Source: a virus. Taken from it: 64,000 bases of DNA. The notes below the pieces were generated by a model. That model did not search any database and had not been told where the DNA came from. It saw only the letters and a list, made by a program, of their open reading frames with translations. The translations under genes were made by a program, and so were the position numbers. Shown here in pieces: positions 1-64,000 of this stretch (positions are counted from its first letter, which is position 1; the number at the start of each line of letters is the position of its first letter). The stretch spans positions 124,001-188,000 of IMG/VR virus record IMGVR_UViG_3300017963_000188; one strand, written 5' to 3'.

Positions 1-147
1 TGTTTTCATTTCACTACGATCCGTATCAATAGCAACCAAGACATTTCCTTCTACAACTCTGGTATCAATTTTTAGAATCCCATTTTGATCGAAATGAAAA
101 TCAGGATCTTCTCTTAAAAGCACACCATCAAAAAAAAGTAACTTCAT
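1..147 (-). CDS. hypothetical protein, N-terminal part only
   Basis: Reading left from the ATG at 147, 49 codons run without a stop to the window edge, so only the N-terminus is visible (begins MKLLFFDGVLLREDP). The start overlaps the stop of the upstream HD-domain gene by 4 bases (ATGA), the usual sign of translational coupling, and the upstream message gives an AGGGAGAG-type ribosome site. No domain is recognisable in this fragment. Confidence 0.7.
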   Translation of the reverse strand, partial: MKLLFFDGVLLREDPDFHFDQNGILKIDTRVVEGNVLVAIDTDRSEMKT

Positions 148-914
148 GAATCTCTCCCTGTAAGTTCAGCAAATCGTCTCGTGAAAATCTTATATGCTTG
201 GAGTGGTTCCCAACATACAATTTCTATATTATATGGGTCAAATCTTTTTTCTAGGTCCCATTCATAATAATGATCAAAGAGAACTTTTTTCTCTGTTATC
301 AATAGCCGTACATCTGCAATTTTCACTTCATCTGGAAGTTCAGAGAGACCATACTTTTCTAGAATTACTTTCAAAATCTTATCTTCTAGAAGTTTGTAAC
401 CTTGAAGTTCAGGGAGTTCTTTTGCAGGGGCTGGGATATCATTTATGTATGCCTCAGCAGCATCATGGAGAAGACCATATAAAGCATACTGTGGTGGCAC
501 AAGTTGCGACACCAAAACACTATGTTGAGCTACTGAATAAAACTTGTTGGGATGCCCTGCGTATCGACACGTATTTGATAGGGCATGAGCAATATCAAAT
601 ATTGAAACCTGATCTGGATGTGGTTCAGAAAATGAAAACTGTAGTCCAGTGAAGGTCTGTATCCAATCAAGTCCTGGAAGGATACTTTCTTTTACAGTGG
701 GAGTAATCACCTCAATCACTTTTCGTAACATACCATCCATTGCTGGGTAATCACCAACCCCTGTTTTGAGATTCTTACCTCCACATTCTTTACAGATAGT
801 CTCATTATCTCTCATCTGTTGAAGTTGAGCTTCAGTTTTACCTATCCCAGTTTTATACCCTGCCCATTGATATTTTGCACCACAGTCGGGACAGCTCGAA
901 CAATATACTTCCAT
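144..914 (-). CDS. HD-domain phosphohydrolase with N-terminal zinc ribbon
   Basis: 256 aa. The first ~50 residues hold two Cys pairs (CSSCPDCG and CKECGG) that look like a zinc ribbon. The central part carries HD-superfamily metal-binding motifs: AQHSVLVS near residue 130 and LLHDAAEAY near 150, followed by a conserved Asp in KIADVRLL. This arrangement resembles YfbR-like 5'-deoxynucleotidases, common in phages and thought to act in nucleotide turnover; the substrate here is inferred. The ATG at 914 has AAGGTG about 7 bases upstream. It lies directly downstream of tRNA-Cys and is coupled to the next gene. Confidence 0.82.
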   Translation of the reverse strand: MEVYCSSCPDCGAKYQWAGYKTGIGKTEAQLQQMRDNETICKECGGKNLKTGVGDYPAMDGMLRKVIEVITPTVKESILPGLDWIQTFTGLQFSFSEPHPDQVSIFDIAHALSNTCRYAGHPNKFYSVAQHSVLVSQLVPPQYALYGLLHDAAEAYINDIPAPAKELPELQGYKLLEDKILKVILEKYGLSELPDEVKIADVRLLITEKKVLFDHYYEWDLEKRFDPYNIEIVCWEPLQAYKIFTRRFAELTGRDS

Positions 915-929
915 GCATCACCTTTAGAT

Positions 930-1004
930 TGGAGAGCCGGGTGGGAGTCGAACCCACGATCCTGGGGTTGCAGCCCAGAGCTTTAGCCACTTAGCTACCG
1001 GCTC
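930..1004 (-). tRNA. tRNA-Cys(GCA)
   Basis: Full cloverleaf on the minus strand. Acceptor GAGCCGG/CCGGCTC, anticodon stem CTGGG/CCCAG with loop CTGCAAC (anticodon GCA), T-loop TTCGACT. U73, the usual Cys discriminator, is followed by an encoded CCA. Its first 14 bases overlap the end of the upstream CDS. Confidence 0.95.
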
Positions 1005-1497
1005 TTATTAACTCTTCTCTCCCAATAGGGGAGATACCTTTCTTTACCAATTTCATAGCAGCTTGGACAGCATAACATTCCTTACTGCTATGTGTAGTTT
1101 CATATAGACTCAAAAGATGTCCTGGTTCAACAACCTTAAATTCATCCAATTGAATCCAAGGAACTTCTTCAACAAAAATATCAAATAGAACTTTGACATG
1201 ATATGGCTTATCTATATCTTGTCTCACAGTTGTTAAACCATATCTATAGAAGTCTTTTGATAGACCGTCATATTTTGTCCAGTATTTTTCAAAACCTCGA
1301 TTCTTCAATGTTTTGATAACAACTGGAAACATTGAAGGAAACACAAACAGGTCTACATCTTTATGGTCATGTGTCAGTTTATGTTCTTCATGGGGTGGAG
1401 ACATGAGATGCCAAGCCAACCCACCACTGATGACCACATGATCTTTAATGGCTTCAACTTCCCTCAGTTGAGCTTTGACTTTCTCTTGCTTCCACAT
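991..1497 (-). CDS. nucleotidyltransferase-fold protein
   Basis: 168 aa. The N-terminal half has a nucleotidyltransferase-like signature: ISGGLAWHL near residue 25, then HDHKDVDLFVF near 45, where the D-x-D is the expected metal-binding pair. A further acidic residue in LFDIFVEEV could be the third. The function (nucleotide transfer to RNA, protein or small molecule) cannot be told from sequence. The last codons, encoding RAGS and the TAA stop, lie inside the tRNA-Cys gene. The start at 1497 overlaps the preceding ORF. Confidence 0.75.
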   Translation of the reverse strand: MWKQEKVKAQLREVEAIKDHVVISGGLAWHLMSPPHEEHKLTHDHKDVDLFVFPSMFPVVIKTLKNRGFEKYWTKYDGLSKDFYRYGLTTVRQDIDKPYHVKVLFDIFVEEVPWIQLDEFKVVEPGHLLSLYETTHSSKECYAVQAAMKLVKKGISPIGREELIRAGS

Positions 1498-1708
1498 TTT
1501 CTACTCTTTGTGGTTCAATTAGTTCAACTTCTTCTTCAGATGCTAAAGACCATTCATGACAACCAATTTCATAGATGAAATCTGTGTCATCTCTCCTATC
1601 TCTAATGCAAATATAGTCCTCTTTTCTATACATTACTGTAGCTTCATGACCTTGTTTGTTTGTTAACCTGTCTCCAGGAACAAGGTTTCTAAATTCTGGT
1701 ACATTCAT
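1454..1708 (-). CDS. small hypothetical protein
   Basis: 84 aa from the ATG at 1708, chosen because AAAGG sits about 8 bases upstream; an ATG at 1714 is too close to that site. The body (VPGDRLTNKQGHEATVMYR) resembles small SH3-like beta proteins, but no family is recognised. It begins shortly after tRNA-Met and overlaps the nucleotidyltransferase-like gene by 44 bases. Confidence 0.6.
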   Translation of the reverse strand: MNVPEFRNLVPGDRLTNKQGHEATVMYRKEDYICIRDRRDDTDFIYEIGCHEWSLASEEEVELIEPQRVENVEARESQSSTEGS

Positions 1709-1726
1709 AATCATTACCTTTCAAAT

Positions 1727-1801
1727 TGGTGGGCCTCCCCGGACTCGAACCGGGAACCATTCGGTTATGAGCCGAAAGCTCTACCATTGCGCTAGAGGCC
1801 C
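1727..1801 (-). tRNA. tRNA-Met(CAT)
   Basis: Acceptor GGGCCTC/GAGGCCC, anticodon arm TTCGG-CTCATAA-CCGAA, T-arm CCCGG-TTCGAGT-CCGGG, A73 and encoded CCA. Fully paired 1:72, so it looks elongator-like, or a lysidine-type Ile tRNA. Sequence alone does not separate these two. Confidence 0.93.
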
Positions 1802-1829
1802 ATTAAAGTATTGTACCAGAAATGATTTT

Positions 1830-2210
1830 TTATGGAACTATATTTACAGCACCGCAACAAATGGCAAGTTCCATTGTCTTACACCATAATTCTGAAGGTA
1901 CTTTAAAACGAAGTGGCTTTTTACCTGTAGGTACAAAAGCAAACTTTCCTTTATGATGAAGTAAACTGAGTTCTAGATCTTGTGCAATAAGATGATCCCA
2001 TAACCGTAACGCATATTGAATATTGGTAGAGAAATTTGGGAGGTTTTCTTCTCGATAAGCATAAGGCCAATTCCCACCTCCGGTCCTCCATCGAGGACCT
2101 GAGGTGGACCCATCAGGCCATTCCTTTATGGGTTTGAGTACCCAACCAAGAACTTTCCGTGCTACAAGAGCATCAAGTTCTGGTCCTGCTTTGATACGTT
2201 TCTTCTTCAT
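1830..2210 (-). CDS. phage ABA-sandwich-like protein
   Basis: 126 aa. It has the layout of the phage ABA sandwich family: an N-terminal ELDALVARKVLGW segment, then YALRLWDHLI, and a C-terminal MELAICCGAVNIV helix. The role of this family is unknown. There is no ribosome site just upstream of the ATG at 2210. The nearest, AAGGAGAGG, lies about 45 bases upstream inside a predicted hairpin RNA, so initiation may depend on RNA folding or processing. A related gene lies at 12256-12684. Confidence 0.72.
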   Translation of the reverse strand: MKKKRIKAGPELDALVARKVLGWVLKPIKEWPDGSTSGPRWRTGGGNWPYAYREENLPNFSTNIQYALRLWDHLIAQDLELSLLHHKGKFAFVPTGKKPLRFKVPSELWCKTMELAICCGAVNIVP

Positions 2211-2220
2211 TGGATTAAAA

Positions 2221-2281
2221 TGGCGGCGAGGCCGGGTATCTAAGATATCCTCTCCTTGATATGAAAGTTCCCGACCTCGCC
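2221..2281 (-). ncRNA. acceptor-stem-like hairpin ending in GCCA
   Basis: A perfect 7-bp stem (GGCGAGG at 2281-2275, CCTCGCC at 2231-2225) is followed by GCCA at 2224-2221, as in a tRNA acceptor end. Between the strands lie 43 bases with a 7-bp GGATATC/GATACCC hairpin (loop TTA), but no T-arm or D-arm. It may be a tRNA-like processing signal or part of the permuted tRNA locus beside it. Confidence 0.4.
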
Positions 2282-2345
2282 CGTGCCAAGTTTCGGGTTG
2301 GCTGCCGAGCCTTTGCTTGTCTTTCGTTGAGTCATTGGCCTGCTG

Positions 2346-2426
2346 AAAACAATTCCGTGCTCTTCCCCTGAGCTACCGTCCCATAAGTTTGGAGGGACGG
2401 GTCGGATTTGAACCGACGACCCGAAA
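2346..2426 (-). tRNA. circularly permuted tRNA (probable anticodon GTT, Asn)
   Basis: On the minus strand the 3' half comes first: anticodon-stem strand TTTCG (2426-2422), variable GGTC, T-arm GTCGG-TTCAAAT-CCGAC, acceptor CCGTCCC, U73 and CCA ending at 2390. After only 7 bases (AACTTAT) the 5' half follows: acceptor GGGACGG (2382-2376), canonical D-arm GCTC/GAGC, A26, anticodon-stem strand CGGAA and TTGTT. Both halves pair perfectly as one cloverleaf: acceptor 7 bp, and anticodon stem CGGAA with TTTCG. The anticodon GTT is inferred, since the loop is split. Confidence 0.7.
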
Positions 2427-2628
2427 CATTTATGACCTTTGACCAACATACTTGATTCAAGCTCCAACTTTAAGACTGTGGGCAATAGACTGATTCTGAC
2501 CACTGGGTATCACCTACTCCCATCTGCACCACCGAATAATTTTGGTGGTTTCACAGACTGACTTTCGTGGTCCTCCCAGTGGTTGACACTGACAACAGAC
2601 AACAAGACTAGCCCACTTTCAAACCTTT
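2427..2628 (-). ncRNA. structured RNA upstream of the permuted tRNA (putative intron 3' half)
   Basis: About 200 bases without a credible ORF. A 9-bp stem (ACCACTGGG at 2583-2575 with CCCAGTGGT at 2507-2499) encloses a further ACCACC/GGTGGT hairpin. The segment ends ...AAATG just before the tRNA 3' half, consistent with a group I intron ending in G. With the ~125 bases after the 5' half it would make an intron of about 330 nt in permuted order. The group I assignment is a hypothesis: clear P7 elements were not found by eye. Confidence 0.4.
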
Positions 2629-3402
2629 CTAACCCATAATGAAGTCAACAATCTCTTTACCAACATTGCATTTGATCACAGGTGCAGTGTTCGCTCTCTG
2701 ACGAGCCTGCTTCACTGCCTGGATCAATTGATCCACACGACCCAGGATATCAGATTTCTGAGCCGGTGAATATGCTCCACACCACTTTTCAGTAGTGTAC
2801 CGACCCACAGGAACATTGTCTTTCCAAGTCTCAACCTGAGCTTTGTGTTGATTTGTAGCCTTGGAAACTTCCTGGAACCTCAAAACCTGCTCAGTCTTGT
2901 TGGTTACTTCTGGGTGTTCGGCTCGATACACACCCTCACCACGCTCTGTATCAGGAATCCAACGAACACCAGGGCTCAGGGTAGGGATGGACTCACACAT
3001 AGTCCTGAGAGCCTTGAGACGTGATTCCATGCCCAACAGGTATGTTGCTGGAACATCCTTGGCTAATACTTTCCCATCCACAACCAAATCAGCTCTTGCA
3101 GTTTGGTTTGTAGCTTCCTTTTGGAGCATAGCATCGTAGTAGTTGACAACATGTTCAAAGACATACTTCAATTTGTCATCTACCGTTGTGACCATCTCCT
3201 TGTGAGCTTCACCAGCAGCTTCCTCATTCTCACGATCTTCATTGAACATCTTGAGAGTCTTGTGAGAACCCCAGAAGTGGTCTTGTTTTTGCCTGAACGT
3301 GTGCTCAGCCTCGTCGATGACTTTCTTAGCTACTCCAGCCAAGTCACCTTCTACAGCCAACAGTTCATGCAGGAATCCAGTTTTCTTTTCTGTGTCTGCC
3401 AT
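2629..3402 (-). CDS. conserved phage protein of unknown function
   Basis: 257 aa, mostly helical and charged, with a strong start (AGGAGATCAAA before ATG at 3402). It has no signal peptide, membrane segment or known catalytic motif. The compact all-soluble pattern and a conserved-looking end (VIKCNVGKEIVDFIMG) suggest an abundant cytoplasmic or virion protein. The family is not recognised. A 93-base AT-rich gap separates it from the upstream gene and could hold a promoter. Confidence 0.75.
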   Translation of the reverse strand: MADTEKKTGFLHELLAVEGDLAGVAKKVIDEAEHTFRQKQDHFWGSHKTLKMFNEDRENEEAAGEAHKEMVTTVDDKLKYVFEHVVNYYDAMLQKEATNQTARADLVVDGKVLAKDVPATYLLGMESRLKALRTMCESIPTLSPGVRWIPDTERGEGVYRAEHPEVTNKTEQVLRFQEVSKATNQHKAQVETWKDNVPVGRYTTEKWCGAYSPAQKSDILGRVDQLIQAVKQARQRANTAPVIKCNVGKEIVDFIMG

Positions 3403-3495
3403 TTTGATCTCCTATATTAAGTGACATCAACATCAACATGACATACTACAGCCCAGCTTTATTTTTTATTCCCATTTAATATTTCTAGATATCTA

Positions 3496-3711
3496 TCATT
3501 CTTGCCACCGCACACATTCTTTGTTTTCACAACAAGCCCAAATATGTCCATTAGTAGCTACAGAAAACACCAGACGACTTTTGCAGATAGGACAAAACAT
3601 CTCACCTTTCACATCTTCAGAAGGTGGATATTCATCTAGAAGATCTACAATTAATGGTCGGACCTCATCTACTTTTCGATCCAACTCTCTAAGTTTTTCC
3701 CATTCATCCAT
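3496..3711 (-). CDS. small zinc-ribbon protein
   Basis: 71 aa from ATG at 3711, which overlaps the upstream stop (TGATG) and has AGGAA about 7 bases before it. The C-terminal half holds CPICKSR and CCENKEC, two Cys pairs spaced like a zinc ribbon. The N-terminal half is an acidic helix. Likely a nucleic-acid or protein-binding accessory factor; no specific function can be assigned. Confidence 0.7.
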   Translation of the reverse strand: MDEWEKLRELDRKVDEVRPLIVDLLDEYPPSEDVKGEMFCPICKSRLVFSVATNGHIWACCENKECVRWQE

Positions 3712-3917
3712 CAAAGTTCCTCTACAGTGATCTTGTATCTTTTAGATCCTGATTCTATTATTTCACTGAATCCTGCCCAACGTTGTATCACAGCGGCAAG
3801 AAACATATTAGTCACATCAATCTTCTTCCTCCACCTTTCCCCCCCACGATCTATATATCCAGCAAAAATATTGTCAGTCAAAGACCCCTTAGCTATCTTG
3901 AGATTTTCTAGAGCCAT
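3711..3917 (-). CDS. small conserved phage protein
   Basis: 68 aa from ATG at 3917, chosen for its GGAGATAAAG ribosome site; a longer reading to 3998 has no such site and overlaps the neighbour. It opens with MALENLKIAKGSLTDNIFAGYID, a pattern I associate with small phage proteins of unknown function that begin with a short beta hairpin. Translationally coupled to the downstream zinc-ribbon gene. Confidence 0.68.
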   Translation of the reverse strand: MALENLKIAKGSLTDNIFAGYIDRGGERWRKKIDVTNMFLAAVIQRWAGFSEIIESGSKRYKITVEEL

Positions 3918-3919
3918 CT

Positions 3920-4411
3920 TTATCTCCATATATAGAGTAATATTGCACAACCCATAGAGACTAAGATCAGACCAAAGCCATAGAGTCTCAATAACCATGG
4001 GCTTACATCTAGATTTTTAGCAGCTTTTCTTAGGTCAGAATTTTCTGAATATCCAACGGACCCAACAAATAAATCTACAATCCCGGCTCCCCAGAGTAGT
4101 AACCAGATCCAAGCCCACCATTCAGGAAGCACAGCACAGATGGGGAATAAGATAGCAGCTATGGTATCTGGTAATCGAGGTGCAAGAGATACCATGATTT
4201 GCTGTCCAGTAGTCAATGGATCTGTGTGTTTATATTCCACAGAAGCCCATCTGAATCCATACTCTGACATGTGGGGATAGAGTTTCATCTTCCACCACAC
4301 CACTTCTACAAATTTCTTCACTGCTAAAAGATGAGAAAACTCATGGATTGAAGCCCATATGATGAATAGAGGGACTACAGATATCAGACCAATAACTATC
4401 TTGAGGGTCAT
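3920..4411 (-). CDS. membrane zincin-like metalloprotease
   Basis: 163 aa with about four hydrophobic helices. The first helix is followed by SIHEFSHLLAVKKF, an HExxH zinc-binding motif as in site-2-protease-like and DUF3267-type membrane zincins. A possible third ligand is not obvious. It probably sits in the host inner membrane; the substrate is unknown. It starts at ATG 4411, overlapping the upstream stop by 4 bases. A second HExxH membrane protein is at 27339-27983. Confidence 0.7.
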   Translation of the reverse strand: MTLKIVIGLISVVPLFIIWASIHEFSHLLAVKKFVEVVWWKMKLYPHMSEYGFRWASVEYKHTDPLTTGQQIMVSLAPRLPDTIAAILFPICAVLPEWWAWIWLLLWGAGIVDLFVGSVGYSENSDLRKAAKNLDVSPWLLRLYGFGLILVSMGCAILLYIWR

Positions 4412-4716
4412 TTCTGTTGTCTCGTATAGATAGTTTCAATCCACTCCTTAGAACTTTTGGAGAAATTGTCCCAGGTACTTTCTGTCATTCTCTTAATTTC
4501 TTCAGGGTCTCCCCAGTCGATGAATTCTAACCAACCTTGAACTTCCTTCTGTTGCCACATCCAATGAGTCCAACGCAAATGTTCTAGAAGTTTCTTTATG
4601 TTGAGTTCCTTCAGAACATGCATTGGAATATCATTTGAAGCTAGATACATCAGAACAATTCTTAGAGTTTCTCTTTTTAAACGAGAAAGAAGTGACTCTT
4701 TGCAGAAAATTGTCAT
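4408..4716 (-). CDS. hypothetical protein
   Basis: 102 aa, Trp-rich (WTHWMWQQKEVQGWLEFIDW) and helical, no known domain. It begins 18 bases downstream of tRNA-Met(4734-4808) and is coupled by ATGA to the membrane zincin gene, suggesting the two are made together. Confidence 0.62.
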   Translation of the reverse strand: MTIFCKESLLSRLKRETLRIVLMYLASNDIPMHVLKELNIKKLLEHLRWTHWMWQQKEVQGWLEFIDWGDPEEIKRMTESTWDNFSKSSKEWIETIYTRQQK

Positions 4717-4733
4717 AGCAGCCTCATATTTGT

Positions 4734-4808
4734 TGGTAGTGGGGGTCGGATTTGAACCGACGACCTACTGGATATGAGCCAGTTGCTCCACCGCTGAGCT
4801 ACCCCACC
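4734..4808 (-). tRNA. tRNA-Met(CAT), second copy
   Basis: Acceptor GGTGGGG/CCCCACT with a G1-U72 wobble, D-arm GCTC/GAGC, anticodon arm ACTGG-CTCATAT-CCAGT, T-arm GTCGG-TTCAAAT-CCGAC, A73 and CCA. Sequence differs clearly from the copies at 1727 and 21593. Could be elongator Met or Ile(k2CAU). Confidence 0.92.
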
Positions 4809-4994
4809 TTATTCTAAATCTCCTATCTGATACCCTGCATAGGGTTTATCAGAATAGTATACCTTCCCAGGAAAGATTATATTTAGTCTGTACTTCTGTG
4901 AGATTTTTTTGATTGCTTTGGTCAGTAAATCTTTTTCTTCTCTATCCAATGTTTCTGGTAGTCTTTGTATTACCTTCAAGAGTATCTCGTACAT
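4809..4994 (-). CDS. small hypothetical protein
   Basis: 61 aa. The stop codon ends exactly one base before the first base of tRNA-Met, so the two genes abut. The start ATG at 4994 overlaps the stop of the upstream GMP reductase gene (TAATG). A helical N-terminus and a Tyr-rich C-terminus (VYYSDKPYAGYQ) are all that can be seen. Confidence 0.65.
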   Translation of the reverse strand: MYEILLKVIQRLPETLDREEKDLLTKAIKKISQKYRLNIIFPGKVYYSDKPYAGYQIGDLE

Positions 4995-6043
4995 TAGCTC
5001 ACCAAAAGATGTGGAGTTCTCTCAAATCTAGAACTCGGTGTTAAAATGACTATGTTATCATCAGGAAGGTTTCTCATTTCTTCTATGGTATGGCAGTCCA
5101 TATAGGCCATAGATGAACGCAGTCCTTCTTCATATTCCTTCAAGACATACTTGACCCCACCTTTGTATGGGACCAAACTATCTTCACCCTCAATATGTCG
5201 ATTAGCCTCTTGGATCAGATAGGATGCTTCACCAGCATATACCTTGTATTTGATACCTTTGTATTTATTGATCTCTCCGGGGGTCTCATTAGTCCCAGCA
5301 AAAATAAACCCACCCATCACATAATCTGCACCACATGCTAGGGCTTTAGGGACATCTCCTGGTTCTTTCATACCACCATCGGCAATTACCTTTGGGGTGT
5401 TATCATACCCATGTTCTTCACGATATTTCTGGATTTCCCATAGGTTTGAAATGATACCTTGCCCTACTCCTGTTCGTACTGAGGTGGAGCAAGCACTACC
5501 AGAACCAATCCCTACCCTAACAGCATCAACTCCAAGTTTGTGTAGAAACTGGTAACCTTCAACAGAAGCTATATTCCCAGTGATTAATCTGACACTAGAA
5601 TCAAAACTTGAAGAATCTTGAATCAATTCTACAGCTTTTTGCACTGTGATATGGAAACCATTGGCTACATCGATGACAAAATCAGTGACTCCAATCTCTC
5701 TGAAAGCTTGGAAATGGAAAAGGAAGTCTCCTGTAGCTTCTATACCAACACCTATATAGTTAGTATTCACACCACTTTCTATAAGGTCCTCGTAAGCTTT
5801 TACACCTTCTGGCAATCTTTTAGGATGAGTGCGAGGCATGAAAGAAAATAGTCCATGTTCAGACATTGTAGCACACATTTTAGGACCACATATCGTTCTC
5901 ATTGGACTTGGTATGATTGGTAAACTGAGATTTACAGTGTCAATGAATCTAGTTGTAAGATCCACATCATCCCTAGATACAATTGTTGAAAATTTCCTTG
6001 GTACAAGTGCTATGTCAGAATAGGTGTAAGAGTGCTCAGGCAT
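4994..6043 (-). CDS. GMP reductase / IMP dehydrogenase family enzyme
   Basis: 349 aa, a TIM-barrel of the IMPDH/GMPR family. Visible motifs: IADGGMKEPGDVPKAL (phosphate site), GIGSGSACSTSVRTGVGQG (catalytic Cys loop), and YKGGVKYVL near the C-terminus. No CBS domains are present, and the length matches GuaC (~346 aa) better than IMPDH (~490 aa), so GMP reductase is favoured; single-domain IMPDHs exist and cannot be excluded. It would shift host guanine nucleotide pools. AGGAGAATCTGG precedes the ATG at 6043. Confidence 0.85.
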   Translation of the reverse strand: MPEHSYTYSDIALVPRKFSTIVSRDDVDLTTRFIDTVNLSLPIIPSPMRTICGPKMCATMSEHGLFSFMPRTHPKRLPEGVKAYEDLIESGVNTNYIGVGIEATGDFLFHFQAFREIGVTDFVIDVANGFHITVQKAVELIQDSSSFDSSVRLITGNIASVEGYQFLHKLGVDAVRVGIGSGSACSTSVRTGVGQGIISNLWEIQKYREEHGYDNTPKVIADGGMKEPGDVPKALACGADYVMGGFIFAGTNETPGEINKYKGIKYKVYAGEASYLIQEANRHIEGEDSLVPYKGGVKYVLKEYEEGLRSSMAYMDCHTIEEMRNLPDDNIVILTPSSRFERTPHLLVS

Positions 6044-6059
6044 CCAGATTCTCCTGTGA

Positions 6060-6356
6060 TTATTGTACTGATATCAACTTCCCATAAATGGATCTAACAC
6101 TAACCCATCCATTTATATGTCCTCGGTTGTTTCCGATCTGATATCTATCACCTCTAATGGCCTTGATCAAATGTAAATATTCTCTTCCTTTGATTTTGCA
6201 TAACACAATATCTCCAACTTGAAGAGAATCACTGATGGGGACCACTGTGCAAAGTTGACCTGATTCAATCTTCCCTTTCATGGAAGATCCTCTGGGTCGG
6301 AAAGAAACAGTTTCACCCCTCAGCAGCTTATCTATATATGGTGTAGCCCATCCCAT
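6060..6356 (-). CDS. S24/S26-like serine peptidase domain protein
   Basis: 98 aa. RPRGSSMKGKIESGQLCTVVP matches the Ser-Met box of LexA/signal-peptidase-like proteins, with the nucleophile Ser before Met. VGDIVLCKI and the Lys in HLIKAI fit the Ser-Lys dyad, and QIGNNRGHINGWV is the usual C-terminal strand. There is no DNA-binding domain and no membrane anchor, so it is a stand-alone fold seen in phages; its target is unknown. A weak ribosome site (AGAGATAG) precedes ATG 6356. Confidence 0.78.
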   Translation of the reverse strand: MGWATPYIDKLLRGETVSFRPRGSSMKGKIESGQLCTVVPISDSLQVGDIVLCKIKGREYLHLIKAIRGDRYQIGNNRGHINGWVSVRSIYGKLISVQ

Positions 6357-6430
6357 GACTATCTCTGGATGTACGAATAAAATTCTTTCTTCAACCTTCC
6401 AACATGCATTTTACGAGCATGGGATCTCCT

Positions 6431-6494
6431 TGGTGGAGCTGGGGGGATTCGAACCCCCGACCCTCTGACTGTCTCCCAATTGAGCTACAGCCCC
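6431..6494 (-). pseudogene. tRNA-Ala pseudogene lacking the anticodon 5' arm
   Basis: 64 bases nearly identical to tRNA-Ala(GGC) at 6712-6787, but missing 12 bases that carry the 5' strand of the anticodon stem and part of the loop. Acceptor (GGGGCTG/CAGCTCC), D-arm start, T-arm and CCA are intact; one base differs in the T-loop. It still ends in CCA and could be an RNase P substrate, but cannot form an anticodon loop. Confidence 0.85.
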
Positions 6495-6700
6495 ACAACT
6501 TTCCTTTCATAGGTTTCAAGAAATACTTTACGCTCTACTGTACCAACTTCATGAGGATAGCCTTTTAAATGATAACCAACATAGTTACCGGGTGTGCCAA
6601 ATACAACTACTTGCTGACCTTTCCCATCCTCATAAACATCACCTTTTTTTATTTCAGACCTGTCCATAGCAATCCCGAATTTGTCTATCAGTTCAGGCAT
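6485..6700 (-). CDS. small hypothetical protein
   Basis: 71 aa from ATG at 6700, which has AAGGAGAAGACA directly upstream; a longer ORF would start inside tRNA-Ala. It contains a small beta-rich core (KKGDVYEDGKGQQVVVFG). It ends VVGL-stop, with GGG CTG TAG supplied by the 5' end of the tRNA-Ala pseudogene. Confidence 0.68.
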   Translation of the reverse strand: MPELIDKFGIAMDRSEIKKGDVYEDGKGQQVVVFGTPGNYVGYHLKGYPHEVGTVERKVFLETYERKVVGL

Positions 6701-6711
6701 TGTCTTCTCCT

Positions 6712-6787
6712 TGGTGGAGCTGGGGGGACTCGAACCCCCGACCCTCTGACTGCCAGTCAGATGCTCTCCCAATTGAGCTACAGCCCC
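6712..6787 (-). tRNA. tRNA-Ala(GGC)
   Basis: Acceptor GGGGCTG/CAGCTCC with the G3-U70 pair that marks alanine tRNAs, anticodon arm TCTGA-CTGGCAG-TCAGA, T-arm GGGGG-TTCGAGT-CCCCC, A73, CCA. Parent of the pseudogene at 6431. Confidence 0.95.
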
Positions 6788-7146
6788 ACTTTGGATAGAA
6801 TCTTCATTGTCACTGTATTTGAAATAGCCTGAGCTAACTCTCTCATTGCTCTATCTTTATCTAAACGGAATCCAATTTCATCCACTTTGATTCTGTGTTC
6901 AAATTTCTCCCCATTCAATATATACAAAATGATTAGTTCTGTGGCAGCAATCATTGGGTTAATCACTTTATGTACCACAGAACCTTGTAGAAAGTTATCC
7001 TTGTCAGTTTGGAATACGGCAAGAATCTTCTCCTCAATTTTCTGCTCCATTTCTTTTAAAAGCTTAACAGATTCATCTGTAGGAGCCCTATGTTCATGGA
7101 CAGTAGTTGAGATACATCTAGGAGATTCATAATAGGTATCAAACAT
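6778..7146 (-). CDS. hypothetical protein
   Basis: 122 aa, helical, with a hydrophobic stretch around MIAATELIILYIL that may be a buried helix or short membrane segment. It ends KVGL-stop, encoded by the first 10 bases of tRNA-Ala. AAGGA lies 8 bases before ATG 7146. No family recognised. Confidence 0.65.
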   Translation of the reverse strand: MFDTYYESPRCISTTVHEHRAPTDESVKLLKEMEQKIEEKILAVFQTDKDNFLQGSVVHKVINPMIAATELIILYILNGEKFEHRIKVDEIGFRLDKDRAMRELAQAISNTVTMKILSKVGL

Positions 7147-7152
7147 GTTAAG

Positions 7153-7192
7153 TCCTTAATGTTTTTTCAATGTCCTTAATGTTTTTTCAATG
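7153..7192. repeat. 20-bp tandem duplication in a gene's 3' end
   Basis: The unit TCCTTAATGTTTTTTCAATG occurs twice, head to tail. Because 20 is not a multiple of 3, the second copy is read in a different frame and sets the stop of the 7156-7434 gene. Confidence 0.9.
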
Positions 7193-7434
7193 TCATTGTG
7201 CTTGAAAAGTTCTGCTGTTCTATAATGAAGACCAACTTGATCTTTATACCATTCCCAAATTTGATTTTTATGCATCAGCATCTGCATAGCTGTTGATGCA
7301 GATGCCTCACAACATTCGTTTTTTAGATTGTATTGGTCGTAGGACCAAACGGAACCAGCCGAAAAGGTGACAGTATATTTCTCTCCACAATCACAAACAC
7401 AATGATAAATTTCATCTTGCAGTTTGATTCTCAC
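7156..7434 (-). CDS. hypothetical protein with N-terminal Cys cluster
   Basis: 92 aa from GTG 7434 with AGGAGATAGTT in front. CVCDCGEKYTVTF near the N-terminus and ECCEAS further on could bind a metal. The C-terminus (KTLRTLKKH) is produced by the 20-bp tandem duplication. Function unknown. Confidence 0.62.
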   Translation of the reverse strand: MRIKLQDEIYHCVCDCGEKYTVTFSAGSVWSYDQYNLKNECCEASASTAMQMLMHKNQIWEWYKDQVGLHYRTAELFKHNDIEKTLRTLKKH

Positions 7435-7443
7435 AACTATCTC

Positions 7444-7926
7444 CTATCGACTCATCATATATTCATCTACATTCATTATATTGGGATCATCTGTAAACCA
7501 TGCTCGTACTCTATCTATACGAGGTTTGAAAGTTTCAACATGGTCTTTGTATCTGTTGTAAAATTTGTAGTGTTCAGATTGAGGGTGGATAGTTCCAGCT
7601 CTTTGACCATCTTCATCATAGTCACTGTGATTTCCCACATATTTTCTGAACTCTCCATGCCAGTATTCTTTCTCTTGTAATTCTTGTGGAGTGAGCATGA
7701 AAAGACAATAGTATCGATTTTGTTGGCTGCATTGATGATCTTCACGAGCTTCAAAATGTTCTTCAAAAACGTTATGGAACCAATATTTCTCCCCGTTCCA
7801 TATACAAAGACCAGACAATGGACCATCCCAATAATCGGTATGCCACAACATATGAACATTGTCACGAGATGCTTGAGGGAAGTTATGTGTCACAACCATC
7901 AAGTCTCTTTTAGTTTTGAATCTCAT
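7444..7926 (-). CDS. hypothetical protein
   Basis: 160 aa from ATG 7926 (an in-frame TTG lies at 7941). It is rich in aromatic residues and His: LWHTDYWDGPLSGLCIWNG, then EYWHGEFRKYVGNHSDYDEDG. These look like a family-conserved core, but no catalytic motif is assigned. It overlaps the end of the upstream gene by 17 bases, so the two are coupled. Confidence 0.65.
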   Translation of the reverse strand: MRFKTKRDLMVVTHNFPQASRDNVHMLWHTDYWDGPLSGLCIWNGEKYWFHNVFEEHFEAREDHQCSQQNRYYCLFMLTPQELQEKEYWHGEFRKYVGNHSDYDEDGQRAGTIHPQSEHYKFYNRYKDHVETFKPRIDRVRAWFTDDPNIMNVDEYMMSR

Positions 7927-8479
7927 CTTTATATTTCTCAAAAATCACTTTGTATCGTTTCACCACTGTATCACCATCAAAAGCTGTGCAATCGTCACAA
8001 ACTCCTGCATGGGGGTTGATTTCACCTATCAAGAACTGAGCCCCATCTTCAGTCTCTATCAAAACTCCAGGTTGATTCAATCTTTGACCCGTAAAGGTCA
8101 TGGATTCTTGAACTTCCATCTCTTTGTCATACTCTTCAAAATATTCGATGACTTCAGGTTGATCCTGGTACCATTCATCATACTTTTCTTTCCACTTTTC
8201 ATATTCTAGGAACTGAGTTATCTCAGGGTCATCCAAAGCTCTGAGTCGTTTCTCAGCTTCCGTCATGACATCATCTATATCAGAAAATCCATCCATGATT
8301 TTTGATTCTAAATCAAGACGAAGACTCATTACTCTCATTTCAATGTTTTCAAACTTCTCCTGTTCCTCCTGGTATGTAGTACCAAAAACTTCTCTTTCCC
8401 TTTCACTTAGATTAGGACGGAATTTCATTTGTGGCAGTCCACAAGACCAGGGTAAATCACAATATATCCAATCTGACAT
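7910..8479 (-). CDS. hypothetical acidic coiled-coil protein
   Basis: 189 aa from ATG 8479 with AGAGGTCTGAT upstream; a longer ORF would begin inside tRNA-Ala(TGC). Long charged helices (TEAEKRLRAL, EYEKWKEKYDEWYQD) fill the middle. The C-terminal part has GEINPHAGVCDDCTAFDGDTVV, with a CxxC that may hold a metal. Function unknown. Confidence 0.66.
   Translation of the reverse strand: MSDWIYCDLPWSCGLPQMKFRPNLSEREREVFGTTYQEEQEKFENIEMRVMSLRLDLESKIMDGFSDIDDVMTEAEKRLRALDDPEITQFLEYEKWKEKYDEWYQDQPEVIEYFEEYDKEMEVQESMTFTGQRLNQPGVLIETEDGAQFLIGEINPHAGVCDDCTAFDGDTVVKRYKVIFEKYKDEIQN
7941..7941 (-). other. alternative TTG start for the 7444 gene
   Basis: An in-frame TTG five codons upstream of the chosen ATG at 7926. 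Neither has a strong ribosome site, so the start is uncertain. Confidence 0.3.
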
Positions 8480-8500
8480 ATCAGACCTCTTAGTTATATA

Positions 8501-8576
8501 TGGTGGAGCTGGGGGGACTCGAACCCCCAACATCTGCCGTGCAAAGGCAGTGCTCTCCCAGTTGAGCTACAGCCCC
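8501..8576 (-). tRNA. tRNA-Ala(TGC)
   Basis: Acceptor GGGGCTG/CAGCTCC with G3-U70, anticodon arm CTGCC-TTTGCAC-GGCAG, T-arm GGGGG-TTCGAGT-CCCCC, A73, CCA. Confidence 0.95.
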
Positions 8577-9334
8577 ATAACCTCCTTAATCGAATCTTTC
8601 CATTCGATTATAGGATCATCCTTGTATTTCTGATACAGATCCTTAATAGCCTCATCGTTCTGAGACTGAATCAATTCTTCACCTTGTTGTTTTGTTTCCT
8701 CATCAGCTTTATTGTGGCTCAATCGTTGACGAACCTTATTCATCTTACCAAGCCAAATCTTATCTGTCACATATGGTCTGGTGAGATGGATTACATCGTG
8801 AATACCATGCATATCAAGGATTGGTTCAGCAGAGATACTTGTAGCATAACCTAAACTAAAAGCCAATCTCAAGCATTCCCATCTCTCTTTGAAAGTTGGT
8901 GCTCCCGGTTCCCAAAACTCTAGAACCTTCCCATCAACAGTACCAATAGTGAATCGGAACAGAATCTTGTCTTGATGATCCTTGAATTCATCACAGATTC
9001 TTTGAATGCAATCTAGATGTGGCTTCGAGACTATCAAGACATGATTACCAGCATCTAGAACTTTCCTTAGGATTGTAGTAAACCCTTCAATGTTGTGGGG
9101 TGTTATATCATGACTGGTTGGGAACATGATAGGTTGTTTCTTCTCTCCTCGAAGGCCATAGTTCTTACCAATAGCTTCTTGTTGGATCTCTTCATTCTCC
9201 CAATCATCTGGACTTTTCCGATCCATACGGGAAGACATGGCTTTGGCATAGCAATATTTGCAGTTATGACTACAACCAATCACAAAGTTCAGAGTAGAAC
9301 CTGACCATTCCCAAACACCTGTTTTGCGTTTCAT
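8567..9334 (-). CDS. radical SAM-like phage protein (Gp37/Gp68, DUF5131 type)
   Basis: 255 aa. Residues ~20-28 hold GCSHNCKYCYAKAM, a CxxxCxxC iron-sulfur motif. The flow that follows (KKQPIMFPTSHDITP, VLIVSKPHLDCIQRI, AEPILDMHGI) matches the DUF5131/phage Gp37-Gp68 family, related to spore-photoproduct-lyase-like radical SAM enzymes. The substrate is unknown. The gene ends MGL-stop in the 5' end of tRNA-Ala(TGC), and its start overlaps the upstream HNH gene by 4 bases. Confidence 0.8.
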   Translation of the reverse strand: MKRKTGVWEWSGSTLNFVIGCSHNCKYCYAKAMSSRMDRKSPDDWENEEIQQEAIGKNYGLRGEKKQPIMFPTSHDITPHNIEGFTTILRKVLDAGNHVLIVSKPHLDCIQRICDEFKDHQDKILFRFTIGTVDGKVLEFWEPGAPTFKERWECLRLAFSLGYATSISAEPILDMHGIHDVIHLTRPYVTDKIWLGKMNKVRQRLSHNKADEETKQQGEELIQSQNDEAIKDLYQKYKDDPIIEWKDSIKEVMGL

Positions 9335-9930
9335 TTGAACCTCACCCTTCCGATTCGTACTGGAAGAGAGTTTCGTTTCTTAAGCCATTCCTCATCGACA
9401 TGTCTTGTCACAGCATCATATCCAAGAGCATCAAGAAGGTCTCGTGCCGTTACCAATTTCCCTTCAGCTATGAGTGTACCATCTTCCCTGTAGATCCCTT
9501 GCCACCCTTCACCTTCAGCTAAAATGAACAAGGGGATATTTCCTTTCTGACCATTGCACTTCAAACACATGGTCTGCATATTGGAAATATGGTCCTTACC
9601 TCCCTTGGATCTTGGCTTGATATGGTCCTTAGTGAAAAGGACCTCATTTCCTTCAGCATCAACACCATACAGATTGAAATGATACCGATCCTGTTTTTGA
9701 TGTGCAGGCTTTTCCAAAGCAAAGAACTTTGCTTTCAGATGGCATCTTACACAGCTTATACCCTTTCTAGCAAAAGTCAGGTATCGAAGAGAACTCATCT
9801 TGACCATATGGCCTTGGTATTCTCTTTCAGACTCTCCAGTTACAGCAGTGATGTAAGGGAGGATTTCATCAGGTTGGAACGTACCGATACGTTCATACTC
9901 CTGAGTCTTCGTCCCATTCATCGTACTCAT
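9331..9930 (-). CDS. HNH endonuclease
   Basis: 199 aa from ATG 9930, chosen for the AGGAAGAAG ribosome site; ATGs at 9966 and 9921 are alternatives. The HNH core is complete: CVRCHLKAKFF, then LFTKDHIKPRSKGG (the D-H pair), ISNMQTMCLKCNGQKGN (N and second Cys pair). It may be a homing or packaging-type nuclease; its position among tRNAs and small genes fits a free-standing mobile HNH gene. Confidence 0.85.
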   Translation of the reverse strand: MSTMNGTKTQEYERIGTFQPDEILPYITAVTGESEREYQGHMVKMSSLRYLTFARKGISCVRCHLKAKFFALEKPAHQKQDRYHFNLYGVDAEGNEVLFTKDHIKPRSKGGKDHISNMQTMCLKCNGQKGNIPLFILAEGEGWQGIYREDGTLIAEGKLVTARDLLDALGYDAVTRHVDEEWLKKRNSLPVRIGRVRFK

Positions 9931-10135
9931 CTTCTTCTTCCTGTTCCTTTTTCTTTTCATCGACATGCCATAATATCACTACTGGTTGTTCATATCTCAT
10001 AAAGGTTTCTTGATGTGGTCCATCATGACCTTCAGGTAGATTACATCTCATTGTGCATCTATTATCCCCGTAATCATCTCCCAAATACATATGAGCATTG
10101 CATTCACCTTCTACATCTTTGGGAGGTCCCCACAT
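9893..10135 (-). CDS. small acidic protein
   Basis: 80 aa from ATG 10135, which has AAGGAGTATTTG before it and overlaps the upstream stop (ATGA). Cys and His residues (CNAHMYLGDD, RCTMRCNLPEGHDGPHQ) could form a metal site. The C-terminus is a Glu/Asp-rich tail that overlaps the HNH gene start. Confidence 0.65.
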   Translation of the reverse strand: MWGPPKDVEGECNAHMYLGDDYGDNRCTMRCNLPEGHDGPHQETFMRYEQPVVILWHVDEKKKEQEEEDEYDEWDEDSGV

Positions 10136-10935
10136 CAAATACTCCTTGTCCAAGCCGACAGACAATGTTTACAACTCGGCACCCATTGTTTATAGTACAA
10201 ACGGTTAAAACTTTTGAATCTCTTAGAGAATCCTCCATTGATATATTCTTTTACATTTGCATATGCCCAAGCACCAAAGCCACATTTATAAATCTCACCT
10301 TCTTCATCGATTAGAAACGTATATTTCCTATCAGGTTTTGAACAATAGTTTGCAAATGTTGAGTAAAAATTATACTCAAACCTTGATCGTCCCACAGGAA
10401 CTATAGATTCAGGAGTTGTCTCTTCATCTGTAGCTAGCTTATGAATTATACCGTGAGCTTCACAAAGATCGTGAGCCTTAGCAACCCATTCGTTGGTATG
10501 CCATTTGTCCTTAGAGATACACATATAACATTGAGGATGGTTAGACATAAATTCTAGAACTTTCTCTGGATTGTCTGCCCAATCACCATTGGTAACGATT
10601 CGTACCGTCAAAACATCTTTGGAAAGTATAGAAAAAATCTCATACCAATCTGGATTGCAAAAGAATTCACCACCCATCAAATTGATATGGTAATTGATAT
10701 CATTATTGACAAGAAAGGATTTGACCTTGCGAGCCATTTCTATAGTCATGTGCTTATCAAGGCTTGGCTTACACTCAAAACAGCAGTGAGAACAGCTCTG
10801 GGTGCATTTGAGGGTGATCCTGATGGTGGGCCTCAAGACTCTATGACAGCAATCAGCTCTACTACAACTGTCACATCTACAGTCTTCACGACCCTCACAT
10901 TCAGGGTCCACACAGATATGGCATCGACTACTCAT
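10135..10935 (-). CDS. radical SAM protein with Cys-rich N-terminus
   Basis: 266 aa. The first 32 residues carry ten Cys (CHIC, CEGREDCRCDSC, DCC), probably extra metal sites. The radical SAM motif is CTQSCSHCC near residue 44, followed by NLMGGEFF. The end (CKHCLSAW) resembles a SPASM-type auxiliary cluster region, with GEIYKCGFGAW before it. The substrate is unknown. Coupled to the genes on both sides by 4-base overlaps. Confidence 0.8.
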   Translation of the reverse strand: MSSRCHICVDPECEGREDCRCDSCSRADCCHRVLRPTIRITLKCTQSCSHCCFECKPSLDKHMTIEMARKVKSFLVNNDINYHINLMGGEFFCNPDWYEIFSILSKDVLTVRIVTNGDWADNPEKVLEFMSNHPQCYMCISKDKWHTNEWVAKAHDLCEAHGIIHKLATDEETTPESIVPVGRSRFEYNFYSTFANYCSKPDRKYTFLIDEEGEIYKCGFGAWAYANVKEYINGGFSKRFKSFNRLYYKQWVPSCKHCLSAWTRSI

Positions 10936-11144
10936 ATTTTTAAATTTCCCTCATAATCATGGGTCTCAGCAAATTCTCTAACATCCTGAGGACTATTTCC
11001 AGTAAAGCCCTTCTCAAGAGGCCATAGAGGATTCCCACAATTTGGGCAATAATCAACATACCCTCTATCCCACTCCTTCTTTGTGGCATCAATCATCTCC
11101 CCACATCCAAAGAGACCACACTGGATCTGATATTGAGATGCCAT
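10932..11144 (-). CDS. small zinc-ribbon protein
   Basis: 70 aa, GGAGGTGAGAT before ATG 11144. QCGLFGCGEMI and DYCPNCGNPL give two Cys pairs of a zinc ribbon. Coupled by ATGA to the radical SAM gene, possibly as a partner protein; that is inference from position only. Confidence 0.68.
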   Translation of the reverse strand: MASQYQIQCGLFGCGEMIDATKKEWDRGYVDYCPNCGNPLWPLEKGFTGNSPQDVREFAETHDYEGNLKI

Positions 11145-11197
11145 ATCTCACCTCCCATAGATCTATACTGAAACTTTATTAGTTTTTGTAGGAAAAA

Positions 11198-11273
11198 TGG
11201 TCGGACCAGGTGGATTTGAACCACCGACCTCTCGCTTATCAGGCGAGTGCTCTACCAACTGAGCTATGGTCCG
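11198..11273 (-). tRNA. tRNA-Ile(GAT)
   Basis: Acceptor CGGACCA/TGGTCCG, D-arm GCTC/GAGC, anticodon arm CTCGC-CTGATAA-GCGAG, T-arm GGTGG-TTCAAAT-CCACC, A73, CCA. Confidence 0.94.
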
Positions 11274-11277
11274 ACAA

Positions 11278-11352
11278 TGGTTGGCCCCCTGGGAATCGAA
11301 CCCAGACTCTTTCGGTTATCAGCCGAACGCTTTACCGTTAAGCTAGGGGCCA
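11278..11352 (-). tRNA. tRNA-Ile(GAT), second and diverged copy
   Basis: Acceptor TGGCCCC/GGGGCCA, short D-arm GCTT/AAGC, anticodon arm TTCGG-CTGATAA-CCGAA, T-arm CTGGG-TTCGATT-CCCAG, A73, CCA. It sits 4 bases from the other Ile tRNA but the two differ outside the anticodon loop, so they were acquired separately or diverged long ago. Confidence 0.93.
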
Positions 11353-11361
11353 ATAATGTGG

Positions 11362-11616
11362 TTAAATCAGATCCCAGAAATTGTCTTCAATTACTTCTGC
11401 AAATTCTGGAGGGAGACCTTGCTGATTTGAAACGATTTTTTTATGGAAATCTTCTAGAGCTTTTCTTTCATCTCTATATTGTTTACGTCTTCGAGTACCA
11501 TTATGTTGAAGATTAGACTTAGAATTGTTGAGATTATGACCTCCACAACAACAAGCCTTTTTTGATCGATTCTCTGGGTCTTTGCAATTTGACATTATGG
11601 TTGTTGATTTGCCCAT
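11362..11616 (-). CDS. small basic Cys-rich protein
   Basis: 84 aa from ATG 11616, which overlaps the upstream stop (TGATG). KKACCCGGHNLNNSKSN suggests a metal or nucleic-acid contact, followed by the basic RRRKQYRDERKAL. It ends just upstream of the two Ile tRNAs. No family recognised; a start at 11595 is possible. Confidence 0.58.
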   Translation of the reverse strand: MGKSTTIMSNCKDPENRSKKACCCGGHNLNNSKSNLQHNGTRRRKQYRDERKALEDFHKKIVSNQQGLPPEFAEVIEDNFWDLI

Positions 11617-12083
11617 CAATGTATTATCCCCACCCAACTCTTTTCAGGTCGGTACTTAGATACATCTTCACCTGTTTTGATGGCAGTGTCAATGGCTTTG
11701 AACTCTTCTTCACTCAACCCATCCATATAGTCTTTCCACCAGCCATACCAGATCCAGTAATTACCCTGCACACTCATGATACGATTTTCAAACTGAACTC
11801 CAAATTCAGTGACTTTACTTGCCGCATATGATTGGATGGATTCACAATGTTCCATCTGATTGATAAGGTCTGTAGGCACTTCTTTGTCCATCTCTTCCAA
11901 CTTCTCAAGATGTTGACCCATCTCATAGACCTGACGACCAGTAGTCTCGATAAGCATCCAGATAGCAATTTCTGGGTACTTATCAATCTCAGACTTCAAC
12001 TCTTCAGGGAGTTCTTTTCTTTCTTTCTGAAAATACTCCACCACATTCTTTTCAGCATCTTTTTCGACCATTACAGGCATCAT
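11616..12083 (-). CDS. hypothetical protein
   Basis: 155 aa, helical and acidic, starting 15 bases after the end of tRNA-Val(GAC). A Trp/Tyr-rich patch (GNYWIWYGWWKDYMDGL) stands out near residue 110. No known domain. Confidence 0.66.
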   Translation of the reverse strand: MMPVMVEKDAEKNVVEYFQKERKELPEELKSEIDKYPEIAIWMLIETTGRQVYEMGQHLEKLEEMDKEVPTDLINQMEHCESIQSYAASKVTEFGVQFENRIMSVQGNYWIWYGWWKDYMDGLSEEEFKAIDTAIKTGEDVSKYRPEKSWVGIIH

Positions 12084-12097
12084 GAACTCCTAAATTT

Positions 12098-12174
12098 TGG
12101 TGGTCGGACTCGGGATCGAACCGAGGACCTCTACCGTGTCGAGGTAGCGTTCTCCCTAACTGAACTATCCGACC
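12098..12174 (-). tRNA. tRNA-Val(GAC) with C33
   Basis: Acceptor GGTCGGA/TCCGACC, D-arm GTTC/GAAC, anticodon stem CTACC/GGTAG, T-arm CTCGG-TTCGATC-CCGAG, A73, CCA. The loop reads TCGACAC, giving anticodon GAC but with C instead of the near-universal U at position 33. Confidence 0.85.
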
Positions 12175-12181
12175 AAAAATT

Positions 12182-12257
12182 TGGTAGCCGGTGTCGGGCT
12201 CGAACCGACGACATCTTGCGTGTAAAGCAAGTGCTCTCCCAACTGAGCTAACCGGCT
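12182..12257 (-). tRNA. tRNA-Val(TAC)
   Basis: Acceptor AGCCGGT/ACCGGCT, anticodon arm CTTGC-TTTACAC-GCAAG, T-arm GTCGG-TTCGAGC-CCGAC, A73, CCA. Confidence 0.95.
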
Positions 12258-12684
12258 ATATTTTATTCAACACTAATGACAATGCTGCTCTACAAATACA
12301 TAATTCCATTGTATCTGCAATCATCACTGTTTCAAACTCATCTCCTCCACAATCTCCAGTGCAAACTATCCCGAAGATGTATTCACCAGTCTCTATATTA
12401 TATCTTATGTAAGGTCCTTTCCAGCAATCTTTGTGGTTTTTTATTTTTTCAAAAACCTGCCATGCCTGACCTTGATTGGTAGATGGTTTCCAATCATCTA
12501 CAGAGATCCAGAAATTGGTAGAGACATCAATATAGTATTTCCCTACAAAATTGAGGTCAACTTTATGGAGCCATTCTTCTAGTTTTTTCTGTCTTGGACC
12601 TTCATCACCCCAATACTTTATCTCCAGGAGTTCCCATCCCATTACATTTAGAGCAACGGATACGTCATGGCAGGGTTTAGGCAT
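12256..12684 (-). CDS. phage ABA-sandwich-like protein
   Basis: 142 aa from ATG 12684; AGGGGACGTTTTTG precedes it and it overlaps the upstream stop. It opens KPCHDVSVALNVMGWELLE and closes ADTMELCICRAALSLVL, the typical frame of the ABA sandwich family. CIVCTGDCGGDEF-like Cys spacing in the middle may be structural. Paralog of 1830-2210. The TAG stop shares two bases with tRNA-Val(TAC). Confidence 0.75.
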   Translation of the reverse strand: MPKPCHDVSVALNVMGWELLEIKYWGDEGPRQKKLEEWLHKVDLNFVGKYYIDVSTNFWISVDDWKPSTNQGQAWQVFEKIKNHKDCWKGPYIRYNIETGEYIFGIVCTGDCGGDEFETVMIADTMELCICRAALSLVLNKI

Positions 12685-13669
12685 CAAAAACGTCCCCTGT
12701 AAACTCAAGACCATTTTCAAAAGTGACTCGAACCGGCCTTACTCCAATAAAATCTCGAACCGTCTGTTTACCATTGTATCTTACGTTTCGAGTCTCTTTA
12801 CGTTCCCTTTCTGTTTGTTCCCACATCTTGAACATTTCTTTTACTTCTGTCATGTCCTTGTAAATACAAAGACCATATCCATTGGAGCATATGGCTGTAC
12901 CACCTTCTTTTTCTACCAGAGCATATCCTTCCATTGGTCCCAGATCCAAAGTTTTGATTTTCTCCATTATCATTTTCAGATCAGGAAGGACTCTATATAG
13001 ATCTAGAAGATAATTAGCATGATCTTGATTAGTTATTTCTCGTTCTTTACGTATATATTTATCACCTTCAAATGCATGTGTGATAGCTAACCTATGGAAG
13101 GTATGGCTCATTCTACCAATAGCATTATATATTTCTGGTCTATCATCCCTATCTGGACACGGAACTTCTGACTCATAATAGTCTTTGGTCAAAAACCAAA
13201 TCAAAGCTATCTTATCCCAGACATTCAAATTTTCCCATTTACTACGACACTCTTCAACCTTCTGATCCAGAGAACCTTTCTTCTTCAAGGCTATGTAGTA
13301 AGAATAATTATCCCCATGAGACTTAATCAACTCGAATATTTCTGCCAGATCCCCAATATCAATCCACCCAGAACCTATCCTAAAACAATACTCAATCTTG
13401 TCCTGGACCGCTGACATGGTTCCACAACAACCACCCATGTAATTCTCACCTTCAGACATAGCTATGCTACACCACTCTTTAGGAGTGAGTGGTAACTCTA
13501 CAGAATTGAACAATTGAAGAAAATACTCAGCACGATCCTCACCTTTACCTCGATATTCTGTTTTGAGTCTATATTTGATCCCAAAAGAATCAAGGTAATC
13601 CATTCTTTTCTTGAAAGCTACTTTCCATTTCTTTGGTGGGGTAGGAGAAGTTATCTGATGTATAGGCAT
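12677..13669 (-). CDS. hypothetical protein
   Basis: 330 aa with a strong start (AAGGAGGCAAGCT before ATG 13669). It appears soluble and mixed alpha/beta, with no motif I recognise. Cys residues cluster at MGGCCGTMS. The C-terminal YNGKQTVRDFIGVRPVRVTF looks like a separate small beta unit. Overlaps the downstream gene by 8 bases. Confidence 0.7.
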   Translation of the reverse strand: MPIHQITSPTPPKKWKVAFKKRMDYLDSFGIKYRLKTEYRGKGEDRAEYFLQLFNSVELPLTPKEWCSIAMSEGENYMGGCCGTMSAVQDKIEYCFRIGSGWIDIGDLAEIFELIKSHGDNYSYYIALKKKGSLDQKVEECRSKWENLNVWDKIALIWFLTKDYYESEVPCPDRDDRPEIYNAIGRMSHTFHRLAITHAFEGDKYIRKEREITNQDHANYLLDLYRVLPDLKMIMEKIKTLDLGPMEGYALVEKEGGTAICSNGYGLCIYKDMTEVKEMFKMWEQTERERKETRNVRYNGKQTVRDFIGVRPVRVTFENGLEFTGDVFDA

Positions 13670-13711
13670 AGCTTGCCTCCTTTTAAAGGACTATACTACA
13701 CCATAGAATTT

Positions 13712-13915
13712 TTAGACGTATTCGATGGATTCTATGACCTTGAAAAGGAAATTCTCATATGCTAGCAATGCTCTGATACTTGTAGGTTGTATATCATCAG
13801 GATGTTCTCGATTGTGCTTGTCTTTCCTAATATTATCTTCGTGTTCAAACCGAGCCTTTTTAGCCAGTTCTCTGAGATGGATCATTTCTGAATCAGTGCA
13901 GACATCAGTATTCAT
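13712..13915 (-). CDS. small hypothetical protein
   Basis: 67 aa from ATG 13915, with GAGGATGAAG upstream. A longer frame to 14032 runs antisense to nothing but overlaps, out of frame, the better-supported 13905-14072 gene, so I reject the long start. Charged and helical (RELAKKARFEHEDNIRKDK). Confidence 0.62.
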   Translation of the reverse strand: MNTDVCTDSEMIHLRELAKKARFEHEDNIRKDKHNREHPDDIQPTSIRALLAYENFLFKVIESIEYV

Positions 13916-14072
13916 CTTCATCCTCATCGGGCTCATCAAGCATTGAGGATTGGTAGAAATACTCCTCAAATATGTCATCCCTCTCTTCTTCAGTCTCTGC
14001 TTCAGACATGTACTCAAACCACTCATCAGCAAGATCTTCTTGGTTCTTAGACCTAAACCGAGGTGCAGTCAT
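13905..14072 (-). CDS. small acidic protein, 55 aa
   Basis: Starts at ATG 14072, overlapping the upstream stop by 4 bases (ATGA), and runs 55 codons to TGA at 13905. Very acidic: SEAETEEERDDIFEEYF and a DEPDEDEDEY end. Its reading frame is closed on both sides by coupled genes, which supports it over the competing longer frame. Confidence 0.65.
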   Translation of the reverse strand: MTAPRFRSKNQEDLADEWFEYMSEAETEEERDDIFEEYFYQSSMLDEPDEDEDEY

Positions 14073-14662
14073 GAAAAATCCTCTTCTAGAACTAAGGTAT
14101 AGGATATAGAATTCCCATACATTTCTATAGAAATCCTACATAGAGCCATGAAAAAAGCAAACTGAATAGGACATGCAATGACCTGACATCCAGCACTCCA
14201 ATTGTGGACTATATTTGAAGCAAAGTTAGGAGATGCTCTGTGAACATTAGCATAGAAGATACCAGTTTGTTCTTCTACACCTGTTACATCTAGAACATTG
14301 TCTCGATTAGCATCCCTGTAAACAGTGATGTCACCTTTTTGCTCTAAAGCCTCATATCCACGATGGGTTCCTACTTTGTATGCACCCCGATACTGCCCAG
14401 GTTTCATAATCAAGGTCCCATCCACATTCATGGGATTCTCTCTGTAATATGTCCCTGGATCTGTTGTGGCAGGAAATTGAAAGAAGTTCCATTGACCATG
14501 TTGGATGTAGGAGACAGTGACAAAATCATTGAAAGTGTTAGCAGTCATATCCTTCGACCGTACACCCACCACATTCAGGTCATATCCTCGTGGATCTTTG
14601 AAAACCACATGACCTTTAGCCTCCATCACATCAATGACTTTGCTTGGTGTTAGCTCAAACAT
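14069..14662 (-). CDS. L,D-transpeptidase-like phage protein
   Basis: 197 aa from ATG 14662 with AGGAGAGGGTA; a longer ORF begins inside tRNA-Gln. Conserved-looking blocks: ENPMNVDGTLIMKPGQY, GTHRGYEALEQKG, ITVYRDANRDNVLD, then GIFYANVHRASPNFASN and HNWSAGCQVIA. The H...SAGC arrangement resembles the catalytic His and Cys of YkuD-type L,D-transpeptidase folds, so a peptidoglycan-active enzyme is plausible. I have seen this block pattern in phage proteins of unproven function. Confidence 0.65.
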   Translation of the reverse strand: MFELTPSKVIDVMEAKGHVVFKDPRGYDLNVVGVRSKDMTANTFNDFVTVSYIQHGQWNFFQFPATTDPGTYYRENPMNVDGTLIMKPGQYRGAYKVGTHRGYEALEQKGDITVYRDANRDNVLDVTGVEEQTGIFYANVHRASPNFASNIVHNWSAGCQVIACPIQFAFFMALCRISIEMYGNSISYTLVLEEDFS

Positions 14663-14680
14663 TACCCTCTCCTTTAGTTT

Positions 14681-14756
14681 TGGCTGGGGAGACAGGAATC
14701 GAACCTGTAACAACCGGATTCAGAGCCCGGTGCTCTACCAATTGAGCTACTCCCCA
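14681..14756 (-). tRNA. tRNA-Gln(CTG)
   Basis: Acceptor TGGGGAG/CTCCCCA, anticodon arm CCGGG-CTCTGAA-TCCGG, T-arm ACAGG-TTCGATT-CCTGT, G73, CCA. U1-A72 and G73 are normal for glutamine tRNAs. Confidence 0.94.
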
Positions 14757-14795
14757 GCAACATTAAAGCTCATCTGCATCTTAAACCAATCAGCT

Positions 14796-15077
14796 TTAAT
14801 GTGCAACTATTGAGATATCTTTGACACCTTCAGCCAGTTCAATTTCCCCTGGCTTCAAATACTTACCAGGAATGATAGTCAAACCATTGTAAGTAGGTTG
14901 CTCCTGTCCAAAAACCCCACGTCCTGCAAAACTTGAAAAACACCAATCTAGATAGTCATCTTCTGAAACCACTAAGATTGTGGGGTCACATTTATGCTCT
15001 TCTTTATATTGTTCAATGAATGAATCTATGATCTTTTTTGGAAAAACCTTCACTCCAGTATTGTCCATAAAACTCAT
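14796..15077 (-). CDS. hypothetical protein
   Basis: 93 aa from ATG 15077 with GGAGG six bases upstream, just after tRNA-His. The longer reading starts inside the tRNA and is rejected. The core (KCDPTILVVSEDDYLDWCFSS, NGLTIIPGKYLKPGEIEL) looks like a compact alpha/beta fold. No family assigned. Confidence 0.66.
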   Translation of the reverse strand: MSFMDNTGVKVFPKKIIDSFIEQYKEEHKCDPTILVVSEDDYLDWCFSSFAGRGVFGQEQPTYNGLTIIPGKYLKPGEIELAEGVKDISIVAH

Positions 15078-15092
15078 ACATTGCCTCCAATT

Positions 15093-15167
15093 TGGTACAG
15101 CGGGAAGGAGTCGAACCTTCGTCTCAGGGGCCACAACCCTGCACTCTGACCATTGAGCTACCGCTGC
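15093..15167 (-). tRNA. tRNA-His(GTG)
   Basis: Acceptor GCAGCGG/CCGCTGT with a G1-U72 wobble, anticodon arm CAGGG-TTGTGGC-CCCTG, T-arm GAAGG-TTCGACT-CCTTC, A73, CCA. The base before position 1 is U, able to pair with A73, instead of the usual G-1/C73 pair of histidine tRNAs. Confidence 0.9.
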
Positions 15168-15508
15168 ATACTTTCAATCAATAATCTGATGCTTTCTCTG
15201 ATATTATCCTGATCAGAAGCATCAAGCTCTGTTTCAACTTTCTTGACCACAGCAACTAAAGCATCTGCAACCTCCTTTTTTGTTACTGTCCAAGGGGCAT
15301 TAGGTTCAAGATTCATAATTGCACATGCTTCTACTGAAGGTACTGTCAGTGGTATCCCAAATACCTTCATCATTTCATTAGCAGGCTCACAGAGCTTTAG
15401 CATTCGTTGCTCATCTGCTGGATGACAGAACACATGCATGAATGGGAGTTTAGGCATGTTCTGTAACATAGCACTTAGTTTCTCAAGTTCTGCCATATAG
15501 TCTGTCAT
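15158..15508 (-). CDS. hypothetical protein
   Basis: 116 aa, helical, with an N-terminal coiled region and a hydrophobic VTKKEVADALVAVVKKVE helix. The stop TAG falls in the first 10 bases of tRNA-His (SMQR-stop). Coupled to the upstream small gene by ATGA. Confidence 0.65.
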   Translation of the reverse strand: MTDYMAELEKLSAMLQNMPKLPFMHVFCHPADEQRMLKLCEPANEMMKVFGIPLTVPSVEACAIMNLEPNAPWTVTKKEVADALVAVVKKVETELDASDQDNIRESIRLLIESMQR

Positions 15509-15645
15509 AACTTTAACCTCTTACCGTCACATCCGATGTGTAAGAATGGTCTCCCATCATAAGAGAGTTGTTCCTCATCCATGGGATGATCGTAATATTT
15601 TCGACCACAAATCTCACAAACCACATCTCCACTGGCTCGTATCAT
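15505..15645 (-). CDS. tiny zinc-binding protein starting 5 bases after a tRNA
   Basis: 46 aa: CEICGRKYYDHP and HIGCDG give a possible one-zinc site. ATG 15645 lies 5 bases after the CCA end of tRNA-Gln(TTG) and has no Shine-Dalgarno sequence. After tRNA 3' processing the message would be almost leaderless. The longer ORF through the tRNA is rejected. Confidence 0.55.
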   Translation of the reverse strand: MIRASGDVVCEICGRKYYDHPMDEEQLSYDGRPFLHIGCDGKRLKL

Positions 15646-15650
15646 TTCAA

Positions 15651-15726
15651 TGGAAGGGGAGGTGGGGATCGAACCCACGACATCAGGGATCAAAACCCTG
15701 TGTTCTACCGGCTGAACTACTCCCCT
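15651..15726 (-). tRNA. tRNA-Gln(TTG)
   Basis: Acceptor AGGGGAG/CTCCCCT, anticodon arm CAGGG-TTTTGAT-CCCTG, T-arm GTGGG-TTCGATC-CCCAC, U73, CCA. Confidence 0.93.
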
Positions 15727-16033
15727 AATATCGTTTTTGTTTTTGCTCAAACTTTTCCTTACTCCCCTTAAACATAGTCACAGATCTTCCAGTGATCCTC
15801 TCAAGAAGTTCTTTGGTTTGGTCTTCACCAAACTCTGAAGCTATACCTAGATATAAAGAACCATCTGGGAATTCGTAGTCCAATTTCCAGTCGATACCAG
15901 CTCCATCAAGTTTAGCAACAATCTCATCGTGAGCTTCCAAAAGTCTTGCTCCAGCTTCTTTACTTTCTCTGGAACTATCTGGCCAATTCACATAAGGGCC
16001 TCGATACCAAAATTGTGCTACGTAGTATTTCAT
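15725..16033 (-). CDS. hypothetical protein
   Basis: 102 aa, alpha/beta, starting shortly after tRNA-Pro(GGG). It reads like a small single-domain fold (YYVAQFWYRGPY, LYLGIASEFG) with no catalytic motif. The stop TAG shares two bases with tRNA-Gln(TTG). Confidence 0.65.
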   Translation of the reverse strand: MKYYVAQFWYRGPYVNWPDSSRESKEAGARLLEAHDEIVAKLDGAGIDWKLDYEFPDGSLYLGIASEFGEDQTKELLERITGRSVTMFKGSKEKFEQKQKRY

Positions 16034-16063
16034 CTCTTCATCCTACCAGAGATTTTTATTTTT

Positions 16064-16140
16064 TGGTCGGGGTGAGAGGATTTGAACCTCCAACCTTCTG
16101 ACCCCCAGTCAGACGCTCCACCAGGTTGAGCTACACCCCG
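16064..16140 (-). tRNA. tRNA-Pro(GGG)
   Basis: Acceptor CGGGGTG/CACCCCG (C1-G72 as in proline tRNAs), anticodon arm TCTGA-CTGGGGG-TCAGA, T-arm GGAGG-TTCAAAT-CCTCT, A73, CCA. Confidence 0.94.
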
Positions 16141-16145
16141 ATTTT

Positions 16146-16222
16146 TGGCCGGGTCGAGAGGACTTGAACCTCCAACATTCGATTTCGAAGACCGACGCTC
16201 TATCCAATTGAGCTACGACCCG
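16146..16222 (-). tRNA. tRNA-Arg(TCG)
   Basis: Acceptor CGGGTCG/CGACCCG, anticodon arm TCGGT-CTTCGAA-ATCGA, T-arm GGAGG-TTCAAGT-CCTCT, G73, CCA. Confidence 0.94.
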
Positions 16223-16317
16223 ACAAAGACTCAGATGGTTGTGAGTAAGGAAGTTGCATCCTTATACTTCTCTCACATTTACGGTAGCTACCTTCCATCT
16301 GAGTCAACCTTAATATT
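16223..16317 (-). ncRNA. long hairpin between two tRNAs
   Basis: An 11-bp perfect stem GACTCAGATGG/CCATCTGAGTC closes a loop that contains GTGAG/CTCAC and the palindrome GGTAGCTACC. There is no ORF, T-run or tRNA arms. It is flanked on both sides by tRNA genes, so processing of those would release it as a separate ~95-nt RNA. Confidence 0.4.
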
Positions 16318-16396
16318 TGGTCGGGGAAGCAGGATTTGAACCTGCGACATCTCGGTTCCAAACCGAGCACTCTAAACCAGACTGAGTTACTCCCCG
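16318..16396 (-). tRNA. tRNA-Pro(TGG)
   Basis: Acceptor CGGGGAG/TTCCCCG, anticodon arm CTCGG-TTTGGAA-CCGAG, T-arm GCAGG-TTCAAAT-CCTGC, A73, CCA. Confidence 0.94.
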
Positions 16397-16659
16397 ATAT
16401 ATTTTTTGGTCTGGGAGGCTGGATTCGAACCAGCGGCTTCCTGCGTCCGAGGCAGGCACTCTGAACCAGGCTGAGCTACTCCCAGACATCTATCTAGTAT
16501 TTTCTGAGGGTCTTTAAGAGACTCTGGAAGTTCTATCTCAATACCTTCCATTTCTTTCTCTGCCCTCTCCACTTCTTCCTCTGTTGTAGGCATCAGCAAA
16601 CCTTTACGAACCATTGCTGCTCTTAACAGAGCATAAAACACCACATCATCTAGTTTCAT
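16387..16659 (-). CDS. small hypothetical protein read through tRNA-Pro(CGG)
   Basis: 90 aa from ATG 16659 (GGAGG 9 bases upstream). The first ~55 residues (MKLDDVVFYALLRAAMVRK, then an acidic helix) look like a normal small protein. No stop follows: the frame continues through the whole tRNA-Pro(CGG) gene and ends inside tRNA-Pro(TGG). The last ~35 residues are therefore tRNA-encoded. Confidence 0.55.
   Translation of the reverse strand: MKLDDVVFYALLRAAMVRKGLLMPTTEEEVERAEKEMEGIEIELPESLKDPQKILDRCLGVAQPGSECLPRTQEAAGSNPASQTKKYIGE
16407..16485 (-). tRNA. tRNA-Pro(CGG)
   Basis: Acceptor CTGGGAG/CTCCCAG, anticodon arm CCTGC-CTCGGAC-GCAGG, T-arm GCTGG-TTCGAAT-CCAGC, A73, CCA. Lies wholly inside the reading frame of the gene starting at 16659. 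Confidence 0.94.
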
Positions 16660-16891
16660 GTCTTTTGTCCTCCATATGGTATACGGAGAACCGTGACAAG
16701 AACTAGTCAGTTTTACTGTTGATGTGGTGGATGAACGGGTGAAAGCCGTGTGCTGATGCACACGTAGGCCCTCTCAGACCATGATGACAATGTGGATGTT
16801 ACTGTCATTTCTCTCACCTCACTAACCACTATACCGAAAGCTATCTTGGTAGTCAACAAGAAAATGAGTCCCATAGATAGTTAATATCTCT

Positions 16892-16897
16892 TATAAT
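16892..16897 (+). promoter_or_regulatory. possible -10 box for the diguanylate cyclase
   Basis: A perfect TATAAT lies 21 bases before the ATG at 16918, in the divergent gap between minus-strand and plus-strand genes. No good -35 is seen at 16-18 bases. The gap also holds a GTGTGC/GCACAC hairpin near 16750. Confidence 0.35.
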
Positions 16898-16917
16898 TAA
16901 GAGGTCGAGGTTTTATT

Positions 16918-18462
16918 ATGAACATTATAGCATTATTGTCTTTTTTATCGTTTGGTATCCACACAGCAATGGCAGTATATGCTGTTGTGGCTAACTCTAG
17001 ATCTACCATCAATAGAATCTTTGTGCATATAGCTATATGTTTTGCGATCTGGTCATTCTGTAACACATTCTTTTTCATATCCCCCACTAAAGAAGCAGCC
17101 ATGATTTGGGTAAGGTATGCTGCTGTGGGATGGACACTTGTACCAGGATTCTTTTTACATTTTTTATTACTACGTTCCAAAAATAAACACATAGAAAGTC
17201 CTATTGTGATCTTGATCCTTTACACACCGGGGATTATTTTTCTGATTAAATCATTCTTAGACCCTCAAAGTTTTGTATCTGATATTTATCTCACCTCATA
17301 TGGATGGTGGCTAGAAAAACACAACAGTTATTGGATGTGGGGTTTTTCTTTTCATTATACAGTATATACCTTTTTTGGGTTTTACCATATGGCTAAATGG
17401 GGGTGGTATTCAAAATCACACCGAGAAAAAATAGAAGCTCAACTCATAGTAACCATAGGAATCATAGTCACAATCTCAGTCACAATAACAAATAGGATGG
17501 CTCCAGAGTTGGGGATTGAGATACCTTCTGTAGCTCATATCATTGTGACTTTGTGGGTTTTCACTATTCTATATACTATGGTGAAATACAATTTTATGTC
17601 TCTTACTCCTACAGCTATGTCAGAACGAATCATAGAAAGTATGGGAGAAGGGCTGTTGTTAGTCAATTCCAATGGTAGTATTGGAACCGTAAATATCGAA
17701 GCAGCTTCAATTCTCGAAGTGTCCACAGAATATATTAAAAGACAAGACATTTCTGATATTTTTGGATGTGGGTTTAGGAATGAACTCACATCTATGATGG
17801 AATGGGAAACGATACGAAATAAAGAATTATACTACAAAAGAAATGAGAAAATATTGAACGTCAATGTAATGACCATAGAGACTATCCAATCAAAAAGGTT
17901 AGGATACATTTTGACTATGCGTGATATCACCTTGCAGAAAAAGACAGAAGAGAAACTAAAATTCATGGCTTCACATGATCCGTTAACAAAGCTACCAAAC
18001 AGGATAATACTTGAAGACCGTGTGGAACAAGAAATGGCTAGAACAAATAGAAATGAAATGCCTTTCTCTGTTTTCCAAATAGATATAGATCGATTCAAGG
18101 AAATCAATGATACTTTTGGACATCACATTGGAGACTATGTGTTATGTCAGGTTGCAGACAGAATCAAACGATCTATCAGGGAATGTGACACAGTATCTCG
18201 TATAGGAGGAGATGAATTTGTAGTTGTTCTCAGCTCTATAAATGAACCTACTGATGCAGAAATAGTAGCAAAGAGAATCTTGAAACTATTCAAGAAACCT
18301 ATCCAATGTAATGGTCATACCATAGCAGTGAGTATCAGCATTGGTATTTCTATCTATCCAGAACATAGTTCTTCAAGAGATGGTATGTTGAGAAAAGCAG
18401 ATAAAGCCTTGTATGAAGCCAAAAAATCTAGAGGGACATATCATGTCTTTTCTAGAAATTAA
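16918..18462 (+). CDS. membrane-bound PAS-GGDEF diguanylate cyclase
   Basis: 514 aa. Residues 1-225 form about seven hydrophobic helices like the 7TM histidine-kinase N-terminal region. Residues ~230-335 look like a PAS domain (LLLVNSNGSIGTVN, then LTMRDITLQKK linker). A GGDEF domain follows: HDPLTKLPNR near 350 and GGDEF at about 430. RECD five residues before GGDEF matches the RxxD product-inhibition site, so both catalysis and feedback look intact. It would make c-di-GMP at the host membrane. It is the only plus-strand gene between the window start and 27.3 kb. Confidence 0.92.
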   Translation: MNIIALLSFLSFGIHTAMAVYAVVANSRSTINRIFVHIAICFAIWSFCNTFFFISPTKEAAMIWVRYAAVGWTLVPGFFLHFLLLRSKNKHIESPIVILILYTPGIIFLIKSFLDPQSFVSDIYLTSYGWWLEKHNSYWMWGFSFHYTVYTFFGFYHMAKWGWYSKSHREKIEAQLIVTIGIIVTISVTITNRMAPELGIEIPSVAHIIVTLWVFTILYTMVKYNFMSLTPTAMSERIIESMGEGLLLVNSNGSIGTVNIEAASILEVSTEYIKRQDISDIFGCGFRNELTSMMEWETIRNKELYYKRNEKILNVNVMTIETIQSKRLGYILTMRDITLQKKTEEKLKFMASHDPLTKLPNRIILEDRVEQEMARTNRNEMPFSVFQIDIDRFKEINDTFGHHIGDYVLCQVADRIKRSIRECDTVSRIGGDEFVVVLSSINEPTDAEIVAKRILKLFKKPIQCNGHTIAVSISIGISIYPEHSSSRDGMLRKADKALYEAKKSRGTYHVFSRN

Positions 18463-18463
18463 A

Positions 18464-18672
18464 TGGTGTGCCTGGCAGGACTCGAACCTGCATCACTGAA
18501 GCAAAGACCACGGTTTGGGAGAACGGCCTTCCCTACTGAGCCCTCTCTGGCAGGTTCGGTGAGCAATCACAACCCTTGTGGTCACCCCACACCCTTTCGG
18601 TAGCAGGTTCATCAGTGTCTTTTACGACCCGGCTCCGTTTTTCCGGTGCTCTTCCGTTTGAGCGACAGGCAC
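18464..18672 (-). ncRNA. tRNA-like RNA with a large internal insert
   Basis: The ends form a tRNA: acceptor GTGCCTG (18672-18666) with CAGGCAC (18474-18468), A73, CCA, T-arm GCAGG-TTCGAGT-CCTGC, and D-arm GCTC/GAGC with GG in the loop. Between D-arm and T-arm lie ~140 bases instead of ~27. The insert contains hairpins such as CACAA-GGG-TTGTG inside GGTGA/TCACC. No normal anticodon arm could be assigned. It may be an intron-bearing tRNA or a tmRNA-like chimera. Confidence 0.55.
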
Positions 18673-19116
18673 ATGACTATTTACGTATTCAACCAGCTTC
18701 TTGAAAGTTTCAAGAGAAATCAAAACTGGACCTATCAAATCGCTATCCATATGATACTCTTGATAAGAGATCCAAATAGCATTGTGTTCTGCATGGTCTT
18801 TGAAAAAAACAGGACCAACTCTGAACTCAAGAAGCTGACCTTCAGAATCTACTATACTGAAAACTGTCCCATCATCTTTAACCAGCTCTCGAAACTTCCC
18901 TTCATCCCAGGTCTGGTACACTTCAGGTTTTGTATCTCGAAGAGTTTGTTTTTGAGTTCCCTTCACAACTGCCAATCCTATTTGAGTGATCTCACCATCT
19001 TTTATCAAACCTTCCTCAAGGAGTTCCCATCTGATCTGTGAGGGGAGTTCAGAAACTTGTTCTTTACCATCTGCTATACGGTGAAGTTTTGCTAGGCCCA
19101 GTTTGGTTATTCTCAT
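18622..19116 (-). CDS. hypothetical protein
   Basis: 164 aa with a perfect ribosome site (AAGGAGGTTACT before ATG 19116). The N-terminal 50 residues (ITKLGLAKLHRIADG, IRWELLEEGLIKDGEITQIG) look like a winged-helix fold. The body is beta-rich. The last ~17 codons (from about VPVAQTEEH) are encoded by the 5' half of the tRNA-like RNA, so the original stop was lost or the RNA is a later arrival. Confidence 0.65.
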   Translation of the reverse strand: MRITKLGLAKLHRIADGKEQVSELPSQIRWELLEEGLIKDGEITQIGLAVVKGTQKQTLRDTKPEVYQTWDEGKFRELVKDDGTVFSIVDSEGQLLEFRVGPVFFKDHAEHNAIWISYQEYHMDSDLIGPVLISLETFKKLVEYVNSHVPVAQTEEHRKNGAGS

Positions 19117-19156
19117 AGTAACCTCCTTGTATGATGATACAAGGAGACAATATTAA

Positions 19157-19233
19157 TGGCCAGGCTGGAGGGATTCGAACCCCCGACCCTCTGATTAGGA
19201 ATCAGATGCTCTATCCTACTGAGCTACAGCCCG
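19157..19233 (-). tRNA. tRNA-Arg(CCT)
   Basis: Acceptor CGGGCTG/CAGCCTG, anticodon arm TCTGA-TTCCTAA-TCAGA, T-arm GGGGG-TTCGAAT-CCCTC, G73, CCA. Confidence 0.94.
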
Positions 19234-19457
19234 AAATCAAAACACAATTGGGTAGGACCATCAAACTTACCGAGATCCAATGGTTGCTGTTGAGGGATTT
19301 TGATATCAGATGTACCTGTAGTGGTGATCACATACTGTTGTTGTGGTACACAAGTACATGAATGACGTGACGGGGGTGGTGTTACTCCCCACCAGGGAGA
19401 CTCAGCATAAATAGGGGCACCACATTTAGGGCAATGTCCAACTGTTGCATAACTCAT
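19224..19457 (-). CDS. small zinc-ribbon protein
   Basis: 77 aa, AAAGGAGTTGAA before ATG 19457. GHCPKCGAPIY and SCTCVP give two Cys pairs. The middle is Gln/Thr-rich. The end DFGL-stop is encoded by the 5' end of tRNA-Arg(CCT). Confidence 0.68.
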   Translation of the reverse strand: MSYATVGHCPKCGAPIYAESPWWGVTPPPSRHSCTCVPQQQYVITTTGTSDIKIPQQQPLDLGKFDGPTQLCFDFGL

Positions 19458-19458
19458 T

Positions 19459-19680
19459 TCAACTCCTTTTAGCTACATTATTTTTCATGTCATCTATGGC
19501 TTGTAGAGCTTCTTTAGCTGCTACACAAGCTATTGAATGACCATATTTTTCAAAGTCATAATCCAATGCACACCAACATAGATTACCTTTCTGCATATCT
19601 TTGTTATGTGCATGGCATTGAACGATCAAAGCTGATCTAAGTTGGTCTACCACTTCTTCCCAATTCATATTTTTACTCAT
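19459..19680 (-). CDS. small hypothetical protein
   Basis: 73 aa, helical, with several Cys and His (VQCHAHNKD, LCWCALDYD). The start overlaps the upstream stop by 4 bases (ATGA); there is no separate ribosome site, so it likely depends on coupling. No family recognised. Confidence 0.6.
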   Translation of the reverse strand: MSKNMNWEEVVDQLRSALIVQCHAHNKDMQKGNLCWCALDYDFEKYGHSIACVAAKEALQAIDDMKNNVAKRS

Positions 19681-19907
19681 ATGAAATCAACAGCAATCCC
19701 AATACGATCTTCTATTACTATTGGGTGTCCAAAAATATACCCATAGATTCCATCTTCAGTAATAGTGGGGTATGAATGTTCTATATCTAAAAAATGAAAA
19801 TGGTCTTTCCTCAAAGAGTTCCAATCATGGTGATTGACTTTTATTTTCACTTTTTGTCCTTTGATGTTAGATAACCTTTTCTGGATTTCTTCTAGAACAT
19901 TACTCAT
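19677..19907 (-). CDS. small hypothetical protein
   Basis: 76 aa, AAAGGATAAAAA before ATG 19907. Mixed alpha/beta with a beta-rich C-terminus (GIYGYIFGHPIVIEDRIGIAV). Coupled to its neighbours on both sides. Confidence 0.6.
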   Translation of the reverse strand: MSNVLEEIQKRLSNIKGQKVKIKVNHHDWNSLRKDHFHFLDIEHSYPTITEDGIYGYIFGHPIVIEDRIGIAVDFI

Positions 19908-20113
19908 TTTTTATCCTTTATAGATAAAATGTCATGGATATTTTCCCGCATTTCATTTGGAAGAGCAGATAATCTGACATATGTCTCCACCACCATATCT
20001 GGTGACTTTTCTGTAGGAGCTGAGATGAACACAACAGGTTTATGCGCTACTACACCACCAGTGACGTAAGGATTGTTATTTGAGAGAAAATGCACGTTTT
20101 GTTCTGTACTCAT
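19904..20113 (-). CDS. small hypothetical protein
   Basis: 69 aa, AAGGTGATCA before ATG 20113. No motif. It follows the hairpin array downstream of the tmRNA and opens a coupled run of three tiny genes. Confidence 0.6.
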   Translation of the reverse strand: MSTEQNVHFLSNNNPYVTGGVVAHKPVVFISAPTEKSPDMVVETYVRLSALPNEMRENIHDILSIKDKK

Positions 20114-20125
20114 TGATCACCTTCT

Positions 20126-20163
20126 GTAGAAAAATTTTGTGGCAGACTACAATGCCGTCTGCC
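20126..20163 (-). terminator. possible rho-independent terminator after the tmRNA
   Basis: GGCAGAC/GTCTGCC stem (7 bp, 9-base loop) followed by ACAAAATTTTT on the minus strand. The U-run is offset by several A bases, so strength is doubtful. Confidence 0.4.
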
Positions 20164-20254
20164 AGGGCCGGGGGCACGGTGAGTGCGCCATCCACCACAC
20201 ATACTTTAAGCCGTATGTGAGGGCTTTATGTCAACCACCATTGGTGGTTATGTT
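20164..20254 (-). ncRNA. hairpin array downstream of the tmRNA
   Basis: No ORF. On the minus strand three hairpins follow each other: AACCACC-AAT-GGTGGTT, CACATAC/GTATGTG, and GCAC/GTGC flanked by G/C-rich runs. They may guide 3' trimming of the tmRNA precursor. Confidence 0.4.
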
Positions 20255-20611
20255 TGGAGGTGGGGAGAGTCGAACTCCCGTCCAGCAAACCTTCTGTAAA
20301 AGGGCTCTACGTGTGTATCAGAGTGATTAGTTTCGCTTCAACCTCTCCACTCAGCAAAAAGATTGTCGCTAGGCTCTCTTAATCTTAGCTTCCTACTCAA
20401 AGAGTCCCAAGTAAGAAGAGCACCCGCTAATGACACTGGCTACCCCAACCACGGGGAATCAGGACCAATGCCCACTGCTGTTTCTTACGCAGCCATGGGA
20501 AGTGCATTATCGTTGGCACTTAAAGGTTGTCATGTCTTTTTTACGTGGTGACCTGACACCCACGACACGCTCCCTTAAACGTCCAGCCACTGTCGAAACC
20601 CTTACACCCCC
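20255..20611 (-). ncRNA. ssrA: transfer-messenger RNA (tmRNA)
   Basis: One-piece tmRNA. The 5' end GGGGGTG-TAAGGGTTTCGACAG is the family hallmark. The 3' end has T-arm GGGAG-TTCGACT-CTCCC, then CACCTCC and A73. Acceptor pairs include G3-U70, the alanine determinant. The tag frame at 20517-20485 reads GCC AAC GAT AAT GCA CTT CCC ATG GCT GCG TAA, giving ANDNALPMAA. CCA is not encoded: AAC follows A73. It would rescue stalled ribosomes and tag nascent proteins. It begins 3 bases after the vWA gene and is probably co-transcribed with it. Confidence 0.95.
20485..20517 (-). other. tmRNA tag reading frame
   Basis: Ten codons and stop inside the tmRNA: ANDNALPMAA. The AND start and AA end are shared with bacterial tags; PM before AA replaces the usual AL. 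Confidence 0.9.
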
Positions 20612-20614
20612 TTA

Positions 20615-21268
20615 TTAGTTACGAGCCGAACTACTATCTAGATCTTCGGCATTGTTCACAACGGACCAGTCAGCAACCTTACCAACTGAACGATAGCTAC
20701 CAACAGAGCAGGAGATAGCATCATAGCTAGCCTTCACACCCTTACCAGTAGCATTGAAGTTGATAGCATTGGATGCTCTAATACCAAGCATCCCAGCTTC
20801 ACCAATAGCATCCTGACCGGCTGCTAGATAAATGAATTCCCACTGATATGCATCCTGTTGATGAGTGATCATTTCAAGAATCTTCTGACGGTTGAATTCA
20901 CGAGAAGAATTTTCTTGACCATCAGTCAGAATTACCATAATGACCTTACCTGGACGAGCTGCTTCATCACGATTTGCAAGTTCAGCACCCACTTCATTCA
21001 TAGTCCTGCCAATGGCATCAAGAAGAGCTGTAGATCCTCTGGGTACAAAGGTAGTGTTATCAAATGGTGCTACATCATTGATAGGAGTACAACGATGGAT
21101 CACATCGTACTGATCGTCAAAGAGAGCTATTGTCATTTCAGCTTTACCAGGAAGCTTCTTTTGATCTGCCAGGAAAGTATTGAACCCTCCAATAGCGTCT
21201 TCTCTGATCGCTTCCATTGAACCACTCCGGTCTACCACACAGATAATTCCAGTCAGATCCTGATCCAT
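20615..21268 (-). CDS. von Willebrand factor A domain protein
   Basis: 217 aa from ATG 21268 (AAGGAGAAGAGAAG upstream). A MIDAS metal site is complete: DRSGS near the N-terminus, the Thr in RGSTALLDAIG, and the Asp in VILTDGQENSS. Such cytoplasmic vWA proteins usually serve as adaptors in protein complexes. The stop lies 3 bases before the tmRNA 5' end, so a shared transcript is likely. Confidence 0.88.
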   Translation of the reverse strand: MDQDLTGIICVVDRSGSMEAIREDAIGGFNTFLADQKKLPGKAEMTIALFDDQYDVIHRCTPINDVAPFDNTTFVPRGSTALLDAIGRTMNEVGAELANRDEAARPGKVIMVILTDGQENSSREFNRQKILEMITHQQDAYQWEFIYLAAGQDAIGEAGMLGIRASNAINFNATGKGVKASYDAISCSVGSYRSVGKVADWSVVNNAEDLDSSSARN

Positions 21269-21281
21269 CTTCTCTTCTCCT

Positions 21282-21491
21282 TTAGTACGTTCTGGTGATA
21301 GTTGATTTCTCACCAGAGAAATTCACATCTTCATTTTGATGACAATACGAACAAATTGGTTGAGTCACATTCCCAGAAACAAATACTTCCCAACCAGAGT
21401 CATTGTTTTTTGAAATAAGGCTATTACAACGAGCACAATATTTCCCTTGGTTACTTCTGATTGGTCCTGTTGATGTGACTAACTCTTCCAA
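21282..21491 (-). CDS. small zinc-ribbon protein, TTG start
   Basis: 69 aa. CARCNSL and CSYCHQN form a zinc ribbon. The start is TTG at 21491, directly after AGGAGATAACA; no ATG is placed as well. It lies 14 bases after tRNA-Pro(TGG) and 13 bases before the vWA gene, probably the same operon. Confidence 0.65.
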   Translation of the reverse strand: MEELVTSTGPIRSNQGKYCARCNSLISKNNDSGWEVFVSGNVTQPICSYCHQNEDVNFSGEKSTITRTY

Positions 21492-21505
21492 TGTTATCTC
21501 CTATA

Positions 21506-21582
21506 TGGTCGGGGTGATAGGATTCGAACCTACGGCATCTTGCTCCCAAAGCAAGCACTCTACCAAGCTGAGCTACACCCCG
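21506..21582 (-). tRNA. tRNA-Pro(TGG), second copy
   Basis: Acceptor CGGGGTG/CACCCCG, anticodon arm CTTGC-TTTGGGA-GCAAG, T-arm GTAGG-TTCGAAT-CCTAT, A73, CCA. Differs in all stems from the copy at 16318. Confidence 0.93.
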
Positions 21583-21592
21583 GAAAAGGTTT

Positions 21593-21668
21593 TGGTAGCG
21601 GGACCCGGATTCGAACCGGGGACTTGGAGGATATGAGCCTCCCACGCTAACCACTGCGTCATCCCGCA
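21593..21668 (-). tRNA. tRNA-Met(CAT), initiator-like
   Basis: Acceptor TGCGGGA/TCCCGCT leaves a U1-U72 mismatch; lack of a 1:72 pair is the main mark of bacterial initiator tRNA. The start TGCGGGATGACGCAG also resembles E. coli tRNA-fMet. Anticodon arm GGAGG-CTCATAT-CCTCC is G/C-rich but lacks the strict three G-C pairs. T-arm CCCGG-TTCGAAT-CCGGG, A73, CCA. Confidence 0.88.
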
Positions 21669-21670
21669 CC

Positions 21671-21700
21671 AAAAAGGCAGGTGCCGTTAATAACGGCACC
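21671..21700 (-). terminator. rho-independent terminator of the LSU-like RNA
   Basis: GGTGCCGTTA and TAACGGCACC form a 10-bp perfect stem around a single base, followed on the minus strand by TGCC and five T. It separates the LSU-like RNA from the downstream tRNA pair. Confidence 0.6.
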
Positions 21701-21741
21701 GGAACTCCATCTACACCTGGCAGATGAGCAAACTATATGAG

Positions 21742-21876
21742 AATGCCCGTCTCTCCGGGCTGTCACGGTGTTCAGTACATTTCATGAGTCCGTATCATCA
21801 CCGTTTTGTCCCAGACTCAATTGTACTATACACCGAGAAATATTTTTTGTAAATGCCCGTCTCTCCGAGCTGTCAC
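21742..21876 (-). repeat. two copies of a conserved hairpin (GAGAGA loop)
   Basis: The 25-base plus-strand block AATGCCCGTCTCTCCGNGCTGTCAC occurs at 21742-21766 and 21852-21876 with one difference. On the minus strand each folds GCNCG-GAGAGA-CGGGC. The one change swaps a C-G pair for U-G and so keeps the stem. Confidence 0.7.
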
Positions 21877-22250
21877 GTCTGTAGGCGGTTATGACATCCA
21901 CCCTGATGGCGTCCATTTGCAAGGCCCGACGTTCTCCCGGACACTGATGAAATTGAGTAGGGGCTTTCCACCCCCTTGCCAGGTTTGAGCCCGTTGGTCA
22001 CGGCTTCAGACTAGAACCTCTCATCACTGAGAAACATATGCTTCAAAGTTAGGTTCTTTCACTCCACATATGCTTTTCTTTGGTCCACTGGACTATTGAC
22101 CACGAGTCTTGACCATACAGGGATTCGGGCTCGTGATCTCAACAAACTTTGTGATGGGATACCTCTTGGTGTGCCTCTCGACCAAATGCTCTGAGGGCAA
22201 TCCAACAGCATTGTAGTCTTAGGCAGGTCCGATTCCACCTAAATCTACTT

Positions 22251-22280
22251 GGTTCCCGGCTCCTCTCGTACTACGGGAAC
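22251..22280 (-). other. sarcin-ricin loop sequence
   Basis: AGTACGAGAGGA (22272-22261) is the invariant 12-base sarcin-ricin loop of LSU rRNA. It is closed by its own stem TTCCCG/CGGGAA, which differs in sequence from the usual rRNA stem but keeps the pairing. Elongation factors bind this loop and ribotoxins cut it. Confidence 0.85.
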
Positions 22281-22874
22281 ATACTGCTGGATCTTGGCTT
22301 GGACAGTTCTGAATCGAATGTTGAAGTCAGAAACCTGGGCCGTTTTGCCCGTAGTACGTTTGACCTCTCACACCGTCGCACTGTCTGCTACCTATCCCTG
22401 TGGTTCTACGCTCCATTTTCGTTCGGTACCGACTTAGGAGACGCTTGCCTTAACCCCGGAGTCTCAGCTTCCACTCGCAACTCTTTAGAGGATGACGTTC
22501 TAAGCCAACCTTCCAAAGAGGTATCCCTTAGCAATGGGGATAGGTCAATCCTGGCAGCCCACACCGACCATCATACACCCTGGGGCAGCTTATGCAGGGT
22601 ATGCGTGGGTTCTCCCCAGCCAGTCTTTCCATAGACCCTCCGAAGAGGGTTGGGAGGAAGGTCATTCTGACTAGCCTGCCTAGACCATCGTACACCCCAC
22701 CAAAGTTAGGGGTATGAGCAGGTTTACCTCCTTGTCAGTCTTTGTGGTAGTAGGGCAATCCCACAGCCTACTTTAGTTGTGCCATCATATTTACGTGCCC
22801 TCTTAACTCTAGGAAGGGTCGGCAAGCCGAAGCTGAGCCTTGCATCAACTAGGTAGGTTCCTACCAGTGGGCCT

Positions 22875-23057
22875 TTATCTATTTTGACCTTTACAGATAC
22901 AATCCACATCAGGATCAGATCCACAACTGGGGCAAGTGAAGGTTAGTTCCAGCTCACTGAGTTTACCCGGAACATACTCTTTTTTTGTTTCTGACAATTT
23001 TGGTATTTCTGAAGGTCTTGGTTCAGATAGTTTTATGGTGTCTATTTTTGTTTCCAT
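22875..23057 (-). CDS. 60-aa zinc-site protein inside the LSU-like RNA region
   Basis: ATG 23057 with GGAG six bases upstream; 60 codons. The C-terminus CPSCGSDPDVDCIC is a compact four-Cys site; the N-terminus is Ser/Pro/Lys/Glu-rich. It splits the LSU-like RNA into two segments. Its stop is directly followed by LSU-like sequence, so it may have inserted into the RNA gene. Confidence 0.6.
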   Translation of the reverse strand: METKIDTIKLSEPRPSEIPKLSETKKEYVPGKLSELELTFTCPSCGSDPDVDCICKGQNR

Positions 23058-23435
23058 GATATCTCCATAAAGTAGTGGTAGGGCAACTCGTCACAGCCTG
23101 TCGGTATAGCCCTTCAGCTCTTTAGAAGGAGGGGATTTCCATCAGAGCTTACTTCGACAGGTTCCCACAAATGAGTCTTTTGAGGGTTTTCTGCATCTCA
23201 GGGTCCCACTGTATGCATACGGTTATTAAGCAGTCAATCCTGCACCCACAACCGCTATTTTCTTAAATGGGCCAGGCATGAGATATCTCATAACGGACCT
23301 AAAAGCCCTCCCAACCCAAATCGAAGGTTTCGACCTTGACACGATGGTTCAGTATGTTTTTTTACTCCCTCCATGGAGCTGCTGTTCTAGACCAGCCACA
23401 TACCTAGTCAAGGTGTACTTTCCTTCAATAACTTA
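23058..23435 (-). ncRNA. LSU rRNA-like RNA, upstream segment
   Basis: About 380 bases with no ORF, between tRNA-Glu and the 60-aa gene. GACTGCTTAATAAC (23235-23222) resembles the start of 23S domain IV, and AAGCTCTGATGGAAATCCCC (23150-23131) resembles E. coli AAGCTCTTGATCGAAGCCCC of helix 68. A CCTGTCG/CGACAGG stem closes the latter part. AGGCTGTGACGAGTTGCCCTAC near 23090 repeats, in altered form, a block of the main segment at 22750-22770. Confidence 0.45.
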
Positions 23436-23512
23436 TGGTGACCCTGACGGGATTTGAACCCGTGATTACCAGTGTGAAAGACTGGTGACTTAGACCGCTA
23501 GTCTACAGGGCC
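23436..23512 (-). tRNA. tRNA-Glu(TTC)
   Basis: Acceptor GGCCCTG/CAGGGTC (one G-U), D-arm GACT/AGTC, anticodon arm CCAGT-CTTTCAC-ACTGG, T-arm ACGGG-TTCAAAT-CCCGT, A73, CCA. Lies between LSU-like and other structured RNA segments. Confidence 0.93.
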
Positions 23513-23685
23513 ATGTGAATGGATTGGATGGCTAGCTTCACCCTTTAACCAGAAGAAATTCAACTGGCTTTAGGAGGTCCATTCTCCCCCTTCTGGAAAC
23601 TCAGGTAAAAGCAATGCTTTGTTTCAGATCATCTAAACCCACCTGAGTAAATTTAAGGTAGCACACGAGTGAGAAAGCTGTTGTT
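23513..23685 (-). ncRNA. structured RNA between tRNA-Arg and tRNA-Glu
   Basis: 173 bases without an ORF. CTCAGGT/ACCTGAG and CCAGAAG/CTTCTGG are two 7-bp stems with long loops; the second loop holds GGAG/CTCC pairs. Flanking tRNAs would release it by processing. No rRNA motif was recognised. Confidence 0.45.
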
Positions 23686-23761
23686 TGGTAGCGTGAGTGG
23701 GACTTGAACCCACAATCGTCTGATTCGTAGTCAGATGCCTGACCAATTAGGCTATCTCGCT
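23686..23761 (-). tRNA. tRNA-Arg(ACG)
   Basis: Acceptor AGCGAGA/TCACGCT (one A-A mismatch), D-arm GCCT/AGGC, anticodon arm TCTGA-CTACGAA-TCAGA, T-arm GTGGG-TTCAAGT-CCCAC, A73, CCA. A34 would need conversion to inosine to read CGC and CGA. Confidence 0.92.
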
Positions 23762-23766
23762 TGCTT

Positions 23767-24261
23767 GTAGGCTTATCTCGGTTGTATGCTACAAACTGTC
23801 CAACACAAATAAAGACCTGAAATGCTTCAGATGCTTATTTCTATTGACCAGATCACTTACCACCCCACCCAGATAAAAGGTTTATACCCACCCGAAGGTC
23901 CTGGGTGGGGTGGTAAGGGGAAATAATCCGATGGTGTGTCGGGACACATAGAACCCATCGGTTTAGATAACGCTCCCGAAGACGGCACATTCTATTTGTC
24001 AGTTCTGAGTGAATGCACAAGCCACAGAACCTATCGGGACTTTCCCCGATGTCACTCAGAGACCTTTTGGCCAATGGGAAACCCAACCCTGGTCTCTGAG
24101 AGGTTTTTTCTCTTCAACTCATCTATCTTATATTCAATTGTCAAATATCAACCCCGTATTTGGGGTCCCCTACTCAAGGGTAATATATCTTACCACAAAA
24201 AGAAATTTTTGGATATTTGCCAGTACCAATTTTATCGACAATACCCATCGAACCGTTGCTT
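23767..24261 (-). ncRNA. multi-hairpin structured RNA of unknown class
   Basis: About 495 bases with no credible ORF but many perfect stems: a 14-bp stem (23872-23859 with 23914-23901), a 10-bp stem (24064-24055 with 24100-24091), CCGATGG/CCATCGG around a TGTGTC/GACACA hairpin, and ATCGGG-GAAAGT-CCCGAT. It follows the metallophosphoesterase gene directly and precedes tRNA-Arg. It resembles no RNA I can name. It may be the 5' part of the LSU-like RNA system. Confidence 0.5.
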
Positions 24262-24828
24262 CTATATACTGAAGTAAGGTCTAGTTTTAAAGTTCTGGAG
24301 GAACTTTTTTCTATCCTCTAGGTGCTTTTCAACTTTCTGTAACGAAATTGGCCTGAAATTATGCATATCTACACCAACATTGAAGCTAAGATAATCCCAC
24401 AACCATTTCTCATGAACATGTCCACAGATACAGAAATGATGTCTTTTCGGGTCAAATCCAGATCTAAATCTCTTCCCAGCAGGATGATGTCGAATCAAAA
24501 CGTTGAAACGACCTATAGACATTTCATTATATAAAGTTCTATATTTAAACCATTTATAGAACTTTCTGTCGTGATTACCTTTTACCAGTGAGAGAGTTCC
24601 ATTCAATCTATCAGCAAATTTCTGTGGGTGTCCAAAACAGAAATCTCCGAGATGGATCACAAGGTCATTTTCTCCTACCGTTTCATTCCACCTCTGGATC
24701 ATAGTCTCATTCATCTCTTCTGATGTTACAAAAGGTCGGTTGCAGTATCGGATGATATTGAAATGATCAAAATGAGTATCAGCGGTCAGGAATACATTTT
24801 CAAATCTATTGGGGTCTAGCCTTGACAT
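24262..24828 (-). CDS. metallophosphoesterase
   Basis: 188 aa with all motifs of calcineurin-like phosphoesterases in order: DTHFDH (~16), HLGDFCFG (~59), GNHD (~84), RHHP (~113), CGHVHEKW (~134) and NVGVD. The size fits the small phage/bacterial UDP-sugar or nucleotide phosphodiesterases. The substrate is unknown. AAGGAACAAT precedes ATG 24828; it overlaps the upstream gene. Confidence 0.87.
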   Translation of the reverse strand: MSRLDPNRFENVFLTADTHFDHFNIIRYCNRPFVTSEEMNETMIQRWNETVGENDLVIHLGDFCFGHPQKFADRLNGTLSLVKGNHDRKFYKWFKYRTLYNEMSIGRFNVLIRHHPAGKRFRSGFDPKRHHFCICGHVHEKWLWDYLSFNVGVDMHNFRPISLQKVEKHLEDRKKFLQNFKTRPYFSI

Positions 24829-25366
24829 ATTGTTCCTTTAATTTCTGGTAAGCATCAAAAATAACACCAAGCTCACCTTTTGATAATTCAGAAAACTGAA
24901 GTCCAGCTCCAAGTAATTCTTCTATCATTTCTATGGTGGGTGCTCTATAAGCTACTACATTATCTGATAAGTCTCTGAAATAAAGATCACAAGATTTGCA
25001 GTAACCTTTCTCTCTGATACTGAGCATATCACTACTGGTTCCATACTCACTTTCACAAGCTGGGCATTCCATACTATATGGAAGCCCAGAGAATTTTACT
25101 GGAGGGTATTCTTTCTTTTCAGGAAACACCTCTTTACGATAAGCACCATTTCTATATCGTAATGTGCCATCTTCAAACTTATACCAAACTTCCCTCTCCC
25201 TAGTGATCTTCTTTTTCTTCATAAACCCTGGATGACGACCATACACAGCACAGACACAAGCTTCCCCATGTGGTGGGAGGATTTTCTGACCGTTACATAC
25301 CCTGCAAATAGTCCAACCTCTAGGGGCATCTTCTTCTTTTGCTGGTTGTAAATGTTCTGGGAGCAT
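24806..25366 (-). CDS. protein with two zinc ribbons
   Basis: 186 aa from ATG 25366 (AGAGGTGATTG upstream). CRVCNGQK...CVC forms a first Cys cluster and CPACESEYG...CKSCDLYF a second. A central basic loop (MKKKKITRERE) suggests nucleic-acid contact. C-terminal helices (TIEMIEELLGAGLQFSEL) may bind a partner. Function unknown. Confidence 0.7.
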   Translation of the reverse strand: MLPEHLQPAKEEDAPRGWTICRVCNGQKILPPHGEACVCAVYGRHPGFMKKKKITREREVWYKFEDGTLRYRNGAYRKEVFPEKKEYPPVKFSGLPYSMECPACESEYGTSSDMLSIREKGYCKSCDLYFRDLSDNVVAYRAPTIEMIEELLGAGLQFSELSKGELGVIFDAYQKLKEQYVKARPQ

Positions 25367-25384
25367 CAATCACCTCTATAAAAA

Positions 25385-25462
25385 TGGCGGGCCTGGAGGG
25401 ATTCGAACCCCCGACCAAGAGCTTAGAAGGCTCCTGCTCTATCCAGGCTGAGCTACAGGCCC
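25385..25462 (-). tRNA. tRNA-Arg(TCT)
   Basis: Acceptor GGGCCTG/CAGGCCC, anticodon arm GGAGC-CTTCTAA-GCTCT, T-arm GGGGG-TTCGAAT-CCCTC, G73, CCA. Confidence 0.95.
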
Positions 25463-25490
25463 ATTCACATACTATATTGAGTTTTAAATT

Positions 25491-26156
25491 TTATCTAGTA
25501 AGACTAGCATAGAGAGGAGAAAATTCTAGATTTTTGGAAAGATCATTCACTTTCTTCAAACGTCGTAAATACTTATTGACGTTTCTAGCATACCCATTAT
25601 CAGGGTCCTCACCTTTTTTTAAGGACTTGTTGACTAACCAAGGACCTCGATTATACGTGACCAGAGCTATATTCTGATCCCCACCATATTTTTTTAAATA
25701 ATGAAGGTAGATTTGAATCCCACAGTCTATATTTTGTTCCATATCCCATAGATTTTTACCATGACATTTCTTACCTTTCCAAGTCCAGAAAGGCATGACT
25801 TGCATTAAGCCTTGGGCTCCAGCTTTTGAACGAGCATAAGGATTGAATCCTGATTCCAACCTCATAAGACTGATGATTAGGTCTGAATCAACTTTGTACT
25901 CTTCACTTTTCTGCATCACAATAGCAGCTATCTTGTTTGCTGTCTTGTAGGATTGAGATGGTTTCAAAAATAAGATCTTATAGAAAATCTCTTTTGATTT
26001 GTGATCTCTCCTCATCTCTTCTTTCAAGATGTTATCTCTGATACGTGCCAACTCTTTAGAACATAGAGGATCAGTGTACTCTATAGAATTCGATACTGGT
26101 GTGCCCATACCAAGGACTATCACCAAGACTACCATGACAAACAATACTCGTTTCAT
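25491..26156 (-). CDS. lytic transglycosylase (SLT domain) with signal anchor
   Basis: 221 aa. Residues 1-20 form a hydrophobic signal or anchor after KR. The SLT lysozyme-like domain spans ~80-200: the catalytic Glu in LESGFNPYARSKAGAQGLMQVMP, then IALVTYNRGP and the Tyr-rich GYARNVNKYLRRL end. It should cleave peptidoglycan in the periplasm, as a lysis or entry enzyme. GGAGTTGAC precedes ATG 26156, coupled to the SLOG gene. Confidence 0.88.
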   Translation of the reverse strand: MKRVLFVMVVLVIVLGMGTPVSNSIEYTDPLCSKELARIRDNILKEEMRRDHKSKEIFYKILFLKPSQSYKTANKIAAIVMQKSEEYKVDSDLIISLMRLESGFNPYARSKAGAQGLMQVMPFWTWKGKKCHGKNLWDMEQNIDCGIQIYLHYLKKYGGDQNIALVTYNRGPWLVNKSLKKGEDPDNGYARNVNKYLRRLKKVNDLSKNLEFSPLYASLTR

Positions 26157-26707
26157 GTCAACTCCATAGTATAGAAGTTCAACTCTTCACCCAACCATAA
26201 CTCAGGTTCAGAGGTATTTTCAATAATTTTCTTCCTTAATTCTAGATCATCTAGATTATATACTGGGATGTTATATGCCTGAGCGATACGCAAAGCTTGC
26301 CCAGTACCACCAATAATTCTTCCTTTGGGTGTCCAGCAAATTACAAATTCAACAGGGGTGTGTAAATCTCCCCCTAGCATAATCATAGAATTTCTGCCAT
26401 GGAACTGTTTTGAGTAGTAACTACAAGCTCCCCATCTTGGATGGTACTGGCCTGCTATTTCTATAGCTTGCATTGACACTGTAGATGACAACTTCATAGG
26501 GATAGTGTCTACATGTCGTTCAATGCCTTCCCAAGGCAAAAAGATTTCAGCATTAGGGGTAGCTCCTATCTCGAATGCTGTGTCAGCTCCTAGAGCCCCT
26601 CCAGACCTCAAGACATAGGTTTCTTTCAGTGACTTTGCTATCAAAGTCATGAGTTCCAACACAGGTTTTGGGGTCTGTCGTGAACCAATACCGGCATAAA
26701 ATTTCAT
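26153..26707 (-). CDS. SLOG-domain nucleotide-binding protein
   Basis: 184 aa from ATG 26707, coupled to the NADAR gene by ATGA with GAGGGG upstream. FYAGIGSRQTPKPVLELM and LRSGGALGADTAFEIG are the Rossmann-like SLOG (YpsA/DprA-type) motifs; GGTGQALRIAQAYNIPVYNL is the C-terminal strand-helix. SLOG proteins bind nucleotides or NAD-derived signals. Pairing with NADAR suggests a role in ADP-ribose or NAD-derivative handling. Confidence 0.82.
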   Translation of the reverse strand: MKFYAGIGSRQTPKPVLELMTLIAKSLKETYVLRSGGALGADTAFEIGATPNAEIFLPWEGIERHVDTIPMKLSSTVSMQAIEIAGQYHPRWGACSYYSKQFHGRNSMIMLGGDLHTPVEFVICWTPKGRIIGGTGQALRIAQAYNIPVYNLDDLELRKKIIENTSEPELWLGEELNFYTMELT

Positions 26708-27135
26708 GATGACCGAAATTCCCCTCGAAGCTGCATCAATAACTTTCCCATCCAATTCTTACCATGCCCAAATTTCCCTGTTCCCCAAAATTCATCCCAA
26801 TGGGCATCTTCTTCAATAGGTTCATTCCCGGTAGCAAGCAGTTTTTCTTTCAAGTCTGGATGTTGCTCAAACTTACGTTTCAATATACCCTTCATAACGT
26901 TCAACCGCATATTGTCCCAACCCTTCCTAAGCTTAACAGCTCTTCCCAATTTCTTTGCCATCTTAGGACTTGGAGCTTTTCTAATCATGTCTTGCTCAGA
27001 ACGATTCAGAGACTTAGCAGCTTGGAACAAATGCTCTACTGTGGGCCAGGTCTTACCTTCAGAATCTTGTATGGGGATAGGGGCAAAGTTGGACATCCAT
27101 GAATAATCAGAATCTGATATAAAACGGATTGTCAT
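26704..27135 (-). CDS. NADAR family protein
   Basis: 143 aa from ATG 27135 (AGGA site upstream; a TTG lies at 27141). The fold is clear: YSWMSNFAPIPIQ, TVEHLFQAAKSL, RKGWDNMRLNVMKGILKRKF, LLATGNEPIEE, FWGTGKFGHGKNWMGKLLMQLR. NADAR proteins act on ADP-ribose-linked compounds; some remove ADP-ribose from guanine in DNA and oppose DarT-type defence. An anti-defence role here is inference. Confidence 0.88.
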   Translation of the reverse strand: MTIRFISDSDYSWMSNFAPIPIQDSEGKTWPTVEHLFQAAKSLNRSEQDMIRKAPSPKMAKKLGRAVKLRKGWDNMRLNVMKGILKRKFEQHPDLKEKLLATGNEPIEEDAHWDEFWGTGKFGHGKNWMGKLLMQLRGEFRSS

Positions 27136-27241
27136 CTTCAATATCCTTATCTAGATGTTTAGTTTTCAGAGCAACAGGCTCTGGCCCAAACAGGCTACTA
27201 TACACTAGCCATTTTATTATGTGATCAATTATCCTGTCCAT
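27107..27241 (-). CDS. small hypothetical protein, 44 aa
   Basis: ATG 27241 follows AAAGGAGAATGAA. The frame runs 44 codons (MDRIIDHIIKWLVYSSLFG...) and overlaps the start of the NADAR gene by 29 bases. The amphipathic N-terminus could touch membrane. It fills most of the gap before the divergent plus-strand tail block. Confidence 0.5.
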   Translation of the reverse strand: MDRIIDHIIKWLVYSSLFGPEPVALKTKHLDKDIEDDNPFYIRF

Positions 27242-27338
27242 TTCATTCTCCTTTTATGGCAAAGAAAGAACTGAGACAAAAAGAATAACGGTGGAGTTTT
27301 TATACCTATCCTTAATAGAATAACTTTGGAGGTAAGTT

Positions 27339-27983
27339 ATGCCGAGAAAAAGATGGATACCACTCATAGATATTATATTTTTTGGAGCTTTCTGGTTGTT
27401 AGGGATAGCAGCCACTGTGGGAGCACTCATCACTCCACAAGAATGGGACTTGGCTAAGAAGATTGCTGTGATAGCCATACCTGTTGGGTTCACAATCTTT
27501 GTGGTCACTTTTTTCATTCTACGTTGGAGATCAAGACCAAACTTCATAGCACAGATACCAGAAATACCATATGAAGATGGTGTAGCTGTTTGGGTCAATA
27601 ATACAGAAATGAATCAAGAACTTATGGAGAAATCAATCAGATTTTTCATAGAAATTTTTTCTAAACTTGCAGATCTACCTGAAGAAGAGATAATATCAAT
27701 ACTAAGTCTCAGCTCATGCGAATGGAGAAAGACACGAATCTCAATGATGGGGATGGGATGGTATGTGAAAGACAAAGCAGGTATTCAAAAAGGTAAGGGA
27801 GTCATTGTGCAATGGCAACCAGACATCATAAATACAGCTCTCTTTCACGAATGGATTCATATGGTAGATGAATATCATAGAGGACCAAAAGAAGGGTTGA
27901 AATATATGCCAGATTACAAACATGAAGGACCATGGTGGTCATTAGAATCAAAACTGAACGCAGAATGGACAGCTAGAGGTTAA
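27339..27983 (+). CDS. membrane zincin-like protein (HExxH)
   Basis: 214 aa. Two membrane helices (residues ~9-30 and ~42-62) are followed by a soluble domain with ALFHEWIHMVDEYH, an HExxH zinc motif, and a downstream WWSLESKLNAEW that may give the third ligand. GGAGG precedes ATG 27339. It opens the plus-strand tail-fibre block, so it may process a fibre protein or act on the host envelope. Confidence 0.72.
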   Translation: MPRKRWIPLIDIIFFGAFWLLGIAATVGALITPQEWDLAKKIAVIAIPVGFTIFVVTFFILRWRSRPNFIAQIPEIPYEDGVAVWVNNTEMNQELMEKSIRFFIEIFSKLADLPEEEIISILSLSSCEWRKTRISMMGMGWYVKDKAGIQKGKGVIVQWQPDIINTALFHEWIHMVDEYHRGPKEGLKYMPDYKHEGPWWSLESKLNAEWTARG

Positions 27984-27984
27984 T

Positions 27985-30165
27985 GTGGCTACTAAAGGTA
28001 AAATGTATTGGACCGACAAGGATACCAATTCTGTGAAACGAGCTAATATGGATGGCTCAAATGTAGAAACTCTTGTTGGAGGGGGTAATACTCCTTGGGC
28101 AATAGCTCTCGATATTGCTGCTGGGGTAATGTATTGGACAGATGATGGAGTTGATCGGATATACAAAGCCAATATGGAAGATGGCTCTGGTTACACCACA
28201 TTCCTTTCAGGAATACCTGCTGCTCGTGGTCTTGACCTTGATGTTTCTGGAGATAGGATCTATTGGTGTGAATACAATGCACCCTATATCAAAAGAGCCA
28301 TACTATCTACTGGGGGAAGCACCACTAACCTAATATCTGGACTGACAAATCCAGGTGACCTAGCGGTAGATCCTGCCAATGGTAAGATTTATTGGTGTGA
28401 CTACGGGACCCAAAAAATCCAACGAGCAAACCTCTCTGATGGTTCATCAATCGAAGATATAGCCACAGGAATAGCTGGTACATGGGGTATACTTGTTGAT
28501 TCTGCTGGTGGTAAAGTATATTGGTCAGCAACAGGAACAGACAAGATTCAACGTCGTAACGTAGACGGTTCAGGACCAATAGAAGATGTGCTTGTAGGGC
28601 TAGATCTTTGCTTTAGGTTCGATTTAGACCTTGAAGATGGTAAGATATACTGGACAGATGCTACTACAGATAATATACAACGTGCTGACTTAGATGGATC
28701 TAATTGGGAAGAATTAGTCACAGGACTGCCTTACCCCTTAGGTATAAGGCTTGATCCACATCCAATAGATCCAGCCACAAAGATGAGAGTTGTGGGGAAA
28801 GGATTACACAATAGAATTGAAGCCGACACCACAGATATTATTTTCTCTGGATTTGGCCAATGTCCTGAAATGGCTCGTGTCACAGCAGATAGTGAATTAT
28901 CTATTGGTGGTGTACCTTCTCCTTCAGGAACATTCCATTTATCTTCCAACACTATCACATTAGTAATAGACCAATCTACTTACAATGTGGTTAACACTGG
29001 TTCTGGTCAGTACCAAAGTTTTACAGCACCTATCAATGGGTATATCACAAAAATAACATTGAGAGTATCTGTAGAATACACTGGAACAATCGAGATACGT
29101 TCTGGTGTCGGTTCAGGAGGTACTCTTTTAGCTTCTGTGGACACCACAATACCAGTGGATACAGACACTGAAGTACCAATCATATGTTGGACACAAATCT
29201 ACAATCAGTATTCAATAGTATTTGTAGATTCAGCCTCAATACATGCTTCCAATTCTGATCCATATTCTGGTGGTGATAGTAACGTATCTGGTACAGATTG
29301 GTTCTTCAAAATATACATGAAATCAATGGTTGGCCTTGATTCTACACTATCAATTAATCAAGCATTTGATAACAATGGATGGGGTGGTACGGATCAATGG
29401 CAAAGTTTCACAGCCGTTTCTACGGGATATACTTCAAAGATAACATTGAAAAGTCATTCCACATATAATGGGACTTTAGAAATACGTACAGGTGCTGGTA
29501 CAGGTGGCACTCTGTTAGCCTCAGTACCATGTTCTTTACCAGCACTGACAGCTACTGATGTAGACATTGTAGCTTATATCGAAACTGGTAATGTTTATTC
29601 AATGGTTTTTGTAGGTTCATCAACAATGAGATTAGCTACAACGAATCCATATGCTGGTGGTCAAAGCAGTGCTAACAGTAGCTATGACTTCTTCTTCAAA
29701 CTATACATGGGAGGTTTAACATCACCTCCCGACCTATTAACAGTGGGTGATAACGGCACTGAGATAAACAGGACATTGAATCATAGTAATCTCACTAGTA
29801 GAAGGATTAATCAAGATTTAGGGACAGACGAGGAAATTGAAATTGATAGTAGTGTTGGTGGGTTAGGGTTTGTCCAGGTAGGAGATGATTTAGCTTATGC
29901 GAAGTTCATATGGGATTCTAGTGGGAATGTGATTTTGATAGAAAACACTACAAATGTGATTGACAGTGATACTATTGAATATATTTGCATATATGATAAA
30001 GGGACAAGCATAGGGTTAAAAAATAGATTCCCATTACCAGTGAGTCTGAGAGCAAGTTTGTATCACTCTGCAATCACTGCTAGTGGTTCAGCAGCACCAG
30101 CAGCTCCTACTGCTCCTACTGCTCCTACAGCTCCTACAACAACATTTACAACATCTTCAAAATAA
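27985..30165 (+). CDS. tail fibre with YWTD-type beta-propeller
   Basis: 726 aa, GTG start at 27985 after AGAGGT. Residues ~1-260 hold six repeats of the YWTD/LDL-receptor propeller type (MYWTDKDT, IYWCEYN, IYWCDYG, VYWSATG, IYWTDATT). Two ~140-aa jelly-roll-like units follow (QYQSFTAPINGYITKITLRV, QWQSFTAVSTGYTSKITLKS), then a ~100-aa module also present in the 31115 and 34770 proteins. It ends in a Pro/Ala/Thr-rich tail. Probably a host-binding adhesin. Confidence 0.82.
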   Translation: MATKGKMYWTDKDTNSVKRANMDGSNVETLVGGGNTPWAIALDIAAGVMYWTDDGVDRIYKANMEDGSGYTTFLSGIPAARGLDLDVSGDRIYWCEYNAPYIKRAILSTGGSTTNLISGLTNPGDLAVDPANGKIYWCDYGTQKIQRANLSDGSSIEDIATGIAGTWGILVDSAGGKVYWSATGTDKIQRRNVDGSGPIEDVLVGLDLCFRFDLDLEDGKIYWTDATTDNIQRADLDGSNWEELVTGLPYPLGIRLDPHPIDPATKMRVVGKGLHNRIEADTTDIIFSGFGQCPEMARVTADSELSIGGVPSPSGTFHLSSNTITLVIDQSTYNVVNTGSGQYQSFTAPINGYITKITLRVSVEYTGTIEIRSGVGSGGTLLASVDTTIPVDTDTEVPIICWTQIYNQYSIVFVDSASIHASNSDPYSGGDSNVSGTDWFFKIYMKSMVGLDSTLSINQAFDNNGWGGTDQWQSFTAVSTGYTSKITLKSHSTYNGTLEIRTGAGTGGTLLASVPCSLPALTATDVDIVAYIETGNVYSMVFVGSSTMRLATTNPYAGGQSSANSSYDFFFKLYMGGLTSPPDLLTVGDNGTEINRTLNHSNLTSRRINQDLGTDEEIEIDSSVGGLGFVQVGDDLAYAKFIWDSSGNVILIENTTNVIDSDTIEYICIYDKGTSIGLKNRFPLPVSLRASLYHSAITASGSAAPAAPTAPTAPTAPTTTFTTSSK

Positions 30166-31112
30166 TGGATGTGAATATGGAATACCCACCAGTACATTTA
30201 TCAATAGCCGTAACCAATAGATGTAATTTCACATGTGACTATTGCTTACGAGGTAAACCAACAAATGATGATATAGATCCAAATCTTCTTAAAAAGATAT
30301 TCAAAAATGCTTCTGATTATGGAATACAAAATGTATCTTTAACGGGTGGTGAACCTTTACTACACCCAAAGTTCTCTAAAATTCTACGCACAATATCAAA
30401 ATATGACCTAGATTATTCATTTGTAACGAATGGGTCATTTCTCAGTGATTATAAGAAACTAATGAGGAGGATAAAAAAACCTCTACATGCATCTGTATCA
30501 TTGAATGGGAGCGAGAAGTTCATACATGATAAGTCAAGACCAGGTACTAAATCCTGGCAAAATGCTATATCATCCATCAGTATGCTTGTTGGTATGGGTA
30601 TAACAACCTTCGTTGGGTTTGTGGTTGATAACAATAACAGAGGGGACATTGGTTGGACTGTGAAAATGGCTAAAGAACTAGGAGTTGAAGCTCTTTGGTT
30701 GCTCTCATATGTGCCAAATAAAGGGTTTGAATATACTTCATACACAATGCAAGAAAGAGAAGATATTATCAATGAGCTTATCGAATATGGGTGTAAATAT
30801 AATCTAAAAGTTCATTGCTCTTCATCGTTCTTAGACCTCAGACAAGTTACTTGTGAATTTATGGCTAACCCAGTTCCATATATCCAACCTACAGGGGAAG
30901 TAAGTTTCTGTTGTAATTTGGAATCAAAAGGTGTGATTTTAGGTGATTTGAATAATGATAAGTACCGAGACATTCTAGAATTATTTGATTCTGAAAGTGC
31001 TGCTTTAATGCAAGCTAAAGAAACATTTTTAGCAGACCCAGTAGACAAAAGTAACTGTGAATTTTGCTATGACTTTTTCAAAGATAGAATATCATACTTT
31101 GAATCGGAGTAA
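30165..31112 (+). CDS. radical SAM/SPASM-like enzyme in the tail-fibre block
   Basis: 315 aa. CNFTCDYC at residues 20-27 is the radical SAM cluster motif; SLTGGEPLLHP is the SAM-binding GGE segment. Near the C-terminus GEVSFCCNLESKGVILGDL and CEFCYDF give extra Cys as in SPASM enzymes that modify peptides. It overlaps the upstream fibre stop (TAATG). Paralog at 33781. Its place between fibre genes suggests modification of a fibre protein. Confidence 0.85.
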   Translation: MDVNMEYPPVHLSIAVTNRCNFTCDYCLRGKPTNDDIDPNLLKKIFKNASDYGIQNVSLTGGEPLLHPKFSKILRTISKYDLDYSFVTNGSFLSDYKKLMRRIKKPLHASVSLNGSEKFIHDKSRPGTKSWQNAISSISMLVGMGITTFVGFVVDNNNRGDIGWTVKMAKELGVEALWLLSYVPNKGFEYTSYTMQEREDIINELIEYGCKYNLKVHCSSSFLDLRQVTCEFMANPVPYIQPTGEVSFCCNLESKGVILGDLNNDKYRDILELFDSESAALMQAKETFLADPVDKSNCEFCYDFFKDRISYFESE

Positions 31113-31114
31113 GT

Positions 31115-32641
31115 ATGACCACAAAGTTCAAAATATTTGGAGATGCTAGTGAGACTAGGATCAATGCAGGGAATGAAAATACAGATTCTGTAGCTCCCGT
31201 CATATTCACAGGATACAGAGGAGAACCCCAGTTAGCTAAAATAACAGGGCTTGGTGAGTTTGTTATTGGTGTAGAAGAACCTAATGGTCCACTTCATATA
31301 GCTCACACACCATCTACTCTAGAAATTGATCAACCAACTTGGAATACATACATTAGTGGTACTGATAACTACCAAACATTCATATCAAGACTTGAAGGTA
31401 CATTAACTAAGATCACACTCAAGTTTCAAAATGACTATTCTGGTATGATCGAACTGATAGATAACTTCAAATTAGTAGATCAGGTCCCTAATAATGGTGG
31501 TGCTCTTGGCCCTCCGTGGTGGTATTCTTATTCTGATGCTGAATCAACAGATAGCATCAATTCTGTATACGAAGCTAGTATTGGTAGGTACGTTAATGAA
31601 TTCACTTATTCCCTTGGACTTACTGGAACTGTATGGGCTGGAGCAGCTATATGGGTAGGTGATGCTGGTCTTTCAAAAAACACTAATTACAATGGTGTGA
31701 GGATTACATATACATCTACTGTTGGTTGTAGGATTACATTACCAACTAGTGTTGTAACAGATAGTTCGTGGCATGGGATAGATTTACCACCTACTGGAAG
31801 TGGTGTTTATGAGACTGCCAACATATATTTCTCTGAACTCGATCAACCTGGATGGGGGATACAAGTACCATTTGATCCAGAAAAGATAATATCTATAGAG
31901 GTACGACCACCAAGTTCTCATTGGTATGGTGACTCTGGTACTATCAGATTTTATGAATATGGTCTCAACTTATATGACTCTGATTCGAATCCAGTGTTGG
32001 ATTCATATATTATGAATGCCACAGCTCTTACAGATACAGACGCTATTCTTGATTGTCATTTATATAAAGATGCTGAATACACCATAAAAATAAATGGAAC
32101 TTCAGACGTATTAGCATCGAATTCAGATCCATATGATGATGGAGATAGTAATATAGCAGGTTCAGATATCTTCTTCAAAGTGTATATGAAAGATGATTCC
32201 ACAACCACTACTGATTTATTAGTTATTGATGACGATGTAGCTGAATTTGATGGTATGATAGATCATAATGGAGTCACTGTCCAAAGGATTCAACAAGTAT
32301 TAACCAATGGTTCTGAGATAACTATTGATGCTAGCACATCAGGATGGGGGACTATCCAGATAGGTGAAAACCTAGCCTTTGCTAAATTCATATGGGATAC
32401 CAATAACAGTGTCACGTTAATCACTTCTAATGAACTTGTAGATACTGCTGATACTGTAGGTACATTCAACATTTATAACAATACAACCAATGTGGCATTG
32501 AAGAACAATTTCTATACAGTCGATGTTACGATACAAGCCGAGTTATGTTATGCACCAGTAGTTTCTGCGGGACCTGCTGCTCCTGCTGCCCCAACTGCTC
32601 CTACTTCCCCAACTGCCCCTACGACAACAGGGGGTAAGTAA
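31115..32641 (+). CDS. tail fibre protein with Pro/Ala/Thr tail
   Basis: 508 aa. The N-terminus (KFKIFGDASETRINAG) matches the short adaptor start shared by the downstream fibres. A jelly-roll-like region follows (NYQTFISRLEGTLTKITLKF). The C-terminal ~100-aa module (TVQRIQQVLTNGSEITIDA, AFAKFIWDTNNSVTLI) is shared with the propeller fibre. It ends APAAPTAPTSPTAPTTTGGK, close to the tail of the upstream fibre. Placed between radical SAM 1 and the AsnB-like gene. Confidence 0.78.
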   Translation: MTTKFKIFGDASETRINAGNENTDSVAPVIFTGYRGEPQLAKITGLGEFVIGVEEPNGPLHIAHTPSTLEIDQPTWNTYISGTDNYQTFISRLEGTLTKITLKFQNDYSGMIELIDNFKLVDQVPNNGGALGPPWWYSYSDAESTDSINSVYEASIGRYVNEFTYSLGLTGTVWAGAAIWVGDAGLSKNTNYNGVRITYTSTVGCRITLPTSVVTDSSWHGIDLPPTGSGVYETANIYFSELDQPGWGIQVPFDPEKIISIEVRPPSSHWYGDSGTIRFYEYGLNLYDSDSNPVLDSYIMNATALTDTDAILDCHLYKDAEYTIKINGTSDVLASNSDPYDDGDSNIAGSDIFFKVYMKDDSTTTTDLLVIDDDVAEFDGMIDHNGVTVQRIQQVLTNGSEITIDASTSGWGTIQIGENLAFAKFIWDTNNSVTLITSNELVDTADTVGTFNIYNNTTNVALKNNFYTVDVTIQAELCYAPVVSAGPAAPAAPTAPTSPTAPTTTGGK

Positions 32642-33784
32642 ATGAACCTTGAACAAATAAAAGAGATGTTATCTCTATTTTGGTTCAGAGAAACTGTAGG
32701 TTCCTACACCAAACCCTCAAGAATGTTGTCTATAGAAGCATTCAATGTATTGTTTCATTCTAAATTTGGAGAGATTTGTAACAGATATAAAGATGCTATG
32801 TTATTCTTCAGTGGTGGTTTGGATTCATCATTGATATTGGCATATACCAAATCAAGTTCTATTAGTATTACATACCATAATGATGCTGAATACAGGAGTC
32901 GGAAAAGGTTGTTACAACAATCAAAAACTCCTAATATTGAGGTGACGGTTAGCCCCGCATATGCTGCAAGTCTTTTTCAAGATTTTATCGAACACAGCTC
33001 TATACCACACATCAGCCCATTTATATATTCATTCTATATTCTATTGAAAAAAGCATCAATGCAAGGCGTGAGAACTGTTATTACAGGAGATGGTTCTGAT
33101 GAACTTTTCTGTGGTTATTTGATACATTATTATCTTTGGTGGTATTCATTTAACCATAACACAGAAGAAGTATTTCTGTATGGCAACCCTACTGACTACA
33201 GTAGATATTTGTATCAACGATATTCAAACAACTTGGATATTTGTATACCACAACACTTGGGTATACCGGAACCATACCTAAAAGAACTTCTTGGGGACTG
33301 CGTAGATGTATTATCTTATTTCCCTAAATCAAGAGCTAAAACATCATTAGAGCAGGTCTGGGAAATTGATAAGACTTGGACTATACCAAGATTCCAAAAA
33401 GAATATCAAGATCTAGCATCCTCATTTGGTATCAATATAGTATCACCATTCACAGATCCAGAGATAATGGATATAGGAGAGAAACTACCATGGGATCAAA
33501 AGATCCAGAATGGTGTGTTAAAATATGCCTTGAAAGAGTCATGTCGAGGCATGTTACCAGACTGGCTTCTAGACCAACCAAAAATTGGGTTGTGGGCTCC
33601 GGTAAAAGAATGGCTCAAAACAGATGCTTTCAGAGAAGTTATTGACCAGGCATGGAATTCAAGAATCTGGGATCTAGGGGTTAATAGAGAGACATTCAGA
33701 ACATGGCTCTCTGAAGAGGATAAATTAGAATATTGTTGGAGTTTAATAGTATTGGCTCATTGGTGGGAAAGGAATATAGTATGA
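32642..33784 (+). CDS. asparagine-synthetase-like amidotransferase (C-terminal domain only)
   Basis: 380 aa. FFSGGLDSSL at residues 55-64 is the PP-loop ATP-pyrophosphatase motif, and TGDGSDELFCGY at ~148-159 is the second AsnB signature. The N-terminal glutaminase domain is missing, so it would use ammonia or act as an adenylating ligase/cyclase, as in some peptide-modification clusters. It starts immediately after the upstream fibre stop and couples to radical SAM 2. Confidence 0.85.
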   Translation: MNLEQIKEMLSLFWFRETVGSYTKPSRMLSIEAFNVLFHSKFGEICNRYKDAMLFFSGGLDSSLILAYTKSSSISITYHNDAEYRSRKRLLQQSKTPNIEVTVSPAYAASLFQDFIEHSSIPHISPFIYSFYILLKKASMQGVRTVITGDGSDELFCGYLIHYYLWWYSFNHNTEEVFLYGNPTDYSRYLYQRYSNNLDICIPQHLGIPEPYLKELLGDCVDVLSYFPKSRAKTSLEQVWEIDKTWTIPRFQKEYQDLASSFGINIVSPFTDPEIMDIGEKLPWDQKIQNGVLKYALKESCRGMLPDWLLDQPKIGLWAPVKEWLKTDAFREVIDQAWNSRIWDLGVNRETFRTWLSEEDKLEYCWSLIVLAHWWERNIV

Positions 33785-34761
33785 CGATAAGTCAAAGAAA
33801 TGATATAGCTATATCAATAACAAACAAATGTAATCTAGCATGTCCTCATTGTTTAAGAGGTGGTAGCACAGAAGATCATATTGCTTCTGCATTTCTAGAT
33901 AAAGTTCTTAAAGATGCCAGTCCATTTGGATTTTCATTTGTCTCTATCACTGGTGGTGAACCATTTATGCATCCGAGATTCAAAAAAATAGTAGAGACAA
34001 TAATAGCTAATGATTATGAATATAACTTTGTAACCAATGGGCTTCCGTACCAAGAATATTATGACCACATATTAGGCACACCATTACATCGAAAGTTCAG
34101 CAATCTCGCTGTGAGTCTGGATGGCTCCACAAAAGAAATCCATGGTTCTGTCAGGAAAAGCGCATTGTCTTGGGTCAAAGCAACAGAAGCAATCAAATTC
34201 TACAGTAAACGAGTACACAACCCTGTCACGGTGAACTTTTTTGCTAACCAAAAAAACAAAGATGATACTGGTGAAGTGATCCGACTGGCAAAAGAATTAG
34301 GGGCCGATACACTATGGATTGCTGGGAGTCTCCCAGTACCACCAAGTATAGAACCTCCAGAAGATGCTCTTACATACAGACAAAAAGAAGAAATCATATT
34401 CCAAGCTCAATCTACAAGCCATGAAGTCAACCTAGATGTCAAATATGCATCATGTTTCTTGGACATTTCAAAGATAGCTATCTGCCCAAATCTCACTAAC
34501 CCACAGCCACACATCAACCCAAGAGGTGAACTTACATTTTGCTGTAACATGTCAGGTCGAAGTGCTGTTATTGGTGACTTGCATAGCCAAACTTTTGAAG
34601 AGTTATGGGAAGAACTTGTTACATTGAGTGCTTCAGTAAAAGATCTGAAGATAGCATATGTAGAAGAACATGAAGGTGAAGAAATAAATGAAAATGAAAG
34701 ACGAATCACTAATTGTGATTTCTGTCATATGAAATTGAAAGAAAAGATAGATTTCTTTTAG
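33781..34761 (+). CDS. second radical SAM/SPASM-like enzyme
   Basis: 326 aa from ATG 33781, overlapping the AsnB-like stop (ATGA), with AAAGGA upstream; a longer TTG reading is rejected. CNLACPHC at residues 17-24, SITGGEPFMHP, and C-terminal GELTFCCNMSGRSAVIGDL with CDFCHMKLKEKI parallel the first enzyme. Both carry the same auxiliary-cluster layout, implying related substrates. Confidence 0.85.
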   Translation: MTISQRNDIAISITNKCNLACPHCLRGGSTEDHIASAFLDKVLKDASPFGFSFVSITGGEPFMHPRFKKIVETIIANDYEYNFVTNGLPYQEYYDHILGTPLHRKFSNLAVSLDGSTKEIHGSVRKSALSWVKATEAIKFYSKRVHNPVTVNFFANQKNKDDTGEVIRLAKELGADTLWIAGSLPVPPSIEPPEDALTYRQKEEIIFQAQSTSHEVNLDVKYASCFLDISKIAICPNLTNPQPHINPRGELTFCCNMSGRSAVIGDLHSQTFEELWEELVTLSASVKDLKIAYVEEHEGEEINENERRITNCDFCHMKLKEKIDFF

Positions 34762-34769
34762 GAGCTGTT

Positions 34770-35987
34770 GTGGGAAAGAAATACAGAATATCTGCTGAGC
34801 CAGAAGGATTGTATGTTGAATCCGGCAATGTGAGAGGTGCTGGTTCTCTCACATCACTACATTTTTCTGGTATTGGTGGTGATCCAACACACGCTCAATT
34901 AGAAGCTGATGGTCAGATTGGTGTGAATGTCAGCTCCACTGAAGGTGTGTTTGATGTATACCATTCGGCTAACAGCAGATTCATAATTAAAGAGACTGGT
35001 GATATTGAAGTAATAGGTGATATCTACAACAATGGTCTTCAAATAGTTCGTGAATGCATCGAATTAGCAGACGATACTACAATAGCGTTACCCTCAAATA
35101 CTGCTGGGTGGGGGACTGTTATAGCTGGGAACATGTACTGTTTTGCTCATTTCAAATGGGATCGTTCTGGGAACATCTCACTCATTGAAAGCACTTCTAA
35201 CGTAGTAACTACAGACACAGATGCTTATTTCTGTATCTATTCAAACAGTGGTGTGGTGACTATAAAAAACAGATTAGCTGTGACGATGACAGTTTGCTTT
35301 GAAGCTAATTGTTCTTCTTATACAGCTTCAATACCATTTGTTTCAGATTCAGATACCTTGATTCTATGGCATCTTGACGAAACATCTGGTTCTGTCATTG
35401 ACTCAGGACCATATGGTATCAATGGAACAAATACAGGACTCACTCCCAATCAACCTGGACCATCATGGATGTCAGGAACATCCTATTTATCAGACAATGT
35501 GAATGATTATATAACTGTAGCTTCCACATATTGGGGTAGCCCTTCAACAGAAGGTGTTCGTGGTACTGTTGAGTTTCTTTTCAAACCTACTAACATGGCT
35601 GATTTCTATCCTGGCCCAGGACTTGATAGAAGTTTCTTTCGTATCGATTATGTTGGCACAAATGACCTGTCTTGTTTTATACGAGAGATTTCTGGGACCA
35701 ATTATTTCATATTTGATTCGTTTGGTAATAGTCTCCAGATACCATTCAATAGTCCAGCAGCAGATTCATACTTCTCAACTTCTACATGGACACATGTCAA
35801 ATGTGTCTGGGATAGATATGATTTTGGGACAAGACTCTATCTAAATAACACATTAGTTGATGAAACAGGTCCATTTTATTTCTTGTATGGTAATAACAAT
35901 CGCATCGTATATTTTGCCAATAGTGCTGGTGTTTCCAGCATGCCTGGTTATTATGACGAATTTAGATATTCAAAGGTGGTGAGATGA
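34770..35987 (+). CDS. tail fibre with LamG/concanavalin-like domain
   Basis: 405 aa, GTG start at 34770 after GGAG. The N-terminal adaptor (KKYRISAEPEGLYVESG) and the ~100-aa module (GWGTVIAGNMYCFAHFKWD) match neighbouring fibres. Residues ~190-405 form a LamG-type sugar-binding jelly roll (LILWHLDETSGSVIDSG, VEFLFKPTNMAD, WTHVKCVWDRYDFGTRLYLN). Probably binds a surface glycan. Confidence 0.82.
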   Translation: MGKKYRISAEPEGLYVESGNVRGAGSLTSLHFSGIGGDPTHAQLEADGQIGVNVSSTEGVFDVYHSANSRFIIKETGDIEVIGDIYNNGLQIVRECIELADDTTIALPSNTAGWGTVIAGNMYCFAHFKWDRSGNISLIESTSNVVTTDTDAYFCIYSNSGVVTIKNRLAVTMTVCFEANCSSYTASIPFVSDSDTLILWHLDETSGSVIDSGPYGINGTNTGLTPNQPGPSWMSGTSYLSDNVNDYITVASTYWGSPSTEGVRGTVEFLFKPTNMADFYPGPGLDRSFFRIDYVGTNDLSCFIREISGTNYFIFDSFGNSLQIPFNSPAADSYFSTSTWTHVKCVWDRYDFGTRLYLNNTLVDETGPFYFLYGNNNRIVYFANSAGVSSMPGYYDEFRYSKVVR

Positions 35988-36664
35988 GTATAGCTTTAAA
36001 CAATGATGCCCTAAGAGTTTATGACGGGAAGTTAGCCATTGATTACACAGCTAATCCTAGCAGCCGATTACACATAGGTGCCCCAAGTGTAGCTAAACCA
36101 GCATTGAAAATAGATCGTGTATCTGGATATGAATCATTCCAAGCCATATATGATTGGCTCATATTAGAATCAGGATCAGGAGTTGTGGGGTTCAACCATT
36201 ACACAAACAAGAACATGTATATTTGTTATAACGGTGGGAGCAGTGGGGGTGGCGATGTTGCAATGGGTACAAGTGAGGTTAGTCTCACAACAGGATGTGA
36301 CCTGAATATATCAGGGACAATATACAATGGTGCTTGGACTGAGATCAGCACGTTTTATAATGGATGGGGTAATTATGGCTCTCCATTCTGTAATCTAGGA
36401 GTTCTTAGAGATAAAAATGGTGTAGTCCACATAAGAGGTATTGTCAGATATGGCACATACAGTGGTTCTATAATATGTTATCTACCACCTGGGTTTTGGC
36501 CAGACACTACGAAATTACTTGTAGTATTAACATATACTGACACAGTTGGCAGGGTTGATATAAGAAGTACAGATGGTGCTATAATAGCTCAATATGGGTA
36601 TGGAACACCACCAAACACATGGCTAAATTTACACGGGATATCATTTAAAGCAGCAGGATATTGA
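35984..36664 (+). CDS. small tail fibre paralog 1
   Basis: 226 aa. N-terminal beta region (LAIDYTANPSSRLHIGAPS), a mid NHYTNKNMYICYNGG block, and a C-terminal fibre-tip module: LRDKNGVVHIRGIVRYGT, LPPGFWPD. This C-terminal pattern is common in phage fibre tips. First of three tandem copies with the same layout. Confidence 0.78.
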   Translation: MSIALNNDALRVYDGKLAIDYTANPSSRLHIGAPSVAKPALKIDRVSGYESFQAIYDWLILESGSGVVGFNHYTNKNMYICYNGGSSGGGDVAMGTSEVSLTTGCDLNISGTIYNGAWTEISTFYNGWGNYGSPFCNLGVLRDKNGVVHIRGIVRYGTYSGSIICYLPPGFWPDTTKLLVVLTYTDTVGRVDIRSTDGAIIAQYGYGTPPNTWLNLHGISFKAAGY

Positions 36665-36665
36665 T

Positions 36666-37340
36666 ATGTCTAATCCTTTAAAAATAGGTTCTTTGTTTAC
36701 TTTTCCTTCTGGTAAAATAAGTATTGGAGACCCAGCAGAACCAGCATCAATGATAAGAGTTGAAAGTCCGGGGACTACAAATCATTGTATTGTGATAGAT
36801 AGATATTCTGGACAACCATCAATAAAAGCTATTTCAGGAGGGACAGGTAGTGGATGGTTATTATTTGGTAGCAATGGTTCACCAATTTCAGTAAACCATT
36901 ACAGTTCAAATGACGTTCATTTATGTTATGGTGGTGGTAACGTAGTTATGGGTGCAGCATCACCACAAAACATCACTTCAGGTTCAGATCTCACATTAAC
37001 AGGAATGATAGCTAATGAGGGGTGGATTGCCCCTACATTACTTAACAACTGGCAAAACTATGCTGTATCAGTATACAATTCAGCCGCATATTTCAGAGAT
37101 AAAAATGGATTTGTCCATCTCAGAGGTTTGGTGCGATATGGTACAGCAAATACTATATTCCAACTACCAGATGGGTATCGACCCACCCATAGATTGTTGA
37201 AAGATGTCTGCACCAATCCAAATGTTATAGGGCGTGTTGAAATTTATCCTGCTAGTGGAAGTGGAAATGTTGATATGTATGCTGGTGACACGGGTTGGTT
37301 TTCATTAGATGGGGTGATGTTTAGAGCAGAAGGATATTGA
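36666..37340 (+). CDS. small tail fibre paralog 2
   Basis: 224 aa. Same plan as its neighbours: KISIGDPAEPASMIRVES, NHYSSNDVHLCYGGGNVVMG, FRDKNGFVHLRGLVRYGT, LPDGYRP. Separated from paralog 1 by two bases. Divergence is highest in the C-terminal loops, as expected for receptor contact. Confidence 0.78.
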   Translation: MSNPLKIGSLFTFPSGKISIGDPAEPASMIRVESPGTTNHCIVIDRYSGQPSIKAISGGTGSGWLLFGSNGSPISVNHYSSNDVHLCYGGGNVVMGAASPQNITSGSDLTLTGMIANEGWIAPTLLNNWQNYAVSVYNSAAYFRDKNGFVHLRGLVRYGTANTIFQLPDGYRPTHRLLKDVCTNPNVIGRVEIYPASGSGNVDMYAGDTGWFSLDGVMFRAEGY

Positions 37341-37341
37341 T

Positions 37342-38016
37342 ATGCCTGTATTACAATACAATGATGGGGTTTTAACAATAGACAGTGCTGGAGAACTCAA
37401 TATTGGAAGTCCTGTTGAAACAGGAGCCACTCTTAATGTTGGATCTTCACCAAGTGAGCATACTATTCTTGTGGGGCGTGATGGTGGTAGAGCCTGCATT
37501 CAAGGACCTGGAGATTTGATTTGTGATTCATCAGATAATCATGTGAGTTTAAACCATTTTACTTCTGCTGGAGTTCGAATGGCATTTGGAGGTGGTAATG
37601 TAGCTATTGGCACTGCTACACCCCAAAATGTCACAAGTGGCTGTGATCTAACTATCACAGGTACTATCTACAATGAAGGCTGGTCCTCACCTTCTCTCAT
37701 ACCCCCATGGACACAATATAGTGCTAGTTGGGAATATGCTGGGTATTGGAAAGATAAGAATGGGATGGTTTATTTGCGAGGGATGATAAAAGGTGGTACT
37801 TCACCAGGTACTTATGCATTTCAACTTCCAGGAGGATATTTGCCATATCGTAGAGAACTACAACTTGGTACTGGGCATAATGGGACAGCCTACTATCCTA
37901 TTAGAATTGATATTTTAACAGACGGTAATGTGTATATTGCTTGGCCAACAATGTCTCCACAAACATATCCAAATTGGGTTTCTTTAGCTAGGGTAAGTTT
38001 CAGAGCGTATGCATAG
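37342..38016 (+). CDS. small tail fibre paralog 3
   Basis: 224 aa. LNIGSPVETGATLNVGSSP, NHFTSAGVRMAFGGGNVAIG, KDKNGMVYLRGMIKGGT and LPGGYLP repeat the plan of the two upstream genes. Together they may form a heterotrimer or serve as alternative tips. Confidence 0.78.
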   Translation: MPVLQYNDGVLTIDSAGELNIGSPVETGATLNVGSSPSEHTILVGRDGGRACIQGPGDLICDSSDNHVSLNHFTSAGVRMAFGGGNVAIGTATPQNVTSGCDLTITGTIYNEGWSSPSLIPPWTQYSASWEYAGYWKDKNGMVYLRGMIKGGTSPGTYAFQLPGGYLPYRRELQLGTGHNGTAYYPIRIDILTDGNVYIAWPTMSPQTYPNWVSLARVSFRAYA

Positions 38017-38025
38017 AGGATTGAT

Positions 38026-40509
38026 ATGTCCAATGTATTTACATTACTTGGAGGGCCAGATAATTTCACTTATCTTGAAAGTGGTTTGGCTCGAACACCA
38101 AGTTCATTAACAGATCTTAGGATAACAGGTATAGGTGGAAGTCCAGATCTCATTAGGTTCGGAGCTACTGGCAATCATCATCTATATACTGGTAGTGGTG
38201 ATAACACACTTCTACACCTACATAGTTCCAATTATAAACTTGCACTAGAAGCAAATAATTCAAGTGGTGTATTTATTGAAGTAGGCACTGATTGGGTTGC
38301 TGACTCTGTAGCAGATCTCATTTTCACTGGAATGTATCAAAGTCCAGAACATATGAGACTCACCAGTGGAGGTCATTTAGGAATAGGTGTAAATCCTCAA
38401 GGTGTATTTCATTCTTGTACCAATGGGGCATATGATTCCCAAGCAATTATGGAACGTTTGAATGCAGTAGGTTCTGGTGGACAGGCTATGCTTCGTTGTA
38501 TAGCTTCATCAGAAGTAGATATGGTTGATGGATTTGGACCAGTCATCAATTTTGGTATCAGAGACAATACTGTCACAACTTATGGATCAGCAAATCTCAT
38601 AGGTCAAATTGATTGTAAAAGAGATGGTCATGACGGTAGTGGTAAATTCAGCATTAGACCTAGAAAAGCTGGTTCTGTGCAAACTGGATTGGTTGTAACA
38701 CAAGATAACAGAGTTGGTATAGGAATAGACACTCCTGAATCAGCACTCCACATAAAAACTCCTGTTGATGTGAATGATATTTATGTCATAGCAAAATTTG
38801 AAGACTCTACCACTTCTGGAGATGGTTACTTATCAATAGAAGATGGTATTAGTGTTGACAATCATTTTGTCCCTCTAATACGAGGTCGTGGTAAAGGCAT
38901 AGGTTCTGGAGGGGTAGGGTTATTTTTAGTAGGAGAAATGGAAGATGACGATACTGATGTTTATGGTATGTTATTCCAAGTACAGAAATATGGTCCAGCA
39001 GCATTAACCACAGCTCCAGCTTACACATTCAGGAACTATACCACTGAATTGATGACATTATCTACAAGTGCTACCTTAAATGTGAATGGTAACATCACTA
39101 TTAATGATTCTGCTCCCACAAATATGTGGAGTGCAAAGTTATGTTTAGGTGCTGTAGGTGGATATTTCGGCACAATGGGGAGTTACCACAGTTATTGGGT
39201 GTGGAATGGGTATCGTATTGCTGGAGGTTCAAATTGGTACGTTGGAGGTACTGGTCAAAATTATAGTGTGTTATCAGGGATAGAATTGGGACAAAATGGT
39301 ATCTATTTTCTTGGCAGAGATTATGGTTCTGAAGGAACATATGGTTATGGACCATTGATCAAAGGTCATCTAGATGAAACTGGTAATTTCACATTATATG
39401 GGCAAGGCTCAAGTGGTTTTAGTCCAAATCTTTATATTGAAGGATCTGCGGATTCAGACCCACGTATTTGGTTAAAATCTAATAACACAACAGAAGGTTC
39501 TTCATGGTGGTATGATAACAATGTTGGTGGTTGCTATTATGATCAAATATGGTCAAGTGGTGCTGATGCTACTGCTGCTCATACTTTTCGTACTAGAACT
39601 GGAGGTACTCCAATAACAGCTATGTATATCAACATGGCTGGAAATGTCTTCATACCATCCTATCTATATGCAGATAGATATGTGATTCAAAATTCTATTG
39701 ATGGTACTAGTGCAAAAGGTATCCATCTATGGACTGCGACAGATAACAACTGGGCAATTTATATGAGCCAAGCAGGAGCTGGAAAGAGCATAGCTGATGG
39801 TACTGCCTGCACCCCAGGGACAGGAGAAACAACTCATGCTATGAGATTTAGGGTTTATCGAGCTGGCACTGCCATAAGAACCTGGATATTTGAAGGATCT
39901 GATGAGATATGTTATGCAAATATAAACTCTAATGGCATGATGTATGTCAGGACTCGCATTGGGATCAATGTCAATCCAAGCTACCCATTACATGTAAATG
40001 CTAATGCTGTCGGATACACAGGTGTTTTTGTCAACACTGGTAATCATTACGACTATAGAGGTGTATACATCAGAGCTGGTTACTATAGCCCCTCAGGAAA
40101 TGGTCATTGTAGATGGTTATGGTTCGCTGATGGAGATGGAACCGAAAGGTCATATGTTGGATACTCAACTTCCAGCCCATATGCAGCATTCTATGCAGTT
40201 TCTGATAGACGATTGAAAACAGATATTGGCCCTACTAAGGTAAATGGACTTGATGTAATCACAGGTCTAAAACTGTATGAATATGGTTTCAAGAATAAAA
40301 AAGTACCTTTCCAAAAAATTGGGTTCATAGCCCAACAAGCAAGAGAAATATATCCAAATATGGTATCAGCCACAGAGAACAAAAAAGATATACTCACTCT
40401 TTCTGACTCTTGTCTAATACCAGTGCTAGTAAAAGCAGTACAAGAACAGCAAGAAACAATAAAGCAGTATGAAGAACGGATAGCAGCATTAGAGGCTTTA
40501 AATGGCTAG
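38026..40509 (+). CDS. giant tail fibre with S74 intramolecular chaperone
   Basis: 827 aa. The N-terminal ~120 residues (FTLLGGPDNFTYLESGLAR, LRITGIGGSPDLIRFG) are shared by the next three fibres. A long beta-rich shaft follows. The C-terminal ~110 residues form a peptidase S74 chaperone: SDRRLKTDIGP with the self-cleaving Ser, GLKLYEYGFK, IGFIAQQAREIYP and a terminal coiled coil. S74 drives trimer assembly and then cuts itself off. Only this one of the four giant fibres has it. Confidence 0.88.
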   Translation: MSNVFTLLGGPDNFTYLESGLARTPSSLTDLRITGIGGSPDLIRFGATGNHHLYTGSGDNTLLHLHSSNYKLALEANNSSGVFIEVGTDWVADSVADLIFTGMYQSPEHMRLTSGGHLGIGVNPQGVFHSCTNGAYDSQAIMERLNAVGSGGQAMLRCIASSEVDMVDGFGPVINFGIRDNTVTTYGSANLIGQIDCKRDGHDGSGKFSIRPRKAGSVQTGLVVTQDNRVGIGIDTPESALHIKTPVDVNDIYVIAKFEDSTTSGDGYLSIEDGISVDNHFVPLIRGRGKGIGSGGVGLFLVGEMEDDDTDVYGMLFQVQKYGPAALTTAPAYTFRNYTTELMTLSTSATLNVNGNITINDSAPTNMWSAKLCLGAVGGYFGTMGSYHSYWVWNGYRIAGGSNWYVGGTGQNYSVLSGIELGQNGIYFLGRDYGSEGTYGYGPLIKGHLDETGNFTLYGQGSSGFSPNLYIEGSADSDPRIWLKSNNTTEGSSWWYDNNVGGCYYDQIWSSGADATAAHTFRTRTGGTPITAMYINMAGNVFIPSYLYADRYVIQNSIDGTSAKGIHLWTATDNNWAIYMSQAGAGKSIADGTACTPGTGETTHAMRFRVYRAGTAIRTWIFEGSDEICYANINSNGMMYVRTRIGINVNPSYPLHVNANAVGYTGVFVNTGNHYDYRGVYIRAGYYSPSGNGHCRWLWFADGDGTERSYVGYSTSSPYAAFYAVSDRRLKTDIGPTKVNGLDVITGLKLYEYGFKNKKVPFQKIGFIAQQAREIYPNMVSATENKKDILTLSDSCLIPVLVKAVQEQQETIKQYEERIAALEALNG

Positions 40510-42817
40510 TAAGTTCAGATTGCTTGGTAGTTCTGGAACTACCTTTCTAGAAAGTGCTCTAGTCAGTAGTCCTGGTTCTCTGTCAAGTCTCAGAATAACA
40601 GGAGTTGGTGGTAGTCCTGAGTTATGTCACTTTGACAGATATGGTAACCATCATTTATACCCAGGTAGTTCAAATAAGACTCGTCTTCATCTTAAAGGGG
40701 GTAATAGAACTCTACGAATAGCTGCTGAAACTACTGGTAACTCTATCCAATCAGGTGTGACATGGACCTCTGGTTCCACTACAGATCTTATTATTTCAGA
40801 TCTCACCAAAACCAATAAAAGGATGCATATCGATTCTTCTGGACATGTAGGATTCAGAACAACACCAGCATTCCCATTTCATCTTGTAGGGACTAACACT
40901 ACAGATGACATAATGCACGTCTATGGTGGTGGGGATTCATTGGTAATAAACTTTGGAGGGACCTCTGGTGGATATAGGCCAGTATACAAAGTATATCAGG
41001 GTAGAGGAACCTATGACTCTCCCCTAGCTTCACAAAATGGAGATATCCTATTTCAACTCACAGCCCGTGGCTGGACAGGTGCTTATTCTGATGCTGCCAG
41101 AATTGAAATGTTTGTAGATGGCACACCTTCAGGTACTTCTGTTCCTGCTGGATTCAAATTCTACACCACACCTTCTGGGTCAGTATCAGCTCTATCTGAA
41201 CGTATGAGGCTTAGTCATGATGGCAAATGGGGTATAGGTCAAACGAACCCACGTAATCGAATGCATATTGGAGCTAGTAAGGGTTTTTGCCTTGACAATG
41301 CAGGTACTCGTGAATTCATTGGATTCAACATTTACAATGATGGTTCTTATCGTCATATCGATACTGGTTATGCATCATTAATTTCATTTGACTATTCTGC
41401 TGGGATATTCAGAATCACACCTTGCCCTTCAGGAACAGCAGGAGCTGCTACCACTGGTCAGGCTACATTTCTCGCTACAAATGATAACAATGTTGGTATT
41501 GGTGATCAAATCACTATGGGTGTTCCAAGTTGTGCTCTTGACATTGTAAATCAAAATCCCAGTGTTGGTACTGTAGCAAAGATGTTTAGAATCAAGACTG
41601 ATGATAATAATTCATTTAACATATATGAACATTACGTAAGTGGTAGTGATGTAAATTATCGTCTAGGGTATACAGTAGGTGGAACTGATTACGATGGTCT
41701 AATCATCAAAGATGGTAAAGTTGGTATTAGAGCCATACCAGAAACATGGCTACATGTATGGGCTGCTAGTCATAATTCCGAATTGATGAGATGGCAACTT
41801 TCGGATGTGTCAGGACACCATTTAAGAGTTTTTGACAACACAGCTTCAGGAAATGTCATATATACATTCTCCCCTTATCATTTAACAGCATATGCTAATG
41901 GTCTTAAATTAGACAGTTTTGGTAATGTAGGGATAGGACTTCCTTATAATGACACTTCGGCTCCTATTCGTACACTACACCTTGAAAATGGTAAACTACA
42001 TATACATTCAGGAGACTATAGAAACGAAGGTTTAGAGTTCACTGTCTTTGGTGCTGATAATCAAGGTGGTGGTCGTATATTTATGAAAGAAATAGACAGT
42101 GAGTATTATGGATTCTCAATTCTTTATAATGGTGAAAATGATAATTCAATTTTAAATTGCAGAGGTAATACTTTTTATATTATCAGACATCCAGGCACTT
42201 TGAATGGTTCTCCTATGTTGAGCATACGCAGGGAAACTGGATTTGTAGGAGTTAGAATACCTACTACAAGAGATCCAGCTACTCAGCTTCATGTTCGAGG
42301 TTCATCTCACCTCATGACATTCATTGGTACTGCTGGGGCAGGAATAGCATATTACCCATTAGGCTGGTCAAGTGGGAGAAAAGCATTCATAGGAAATCTA
42401 ACAGGAACTGATAACCACTTCTATATAAAAAGTGATTCTGGGCAAGACATACATTTCAGAACCACTGGGAGTATTTATCTTTCATCTTCAGGTTTCAATA
42501 CTACCGGATTTACATGGCCATTAACAGTAAATGGTAGTATGCAAACATTAAATATTGCTTATGGTGCTGTAAGTAATTACTCCCCTGTAATCCCAGGAGG
42601 TACATATACCGGTGAATATTCAGTTTCATTTGGAAAAACATTAACTTCAACACCAATAGTTGTTGCTACTATGGACAACAACCAAGTGGATAGTTATGTA
42701 GTCATACAAATAATGAGTTACTCTACAACAGGTTTTGTATATAGACTATTTAACCCGCATACATCAAGTTTAACACTCACAACTTCACTGTTAAGATATT
42801 TTGCTATTTCAAGTTAG
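40502..42817 (+). CDS. giant tail fibre paralog
   Basis: 771 aa, overlapping the S74 gene by 8 bases. N-terminus KFRLLGSSGTTFLESALV, LRITGVGGSPELCHFD as in the other giant fibres. Repeated shaft units contain MRLSHDGKWGIGQTNPRNRMHIG-type beta blocks. The C-terminal ~80 residues (SVSFGKTLTSTPIVVATMD) are shared with the next two fibres instead of S74. Confidence 0.82.
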   Translation: MASKFRLLGSSGTTFLESALVSSPGSLSSLRITGVGGSPELCHFDRYGNHHLYPGSSNKTRLHLKGGNRTLRIAAETTGNSIQSGVTWTSGSTTDLIISDLTKTNKRMHIDSSGHVGFRTTPAFPFHLVGTNTTDDIMHVYGGGDSLVINFGGTSGGYRPVYKVYQGRGTYDSPLASQNGDILFQLTARGWTGAYSDAARIEMFVDGTPSGTSVPAGFKFYTTPSGSVSALSERMRLSHDGKWGIGQTNPRNRMHIGASKGFCLDNAGTREFIGFNIYNDGSYRHIDTGYASLISFDYSAGIFRITPCPSGTAGAATTGQATFLATNDNNVGIGDQITMGVPSCALDIVNQNPSVGTVAKMFRIKTDDNNSFNIYEHYVSGSDVNYRLGYTVGGTDYDGLIIKDGKVGIRAIPETWLHVWAASHNSELMRWQLSDVSGHHLRVFDNTASGNVIYTFSPYHLTAYANGLKLDSFGNVGIGLPYNDTSAPIRTLHLENGKLHIHSGDYRNEGLEFTVFGADNQGGGRIFMKEIDSEYYGFSILYNGENDNSILNCRGNTFYIIRHPGTLNGSPMLSIRRETGFVGVRIPTTRDPATQLHVRGSSHLMTFIGTAGAGIAYYPLGWSSGRKAFIGNLTGTDNHFYIKSDSGQDIHFRTTGSIYLSSSGFNTTGFTWPLTVNGSMQTLNIAYGAVSNYSPVIPGGTYTGEYSVSFGKTLTSTPIVVATMDNNQVDSYVVIQIMSYSTTGFVYRLFNPHTSSLTLTTSLLRYFAISS

Positions 42818-42825
42818 GTGATGGT

Positions 42826-45162
42826 ATGTCAAAGTTTTTATTGAAAACAGGAGTAGATGATAAGATATACCTTGAAACAGGATTAGTCTCTACTCCGGGT
42901 TCATTAGGAGATTTGAAAGTCTCTGGGATACTTGGAGGAAGTGTACTATTTTCTCTTGATAATGATGCTAACCATTATTTCTATGATAGTGATGGTGATT
43001 ACACAACTTTACATTTCCATGCCACTGGATACAAACTCAGATTAGAATCACATGCTGATGGATGTTACATTGAATCTGGAACAGATTGGGTCTCAGGTTC
43101 AACAGCTAGTATCCAATTAGCACCTATAGACAAAGCATTTTCAAAATCAATCATTACTGATGACGCTCGTTTTGGGGTGTTGACTACTACACCACCAGCT
43201 AAGTTAAGTGTGTCAAGTGATGTTGCTGTAAATGCTGATTCGGTAAGAATGATAAATGAAACGTATGATACTACTGTTCTGTTCAGAAAAGCATCTTCAG
43301 ATCCAACAACAGACTATAATAGCTATGTTGCACGGGCTTCAAGGGGTACTGTTTCTAGCCCCTCATCTGTTACTGATAATCAATGGGTAGGAACTATATT
43401 AGCTGGTTCCTATTCAAGTGGCTGGCAAGTCAACGCTAGTTTTGAGTATAATATAAATGGTACCCCTTCAGGATCTACTATTCCCACAGAATTAAAACTA
43501 TACACTACCAATGCTGGTGTCACTGGTAGGACTGCAAAACTTACCATTGACAGATATCCCAGAGTTGGTGTTGGCACTGAATATCCTGGAGAACGACTAC
43601 ACATTAATACTGGTCAAGGAATGACATTCCATGACGGTACTAATAAGATGATTGGGTTCAATTCTTATTATCTATCTGGATCTGGTTATGTTGTTCTTGA
43701 TACAGGATATGTCAGTTGGTTCCATCTCTACATGACTAATTACTTATCACTAAGGATATCTGATGCATCAGCAGCAGGAGGGACAGTATATGGCTGGGGT
43801 GATCCTTGGTGTTTGATGCGTCTGGATGATGATGGTGTAGTCAGTTTTGGTTCTCTTGATACCCCCATAGCTGACTTGAATGTAGTTGCTACTACAGGTG
43901 CTGGTACAACAGATACACAATTCAAGCTGAGACGAAATAGTAATTGGGGATTGATAATCACTGAAGATTATCCAAGTTATGTTCTTTACAAGATAGGTAA
44001 TATTTACAATGGCACCACTTATGAAAACGTCATGGTGTTCAACCAAAATAGGATAGGGATAAATACCACAAATGTCCCAGCACCATTAACGGTACATAAT
44101 CAAGCTCATGATACAGAAATTATGAGAATTAGCTCTGGGAATGCTACATATTATCTCAGTATCTTAGATGATACTATCCCTGGTAACGTAATGTATAATT
44201 TCAGACCAACTAGAGGTGATGTCCCATATAATGGTCTGAAGATAGATAGCACTGGGAAAGTAGGTATAAAGCACCCTCTTGAGATAGCACCTACCGATAC
44301 ACTTACTGTAAATGGTCATGCTTTAATCTCAACAGCAAATGATGGCTATGAAGGGTTTTACATCACAACAGGTAACACTGGAGCCGATGGGTGGCAAAGG
44401 ATTTTCTTTGAAGAAAATGCTTCTGGGACCTATGGATTCTCTATTGTTTATAATGGTTGTGCTACAGACACAATCTTAAATTATCCTGTAAACACTTTTG
44501 GGATTTCAAGACATGATGGTGATGCTACTGGCGTTATTGTGCTTTCAAGCCAAAGAGCTAATGGGTTTATAGGTATCAATACAGATGATCCTCAAGCTCG
44601 ATTACATGTTAAAGGTAATAATAACATCCTTTTGTTTGAGAATACTGGCACACAAGGGTATCTTGAATTTTATGGGACAGGAACAGGTGATGGGAGAAAA
44701 GCTTATTTGGGCATGACAGATTCAAGCTATACTAACTTCAGGATTGCACAAGAAGGAGATCCACCAGCTTATTTCAAGATTCAAACTACAGGATACATAT
44801 TCTTGAGAGCACCTTATGTTGGCATACTCACAACATCTCCTAGTGTGGCTTGTGATGTGAATGGGTCATTTGTAGCAGGTAACATTGATTACGGTAGAAC
44901 AGGTTTTGGCATCACTATCTCAAGTCTCCCATCTCGTTCTTATTCGGGACCATACTCAGTATCATTTAACAAAACTTTCCCATCTGCTCCTAGTACAGTG
45001 GTGGTGTCATTTGAAAATAACCAGATAGATGGTTGGCTAACATTGCAAGTGCGATATGATCTGATAACAACAACAGGATTTCAATTCTATGTACTAAATT
45101 CTTCTTCCCAAACCAGAACATACAGTACGTTTTATGTTCACTGGTTGGCTATGTCAGCATAG
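42826..45162 (+). CDS. giant tail fibre paralog
   Basis: 778 aa. N-terminus KFLLKTGVDDKIYLETGLV, then shaft units resembling those of the upstream gene (TLTVNGHALISTANDGYEG, GFSIVYNG). C-terminal SVSFNKTFPSAPSTVVVSF block. Small noncoding gaps on both sides suggest one long fibre transcript. Confidence 0.82.
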   Translation: MSKFLLKTGVDDKIYLETGLVSTPGSLGDLKVSGILGGSVLFSLDNDANHYFYDSDGDYTTLHFHATGYKLRLESHADGCYIESGTDWVSGSTASIQLAPIDKAFSKSIITDDARFGVLTTTPPAKLSVSSDVAVNADSVRMINETYDTTVLFRKASSDPTTDYNSYVARASRGTVSSPSSVTDNQWVGTILAGSYSSGWQVNASFEYNINGTPSGSTIPTELKLYTTNAGVTGRTAKLTIDRYPRVGVGTEYPGERLHINTGQGMTFHDGTNKMIGFNSYYLSGSGYVVLDTGYVSWFHLYMTNYLSLRISDASAAGGTVYGWGDPWCLMRLDDDGVVSFGSLDTPIADLNVVATTGAGTTDTQFKLRRNSNWGLIITEDYPSYVLYKIGNIYNGTTYENVMVFNQNRIGINTTNVPAPLTVHNQAHDTEIMRISSGNATYYLSILDDTIPGNVMYNFRPTRGDVPYNGLKIDSTGKVGIKHPLEIAPTDTLTVNGHALISTANDGYEGFYITTGNTGADGWQRIFFEENASGTYGFSIVYNGCATDTILNYPVNTFGISRHDGDATGVIVLSSQRANGFIGINTDDPQARLHVKGNNNILLFENTGTQGYLEFYGTGTGDGRKAYLGMTDSSYTNFRIAQEGDPPAYFKIQTTGYIFLRAPYVGILTTSPSVACDVNGSFVAGNIDYGRTGFGITISSLPSRSYSGPYSVSFNKTFPSAPSTVVVSFENNQIDGWLTLQVRYDLITTTGFQFYVLNSSSQTRTYSTFYVHWLAMSA

Positions 45163-45171
45163 AGGTGAGAG

Positions 45172-47454
45172 ATGGCACAGTTTAAATTATTGGGGGGAAC
45201 TGATGATATAACCTATCTTGAAGTAGGTCTAGACCTTTCTATCCCTGGTTCTGTCACAGACCTTAAAGTAACTGGTATCGATGGCTCTCCTAACCTACTC
45301 ACAATAGGTTCTGATGGTGAGCATTATGTTGACTCAGGGGACTCAACCACAACTGATAAACTGACACTGACAAATACTTTTGGGTCCCTTATCATAGAAG
45401 CTACTGATTCTGAAGGATGTTATATCCTTTCTGATCGAGATGTTGTTTTCTCGGGCATGTATCGTACTCCAAGTCTTCTGCATCTAAAACCCACTAGATT
45501 TGGATTTGGTAGAGAACCAACTTCAGCAACTTTAGAAATTGAAGCTGGGACTTTGGATGGCTTCTATCTTGAAAACACAAACCCGAGTGGTCTCCCTACA
45601 TTCACCCTTTATAACAATAGTGCAGGATACACCAACAAACTAATAGCTGAACAATCTAGAGGGACATTATCAGCACCAGCAGTTCTTGCTAGTGGTGATA
45701 TTATGTTCTCATTTAATCTGGAAGTGTATTCTAATGCTTATTATAAACGAGGTGCTGTAGAGATTCTTGCTGATGGAGCTTTCTCTGCTTCGAGTAGTCC
45801 AGGGGCTATTAATTTGAGAACTGGTGACTCTGCTATGACTAGAGGAGTCACAATAAGACATGATGGTAAGATTGGTATTGATCAAGTGAATCCCGAGGGA
45901 ATGTTGCACATAGGTCAAACCTCTGGATGTATTTTCAACATCGTTGGTGATATAGCTCATATAAGTTGGAATGCTATATATGATGGGTCCTGGTCCCGTC
46001 TCAACGATGCTCAAGAAGCTGCTATACTTCAACTTGACCATTCCACAGGTGAATTCAAAATGTTCATGGTCCCATCTGGGTCAGGAAGTTTCACACCCAG
46101 TTATGGTATGGCTTTGGCTGTTAATAAGAATGTAGGGTTTGGGAAAATCACCTCAAGCCCAGGGGTAGCTTTTGATTATCAAAGATCTTCAGGAGGTACG
46201 GGTGGTGAAGAAAAAGTCTTTTCGTTACGACACAATACTTATTGGGGTCTATTTGTCACTGAAGATACTACTGGGACATTGAAATACAAAATAGGTAGTA
46301 CCTATAACCTGGTTGACTATCCAGACAACTTGGTTATGGATTCAAATATGGTTGGTATCGGTGGAGACCCTGCCACTTGGTTGCATATCTATGCTCAATC
46401 AAATAATATTCTGACTCGATGGATCTCTGCTAATACAAGTTACTATCTCTCATTATATAGTGAAGAGATAAGTGGTGTTACTGCTTGGAATTTCAAACCC
46501 ACTGTAAGCCCTACAGAGTTTGCAGGGCTGAAAATCCATGGGGATGGCAAAATAGGTATTGGGCTTCCTGATGGTGTAGCTCCAAATTGTGAGCTAGATA
46601 TTAAAGGTACAATGCGTATCACTACTGATCTAGATGGCACATCTGGGCTTTATCTCTATGCAAATAGGACAACAGCAGAAACTTTCACACGTATTTTCTT
46701 TGATGAGACTGACTATGGTGATAATTATGGATTTTCAATTGTATATAATGGGGGCAATAACAACCACATCTTAAACTATGCTGTGAACACTTTTGGTATC
46801 TCAGTACACAATAACAATGCCACAGGTTATATCTGCATGTTGATGGAAAGAGACACTGATAGGATAGGTCTGAATTACACAGCACAAGATAAGAATTTTG
46901 CCATTAACTCTACTGGACCTGAAATATTAATTCTTGAAGGTTCTACCTATGCATACATAGACTTCTATTGGCAAAGTGGGCCTCTAGCACCTCGGGATGC
47001 ATACATGGGAGTGACCAGTGAAGGTTTAGTCATAAATAATGAAACTGGAGGATGGTTACAACTCTATAATGCTGCTGCTCTTTGGGAATCTACTCACACA
47101 AGAATCAATAGTGCCTCAATCCCTACTTGCACATTGGATATCACAGGAGCTATGCATGCAAACAACTATGATATGGGATATGACAATGTTTATGGAGGGA
47201 CTCTGAATATATCAGCAGCTAGTTATGCAGGCCCATATCGAATCTACTTCAACAAATCATTCAGTGCCCCCCCCAAAACTATCATATGCACTTTAATGGG
47301 TGCTTCCACCAACTATATTGGGTGGGTATCTATCCACATAAATTACACAGCTACCAGCTCTTATTTTGATATCTATCTGATGAATCTTCGAAGTGTTGGT
47401 ATAAGTATAGGATTTCCATATGTGAGTTGGGTTGCTTTTTGGAACCCATTCTAA
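45172..47454 (+). CDS. giant tail fibre paralog
   Basis: 760 aa. N-terminus QFKLLGGTDDITYLEVGLD, shared GFSIVYNGGNN shaft block, C-terminal IYFNKSFSAPPKTIICTLM. GAGGTGAGAG precedes ATG 45172. Last of the four giant fibres. Confidence 0.82.
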   Translation: MAQFKLLGGTDDITYLEVGLDLSIPGSVTDLKVTGIDGSPNLLTIGSDGEHYVDSGDSTTTDKLTLTNTFGSLIIEATDSEGCYILSDRDVVFSGMYRTPSLLHLKPTRFGFGREPTSATLEIEAGTLDGFYLENTNPSGLPTFTLYNNSAGYTNKLIAEQSRGTLSAPAVLASGDIMFSFNLEVYSNAYYKRGAVEILADGAFSASSSPGAINLRTGDSAMTRGVTIRHDGKIGIDQVNPEGMLHIGQTSGCIFNIVGDIAHISWNAIYDGSWSRLNDAQEAAILQLDHSTGEFKMFMVPSGSGSFTPSYGMALAVNKNVGFGKITSSPGVAFDYQRSSGGTGGEEKVFSLRHNTYWGLFVTEDTTGTLKYKIGSTYNLVDYPDNLVMDSNMVGIGGDPATWLHIYAQSNNILTRWISANTSYYLSLYSEEISGVTAWNFKPTVSPTEFAGLKIHGDGKIGIGLPDGVAPNCELDIKGTMRITTDLDGTSGLYLYANRTTAETFTRIFFDETDYGDNYGFSIVYNGGNNNHILNYAVNTFGISVHNNNATGYICMLMERDTDRIGLNYTAQDKNFAINSTGPEILILEGSTYAYIDFYWQSGPLAPRDAYMGVTSEGLVINNETGGWLQLYNAAALWESTHTRINSASIPTCTLDITGAMHANNYDMGYDNVYGGTLNISAASYAGPYRIYFNKSFSAPPKTIICTLMGASTNYIGWVSIHINYTATSSYFDIYLMNLRSVGISIGFPYVSWVAFWNPF

Positions 47455-47499
47455 AATTTTATCTGGTTGGTACAGTACAATTATATCAAGGAGGGGGAA

Positions 47500-48447
47500 A
47501 TGGGTATCAAATTGATTCCTGGTCGTTCAAATCCTGAGTTGGGGAAGAAAATAAGTGAGTCTTTGGATTTACCCATCACAAAATGTGAAATAACTGAATT
47601 TTCAGATGGGGAAATCAAAGTTGAAATTCTAGAAAATGTACGTCACGACGATGCTTATGTGATCCAATCGATTTCAAACCCTGGGCATAAAAATCTTGTA
47701 GAACTGTTGATCATTATTGATGCTCTGAAACGAGCCTCAGCAGATAGAATCTGTGCAGTCATTCCATATTATGGGTACGCTAGACAAGACAGAAAACCTA
47801 ATCCCAGAGCCCCTATCACAGCAAAACTTGAAGCTGATTTGCTAACTGTAGCAGGTGCTACTCGTATCATCACAATGGATCTCCACTCAGGACAAATTCA
47901 AGGATTCTTCAATTTGCCTGTGGACAATCTCTATGCTAAACCACTCTTCATTATAGATATCAGAAAAAGATTCAACATCGATGAAATAGCTTTAGTAGCT
48001 ACTGATGCAGGAGCTGCTAAGATAGTCAGTTCTTATGCAAAAAATTTAAAGTGTAAATATGCGGTCTGTGATAAAAATAGACCAGAAGCTAATGAATCAG
48101 AAGTGATTCATTTTATTGGTTCTGTAGAAGGTAAACAAGCAATTCTCATCGATGACCTGATAGATACTGCTGGAACAGCTACCAATGCAGCACAAGCAGC
48201 TCTCGACAATGGAGCTATTGGGGTCCATATGTATGCTACTCATGGAGTTTTGAGTGGTAATGCAAGAACCAATCTTGAAAATTCAGAATTCAAATCTGTC
48301 ACAATCACAGACTCAATAGATCCTAACAGCACCGAATTTGATAGATGGGATCATGAAAGATTTAGAGTATTATCCTCAACAACATTATTTTCAAAAGCTA
48401 TCAGAAGAACTCACTCAGGAGAATCTGTAAGCTCATTATTTGACTGA
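47500..48447 (+). CDS. prs: ribose-phosphate pyrophosphokinase (PRPP synthetase)
   Basis: 315 aa from ATG 47500, directly after AAGGAGGGGGAA; this length matches bacterial Prs. Motifs: FSDGEIKVEI, PYYGYARQDRKP, DLHSGQIQGFF and the PRPP loop LIDDLIDTAGT. It makes PRPP for nucleotide and NAD synthesis. Along with the GMP reductase and NADAR genes it points to phage control of nucleotide and NAD pools. No NAMPT gene is visible in the window. Confidence 0.93.
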   Translation: MGIKLIPGRSNPELGKKISESLDLPITKCEITEFSDGEIKVEILENVRHDDAYVIQSISNPGHKNLVELLIIIDALKRASADRICAVIPYYGYARQDRKPNPRAPITAKLEADLLTVAGATRIITMDLHSGQIQGFFNLPVDNLYAKPLFIIDIRKRFNIDEIALVATDAGAAKIVSSYAKNLKCKYAVCDKNRPEANESEVIHFIGSVEGKQAILIDDLIDTAGTATNAAQAALDNGAIGVHMYATHGVLSGNARTNLENSEFKSVTITDSIDPNSTEFDRWDHERFRVLSSTTLFSKAIRRTHSGESVSSLFD

Positions 48448-48459
48448 CTAGGATGCAAC

Positions 48460-50181
48460 ATGGAAAAAATCACATTGAAAAATGGAATACTTGTCCAAGG
48501 AGATTGTCTTGAAGCACTAAAAACTCTAGAAGAGAACAGCATTGATAGTGTCGTTACAGATCCACCCTATGGTCTTAGTAAAGAACCTGATGTCACTGAA
48601 GTTCTTTCTCACTGGCTTGCTGGTGACGAGTATGAACACAGGGGTGGTGGGTTCATGGGGAAAACTTGGGATTCATTTGTCCCAGGCCCAGAGTATTGGA
48701 AAGAGGTGTATCGAGTCTTGAAGCCAGGAGGACACATTCTAGTATTCTCTGCAACGAGAACTTGGGATCTCCTTTCAATAGCTATTCGATTTGCAGGTTT
48801 CGAGAATCGAGACACGATCCGCAGAGAGCACGTTGAAGGGGAGCATGAAGCGATTGACGCTGAAGGTGAGCCTATAGACATCACGTCATTGGCCTGGTGT
48901 TACGGTTCAGGATTTCCAAAAAGTTTGAACATCAGTAAAGAACTAGATAAAAAACTTGGTTCTGAATCAAAAGTTGTAGGACAGCGACCATCAGGAGGTG
49001 GGGACAATTTTGATGCTCGAAGATCAGGAGAGAATCGAGAAGACAGACCAAATACCCACCAATCTGGTACAAGAGATATTCTAGAATACCAAACAGCAGA
49101 AGCTCAAAAATATGAGGGGTATGGAACAGCTCTGAAACCTGCTTGGGAAGTCATTCTTGTATTCAGAAAACCATTAGAAGGCACCGTAGCAGACAATGTA
49201 CTGAAGCATGGTACTGGTGGTTTGAACATAGATAGCTGTCGTATCACTACCTCAGAAAATCTTAACGGTGGAGCTTATGCTGAAGATGGGTCTGACCGTT
49301 ATGATGGATATGAAAACTGGAGATACAAACGAAAAGGAGGTGCCGGTGAATTCCAACAACCATCAGGTCGCTGGCCAGCAAACCTAGCTCTAGGACATCA
49401 CCCAGATTGCAAGCCGTTAGGAGTAAAAAAAATCAAATCTGATGGGCACTGGACAACAAAACGAGATGGTTCGACTACATTATATGACGGTGGGTGGAAG
49501 AACAAAGGCCAAGACAGAGGGTCATTGAATGAGGCTGTTGAAGAATGGAATTGTGTCGATGGTTGCCCAATCAAAGAAATGAATCAACAGAGTGGTGTCA
49601 AACAAAGTGGGGCTATGAAGCATACCGTTGGAGCTTATGATGGAGCATCAAATACAGGATTGCTGCGAGGTAATTCTGGTCCACATAACCAACATGGAGA
49701 TAAAGGAGGTGCTTCCAGATTCTTCCTCAACACTCCATTGTTCAGATATGTGACTAAAGCAAGCCGTGGTGAAAGAGAATTAGGATGTGATGATCTCGAA
49801 CATAAAAAGGCTGGTGAAGTTACAGGTGGTAGAAAAGAAGGGAGTGCTGGTCTAAACAACCCACGAGCGGGTGCAGGACGAGTCTCAGGAGCAAAAAACT
49901 TCCACCCCACTGTCAAGCCCTTGGACCTAATGCGATGGCTTGTGAGGCTTGTCACGCCTCCTGGAGGCATTGTCCTAGACCCATTTGTTGGTTCTGGTAG
50001 TACAGCTATGGCTGCTGTTTTGGAAGGTTTTGGGTATGTAGCAATGGAGATGGACCCTGAATATTTCCCAATAACCAAGGCCAGAGTATGTTATATAGAG
50101 GATGGTGGGTTATTGGAGACTAAACCAACAAAAGAAAAAATATCTGAAGACCTAAATCTATTCGATATTCTAGATCAATAA
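48460..50181 (+). CDS. DNA methyltransferase (N6-adenine or N4-cytosine)
   Basis: 573 aa. VTDPPYGL near residue 36 (motif IV) precedes LDPFVGSGSTAMAAVLEGF near residue 515 (motif I), the beta-class order. YRVLKPGGHILVFSATRTW is motif V-VI and TVKPLDLMRWLVRL is motif X. Target recognition likely lies in the long middle part. It may protect phage DNA from restriction. It converges with the next gene, overlapping 7 bases. Confidence 0.88.
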   Translation: MEKITLKNGILVQGDCLEALKTLEENSIDSVVTDPPYGLSKEPDVTEVLSHWLAGDEYEHRGGGFMGKTWDSFVPGPEYWKEVYRVLKPGGHILVFSATRTWDLLSIAIRFAGFENRDTIRREHVEGEHEAIDAEGEPIDITSLAWCYGSGFPKSLNISKELDKKLGSESKVVGQRPSGGGDNFDARRSGENREDRPNTHQSGTRDILEYQTAEAQKYEGYGTALKPAWEVILVFRKPLEGTVADNVLKHGTGGLNIDSCRITTSENLNGGAYAEDGSDRYDGYENWRYKRKGGAGEFQQPSGRWPANLALGHHPDCKPLGVKKIKSDGHWTTKRDGSTTLYDGGWKNKGQDRGSLNEAVEEWNCVDGCPIKEMNQQSGVKQSGAMKHTVGAYDGASNTGLLRGNSGPHNQHGDKGGASRFFLNTPLFRYVTKASRGERELGCDDLEHKKAGEVTGGRKEGSAGLNNPRAGAGRVSGAKNFHPTVKPLDLMRWLVRLVTPPGGIVLDPFVGSGSTAMAAVLEGFGYVAMEMDPEYFPITKARVCYIEDGGLLETKPTKEKISEDLNLFDILDQ

Positions 50182-51077
50182 CTTCTCATAAACTCTAGAA
50201 AATTCTCAAGTTGTAAATCTTCTTCTGTAAGCCAAGCATCACTGTAATTTGTTAAAGATGAAAGATCTTTTTGCATACCTTGGACACGATCTTTAGTAGA
50301 AACTACAGATTCTTTACCTTCAACAAGTTTTTTCAACTCACCATATTGATTCAAAGTCTCTTTGGGAATATCTTCTTTTTTCAAATCTACAGCACTGACA
50401 GAACCAAGACGTAATGTTATAAGATCATTTTCCATAGCAAAAACGTCTGCATAATGCTCTGCCAGGGCTGTACGGTCAGCTTTAGGGAATAAAGTACGAA
50501 CATCACCACCAAATTCTTTTACATAGTCCTTTGCGCCTTCGTCAATCAGATACTGCCAGAGTTTAGGAGCTTTGGTGTGGTCATATGTGCCCCTGCGAAT
50601 CTTGGTGTGAAGATTGTCCTCCATATATCGGCTTTGTTTATACAACGATTCTGTGTTTTCGATATGTAAACTGAGGTCTACTATAGCATGCTGATCCAGA
50701 GCCTTTCTCTGAAATCTCTTAGCTACTCTGACTGCTAATTTGCTAGTCTGACTCATAGCTGATATCTCCTTTTCATTCTTCAACTCAAAATCTTCTGTGA
50801 GTTCAATGGCTAGATCTTTACGTATCGATTTAGGGAACACAGTACGCAAAGTTCCAATACCCTCGAACATCACATTTCCTTTATTCTTCTCGGCATAATC
50901 TTCAACAGCCTCATCAACTATTTTCTCCCACAATGACAATGCAAAGGGATAGTTGTAAGTCTTTTTCTTGATACTTTTAAGTAGTCGATTCTCTAGAGGT
51001 TTGACTACTCTAGATATAAAATCGTCATCATTGATAACATGAGTCAAAATCTCGTCATATGACCAGTCTTTTTCCAT
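50175..51077 (-). CDS. conserved phage protein with internal duplication
   Basis: 300 aa from ATG 51077 (GGAGGATCAAA). Two similar ~55-residue units occur: NYPFALSLWEKIVDEAVEDYAEK...FPKSIRKDLA and YDHTKAPKLWQYLIDEGAKDYVKE...FPKADRTALAEHY. Helical and charged, perhaps a scaffold or head-associated protein. The family name is not known to me. Confidence 0.7.
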   Translation of the reverse strand: MEKDWSYDEILTHVINDDDFISRVVKPLENRLLKSIKKKTYNYPFALSLWEKIVDEAVEDYAEKNKGNVMFEGIGTLRTVFPKSIRKDLAIELTEDFELKNEKEISAMSQTSKLAVRVAKRFQRKALDQHAIVDLSLHIENTESLYKQSRYMEDNLHTKIRRGTYDHTKAPKLWQYLIDEGAKDYVKEFGGDVRTLFPKADRTALAEHYADVFAMENDLITLRLGSVSAVDLKKEDIPKETLNQYGELKKLVEGKESVVSTKDRVQGMQKDLSSLTNYSDAWLTEEDLQLENFLEFMRSY

Positions 51078-51152
51078 TTTGATCCTCCTCATAAACTCAG
51101 ATCATAAAAGATTTATCATATTTGTATAATGGTATACATGATGGAGGGTAGA

Positions 51153-51416
51153 ATGGATTTGTATACAGTAGTGCCTCAAGTAGGAGTAGTAGAACCTATA
51201 AATATAGAAATGTTCAAGAAGTTATTCCCAGGAATAAAAGAACCACCTTTGAATGGCTACATCATCACTAACAAGCCCTTCAGTGAAAAAGGCAAAGCTG
51301 CATTAAGGAAAGCCAAATGGGTGGAGTCCAATGGATACTTCATCCCTCCCATGCAAACGTCTTTTTCCAAAAAGAAAGGACCAAAAAAGAAAAAAGACAC
51401 CCCCAAAAAATCGTAG
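51153..51416 (+). CDS. small basic protein
   Basis: 87 aa from ATG 51153 with GGAGGGTAGA. KAALRKAKWVESNGYFIPP looks like a small domain; the last 20 residues are a Lys-rich tail (KKKGPKKKKDTPKK) suited to binding nucleic acid. Head-to-head with the minus-strand gene at 51077. Confidence 0.62.
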   Translation: MDLYTVVPQVGVVEPINIEMFKKLFPGIKEPPLNGYIITNKPFSEKGKAALRKAKWVESNGYFIPPMQTSFSKKKGPKKKKDTPKKS

Positions 51417-51560
51417 CTCCAAACTTTAAAATCTCAAATCTTTTCAGTATATAGATGAAGTGAAGGGATTATTTTATCTTCATGTGAAATAGTCCTTGAC
51501 AAAGGTATATAGAATAATGTACCTTTGGCGTCACTTAACTTTAAGGAAGGGAGTACGAAA

Positions 51561-52199
51561 ATGATCGACAGGGAAAAGGCTTTCTGCTTAGATGAATGGT
51601 ACCCGGACATCGTGAAGATTGTCCATAAGCAGTTTAAGATAGCATCTCATGACCGAGATGATGCGATCCAAGAGATCTGCCTAGCTTTACTGAAAAAGCA
51701 GAACTCAAAGGCATCTGCATATGACCCAGAGAGGTCAGCCCCAAGCCATTATATCATAATGGTAGCACGAGGGGTCTTGATCAATCGATTTAACAGGGGC
51801 AAAAAGTTCCAAGATGAACGCTCGTTAGATCAGATGATTGAGGATGTGCCACGGACTCTATATAGAAGTGAGCAGGCACAAATCAATCCTCAACGATTTT
51901 TCCAGATGTCCCACCAACTAAATCAATTTGAAACATGGCTCTCAGAAAATGACCCTGAACTTATGCCATACTATGAGATGTTGAAGGAAGGATATAGCTA
52001 CAATCAGATATGTAAGAAGCACAAAGTTCCTTCGTACACGATACGAGATCGGATCAAGAAAGCTATAAAAGACTTTCAGATGGTGATCTTCCCCCTTAGT
52101 GAGCTGAAAGTTGGTGGTGAAAAGACAAGAGTCAAAATGGTTAGTTTAGAAGAGAGAAGTGACACACACTTTGGTAGAAGGTTTATTCTTCTGACTTGA
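51561..52199 (+). CDS. sigma-70-like transcription factor
   Basis: 212 aa from ATG 51561 (AAGGAAGGGAG upstream). An N-terminal region-2-like part: DDAIQEICLALLKK, SHYIIMVARGVLINRFNRGK. A C-terminal HTH follows: YSYNQICKKHKVPSYTIRDRIKKAIKDF. Likely a phage sigma factor or sigma-like regulator of late genes. A TTGACA lies at 51496-51501 but without a properly spaced -10. Converges with GroEL by a 17-base overlap. Confidence 0.78.
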   Translation: MIDREKAFCLDEWYPDIVKIVHKQFKIASHDRDDAIQEICLALLKKQNSKASAYDPERSAPSHYIIMVARGVLINRFNRGKKFQDERSLDQMIEDVPRTLYRSEQAQINPQRFFQMSHQLNQFETWLSENDPELMPYYEMLKEGYSYNQICKKHKVPSYTIRDRIKKAIKDFQMVIFPLSELKVGGEKTRVKMVSLEERSDTHFGRRFILLT

Positions 52200-53751
52200 C
52201 TATAGCAGCCTCAGTAGTTAGTAAAAGACCCCCTATAGACACAGCATTCCTTAAAGCTTCAATCACTACATTTGCAGGATCTAACACAGTATCCAGATGT
52301 TCAAATTGTCCTGTTTGGGCATTGAAACCCCAGAAATAATCATCATTCTTCATAAGCTCCATAACAACTTCAGAGCCATCTTTCCCAGCATTCTCAGCTA
52401 TTTTCCGTAACGGTATTTCAAGAACCTTACGAATAATATTGAACCCTGGTTCTTCACCTTCAAGACATAGCTTTGTATCGAGCATAGAACCTGATCTGAA
52501 TAGAGCTACCCCACCACCAGGCAACACACCACTATCTACAGCAGCCTGAGTAGCATTCAAGGCATCTTCAACACGAGCTTTCTTTTCTTTGAGTTCAATT
52601 TCTGTAGCAGCACCTACATAAATGACCCCCACACCACCCACTAACCTACCTAACCGGTCTTGGAACCTTTCAATGTCGAACTCACTCCATGCTGACCTGA
52701 TCTGACCTTTGATTTCATGCATCCTTTGCTCAATCTGATCCATATCCCCCTTAGCACCAATGATTAGAGTGTCTTTCCTGGTGATTACAACTTTATCTGC
52801 TTGTCCCAGGTCAGAAATAGTTAGGTTGGGAAGAGCTATTCCGAGGTCCTTGGTGGCAAATGTAGCCCCCGTCATGATTGCTATGTCACTGATCACATCT
52901 CTTTTCTTATCTCCCACACCTGGACCTTTAATAGCACAACTGACAAGAATTTCTTTACGGTGATTAAGAATTAAGGTTTGGAGAGCTTCCTTGACTACAT
53001 CATCTGCTACGATTAGTAATGGTCTGTCAGTTTCAGCTACCTCATTGAGCACATTAGCCATAGTATGGAGACTTGATATTTTCTGGTCCGTAACCAGAAT
53101 ATAAGGTTTCTCCAACTCTACCTTGACATCATCTTTCAGGAAATCAGAGGAAAGATACCCTTGATCTATCTTGATCCCTTCGATGATCTTCAGTGAAGAG
53201 TCAATAGATTGGGATTCCTCCACTGTAATCACCCCATCTTGCCCTATCTTGTCCAACGCTTCAGCAATCATACCTCCAATTTCTTCATCACCATTGGAAG
53301 AAATAAGAGCTACTTGATATATATCTTTGGGGTCTTTGACTTGCTTTGTTTTCTCTCTAAGATCCTTTACAACTAGATCTACAGCTCGTCTCATTCCAGC
53401 ACGGATCATATTTGGGTCATGACCTGCTACAACTAATTTAATACCTTCTTTGACAATGAACTGAGCTAGTATTGTAGCAGTGGTAGTACCATCTCCAGTA
53501 GTATCAGAACTTTTAGATGCCACTTCACGAATCAACCTACATCCCAAGTCTTGGAACTTGTCTTCCAGTTCTATCTCCTTAGCAACAGTCACACCATCCT
53601 TAGTGACCGTTGGGGTAGCAAAACTCTTGTCATATATAACATGTCTCCCCTTTGGGCCAAGAGTGACTCCCACAGTCTTAGCAAATAAGTCAATTCCTTC
53701 AGATATCTGTGATAGAGCGTCTTGAGAGAATTTGATTTCTTTAGCGGACAT
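52183..53751 (-). CDS. groEL: chaperonin GroEL (phage-encoded)
   Basis: 522 aa, full length. VTLGPKGRHVIYD near residue 30 and the nucleotide loop GDGTTTATILAQF near 86 are intact, as is LPGGGVALFRSG in the C-terminal equatorial part. The usual GGM repeat tail is absent. No GroES-like partner gene is visible here, so it would use the host co-chaperonin or work without one. GGAGGTTATAG precedes ATG 53751. Confidence 0.95.
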   Translation of the reverse strand: MSAKEIKFSQDALSQISEGIDLFAKTVGVTLGPKGRHVIYDKSFATPTVTKDGVTVAKEIELEDKFQDLGCRLIREVASKSSDTTGDGTTTATILAQFIVKEGIKLVVAGHDPNMIRAGMRRAVDLVVKDLREKTKQVKDPKDIYQVALISSNGDEEIGGMIAEALDKIGQDGVITVEESQSIDSSLKIIEGIKIDQGYLSSDFLKDDVKVELEKPYILVTDQKISSLHTMANVLNEVAETDRPLLIVADDVVKEALQTLILNHRKEILVSCAIKGPGVGDKKRDVISDIAIMTGATFATKDLGIALPNLTISDLGQADKVVITRKDTLIIGAKGDMDQIEQRMHEIKGQIRSAWSEFDIERFQDRLGRLVGGVGVIYVGAATEIELKEKKARVEDALNATQAAVDSGVLPGGGVALFRSGSMLDTKLCLEGEEPGFNIIRKVLEIPLRKIAENAGKDGSEVVMELMKNDDYFWGFNAQTGQFEHLDTVLDPANVVIEALRNAVSIGGLLLTTEAAIVKSEE

Positions 53752-53831
53752 CTATAACCTCCATTAAAAATTTGACCTGGTATTATTATACTGCTATCTA
53801 TTTATTATAGATTCCCCCAAGGAGGTTAGGC

Positions 53832-54116
53832 ATGAAATCATTCCGTTGTCAAGTCATAGAGAAAGCAGAAGCATTTGGGTTGAAGAAATCAGAAGCTACA
53901 GCATTGTACCAAGCAATTATGTTGATAATGCAAGATACACTTAGAATAAAAGGGGTTCTCACCCTGAGGAACTTTGGAACTTTCAGAGTCAAGAAAGTAA
54001 AATCTAGAATTATACAATCAAGAATTATCAATGATGGGAAACCTACCAAAACAAAATCACAGAAAAATGTGAAATTCAAAGCTTCAGATAATCTAAAAAG
54101 ATTCCTAAACAGATAA
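53832..54116 (+). CDS. HU/IHF-family DNA-binding protein
   Basis: 94 aa with AAGGAGGTTAGGC before the ATG. Two N-terminal helices, then LTLRNFGTFRVKKVKSR and the beta arm through DGKPTKTKSQKNVKFKAS match HU/IHF; the arm tip Pro is absent or moved. It bends or coats DNA, possibly for packaging or replication. Ends with a 12-base convergent overlap. Confidence 0.85.
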   Translation: MKSFRCQVIEKAEAFGLKKSEATALYQAIMLIMQDTLRIKGVLTLRNFGTFRVKKVKSRIIQSRIINDGKPTKTKSQKNVKFKASDNLKRFLNR

Positions 54117-54641
54117 AGGTATAGCTACGTCTCGTTCTTCTCCAGACACATCACCAATTTTCTTGAGCTGAGACACCATACTCTTCACAACCTTATCATT
54201 ACCTACCAAAAAGACTTTACCCATATTTCCATTCTTCGAGGGGTCTCTTTGAGCATAGATAGAAAGGTTATCCGAATCCCATAACAACAAACCACCTTGT
54301 CTCTGATATTTGGTATCTATACCTTGAGACTGTAAGAGATTTTGAAAAGCCTCAGCATCTACAATGACCTTGTTTAATGACCATGCTTCTATTGAGGGGA
54401 AATCATCAAGGAGGTCTTCACTTTTGCTTTTCAAGGCAAGTATCTTAGCTTGCACTTCATCCAATAGACTATAGTACCTATGAAGAGCACCTTTTAGTTT
54501 TGGAGGAAAATTCTTGACTTCAGCATCGAGCATCATTTTGATTTCACGGATATTATCGACATAATTATCCATCTGTTTCTTCAAAGTATCCTGCAATGCC
54601 TCGACTAGTATCTTAGTCTCATACTGAGACAATTTTTTCAT
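54105..54641 (-). CDS. hypothetical protein downstream of portal
   Basis: 178 aa from ATG 54641 (GAGGAGTTCTAAG upstream; begins right after the portal stop). N-terminal long helices (YVDNIREIKMMLDAEVK), then a small alpha/beta end with GKVFLVGNDKVVKSMVSQL. Position next to portal suggests a head or neck role; that is inference. Confidence 0.68.
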   Translation of the reverse strand: MKKLSQYETKILVEALQDTLKKQMDNYVDNIREIKMMLDAEVKNFPPKLKGALHRYYSLLDEVQAKILALKSKSEDLLDDFPSIEAWSLNKVIVDAEAFQNLLQSQGIDTKYQRQGGLLLWDSDNLSIYAQRDPSKNGNMGKVFLVGNDKVVKSMVSQLKKIGDVSGEERDVAIPLSV

Positions 54642-54642
54642 C

Positions 54643-56313
54643 TTAGAACTCCTCACTTGGCCAGGGTTCTTCATCAGCAGGAGCTTCCTCTTCTGCTTCA
54701 TCTTTCTTCTTCAAGTTCATGTTCTTGATAAGGAGTTCAGCCAAATTAGTTTCTTCTGCAATCTGATCAGATACTCGATCATAAAGAGCCCGAATTAGCT
54801 CATTAAATACAGCATCATTCACCGTAAACATGTCTTTTTCAAGCTGAGCACGAGTATCTTCAGGATCAATATTGAGTAGCTCAAGAATAACACCAATCGA
54901 AATTGACCCTTTCTGGTACAAGTTGAACATCTGATCGTATGTGTCTTGATTGTCACGTAACGCTAGTCTAGTGAACTGTAGCTTGGGATAGATGGTTCTG
55001 ATATTCCCCCACTTATCATGCTCCAGAAAGCCCTTCTTGCGAGCTACAGGCTCAAATATATACTCTTCCACAAAGGTCTGGATAATTTCTCTAAACAGAA
55101 GATATCGAGTATTAATGACCTCAATCCTTAAACGGTCTCCCCCATAACTTGTCTCCCCCACCAGAAGAGACTCTGTGACACCAAGACCAATGTATAGATG
55201 CTTATCTGTGATGTCATACTCTGTTGCAAGGTCCAGTAGCCTATCACGGGCTCCTATCTCTTCCCAATGCACCTCATAGTTTGTGATGATACTGAAATCA
55301 GGATCAAGAAGAGCAGTGTCTACTTGAATTCTCAGGTCCTCTACATCATCTTCACTGAGGTCTTCTCCCCAGATAAGACGTTTGGGAGTCATAGCCCTAT
55401 CAGCTATTTGAGTCTGTGCTTGACGTAGCTTCTCACGATATAGAAGGATACGCAGACAACGCTCAATCAAAGATACTCCATGTTCTTCATAGGCTATCTT
55501 TTTACGAGCCATGTGATAGACAAAGGACCCCTGCATAGGATCTGTGCCCAATGGGATATTCTCCCCCATTTTCACATACTCTTTGATTTCTTCTGGTATT
55601 TTCTCTACACGTCTAGCAGCTTCCTCATCGAAGTCAGCTTCTTCAATCAACTTTTTTGTTTTGGAGTCTGGTACTAGCTCGATTTCTTCTTCATCAGCAA
55701 ACTGGATAGATTCAACTTTGACAAGATCAGGAGGTAAAACAAACAGTTTCTCCCATCCATTGTAATGTTTCTGAGTCAATTCACGAGTATTATCTCGAAG
55801 AGTACCTTCTGGAGTGAGTTCTCGTTCCAACTGTTCTTCTGGGAGGTCAACATCACTATCTTCAACAAATATATAGACATCCCCATCCAGATACCATTGA
55901 TGAGCTATTTCTAGAAGTTTGCTAAATAACTTAACCTTTTTGGTCATTCTCAGATAAAAATCTAAGATGTATTCAGCTCTGTCATTAGCATCTTCGAAGC
56001 CAAATGCCTTAGCTTCCTTCTCGTTGAAAACTTTTGGTTTGGCTAACCTCACCTTAGATAGTGGTAGTTCACTGTGTAAATCAATGCTCTGACCAACAAT
56101 GGGGTCTGTTTTGTAGAAGTGATTGATAAGGATTCTTTTCTCTTGAGGTGTCTGAGGGAGCTGTAGAAAATCAGTGCTCAAAAATGGAGAAAAGAATGTG
56201 GTCTGACCAGATAGCATCACATCTGCGGCTGCATTCTTGTTCATCAAAGCCTGGACAGAAGAGTTGCTAACCACTCTTGTCACAGCTTTGTGTTTTCTGG
56301 AGCCTTTCGGCAT
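54643..56313 (-). CDS. portal protein
   Basis: 556 aa. The opening contains FFSPFLSTDFLQLP and HFYKTDPIVGQSIDLHSELP, typical of myovirus-type portal N-termini. WYLDGDVYIFVED and the central helical region (LLYREKLRQAQTQIADRAM) fit the stem and wing; GLGVTESLLVGETSYGGDRLRIEVIN is a conserved portal-family stretch. It should form the dodecameric DNA gate. Next to TerL, as expected. Confidence 0.88.
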   Translation of the reverse strand: MPKGSRKHKAVTRVVSNSSVQALMNKNAAADVMLSGQTTFFSPFLSTDFLQLPQTPQEKRILINHFYKTDPIVGQSIDLHSELPLSKVRLAKPKVFNEKEAKAFGFEDANDRAEYILDFYLRMTKKVKLFSKLLEIAHQWYLDGDVYIFVEDSDVDLPEEQLERELTPEGTLRDNTRELTQKHYNGWEKLFVLPPDLVKVESIQFADEEEIELVPDSKTKKLIEEADFDEEAARRVEKIPEEIKEYVKMGENIPLGTDPMQGSFVYHMARKKIAYEEHGVSLIERCLRILLYREKLRQAQTQIADRAMTPKRLIWGEDLSEDDVEDLRIQVDTALLDPDFSIITNYEVHWEEIGARDRLLDLATEYDITDKHLYIGLGVTESLLVGETSYGGDRLRIEVINTRYLLFREIIQTFVEEYIFEPVARKKGFLEHDKWGNIRTIYPKLQFTRLALRDNQDTYDQMFNLYQKGSISIGVILELLNIDPEDTRAQLEKDMFTVNDAVFNELIRALYDRVSDQIAEETNLAELLIKNMNLKKKDEAEEEAPADEEPWPSEEF

Positions 56314-56316
56314 TTT

Positions 56317-56640
56317 TTATTTCTCCTTAGCAGCTTTTCTAGCTGCTCTTTCTTCATCTCTTCTCTTCCTTCTCTCAACTCTTTCCTTTTCTTCTTCTTC
56401 CTGTTCTATAATAGCTGATAAAAGGGTTCTCAATTTCTTCTTTCGATCTATAACATTACAAAGCCCAATTAATGTGCGTAACTTTGCTCCAGCAAATGTT
56501 GATACGGGTCTTAGATTTGATTCAAATTTACATTTCTTGTGTATAGAGTTATTTATTTCTATGAGTTCCCTTACTTTACCAGCAATCTCATCCGAAAGAG
56601 CTTCTTCATCAGAGATGAGTTGTTCCAATTCATTATCCAT
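56317..56640 (-). CDS. small charged coiled-coil protein
   Basis: 107 aa. Acidic N-terminus, a short middle domain (LRPVSTFAGAKLRTLIGLCNVI) and a very basic/acidic C-terminal helix (EKERVERRKRRDEERAARK). Its start overlaps the TerL stop. Its place between TerL and portal may mark it as a packaging accessory protein. Confidence 0.65.
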   Translation of the reverse strand: MDNELEQLISDEEALSDEIAGKVRELIEINNSIHKKCKFESNLRPVSTFAGAKLRTLIGLCNVIDRKKKLRTLLSAIIEQEEEEKERVERRKRRDEERAARKAAKEK

Positions 56641-58493
56641 TATCTTCCCCTATTTACCCCTGCTCGTGCAGTTCGTGGTGAAGGTCCGTGTAAAGATTCC
56701 CTTCGTCGATGATGACTCCTATATAATGCCTGTACTGATCCCCTATTGGCAACAACTTTCCCAGGTTTTTTCGACTTTTTCCCACTGCTTTTTCTAGATC
56801 CTTCTCTCATGCTAGCAGAAGAAAGCCATATGGATCTAACTAACGAATCAGAGGCATCATCATGCTTACCAACTATTTTAGGGGCTTCCACTTCGATTAT
56901 GTTTTTACTTCTCCTAGTTTTATTTAAATCAAAAAGTTCCTTAATCAAAGGACTATGAGGGATAGCTTCCTCATCTTTTGGTAAAGGATAATCAAACAAA
57001 ACTAACCTACCTGTATACATCAAAGTCAAGAAATTGGAATACATTTTTGACCCCAATTCTTTACCAATATGAACACTGTGAAATTGCCTTAACCCTTTCT
57101 TGAACAGACTTTGTTCTATACCTATACCATGCCACTGGTCAAAAATTCCATCAATAATGTAGAATCTATTACACAAATCTTCAATCCAAGCAACTATATG
57201 ATCATCTATATCAAGACGTTCAACATATTTCAAATCTCCTACTCCAGCATATTTGACATTATGGTAATCCAAAATGATATGATTATCTTCTTCATGGCTT
57301 ATTGAAATTGCAGTACCATCATCCACTAACCCAACGTCAATACCCATATAGTAAGGTTTACGAGGTACACCTTGATGTTTAGGTTTCAACAGAGGATCAA
57401 TACATTGTATCAAGTCATCTTTACGGTCGATGAATTTTGTGGTTCGACCAGAGAACATTGCTCCGTACTCCACCATAAACCCTTCTGGGTCTTTGAAGTA
57501 CATTTGACGCAATGTCTGTGAGGGTAAGAGAATGTTAGTTTCCCAACAAGGAGCTTGGATAGCTAACATGCCTTCAGAAGCTGGGCCACCTGCCATAGCT
57601 GTTTCAAACAGCTCATAGAATTTACCTGAATCTGATAGGGGAGAGGAAATAGATATGATTCGACCATCACTAAGGTTAGACAATGATTTGTGTGGATCAT
57701 CAGGGTCTTTAGGTGAAAAAGTAGTTGAAGACGGTGTGATGGCTTTATACACATCTTCAGCACTGGATTGACCCTGGTTAGTGAAGTGAGCCATCTCATC
57801 CAAGATGATTACGATGTTACCGGGACCACGTAAACCTTTAGCCACACAAGCCTTGAAAGTGACATAGAGCTTTGGTTTAGGACCTTCATACTTTGAGAGA
57901 TGCTGAGGTGACCACAGACGAATCATACTCTGTGTCTCACCTTCTTTATAGGGTGAGAACAAATCACAAGTACCAAGATGCCCTGACACTTCAGAAAACA
58001 GAAGGCCAGCTTGTTCCTTATCCGTAGCTACACTGATAATGCCTATCTTGTTGTGCTCAGGTAGGCCATAATACTTGTGGGGGTCTCCTAACATCAACAG
58101 CTTATACAGCTCATAACTAGCAATGAAACTAGACATTGCTGTTTTAGTACCACGACGACCAATTGCCAGAACCAACTCATGTCTAGGGTTAGTATCTAGT
58201 TCTTTGATATTGATACGACCTTCATTCCAAAGATAGCTCAGATATTCTTGTTCAGTGAATGAGAAAAGGACTTCTTCTCTGAATTTATCTGTAACTTCAA
58301 TAGTCTTTACTTTATCCTCAAGCTCTATGTTGTAGTAACATTTCAGAATGAATTTTTGAACAGGGAACAAACGTATACTGAGTCCCCAGTTAGATTCTAT
58401 GTATTCAATTATGTTTGGAAGGTCTTTTCGATCTGATTTAGAAACAGTATCTCTTGTGAAATCCAATACAAGGTCTGAGAATCGTCCACTCAT
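56640..58493 (-). CDS. terL: terminase large subunit
   Basis: 617 aa. The ATPase part has Walker A GRRGTKT at residues 112-118, Walker B IVIILDEMAHF and coupling motif IISISSP. The nuclease part starts at MGIDVGLVDDGTA (first Asp), with IFDQWHG and KHDDASDSL giving the other acidic residues. The C-terminal ~50 residues are very basic. It drives DNA packaging at the portal. AGGGATATGT precedes ATG 58493. Confidence 0.93.
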   Translation of the reverse strand: MSGRFSDLVLDFTRDTVSKSDRKDLPNIIEYIESNWGLSIRLFPVQKFILKCYYNIELEDKVKTIEVTDKFREEVLFSFTEQEYLSYLWNEGRINIKELDTNPRHELVLAIGRRGTKTAMSSFIASYELYKLLMLGDPHKYYGLPEHNKIGIISVATDKEQAGLLFSEVSGHLGTCDLFSPYKEGETQSMIRLWSPQHLSKYEGPKPKLYVTFKACVAKGLRGPGNIVIILDEMAHFTNQGQSSAEDVYKAITPSSTTFSPKDPDDPHKSLSNLSDGRIISISSPLSDSGKFYELFETAMAGGPASEGMLAIQAPCWETNILLPSQTLRQMYFKDPEGFMVEYGAMFSGRTTKFIDRKDDLIQCIDPLLKPKHQGVPRKPYYMGIDVGLVDDGTAISISHEEDNHIILDYHNVKYAGVGDLKYVERLDIDDHIVAWIEDLCNRFYIIDGIFDQWHGIGIEQSLFKKGLRQFHSVHIGKELGSKMYSNFLTLMYTGRLVLFDYPLPKDEEAIPHSPLIKELFDLNKTRRSKNIIEVEAPKIVGKHDDASDSLVRSIWLSSASMREGSRKSSGKKSKKPGKVVANRGSVQALYRSHHRRRESLHGPSPRTARAGVNRGR

Positions 58494-58501
58494 ACATATC
58501 C

Positions 58502-59086
58502 CTACTCATCTTCAGCTTCAGTGTTCTTTTTGGAAGTTATTTTCACAAGTTCTTCTTCCCAAGTCTTCAGATTAGAAGACAGCTTCATGAAAAAAACTTG
58601 TTTCATTTCTTTACTGAATCCAGATTCATCTAAGGTGTGATTTATCTTATCCAACAAAGAAGTGAGAATAGTCTGGAACTCAGCAGACCTGACATCAATG
58701 GAAGTCTTCTTAGTTACTTCTTTCTTTTTGAGCCAAATATCACCAATCTTTTTCAGTGCATCAACACGTCGAGCTGATATTTGAGTTGTAGACATGTTAG
58801 AATCTTTACGTGAAATTCTCAACTTTTTCAGCTCATGCACTTCAAGAGCAAGTTCCTGTAGTATGAAATCTAATACTCGTGGAGATTCAGGGGTGTCCAT
58901 AAGGACATCAAACAAAAGATCCTCTTCTTGTTCTTCAACCTCATCCTCGTCCTCATCTTCACCATCAGCTTCACGTACATCAATATCAGGGACTATATGC
59001 ATAAGAGGGATATCCTTGGCAGGATCTCCCAAAACAAGATCTGGTACTTTCTTATCTGTAGTTACTGGTTTAGCTACTATACTCAT
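58502..59086 (-). CDS. acidic protein upstream of TerL (possible small terminase)
   Basis: 194 aa. An acidic stretch (READGEDEDEDEVEEQEED) precedes helical segments (LQELALEVHELKKLRISRKD, ARRVDALKKIGDIWLKKKE). Position just before TerL is where TerS usually lies, but no HTH is clear. TerS is inferred from context only. Confidence 0.62.
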   Translation of the reverse strand: MSIVAKPVTTDKKVPDLVLGDPAKDIPLMHIVPDIDVREADGEDEDEDEVEEQEEDLLFDVLMDTPESPRVLDFILQELALEVHELKKLRISRKDSNMSTTQISARRVDALKKIGDIWLKKKEVTKKTSIDVRSAEFQTILTSLLDKINHTLDESGFSKEMKQVFFMKLSSNLKTWEEELVKITSKKNTEAEDE

Positions 59087-59095
59087 GACACACTC

Positions 59096-60961
59096 TCAAT
59101 CAAAATCGAGAATCATCCCACCTGATTGGATTTCCAAGTCAGACTCTTTTTGAGGTACTTCATCAATAGAGAAGTTTTCCAACCCCATGTTTTGAATCTC
59201 AAACTGATCCAATACAGACTGGTATGACATCACATCGATAGGCTCCAAAGATTCAGTGCTATTTCTCGATAACACTTCATCCTGCTGTGCTTTCTTATCA
59301 ATATATGGCACAGAAGCTACCACTTGCTTGTTATATTTCTGGCAGAACCCATCTGAATTAGCTGTGCATGTTTGACAGGCTTTCATAGCCTGGACATATT
59401 TTGTACCACGAGTACGATGGATTTTTGACCCTTCATCACAAGAGGCATATACTGAAGGTTCTACATAGTAGACACCCATGAGACCTTGTTCAGAAAGAAC
59501 TTCCTTCAAGTCTTCTTTCACCTTTGCCAGACTATCCATACCAAATTTGAACCTCAGTAATTCATAAAGGTCGTCACCATAGAAACCTTCATTCATCTTA
59601 GCTATTGTGTATGCTCTCACTTTTTTCCTCAATACGGTGTGTTTCTCAGCCGTGATAGGGTTATTAGCATACTCTTCAAAGTTAATCCCTTCCAAGACAT
59701 TGCTTGAGATTTCAAATTCACCAAGGTCTGTGATAGCTTCTGTAGAAATAGCACCTTCTTCTTGAAGCTGTGGAAGGGAGCTAAGTTTGGACAATGTTTG
59801 ACGCACACCATCAGAGTCCATTGATTCGATGCGAGATAGAATTTCTCCCACATGAACATTTGTAATTTGACCCTTATTCAAAGCTACTTTAAGAGCTTCT
59901 TTGACTACAAGGTCGTCACTGTAGTCCATCTCTTTCACTATGTAACGACCCAAGACTTTGCACTTACCTGCCTTTTGATCATAATGATCACAAGCCTTGG
60001 TAGAGACAACAAATGGAGCTGTATTACCTACTGAGTCAAGGAAGGTCTTTGCTTTTTTGCAATCACCCTTCCAAAGATCCAGATTGACATAAAGATGTCC
60101 AAATAGTCCCTTTTCATCTACTGCATATTTCTGGTAAGACACAGTGCCTTTGTAATCTTCAAGGTCAGGCTCTACTTCAGCCAAAACTTTATGGGCAATC
60201 TTGGCTGATAAGATCAAGTCTTCTCTTGATACAAATTTGTCAGCTTTACGATATGTCTTTGGCAGTACATTTGCCCCCCGAGCAACTCTTTTCTTTTCAG
60301 TAGGAGATGTTCTGAAAGCTGTCTTAAGAGCTTCTTTGACTGTCTTGCCAGACTCTACTAATTGAACAGGATCTACACCTTTTTCACGGGCCAGGTAGGA
60401 ACGATAATGTTCCAATGTCTTTGCATTATAAGGAACCTTATCTACCAGTTTCTTCTCATAGGATAAGCAGATACCCTCACTGTTTTTCACACATCCAGCA
60501 CATTTCTTTTTTGACCTAAGATATAGAGCCTTAGAGCAATGCTTCTTAATGAGGTCTTGACCCTCACCATTCTGACATTGAGGGAACAATTTTGAATCTA
60601 TATAGACTCGACCAAAAACGCCCTTCTCTGCAAGAACTCTCTTGATCACATCTACACTAGCTTCTACAACTTGCTTGGAATAAGATGACTTGATAGTATC
60701 CATCAATTTAGTATCAGGGTCATCACGCAAGAGTCCGTAAAGAAGGAGACGTTTTAACTCCTTTTGCTGACCTTCAATGTCTTCTACAATCTCTTTACCA
60801 GTCTCAATCATCTCTTGATTAGGAAGAAGTCGGAAACCTGGAGAAGTCTGTAACTCCATCAAACTATGGTTCTCACTAGGTACTGCTGAGCTGGAACCTC
60901 TCTCTAACCACTGATGATCAACAGGCCCCTTTACAGGTGTATCCTTGTCATAAACTTTCAT
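59096..60961 (-). CDS. large protein with three Cys-bearing repeats
   Basis: 621 aa from ATG 60961. Three related units: AEKGVFGRVYIDSKLFPQC (~112), DEKGLFGHLYVNLDLW (~285) and SEQGLMGVYYVEPSVYASC (~500). Each is followed by a Cys cluster such as CAGCVKNSEGICLSYEKK, ACDHYDQKAGKCK or CQTCTANSDGFCQKYNK. These may bind zinc or form disulfides. Its place in the packaging block suggests a virion protein. No known family comes to mind. Confidence 0.72.
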   Translation of the reverse strand: MKVYDKDTPVKGPVDHQWLERGSSSAVPSENHSLMELQTSPGFRLLPNQEMIETGKEIVEDIEGQQKELKRLLLYGLLRDDPDTKLMDTIKSSYSKQVVEASVDVIKRVLAEKGVFGRVYIDSKLFPQCQNGEGQDLIKKHCSKALYLRSKKKCAGCVKNSEGICLSYEKKLVDKVPYNAKTLEHYRSYLAREKGVDPVQLVESGKTVKEALKTAFRTSPTEKKRVARGANVLPKTYRKADKFVSREDLILSAKIAHKVLAEVEPDLEDYKGTVSYQKYAVDEKGLFGHLYVNLDLWKGDCKKAKTFLDSVGNTAPFVVSTKACDHYDQKAGKCKVLGRYIVKEMDYSDDLVVKEALKVALNKGQITNVHVGEILSRIESMDSDGVRQTLSKLSSLPQLQEEGAISTEAITDLGEFEISSNVLEGINFEEYANNPITAEKHTVLRKKVRAYTIAKMNEGFYGDDLYELLRFKFGMDSLAKVKEDLKEVLSEQGLMGVYYVEPSVYASCDEGSKIHRTRGTKYVQAMKACQTCTANSDGFCQKYNKQVVASVPYIDKKAQQDEVLSRNSTESLEPIDVMSYQSVLDQFEIQNMGLENFSIDEVPQKESDLEIQSGGMILDFD

Positions 60962-61178
60962 CTTCACCCTCTCCTACTATTCTTTCAATGGTGTATGAAC
61001 CATCATCGTTTTCATTAATAGACCAGAAAGCATCATCAGCTTCACGAACTAAGAGATTCTTACCTATTCTGGTAAATCCTTTCAGCTTGTCTACTGAGGC
61101 AACTTTCATTGTCTCTTTTTTTGTCAAGAAACTGGTTAGGTCATCACTTCCAGACCATGATATTTGATCGAGATCCAT
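60948..61178 (-). CDS. small hypothetical protein
   Basis: 76 aa, GTGAGGTAGATA before ATG 61178. The core (KNLLVREADDAFWSINEN, GSYTIERIVGEG) looks like a small beta domain. Overlaps the start of the repeat protein by 14 bases. Confidence 0.66.
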   Translation of the reverse strand: MDLDQISWSGSDDLTSFLTKKETMKVASVDKLKGFTRIGKNLLVREADDAFWSINENDDGSYTIERIVGEGEDESL

Positions 61179-61186
61179 TATCTACC

Positions 61187-62074
61187 TCACAGTGATATTG
61201 TAAGATTCACATTGATATCAATTGGTGAGTTGGAAGCCACAGGATCAGAAATCCTGATCAAACCGACATAAGAACCAACTGCCATACCACTGATATCTAC
61301 TATGACAGACATAGCTATTGCTGGGTCTGTATCAGACATTGGCCCACCACTGGTGGGATTTACAGAAAGCCAACTAGAACCAGTCACTACTTGCGCTGTC
61401 CAATTTAAGATAGACGTAGCAGGACCAGAGTTGGAAACACTCAAAATTTGTACTGGTGGGTTAGCTCCATTAACAATACCAGCAAAGTTAAGGTCTGTAG
61501 CTGGTAATATCTCTATTTCAGGTCTTGGGAGAACCGTGAAATTGATATCAATAGTTTGAGGTGTGTTTGAAGCTCTATCATCAGCAACTTCAATAGTACC
61601 TACATATGACCCAGCACTCAAACCTTCAACATCAACTGATATTGATACAGTCTCTTCTTCATCTTTAGCTATATTACCAACACTATCGGGGGTACTCGAA
61701 ATCCAGGTTTCGTCTGGAGTAAGCCCCACACTCAATAAAGAGCCAAAGGAACCTATATTAGATATCACAACATCTTGAGCATCGGGGTTATCACCTGTCT
61801 CAGTAGCCTCAAAATTAAAGGTTGTGTTATCAAGAGAAATCGTTGGTACATTCTCACCAAGGATTGAATCCATAGAAGACACAATATCTCTAACAACTTC
61901 TTCTGGTAGAGGGATGTCTTCAAGAAAAGCACCTTGAGGTGTTTCAATACTCATGACATATAGGTCATTTGTAAGATAGAGATTATCTACCTTAATCGTA
62001 TATGAATACGTACCCTGTGATGTCACAGTCTCAAAATGAAATTTTTGAGTTTGTAGTCGTTCACTGACACTCAT
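61187..62074 (-). CDS. protein with two BACON/Ig-like domains
   Basis: 295 aa. After an N-terminal ~85 residues come two ~95-residue beta domains with the BACON pattern: WISSTPDSVGNIAKDEEETVSISVDVEGLSAGSYVGTIEV split over the first, and WLSVNPTSGG, ISGMAVGSYVGLIRI in the second. Such domains often bind carbohydrate or decorate capsids and tails. The start overlaps the upstream regulator stop (TAATG). Confidence 0.8.
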   Translation of the reverse strand: MSVSERLQTQKFHFETVTSQGTYSYTIKVDNLYLTNDLYVMSIETPQGAFLEDIPLPEEVVRDIVSSMDSILGENVPTISLDNTTFNFEATETGDNPDAQDVVISNIGSFGSLLSVGLTPDETWISSTPDSVGNIAKDEEETVSISVDVEGLSAGSYVGTIEVADDRASNTPQTIDINFTVLPRPEIEILPATDLNFAGIVNGANPPVQILSVSNSGPATSILNWTAQVVTGSSWLSVNPTSGGPMSDTDPAIAMSVIVDISGMAVGSYVGLIRISDPVASNSPIDINVNLTISL

Positions 62075-62676
62075 TAATTGGCCTCTGCCGACATGAGGAC
62101 ATATCCCTTATTATGATTCCATTGAGGTAATATGACCTCTTTCAAAATGTTAAAATTTTTACTTATCTCATCGAATATATAGAAGTAAGGATCTTTATGG
62201 CTTGGTTTTTTCTTGAGCAAATTGAGATTCTTAAAAAATCTATGACGAACTAATCCTTGAGAGAGCCCTAATTGCTCAGCAACCCATGATTGACATGTTG
62301 TTTGGTACATACCCACCAATATGTCTACATCTAAGTCACTCATAATCTTACTTAGATCTTGTTGCATTTGTTTTTCTGATATAGCTGGGAGGGAAAGGAG
62401 GAATTGAATTCTCTTGACAGCTTTCTTCAATCGATAACTAACTGCTGCCTGGGTACACCCAAAGATTTCAGCAATGTCTGATTGCTTTTTATTCACGTCA
62501 AAATATAGAAAAACAAAATCAGCCTCTAGATCAGGCAATTTATCCATCAGAGGTTTCACAGTATCCATAGATAAATTATGAAAAAAAGATGCAGTCCTGG
62601 TCTGTAATGCATCCTCAGTAGAAAAGCGGCTTTCTATTTCCGCTGGATCTAAAGATATTACCTGTGAAGATCTCAT
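62074..62676 (-). CDS. sigma-70 region 4-like HTH regulator A
   Basis: 200 aa. LPDLEADFVFLYFDVNKKQSDIAEIFGCTQAAVSYRLKK is a sigma-type HTH (helix-turn-helix at GCTQAAVSYR), and a second HTH-like part is SWVAEQLGLSQGLVRHRFFKNL. The C-terminal PYFYIFDEISKNFNILKEVILPQW is shared with its upstream paralog. CGAGGAGGCAGAGG precedes ATG 62676. Likely a late-gene regulator. Confidence 0.8.
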   Translation of the reverse strand: MRSSQVISLDPAEIESRFSTEDALQTRTASFFHNLSMDTVKPLMDKLPDLEADFVFLYFDVNKKQSDIAEIFGCTQAAVSYRLKKAVKRIQFLLSLPAISEKQMQQDLSKIMSDLDVDILVGMYQTTCQSWVAEQLGLSQGLVRHRFFKNLNLLKKKPSHKDPYFYIFDEISKNFNILKEVILPQWNHNKGYVLMSAEAN

Positions 62677-62757
62677 CCTCTGCCTCCTCGTATAGCTCTT
62701 TCAAAAAAAGTTCTATACTTATATAAGTAGAAAACAAATAAAAAATCAAGCTATATT

Positions 62758-63504
62758 TCAGGAGACGTGGAAACTTGAGAAAGACATATAGAATAATATA
62801 GATATTGATCGAAGTTTCATCATGAGAGATACTGAATCATGCTCTTCTACCGACAAAATACTGACCGGCAAGCCAACATAACTAGCATCGTTCCCATCCT
62901 CCAATATCACCATCTGGTCTTCCACCTCCTTGATATTAAATATTTTACCAGAAGGTACGTTTACCAGCAAGTGGTTCTTACGAGTCCATTGAGGTAGGGA
63001 AACTTCTTTCAATATATTGAAGTTTTTACTTAGAGAATTGAAGATGTAAAGATATGGGTCCCTCAGATTCTTTTCAGTATCCAAGGTACGAAGACCTTTA
63101 AAGAACCTATGCCGTACCAAACCTTGGGATATATATAGACTATCAGCTACAGAGGTCTGGCATGTGGTTTGGTAAAGCCGTACAAATATCTCTACATCCA
63201 AAGGGTCCAAAACAGAAGCTAGGACCTCTCTCATTTGTGGCTCTGGTACATCAGGTATACTCAAAAGAAACTCAATACGTTTCAAAGACTTTTTGATGCG
63301 GTAACTAATCGCTGCTTGAGTACATCCAAATATATGTGCTATGTCTTTTTGTTTTTTGTTTTTAACGAAGTACAAATAAAGAATATCAGCTTCAAAATCT
63401 GGTAATCTAGTAAGACATTTATTTAGGAAATCATCTGACAATTTATCACAATCCAAATTCAATTGGCTTATTATTATGTTCTGTAGATCTGATTCATCTA
63501 TCAT
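62758..63504 (-). CDS. sigma-70 region 4-like HTH regulator B (paralog)
   Basis: 248 aa from ATG 63504 (AAGGTG upstream; a GTG at 63513 is possible). Same plan as its neighbour: LPDFEADILYLYFVKNKKQKDIAHIFGCTQAAISYR, SVADSLYISQGLVRHRFF, PYLYIFNSLSKNFNILKEVSLPQW. It has ~60 extra C-terminal residues. Tandem duplication followed by divergence is the simplest origin. Overlaps the NusG-like stop. Confidence 0.8.
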   Translation of the reverse strand: MIDESDLQNIIISQLNLDCDKLSDDFLNKCLTRLPDFEADILYLYFVKNKKQKDIAHIFGCTQAAISYRIKKSLKRIEFLLSIPDVPEPQMREVLASVLDPLDVEIFVRLYQTTCQTSVADSLYISQGLVRHRFFKGLRTLDTEKNLRDPYLYIFNSLSKNFNILKEVSLPQWTRKNHLLVNVPSGKIFNIKEVEDQMVILEDGNDASYVGLPVSILSVEEHDSVSLMMKLRSISILFYMSFSSFHVS

Positions 63505-63509
63505 CACAT

Positions 63510-64000
63510 TCACCTTTTTGATAAATTAAAGGTCGGGATGTCAATCAGTATCTTCAGAGACTTCAATTCAATTAACACTGAAGCTATAGATTTATCTATG
63601 TCAATAATAGTCCCAGGAAGGTCTTTATACAAACCACTTCGTATTGTCACCCTATCCTTTTTCTTGAAATTTGAAGTTAAAACAGACCTAAATTGTGTCT
63701 TCAGATCCTTCACGTAAGAGTCGTCCACTGGAGACACTCTTCTTTGGGTATTACCCTTTATCTGCTGGTCTTCAGTCAGCAACCGCTTGATGTACTTTGT
63801 GCCTTCTAATTGAAACAACTTATGAGGTGGGGTGTTGCTAATATCTATAAATATGTAGCCCTTAACTAATGATAAGTCTAGACCTTTTTCATTTTTTAGA
63901 AATGGAATGAAGATATCTACTTCACCAAGGGAAGATTGGATTTCTTTTTTCAGGCGGTCTGTATCCTCCTTTTCACCCCAACTTGTTAATTCAAATACAG
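63510..64000 (-). CDS. NusG-like transcription elongation/antitermination protein (partial)
   Basis: The frame is open from 63512 to the window edge (about 162 codons), so the N-terminus is missing. VFELTSWGEKEDTDRLKKE, VDIFIPFL and VKGYIFIDISNTP fit a NusG N-terminal (NGN) domain. KKKDRVTIRSGLYKDLPGTIIDID is a KOW motif. It would bind RNA polymerase and aid reading of the long downstream late operon, including the paired HTH regulators. A shorter start at 63818 is a TTG inside the NGN domain and is rejected. Confidence 0.8.
   Translation of the reverse strand, partial: VFELTSWGEKEDTDRLKKEIQSSLGEVDIFIPFLKNEKGLDLSLVKGYIFIDISNTPPHKLFQLEGTKYIKRLLTEDQQIKGNTQRRVSPVDDSYVKDLKTQFRSVLTSNFKKKDRVTIRSGLYKDLPGTIIDIDKSIASVLIELKSLKILIDIPTFNLSKR

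What the first reader, a model, noticed from the sequence alone, without database searches (positions are those of the whole stretch)
18464..18672. tRNA-like molecule with ~140-nt insert in place of the anticodon region
Acceptor, D-arm and T-arm are canonical with CCA, but the anticodon arm region is replaced by a long folded insert. No tmRNA hallmarks are present. It is too short for a usual group I intron. It may be a new tRNA-like hybrid RNA or an unusual intron.
Basis: seen in the sequence. Interest (0 to 1): 0.7.

Follow-up and report, generated by a model that had tools for sequence, protein, structure and literature searches.

The report
New phage RNA built on tRNA
Many large phages, including some already grown in laboratories, carry an unrecognised RNA gene that has the body of a transfer RNA with a large, strongly conserved extra domain in place of its variable loop; its job is unknown, but it clearly is not an ordinary decoding tRNA.

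Summary
Window 18464-18672 (minus) is a 209-nt molecule with a perfect 7-bp acceptor stem, D-arm, T-arm and encoded CCA; 100 shuffled windows gave no CCA-ended equivalent. It belongs to a family that matched no Rfam model in any copy tested. I found about 28 distinct copies: mostly huge phages, isolated Streptomyces phages where the DNA carries no RNA annotation, one Deltaproteobacteria MAG contig and one betaproteobacterial chromosome. The acceptor, D-, T- and "anticodon" stems covary: 97% of cells paired against 70% shuffled, 18 of 20 pairs changed on both sides. Inner helices F and C also covary.

The anticodon arm is not replaced. A hairpin sits in its place with a conserved, non-decoding 8-nt loop (AAAACGGA). 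The insert lies in the variable region, and part of its core pairs with that loop. The best deletions of the insert mostly leave a tRNA with this same loop, so a known intron is unlikely. Neighbours (tRNA arrays, Ro/YrlA, RtcB, RNA ligase/PNK) suggest a tRNA mimic in tRNA damage and repair. That function is inferred.

The parts
18464..18672 (-). whole tRNA-like RNA (209 nt with CCA)
   Evidence: ARAGORN with introns; about 28 homologues
18666..18672 (-). acceptor stem, 5' strand GUGCCUG
   Evidence: 7/7 pairs here and in all 28 members; covaries
18468..18474 (-). acceptor stem, 3' strand CAGGCAC
   Evidence: as above
18464..18467 (-). discriminator A and encoded CCA
   Evidence: sequence; encoded CCA in 6 of 28 members, loosely following the phage's own tRNAs
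18648..18663 (-). D-arm GCUC-AAACGGAA-GAGC
   Evidence: covaries
18629..18646 (-). anticodon-like hairpin A, CCGG...CCGG, right after nt 26
   Evidence: covaries: 90% of cells paired, all 4 pairs with changes on both sides
18634..18641 (-). conserved 8-nt loop AAAACGGA (no U33)
   Evidence: five A/C columns of it invariant in alignment A6
18617..18628 (-). hairpin B GUC-GUAAAA-GAC (extended forms only)
   Evidence: inspection of members; pairing probability about 0.6-0.7 in the tRNA-constrained fold; not tested for covariation
18612..18616 (-). helix C, 5' strand ACUGA
   Evidence: permutation test 0/5000 over 18 extended members
18495..18499 (-). helix C, 3' strand UCAGU, 3 nt before the T-arm
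18578..18583 (-). helix F, 5' strand GACCAC
   Evidence: permutation test 0/2000 over 28 members
18506..18511 (-). helix F, 3' strand GUGGUC
18556..18574 (-). core motif 1, here GGUUGUGAUUGCUCACCGA (family GGUUGCGGAUGCACYGA)
   Evidence: near-invariant; hairpin there cannot be tested by covariation
18518..18533 (-). core motif 2, here GGGAAGGCCGUUCUCC (family GGGAAGCGCGUUUCC)
   Evidence: near-invariant
18522..18526 (-). CCGUU, partner of the anticodon-like loop AACGG (helix K)
   Evidence: own pairing beats shuffles, 3/5000
18475..18491 (-). T-arm GCAGG-UUCGAGU-CCUGC
   Evidence: 5/5 pairs in all 28 members

Best explanation
It is one member of a previously unrecognised family of structured non-coding RNAs, found mainly in large tRNA-rich phages. 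SHOWN: the RNA has a full tRNA body (acceptor, D-arm, an anticodon-like arm, T-arm) and an 80-190 nt domain with a near-invariant core between the anticodon-like arm and the T-arm, i.e. in the variable region. SUPPORTED: the 8-nt anticodon-like loop (AAAACGGA) pairs with the inserted core, so it is tied up and cannot read codons in the usual way. INFERRED: the transcript is cut out of the tRNA array by RNase P and the 3' tRNA-processing enzymes and gets a CCA end. INFERRED, weaker: it works as a non-decoding tRNA mimic in the phage's tRNA-protection and RNA-repair kit, engaging a tRNA-binding protein (an anticodon nuclease, Ro-type protein or repair enzyme) as decoy, sensor or scaffold. My confidence is about 0.95 for the structural and family part and about 0.35 for the function; the figure given is for the whole.
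For: tRNA body present and not chance. Homologues found by independent motifs, by a covariance model and by blastn in isolated Streptomyces phages. Covariation: 97.0% of cells paired vs 70.1% in shuffles, 108 cells changed on both sides vs 30, score 0.80 vs 0.26; sliding partners by one column drops pairing to 45-51%. Helix F 0/2000, helix C 0/5000 and helix K 3/5000 shuffles reach the observed pairing; K keeps pairing through changes such as AAAAGCG/CGCTTTT in L184b and AACTG/CGGTT in L178. A compact member folds unconstrained with the acceptor, D-arm and a 5-bp/8-nt anticodon-like arm. Neighbours: inside tRNA arrays; between YrlA and a Ro60 protein in G058; beside RtcB, three tRNAs, slipin and an AAA ATPase in betaproteobacterium GR16-43; near RNA ligase, PNK and Band_7 genes in Streptomyces phages. 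TROVE genes in 11 of 24 element-bearing records vs 2 of 27 without (Fisher p = 0.003).
Against: There is no expression, processing or binding evidence of any kind. The TROVE association is confounded by phage lineage: among phages related to the window by terminase it is only 1 of 5. The acceptor stem and discriminator vary too much to point to one synthetase. Helix K rests on few informative changes because both partners are nearly invariant. The T-arm of the window copy can also pair with two stretches of its own insert (GAACCTGC), which in the unconstrained fold is about 1 kcal/mol better than the cloverleaf. Most copies come from metagenomic contigs.
Confidence: 0.5

Rival explanations
1. 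A second class of Ro-associated (Y-RNA-like) RNA: the conserved core binds the Ro60/TROVE protein while the tRNA body recruits or blocks substrates, as proposed for YrlA.
For: In G058 the order on one strand is YrlA - element - Ro60; YrlA lies within about 1.5 kb in L173 and L186; the window's phage has its own TROVE gene and YrlA-like RNAs; TROVE in 11/24 vs 2/27 records.
Against: More than half of the element-bearing records show no TROVE gene, although several are large; the element does not match the YrlA model; the architecture differs (YrlA is a permuted tRNA with a long end stem); no known Ro-binding stem was identified.
Confidence: 0.2
2. An atypical translating tRNA: a giant-variable-arm tRNA with an 8-nt anticodon loop that reads a four-base or rare codon.
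For: With insert sequence removed, ARAGORN reads the arm as a tRNA with anticodon loop 'aacg' (W, L183, L173, L177, L189) or Arg(acg) (L195).
Against: No U33, the loop is paired with the core, the loop is constant while acceptor stems are unrelated, and the window's phage already has tRNAs for all 20 amino acids.
Confidence: 0.1
3. A self-splicing or enzymatically spliced intron of an undescribed class inserted in a tRNA gene.
For: A conserved structured insert inside a tRNA body, and RtcB or other RNA ligases near some copies.
Against: No Rfam intron model matches; the insert is too small for a usual group I intron; deletions that give a tRNA mostly leave the non-decoding loop in place; the anticodon-like loop itself is part of the conserved element.
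Confidence: 0.07
4. The core is a ribozyme (self-cleaving or acting in trans) carried on a tRNA body.
For: About 30 near-invariant core positions joined by helices and a tertiary pairing, as in catalytic RNAs.
Against: No match to any known ribozyme family in Rfam; equally expected for a protein-binding site.
Confidence: 0.08
5. In this window it is a decayed tRNA gene or a chance arrangement.
For: The window copy is among the more diverged ones in the core (56 bits against 75-102 for the other model members).
Against: All tRNA stems and helices F, C and K still pair; 0/100 shuffles.
Confidence: 0.03

Closest known systems
tRNA (Rfam RF00005)
   Same: 7-bp acceptor stem, U8, D-arm with GG, T-arm TTCRANY, discriminator, CCA (encoded or not); sits in tRNA arrays.
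   Different: 8-nt non-decoding anticodon-like loop without U33 and an 80-190 nt structured domain in the variable region; not matched by the tRNA model at E up to 5.
tmRNA (RF00023)
   Same: A tRNA-like end joined to a long structured insert containing pseudoknot-like pairing.
   Different: No tag reading frame was recognised, a D-stem and an anticodon-like arm are present, and the same phage has a separate real tmRNA at 20254-20611.
YrlA bacterial Y RNA (RF02553)
   Same: tRNA-mimicking non-coding RNA; sometimes next door; occurs with Ro60 and RNA-repair genes.
   Different: YrlA is a permuted tRNA with a long end stem; no sequence similarity to the present core found.
RtcB/Ro/slipin/tRNA stress and RNA-repair loci (Salmonella rsr-yrlBA-rtcBA operon, PMC7790460; Anabaena trn array with rtcB and slipin under TrcR, PMC10272220)
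   Same: The GR16-43 locus has RtcB, slipin, tRNAs and this RNA in one strand-wise row.
   Different: Passages read from those papers do not mention such an RNA; 398 other genomes of the order of GR16-43 lack it.
Group I introns in tRNA genes
   Same: Structured insert in a tRNA gene.
   Different: No Rfam intron match, different insertion site, non-decoding loop conserved.

Membership tests
canonical tRNA | acceptor, D- and T-arms with tRNA consensus residues | tested here: met
canonical tRNA | 7-nt anticodon loop with U33 | tested here: not met
   loop AAAACGGA (8 nt), no U33 in any member
canonical tRNA | variable region of 4 to about 24 nt | tested here: not met
   insert of roughly 80-190 nt
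tmRNA | match to the tmRNA covariance model | tested here: not met
   no hit at E up to 5 for the window copy; only sub-threshold fragments elsewhere
tmRNA | conserved resume codon and tag ending in a stop | tested here: inconclusive
   ARAGORN only proposes an unidentified 28-residue tag at a relaxed threshold; frame conservation was not measured
YrlA / Y RNA | match to RF02553 | tested here: not met
   no hit on the elements at E up to 5, while true YrlA nearby is found
YrlA / Y RNA | binding to Ro60/Rsr | not testable with these tools
   needs protein and RNA
group I intron in tRNA | match to a group I intron model | tested here: not met
   no hit
intron in tRNA (any class) | removal leaves a canonical tRNA | tested here: not met
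   in 5 of 8 members the commonest outcome is the same non-decoding 'aacg' loop and in L195 Arg(acg) from the same hairpin; G053 and L182 give few calls of any kind
intron in tRNA (any class) | spliced product exists | not testable with these tools
   needs RNA data

The most novel reading that the evidence does not exclude
A new, widespread phage RNA class that mimics a whole tRNA, holds its own anticodon-like loop in an internal codon-like pairing, and uses its conserved core to control the phage's RNA-repair or Ro ribonucleoprotein system against tRNA-cleaving defences.
Probability: 0.25. Interest if true: 0.9.

Novelty: categorically new. Interest (0 to 1): 0.75.

Why it matters
Large phages carry dozens of tRNAs whose purpose is debated (codon supply or protection from tRNA-cutting defences). 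An RNA class that looks like a tRNA but cannot decode, is conserved from actinophages to phages of other hosts, and sits among tRNA arrays and RNA-repair genes gives a direct handle on that question. It is present, without RNA annotation, in isolated Streptomyces phages, so it can be tested at once. It also shows a tRNA scaffold used as a platform for another RNA domain.

Tried and rejected
Rfam scans of the window, the element and eight related loci: no family. blastn against phages and plasmids with the window copy alone found only tRNA T-arms or nothing. Neighbouring protein 18622-19116 gave no relatives. Near-identical records G001 and G002 do not match and probably do not cover the region. 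Patterns GCACCGGAAAAACGGAGCCGG (viral contigs) and GGTCGCTAGGNAAGCGCGTTTCC (bacterial genomes): no hits. Chance hits discarded: L150 and L151 (coding DNA), L176, L180, L181, L185, L188 (no tRNA body), L161 and L163-L166, G214. Hammerhead reading of CUGAUGA...GAAA: not compatible with a stem II. MAFFT misaligned the 5' halves of distant members at first, so the early alignment was restricted to the core (A4). My first helix K test used wrong anchors in four members and was not significant (164/2000); corrected anchors gave 3/5000. Thermodynamic z-scores are uninformative. The core hairpin GGU..ACC does not vary, so covariation cannot test it. Literature searches found no description; only an open-access library was searched.

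Full report
WHAT IS IN THE WINDOW. The window is positions 124001-188000 of a 358 kb virus record with a large tRNA array: 51 tRNA-model matches in the record, covering all 20 amino acids in the stretches read, and a separate tmRNA at 20254-20611. On the minus strand at 18464-18672 lies a 209-nt molecule with a 7/7 acceptor stem, U8, a 4-bp D-stem with GG in the loop, a 5-bp T-stem with loop TTCGAGT, discriminator A and CCA. ARAGORN finds it only when introns are allowed. In 100 dinucleotide shuffles of the window one intron-containing tRNA was called and none ended in CCA. Rfam 15 gives nothing for it up to E = 5.

FINDING RELATIVES. blastn with this copy finds only tRNA T-arms. The terminase gene (alignment A1) led to related huge phages. 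ARAGORN with introns on their tRNA-rich stretches revealed a 241-nt element in G013 with the same loop AAAAACGRAG after the D-arm. A pattern built on that feature found a third copy in IMGVR_UViG_3300005690_000022. The conserved core of that copy found two more phage types. A model of the core (R1) recovers the window at 56 bits and the other model members at 76-102 bits, and found G014 and G035. The core motif GGTTGCGGATGCACYGA found over a dozen more. blastn with these reached isolated Streptomyces phages (Comrade, SparkleGoddess, Karp, Gilson, MeganTheeKilla, Kela, JustBecause, Alone3, LuckySocke and others). There the DNA carries no RNA annotation and lies near or between annotated tRNAs. 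Two further copies are in a Deltaproteobacteria MAG contig after seven tRNAs and on the chromosome of betaproteobacterium GR16-43. A final model (R2) found one more huge phage, G006. Only 4 of 50 terminase-related records have it, so it comes and goes.

STRUCTURE. In all 28 copies analysed the acceptor (7/7) and T-stem (5/5) pair. On the 20-sequence alignment A6, a fixed structure of acceptor, D-arm, anticodon-position hairpin A and T-arm is paired in 97.0% of cells, against 70.1% in shuffles and 45-51% with partners slid by one column. 18 of 20 pairs have changes on both sides, and the covariation score is 0.80 against 0.26. Acceptor starts were partly chosen by pairing, so that helix alone is biased; the 4-pair hairpin A was not chosen that way, and the D-arm only in part. 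Hairpin A directly follows nucleotide 26, where an anticodon arm belongs, and has the loop AAAACGRA. Inside the insert, helix F (GACCAC/GTGGTC here; AAACCT/AGGTTT, GAACC/GGTTC, CCTCT/AGAGG, CTGAG/CTCAG elsewhere) exceeds 2000 of 2000 shuffles. Helix C of the extended forms exceeds 5000 of 5000. The anticodon-like loop pairs with the second core motif (helix K): 3 of 5000 shuffles reach the observed value, after correcting anchors that had been wrong in a first run. The most telling case is L184b, where an inserted G in the loop (AAAAGCG) is matched by an inserted C in the core (CGCTTTT). The core motifs GGUUGCGGAUGCACYGA and GGGAAGCGCGUUU are nearly invariant. Compact actinophage forms (about 150 nt) lack hairpin B and helix C, which shows what is minimal; one of them folds by itself with the acceptor, D-arm and a 5-bp/8-nt anticodon-like arm.

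WHAT IT IS NOT. It is not an ordinary tRNA: the loop has 8 nt and no U33, and the variable region is 80-190 nt. It matches neither the tmRNA nor the YrlA nor any intron model. Deleting parts of the insert gives, as the commonest tRNA in 5 of 8 members tested, one with the same non-decoding loop ('aacg'), and in L195 Arg(acg) read from the same hairpin. Counts were variable in shuffled-insert controls, so this test is supportive rather than decisive.

SURROUNDINGS AND FUNCTION. Copies sit in tRNA arrays. In G058 the order on one strand is YrlA, element, Ro60 protein. In GR16-43 it is RtcB, element, three tRNAs, slipin, AAA ATPase; 398 other genomes of that order lack it. Streptomyces phages Comrade and MeganTheeKilla have a Band_7 gene upstream and RNA ligase and polynucleotide kinase genes downstream. 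TROVE genes occur in 11 of 24 element-bearing records, the window's phage included, against 2 of 27 without the element (Fisher p = 0.003). Lineage is a confounder: it is 1 of 5 among the terminase relatives that carry the element. Jumbo phages are known to pair tRNAs with RNA ligases and, in a few cases, TROVE proteins (PMC7824862). For YrlA, a role as competitive inhibitor of an anticodon nuclease has been proposed (PMC7790460). tRNA arrays, RtcB and slipin are co-regulated under translational stress in Anabaena (PMC10272220). From this I infer, with about 35% confidence, a non-decoding tRNA mimic in tRNA protection or repair. A Ro-bound RNA (20%) is the main rival.

LIMITS. No RNA data exist here; function is inference from neighbours. 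The literature search covered open-access papers only, so an existing description elsewhere cannot be excluded. Most copies come from metagenomic contigs.

Noticed in passing
window 16918-18462 (+): A 7TM-PAS-GGDEF diguanylate cyclase gene (Pfam), unusual cargo for a phage, convergent with the RNA; its stop codon is one base from the RNA's CCA end.
   Followed up: partly
window 18622-19116 (-): An ORF without Pfam match whose reading frame runs into the tRNA-like RNA and stops inside it.
   Followed up: no
G000:C1:328245-328523 and 329476-329944 (outside the window); 126325-126446 = window 2325-2446 (-): A TROVE/Ro protein next to three YrlA-like RNAs, and a further YrlA-like match inside the window's tRNA array, all below Rfam's cut-off.
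   Followed up: partly
window 6434-6494 (-): A short, low-scoring tRNA match (37 bits, 61 nt) that ARAGORN does not call; perhaps a degenerate tRNA.
   Followed up: no
window 23269-23317 (-): Rfam DUF3800-VI RNA motif above its gathering score.
   Followed up: no
L129:13241-13384 and 13563-13703 (-), L129:12186-12328 (-): In a 536 kb phage, two tRNAs with anticodon TTA (reading the stop codon UAA) and one tRNA-Gln, each called with a 50-72 nt 'intron'; a different kind of enlarged tRNA.
   Followed up: no
L137:9768-9915 (+): tRNA-Thr(GGT) called with a 63-nt extra stretch in a 402 kb phage.
   Followed up: no
L143 about 19380-19410 (-), L153 about 8675-8705 (+), L160: Some members share a hairpin with conserved loop AGGGCGTCGCTCGG (AGGGCGAGTCTCGG in L160) on a covarying stem; absent from the window copy, possibly a docking element.
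   Followed up: partly
L184:2160-2396 and 7551-7790 (-): Two diverged copies of the element in one phage.
   Followed up: no

Follow-up and report, generated by a model that had tools for sequence, protein, structure and literature searches.

The top PDB match, in both sequence and fold, to the radical SAM (rSAM) enzymes considered here is SkfB, the sactisynthase of the sporulation killing factor (PDB 6EFN). SkfB begins with an RRE, has a ligand pair of the CxC type, and contains five C-terminal cysteines in its Twitch domain (PMC6231123), whereas the phage rSAMs contain a CxxC pair and lack an N-terminal RRE domain. SuiB, CteB, and anSME, SPASM rSAMs that act on peptides or proteins, are also fold matches (E ~1e-12 or better), but these enzymes harbor a full SPASM domain with two auxiliary clusters, while the phage rSAMs are without the second set of cysteines. 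The enzyme anSME demonstrates that rSAM modification of residues within a full-size protein is possible. The third enzyme of the locus shares its ATP pyrophosphatase site and fold with the PF00733 proteins AsnB, beta-lactam synthetase, carbapenam synthetase, and lasso cyclase, but differs from them in lacking an N-terminal glutaminase-like domain. Phage-encoded enzymes are known to modify virion proteins by glycosylation in mycobacteriophages, and cyanophages encode 2OG-Fe(II) oxygenases (PMC9146016). Both cases resemble the present one in that protein- or small-molecule-modifying enzymes are encoded by the phage, but their chemistry differs from that of the rSAM and AsnB enzymes. Like the earlier note on this DNA, which knew of no described system of this kind, our literature search returned no paper that connects tail fibers with rSAM or AsnB enzymes.

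The locus is found in the 358-kb record of a giant (jumbo) phage (IMGVR_UViG_3300017963_000188), from which a window of 64,000 nucleotides was taken. One strand carries fiber 1, rSAM1, fiber 2, the AsnB-like gene, rSAM2, and fiber 3 in that order (Table 1). The ORF coordinates thus confirm the previously described order of propeller fiber, rSAM, fiber, AsnB-like, rSAM, and LamG fiber, as well as the description of nearly all of these genes as touching or overlapping. The spacing is −1 base between fiber 1 and rSAM1, +2 between rSAM1 and fiber 2, 0 between fiber 2 and the AsnB-like gene, −4 between the latter and rSAM2 (with the ATG start at 33781; the alternative TTG start at 33733 would make it −52), and +8 between rSAM2 and fiber 3. 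With gaps of 9 bases or fewer, the cluster has hardly any intergenic space that could house a precursor gene. Because a seven-gene fiber and minor-tail array adjoins the block downstream, the enzyme genes sit inside a fiber cluster. The assignment of this region to a tailed-phage fiber cluster is supported by a fiber with an S74 intramolecular-chaperone domain at 38026–40509 (Pfam Peptidase_S74), by tail-fiber and minor-tail PHROGs matches among the downstream genes, and by shared modules. The run of genes in the fiber direction begins with that of a putative metallopeptidase, which has no Pfam or PHROG match and is separated from fiber 1 by a single base.

Table 1. Features of the enzyme and fiber block, in window coordinates
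Feature	Position	Strand	Basis
Putative metallopeptidase, membrane-anchored	27339..27983	+	HEWIHMVDEYH stretch (HExxHxxxxxH-like), by eye
Fiber 1	27985..30165	+	Pfam Ldl_recept_b, paralogy to fiber 2 and S74 fiber, A3 profile
A3 module of fiber 1, candidate substrate/recognition domain	29785..30063	+	A3 profile
Fiber 1 C-terminal tail GSAAPAAPTAPTAPTAPTTTFTTSSK	30085..30162	+	Pattern search of record
rSAM1, 315 aa	30165..31112	+	Pfam, family alignment, model, Foldseek, start context
Fiber 2, 508 aa, with A3 (~385-482) and Ala-Pro-Thr tail	31115..32641	+	BLAST, A3 profile
A3 module of fiber 2	32267..32560	+	A3 profile
Fiber 2 C-terminal tail GPAAPAAPTAPTSPTAPTTTGGK	32570..32638	+	Pattern search of record
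AsnB-like protein, 380 aa	32642..33784	+	PF00733, alignments, Foldseek
rSAM2, 326 aa from ATG (upstream TTG 33733 possible)	33781..34761	+	Pfam, paralogy to rSAM1
Fiber 3: fiber N-terminal module, A3, weak LamG-like C-terminal domain	34770..35987	+	A2/A3 profiles, Pfam
A3 module of fiber 3	35031..35330	+	A3 profile
Remaining fiber/minor-tail array, seven genes	35984..47454	+	PHROGs, Pfam Peptidase_S74, paralogy

Both rSAM proteins belong to the radical SAM superfamily, as judged from their Pfam Radical_SAM (PF04055) scores (75.9 and 54.1 bits, cut-off 29.5) and their CxxxCxxC motifs, located at residues 20/24/27 in rSAM1 and 33/37/40 in rSAM2. The two are paralogues with 35–37% identity, a value similar to that between fibers 1 and 2 (34–46% across several shared segments by BLAST), which fits a duplicated fiber-plus-rSAM unit. 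The rSAM1 start codon overlaps the fiber 1 stop codon by one base, with no clear Shine-Dalgarno sequence, and translation of rSAM1 is likely coupled to that of fiber 1. The extra cysteines previously called SPASM-like are indeed present in both proteins, but their pattern, C-x18-C-C ... C-x2-C (C-x13-G-x4-C-C and a single CxxC), is Twitch-like; in rSAM1 they are C230, C249, C250, C298, and C301, and the cysteine pattern of rSAM2 is the same. The SPASM motif, CX9-15GX4C..CX2CX5CX3C..C, specifies two auxiliary clusters (PMC6231123). Neither rSAM contains this seven-cysteine motif, no cysteine follows the CxxC, and the Pfam SPASM scores fall just under the cut-off (21.1 and 21.3 versus 21.5 bits). 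Four of the cysteines are spaced suitably for a Twitch domain, with one extra, and they are invariant in the 15 aligned sequences; they fit a predicted single auxiliary cluster of the Twitch type rather than SPASM. The predicted fold (rSAM1 model pLDDT 85.7) is nearest to SkfB and SuiB in Foldseek searches, followed by BlsE, viperin-like proteins, CteB, and anSME. Several of the nearest matches are peptide or protein modifiers, SkfB and SuiB both being peptide maturases.

Phylogenetic analyses recover the rSAM pair as the sister group of a bacterial family of rSAMs that is rare (UFBoot/SH-aLRT 99/99; 97/88 with a wider set) and that was found in a second scan of bacterial genomes, the first having given no relative. 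The phage pair lies outside this family rather than nested within it, on a long branch, and all eight cysteines of the bacterial family are invariant in both phage proteins. Members of the family occur in Brocadiales, Nitrospirota, Myxococcota, Acidobacteriota, and Gemmatimonadota (loci L241–L252 and L371–L384), in cassettes that contain a lasso-type PqqD, a B2 peptidase, an HprK-like kinase, NTP_transf_5, and precursors of 55–62 aa, and some members stand alone without a cassette. The cassette rSAMs share with the phage enzymes the C-x18-CC ... CxxC pattern and a conserved core. In contrast, the phage locus combines its rSAMs with AsnB and fibers, and none of the other cassette genes was detected in it, nor was an AsnB-like gene detected near the cassettes. 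The placement of the phage rSAM lineage next to a peptide-cassette family is well supported, and the kinship to peptide-modifying enzymes proposed earlier now has the support of phylogeny, cassette context, and fold. In a quick tree, the clade also took in one viral rSAM (L037), which was left out because of its very long branch and different gene setting.

The AsnB-like protein matches Asn_synthase (PF00733) with 132 bits (cut-off 21), retains the SGGLDSS and GDGSDELFCGY motifs, and has invariant ATP-site residues (alignments A9/A10). Its 380 residues comprise PF00733 only; the N-terminal glutaminase (GATase II) domain with its catalytic Cys2 is absent, and the alignment to the family begins past that domain. 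The AsnB-like designation stands for the synthetase domain and ATP site, with the correction that the protein, by its sequence, is not a glutamine-hydrolyzing asparagine synthetase. NCBIfam lasso-cyclase models match it weakly (19.8 versus a cut-off of 525), and Foldseek matches of a modest model (pLDDT 71) include AS-B and carbapenam and beta-lactam synthetases; neither sequence nor fold places it in one PF00733 branch.

Fiber 1 consists of an N-terminal propeller, fiber modules, a module that we term A3 (residues ~601–693), and a C-terminal Ala-Pro-Thr tail. The propeller is borne out by Ldl_recept_b repeats spanning residues 5 to ~260 (80.5 bits, Pfam cut-off 21). Fibers 1 and 2 also share shorter segments with the S74 fiber (BLAST E 5e-5 and 6e-4). 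Fiber 3 harbors an N-terminal module common to the downstream fibers (A2 profile, E 6.6e-11) and an A3 module (E 1.9e-52), and it lacks the Ala-Pro-Thr tail. Its fiber nature is thus upheld, but the LamG domain ascribed to it is weak, with a Laminin_G_3 score of 24.4 bits against a cut-off of 27.6. Profile searches show that A3, a module of ~95 residues, occurs three times and no more in the 358-kb record, once in each of these three fibers. Similarly, the pattern AAPTAPT.PTAPTTT occurs at only two loci in the record, the C termini of fibers 1 and 2, and these tail-bearing fibers are encoded directly upstream of rSAM1 and of the AsnB–rSAM2 pair, respectively. Codon choice differs between the two tails. 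Both end in lysine, which was considered as a nucleophile; this detail carries little weight because the final fiber 2 codons, GGG GGT AAG (GGK), may double as the AsnB ribosome-binding site.

Collectively, these data lead us to propose, with about even confidence, that the two rSAMs and the AsnB-like protein are RiPP-type maturases recruited to modify the phage's own fibers posttranslationally. The confinement of A3 and the tail to the enzyme-adjoining fibers and the near absence of room for a precursor gene provide circumstantial support for the action on fibers suggested in the earlier note, and a search of the 358-kb record for a GT2 glycosyltransferase came up empty, which also counts in favor. 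The likeliest modification sites would be the C-terminal A3 module and/or the Ala-Pro-Thr tail of fibers 1–3. Relying on a 5′-deoxyadenosyl radical and on the auxiliary cluster of its predicted Twitch domain, each rSAM would remove hydrogen from a fiber residue, yielding a cross-link, an epimer, or an oxidized residue. The AsnB-like protein would adenylate a carboxylate and, as the glutaminase is absent, form with it either an isopeptide (from an amine) or an amide (from free ammonia). The fiber itself would replace the leader peptide and RRE, and we infer that a possible benefit may be a rigid or protease-resistant tip or altered receptor binding. Several observations count against fiber modification. 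The bacterial sister family uses a PqqD-type RRE, not detected in the record, and small precursors, not detected in the window, and it includes stand-alone members; the phage pair branches beside this family, on a long branch, rather than within it. In addition, the tail is missing from fiber 3, and Ala-Pro-Thr repeats are plain linkers in other phages.

The arrangement was, moreover, seen in one genome only. The neighborhood search called for in the earlier note found no second genome with it in the viral contigs scanned, and there is thus no conserved neighborhood. Single-protein scans of these contigs with rSAM1 and AsnB returned nothing, two-sequence rSAM patterns recovered only T4-like rSAMs in other settings, and a family-profile scan found no member of the rSAM clade. 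Among the 120 viral loci that matched the TGGEPxxHP pattern, AsnB was absent throughout and no locus was close, while none of 77 loci from an AsnB scan had an rSAM within 10 kb by profile. The fiber-family scan gave no relative, and the tail pattern matched only linkers or unrelated genes. The nearest phages by terminase (LR745208 and Tunturi_5) lack AsnB and carry one distant rSAM at most. This restriction to one genome, together with the stand-alone bacterial members, is also what would be expected if the block were a passenger, that is, a duplicated, acquired gene pair traveling with fiber cassettes and playing no role in fiber maturation; fiber arrays often recombine. We regard this as rather unlikely, because the catalytic motifs are intact in both rSAMs and AsnB despite divergence to about 35% identity and the base composition of the enzyme genes differs little from that of the remaining phage genes, which point to long-term selection, and because the rSAM1 start overlaps the fiber 1 stop codon.

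Alternatively, the enzymes could make or modify a small molecule, a nucleotide, or a sugar (e.g., to change the host surface so that other phages are kept out), with the fiber array merely collecting cargo genes. The Twitch-type rSAMs BtrN and MoaA act on small molecules (PMC6231123), and BlsE is a close fold match of the phage rSAM. Several rSAMs of phages are encoded within sugar or polysaccharide clusters (L395 and Campylobacter phage CP220), and stand-alone AsnB-like genes in other phage contigs accompany epimerase genes, glycosyltransferase-like genes, and collagen-like fibers (L138, by eye). However, the L395 rSAM falls outside the phage/peptide-cassette clade, no sugar-nucleotide gene was seen in the fiber cluster, where A3 and the tail track the enzymes, and the lack of a GT2 match weighs here as well; we consider this explanation unlikely. 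A true RiPP system, in which the substrate is a small peptide from another part of the phage genome or a lasso-type peptide of the host and the fiber setting is incidental, appears quite improbable. Such a system would be in keeping with the small precursors and lasso-type leaders of the sister family, and lasso cyclases are AsnB-like enzymes, though the cyclase models match the phage protein weakly; an RRE could come from the host. Nevertheless, PqqD (PF05402) and B2 (PF13471) had no match in the 358-kb record, which may be a fragment, and no precursor with a YxxPxLxxxGxxxxxT leader was found in six frames of the window, which gave a five-residue chance match. A canonical RiPP or lasso pathway is thus not found, and the cluster is almost without intergenic space.

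Regardless of the fiber reading, the sister family points to a little-described lasso-leader peptide cassette that includes an rSAM but near which no cyclase was detected. For the phage, we suggest, tentatively and with somewhat less than even confidence, that a jumbo phage cross-links or remodels full-length fibers by radical-SAM and AsnB-type ligase chemistry from the RiPP world, with A3 as the fibers' own recognition module and a modifiable tail replacing leader and RRE, a form of virion-protein maturation that would be previously undescribed. If true, this would be the first radical-SAM modification of a virion protein within the literature searched. Enzymes of peptide natural products would then act on a large structural protein, which would be useful for protein engineering, and phages would have a new route to tune their adhesins beyond sequence change.

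The 358-kb IMG/VR record, of which the window takes up bases 124001-188000, belongs to a jumbo tailed phage encoding a portal, a terminase, GroEL and a sigma-70 region 2 protein. The terminase shares 47% identity with the one from uncultured phage LR745208 (485 kb) and 29% with that of Tunturiibacter phage Tunturi_5. The earlier note described two radical SAM (rSAM) enzymes and an AsnB-like ligase interleaved with fibre genes. This order is borne out, with fibre 1, rSAM1, fibre 2, the AsnB-like gene, rSAM2 and fibre 3 all on one strand and separated by −1, +2, 0, −4 and +8 bases when rSAM2 is taken to start at the ATG at 33781. The rSAM1 start lies one base inside the fibre 1 stop codon and lacks a clear Shine-Dalgarno sequence, pointing to coupled translation of the two genes. 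Consensus scans of the block for promoters and terminators gave no excess over shuffled sequence. The fibre block extends to 47454 and includes the S74 fibre, with which fibres 1 and 2 have shorter segments in common; fibre 3 carries the N-terminal module of the block's downstream fibres. The fibre run opens with a gene for a membrane-anchored protein that contains HEWIHMVDEYH (HExxHxxxxxH-like), gave no family match and is possibly a protease of the system. Elsewhere in the window, one protein combines a strong GGDEF diguanylate cyclase domain (166 bits) with PAS and a 7TM sensor region, and two further rSAM genes are unrelated to the rSAM1/rSAM2 pair.

Pfam matches support both rSAMs (Radical_SAM, 75.9 and 54.1 bits) and the AsnB-like ligase (Asn_synthase, 132 bits, with SGGLDSS and GDGSDE motifs), with the correction that the ligase is without a glutaminase domain. 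Short AsnB-like genes without this domain also occur in a group of phage contigs, where an epimerase, glycosyltransferase-like genes and collagen-like fibres with GATGPTG lie nearby. The C-terminal cysteines are C230, C249, C250, C298 and C301 in rSAM1 and C251, C270, C271, C328 and C331 in rSAM2 (TTG-start numbering). The resulting C-x18-CC ... C-x2-C spacing of both enzymes, previously called SPASM-like, falls short of the seven-cysteine motif. Because SPASM needs seven cysteines and two clusters, whereas the Twitch domain binds one (PMC6231123), rSAM1 and rSAM2 appear from their sequences to be Twitch-like.

Features of the phage record and of comparison loci
Feature	Position	Strand	Remark
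rSAM gene	8567-9334	-	outside fibre block
rSAM gene	10135-10935	-	outside fibre block
GGDEF/PAS/7TM protein	16918-18462	+	
NADAR domain	26704-27141	-	close to fibre cluster
Membrane-anchored protein	27339-27983	+	head of fibre run
S74 fibre	38026-40509		fibre block
Ribose-phosphate pyrophosphokinase	47467-48447	+	close to fibre cluster
Sigma-70 region 2 protein	51525-52199	+	close to fibre cluster
GroEL	52183-53751	-	close to fibre cluster
Fifth rSAM match of record	G000:C1:50214-50543		elsewhere in the record
Leader-type precursor (EPKLTFIEPKLTKHGDATKITG + Phe-rich core)	L246:6765-6956		sister family
Leader-type precursor (EPKLTFIEPKLTKHGDATKITG + Phe-rich core)	L248:6725-6907		sister family
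Leader-type precursor (EPKLTFIEPKLTKHGDATKITG + Phe-rich core)	L383:10924-11091	-	sister family
Leader-type precursor (EPKLTFIEPKLTKHGDATKITG + Phe-rich core)	L384:7810-8091 and neighbours		sister family
Short AsnB-like gene group	L138:9854-10765, L138:15672-20553		phage contigs
Viral rSAM	L395:9842-10954		apparent sugar-biosynthesis cluster
CP220 rSAM stretch	L013:4230-11261		Campylobacter phage

A three-row alignment was used to search 84,980 bacterial and archaeal genomes for relatives of the pair, and gave at least 80 loci. Among the matches listed, the best-scoring group comes from Brocadiales, Nitrospirota, Myxococcota, Acidobacteriota and Gemmatimonadota, and families nearer than this group may exist. 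The phage pair has the group's whole cysteine signature, with all eight positions invariant in 15 sequences. In a tree of 61 rows the phage pair had support of 100/97 and the pair plus the bacterial group 99/99; a second tree, richer in viral rSAMs and in family members, gave 100/99 and 97/88. The pair branches as sister to this bacterial family rather than from within it. The family is rare: at strict cut-offs it was matched in 6 of 246, 7 of 347 and 6 of 343 genomes of three phyla, counts that include a few partial matches in Nitrospirota. The viral rSAM of L395, which has a similar CC...CxxC ending, is placed outside the phage/peptide-cassette clade. In Campylobacter phage CP220, five rSAM genes lie a few kilobases downstream of the baseplate genes, in the company of an amidinotransferase and of genes resembling sugar-nucleotide transferases.

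In most sister-family loci a PqqD-like RRE, whose top NCBIfam hit is lasso_PqqD at a score under the cut-off, is accompanied by a lasso B2 peptidase (49.4 bits; cut-off 33), an NTP_transf_5 protein and a kinase related to HprK. Nine candidate precursor ORFs (55-93 aa, eight loci) read ...EPKLTFIEPKLTKHGDATKITG.FFG.F.P or similar, a short Phe-rich core following what we take to be the lasso-type leader motif YxxPxLxxxGxxxxxT. No AsnB-like cyclase was detected in the 27 stretches examined, several ending at contig ends, and at least two members (L377 and L379) stand without a surrounding cassette. From the company of PqqD, B2, kinase and leader-type ORFs, the family is probably one of peptide maturases by association, and cassettes combining the lasso-type leader, PqqD, B2, HprK-like kinase and rSAM possibly represent a non-lasso peptide class.

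The predicted rSAM1 model (pLDDT 85.7, pTM 0.85) best matches SkfB (E 1.1e-15), also the top sequence match in the PDB, then SuiB, BlsE, viperin-like enzymes, CteB and anSME. The modeled fold favours peptide or protein substrates; since BlsE and the viperin-like enzymes score close behind, a small-molecule substrate would still be compatible with it. Action of the enzymes on a small molecule or sugar is judged unlikely. A search of the record, which may be a fragment, gave no match to GT2 glycosyltransferases, and the fibre cluster showed no sugar-nucleotide gene; both results make a polysaccharide reading less likely. A separate small peptide as substrate is very unlikely, given that PqqD and B2 matches are lacking in the record (358 kb, possibly a fragment), a lasso-type precursor in the window, and almost all intergenic room for a precursor gene in the cluster. 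Thus, a canonical RiPP or lasso pathway appears to be absent from the phage locus.

The fibres around the enzymes each contain one copy of the ~95-residue A3 module; a profile built from these three copies found them and no fourth in the 358-kb record. The DNA pattern of the Pro-Thr repeat occurs at only two places in the record, the C-termini of fibres 1 and 2, and these tails, whose codons differ, stand directly upstream of rSAM1 and AsnB-rSAM2, respectively. By itself the tail is weak evidence because similar repeats serve as internal linkers in other phages. The divergence of rSAM1 and rSAM2 is about that of fibres 1 and 2, as expected of a duplicated fibre-plus-rSAM unit. At third codon positions the enzyme genes have a base composition similar to that of the rest of the phage's genes. 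That they are passengers seems quite unlikely. The genome-neighbourhood search for the gene trio proposed in the earlier note covered IMG/VR, INPHARED proteins and the surroundings of 77 viral AsnB loci; it found no second genome with this arrangement, in sets from which records closely resembling this genome may be missing. In line with the note, which knew of no described system of this kind, our literature search turned up no report of tail fibres being modified by rSAM or AsnB enzymes. The association in this one genome gives about an even chance that the enzymes modify the fibres. From it we infer the fibres as substrate, together with the reactions and their purpose, and the modification would be sited in the A3 module or the tail.
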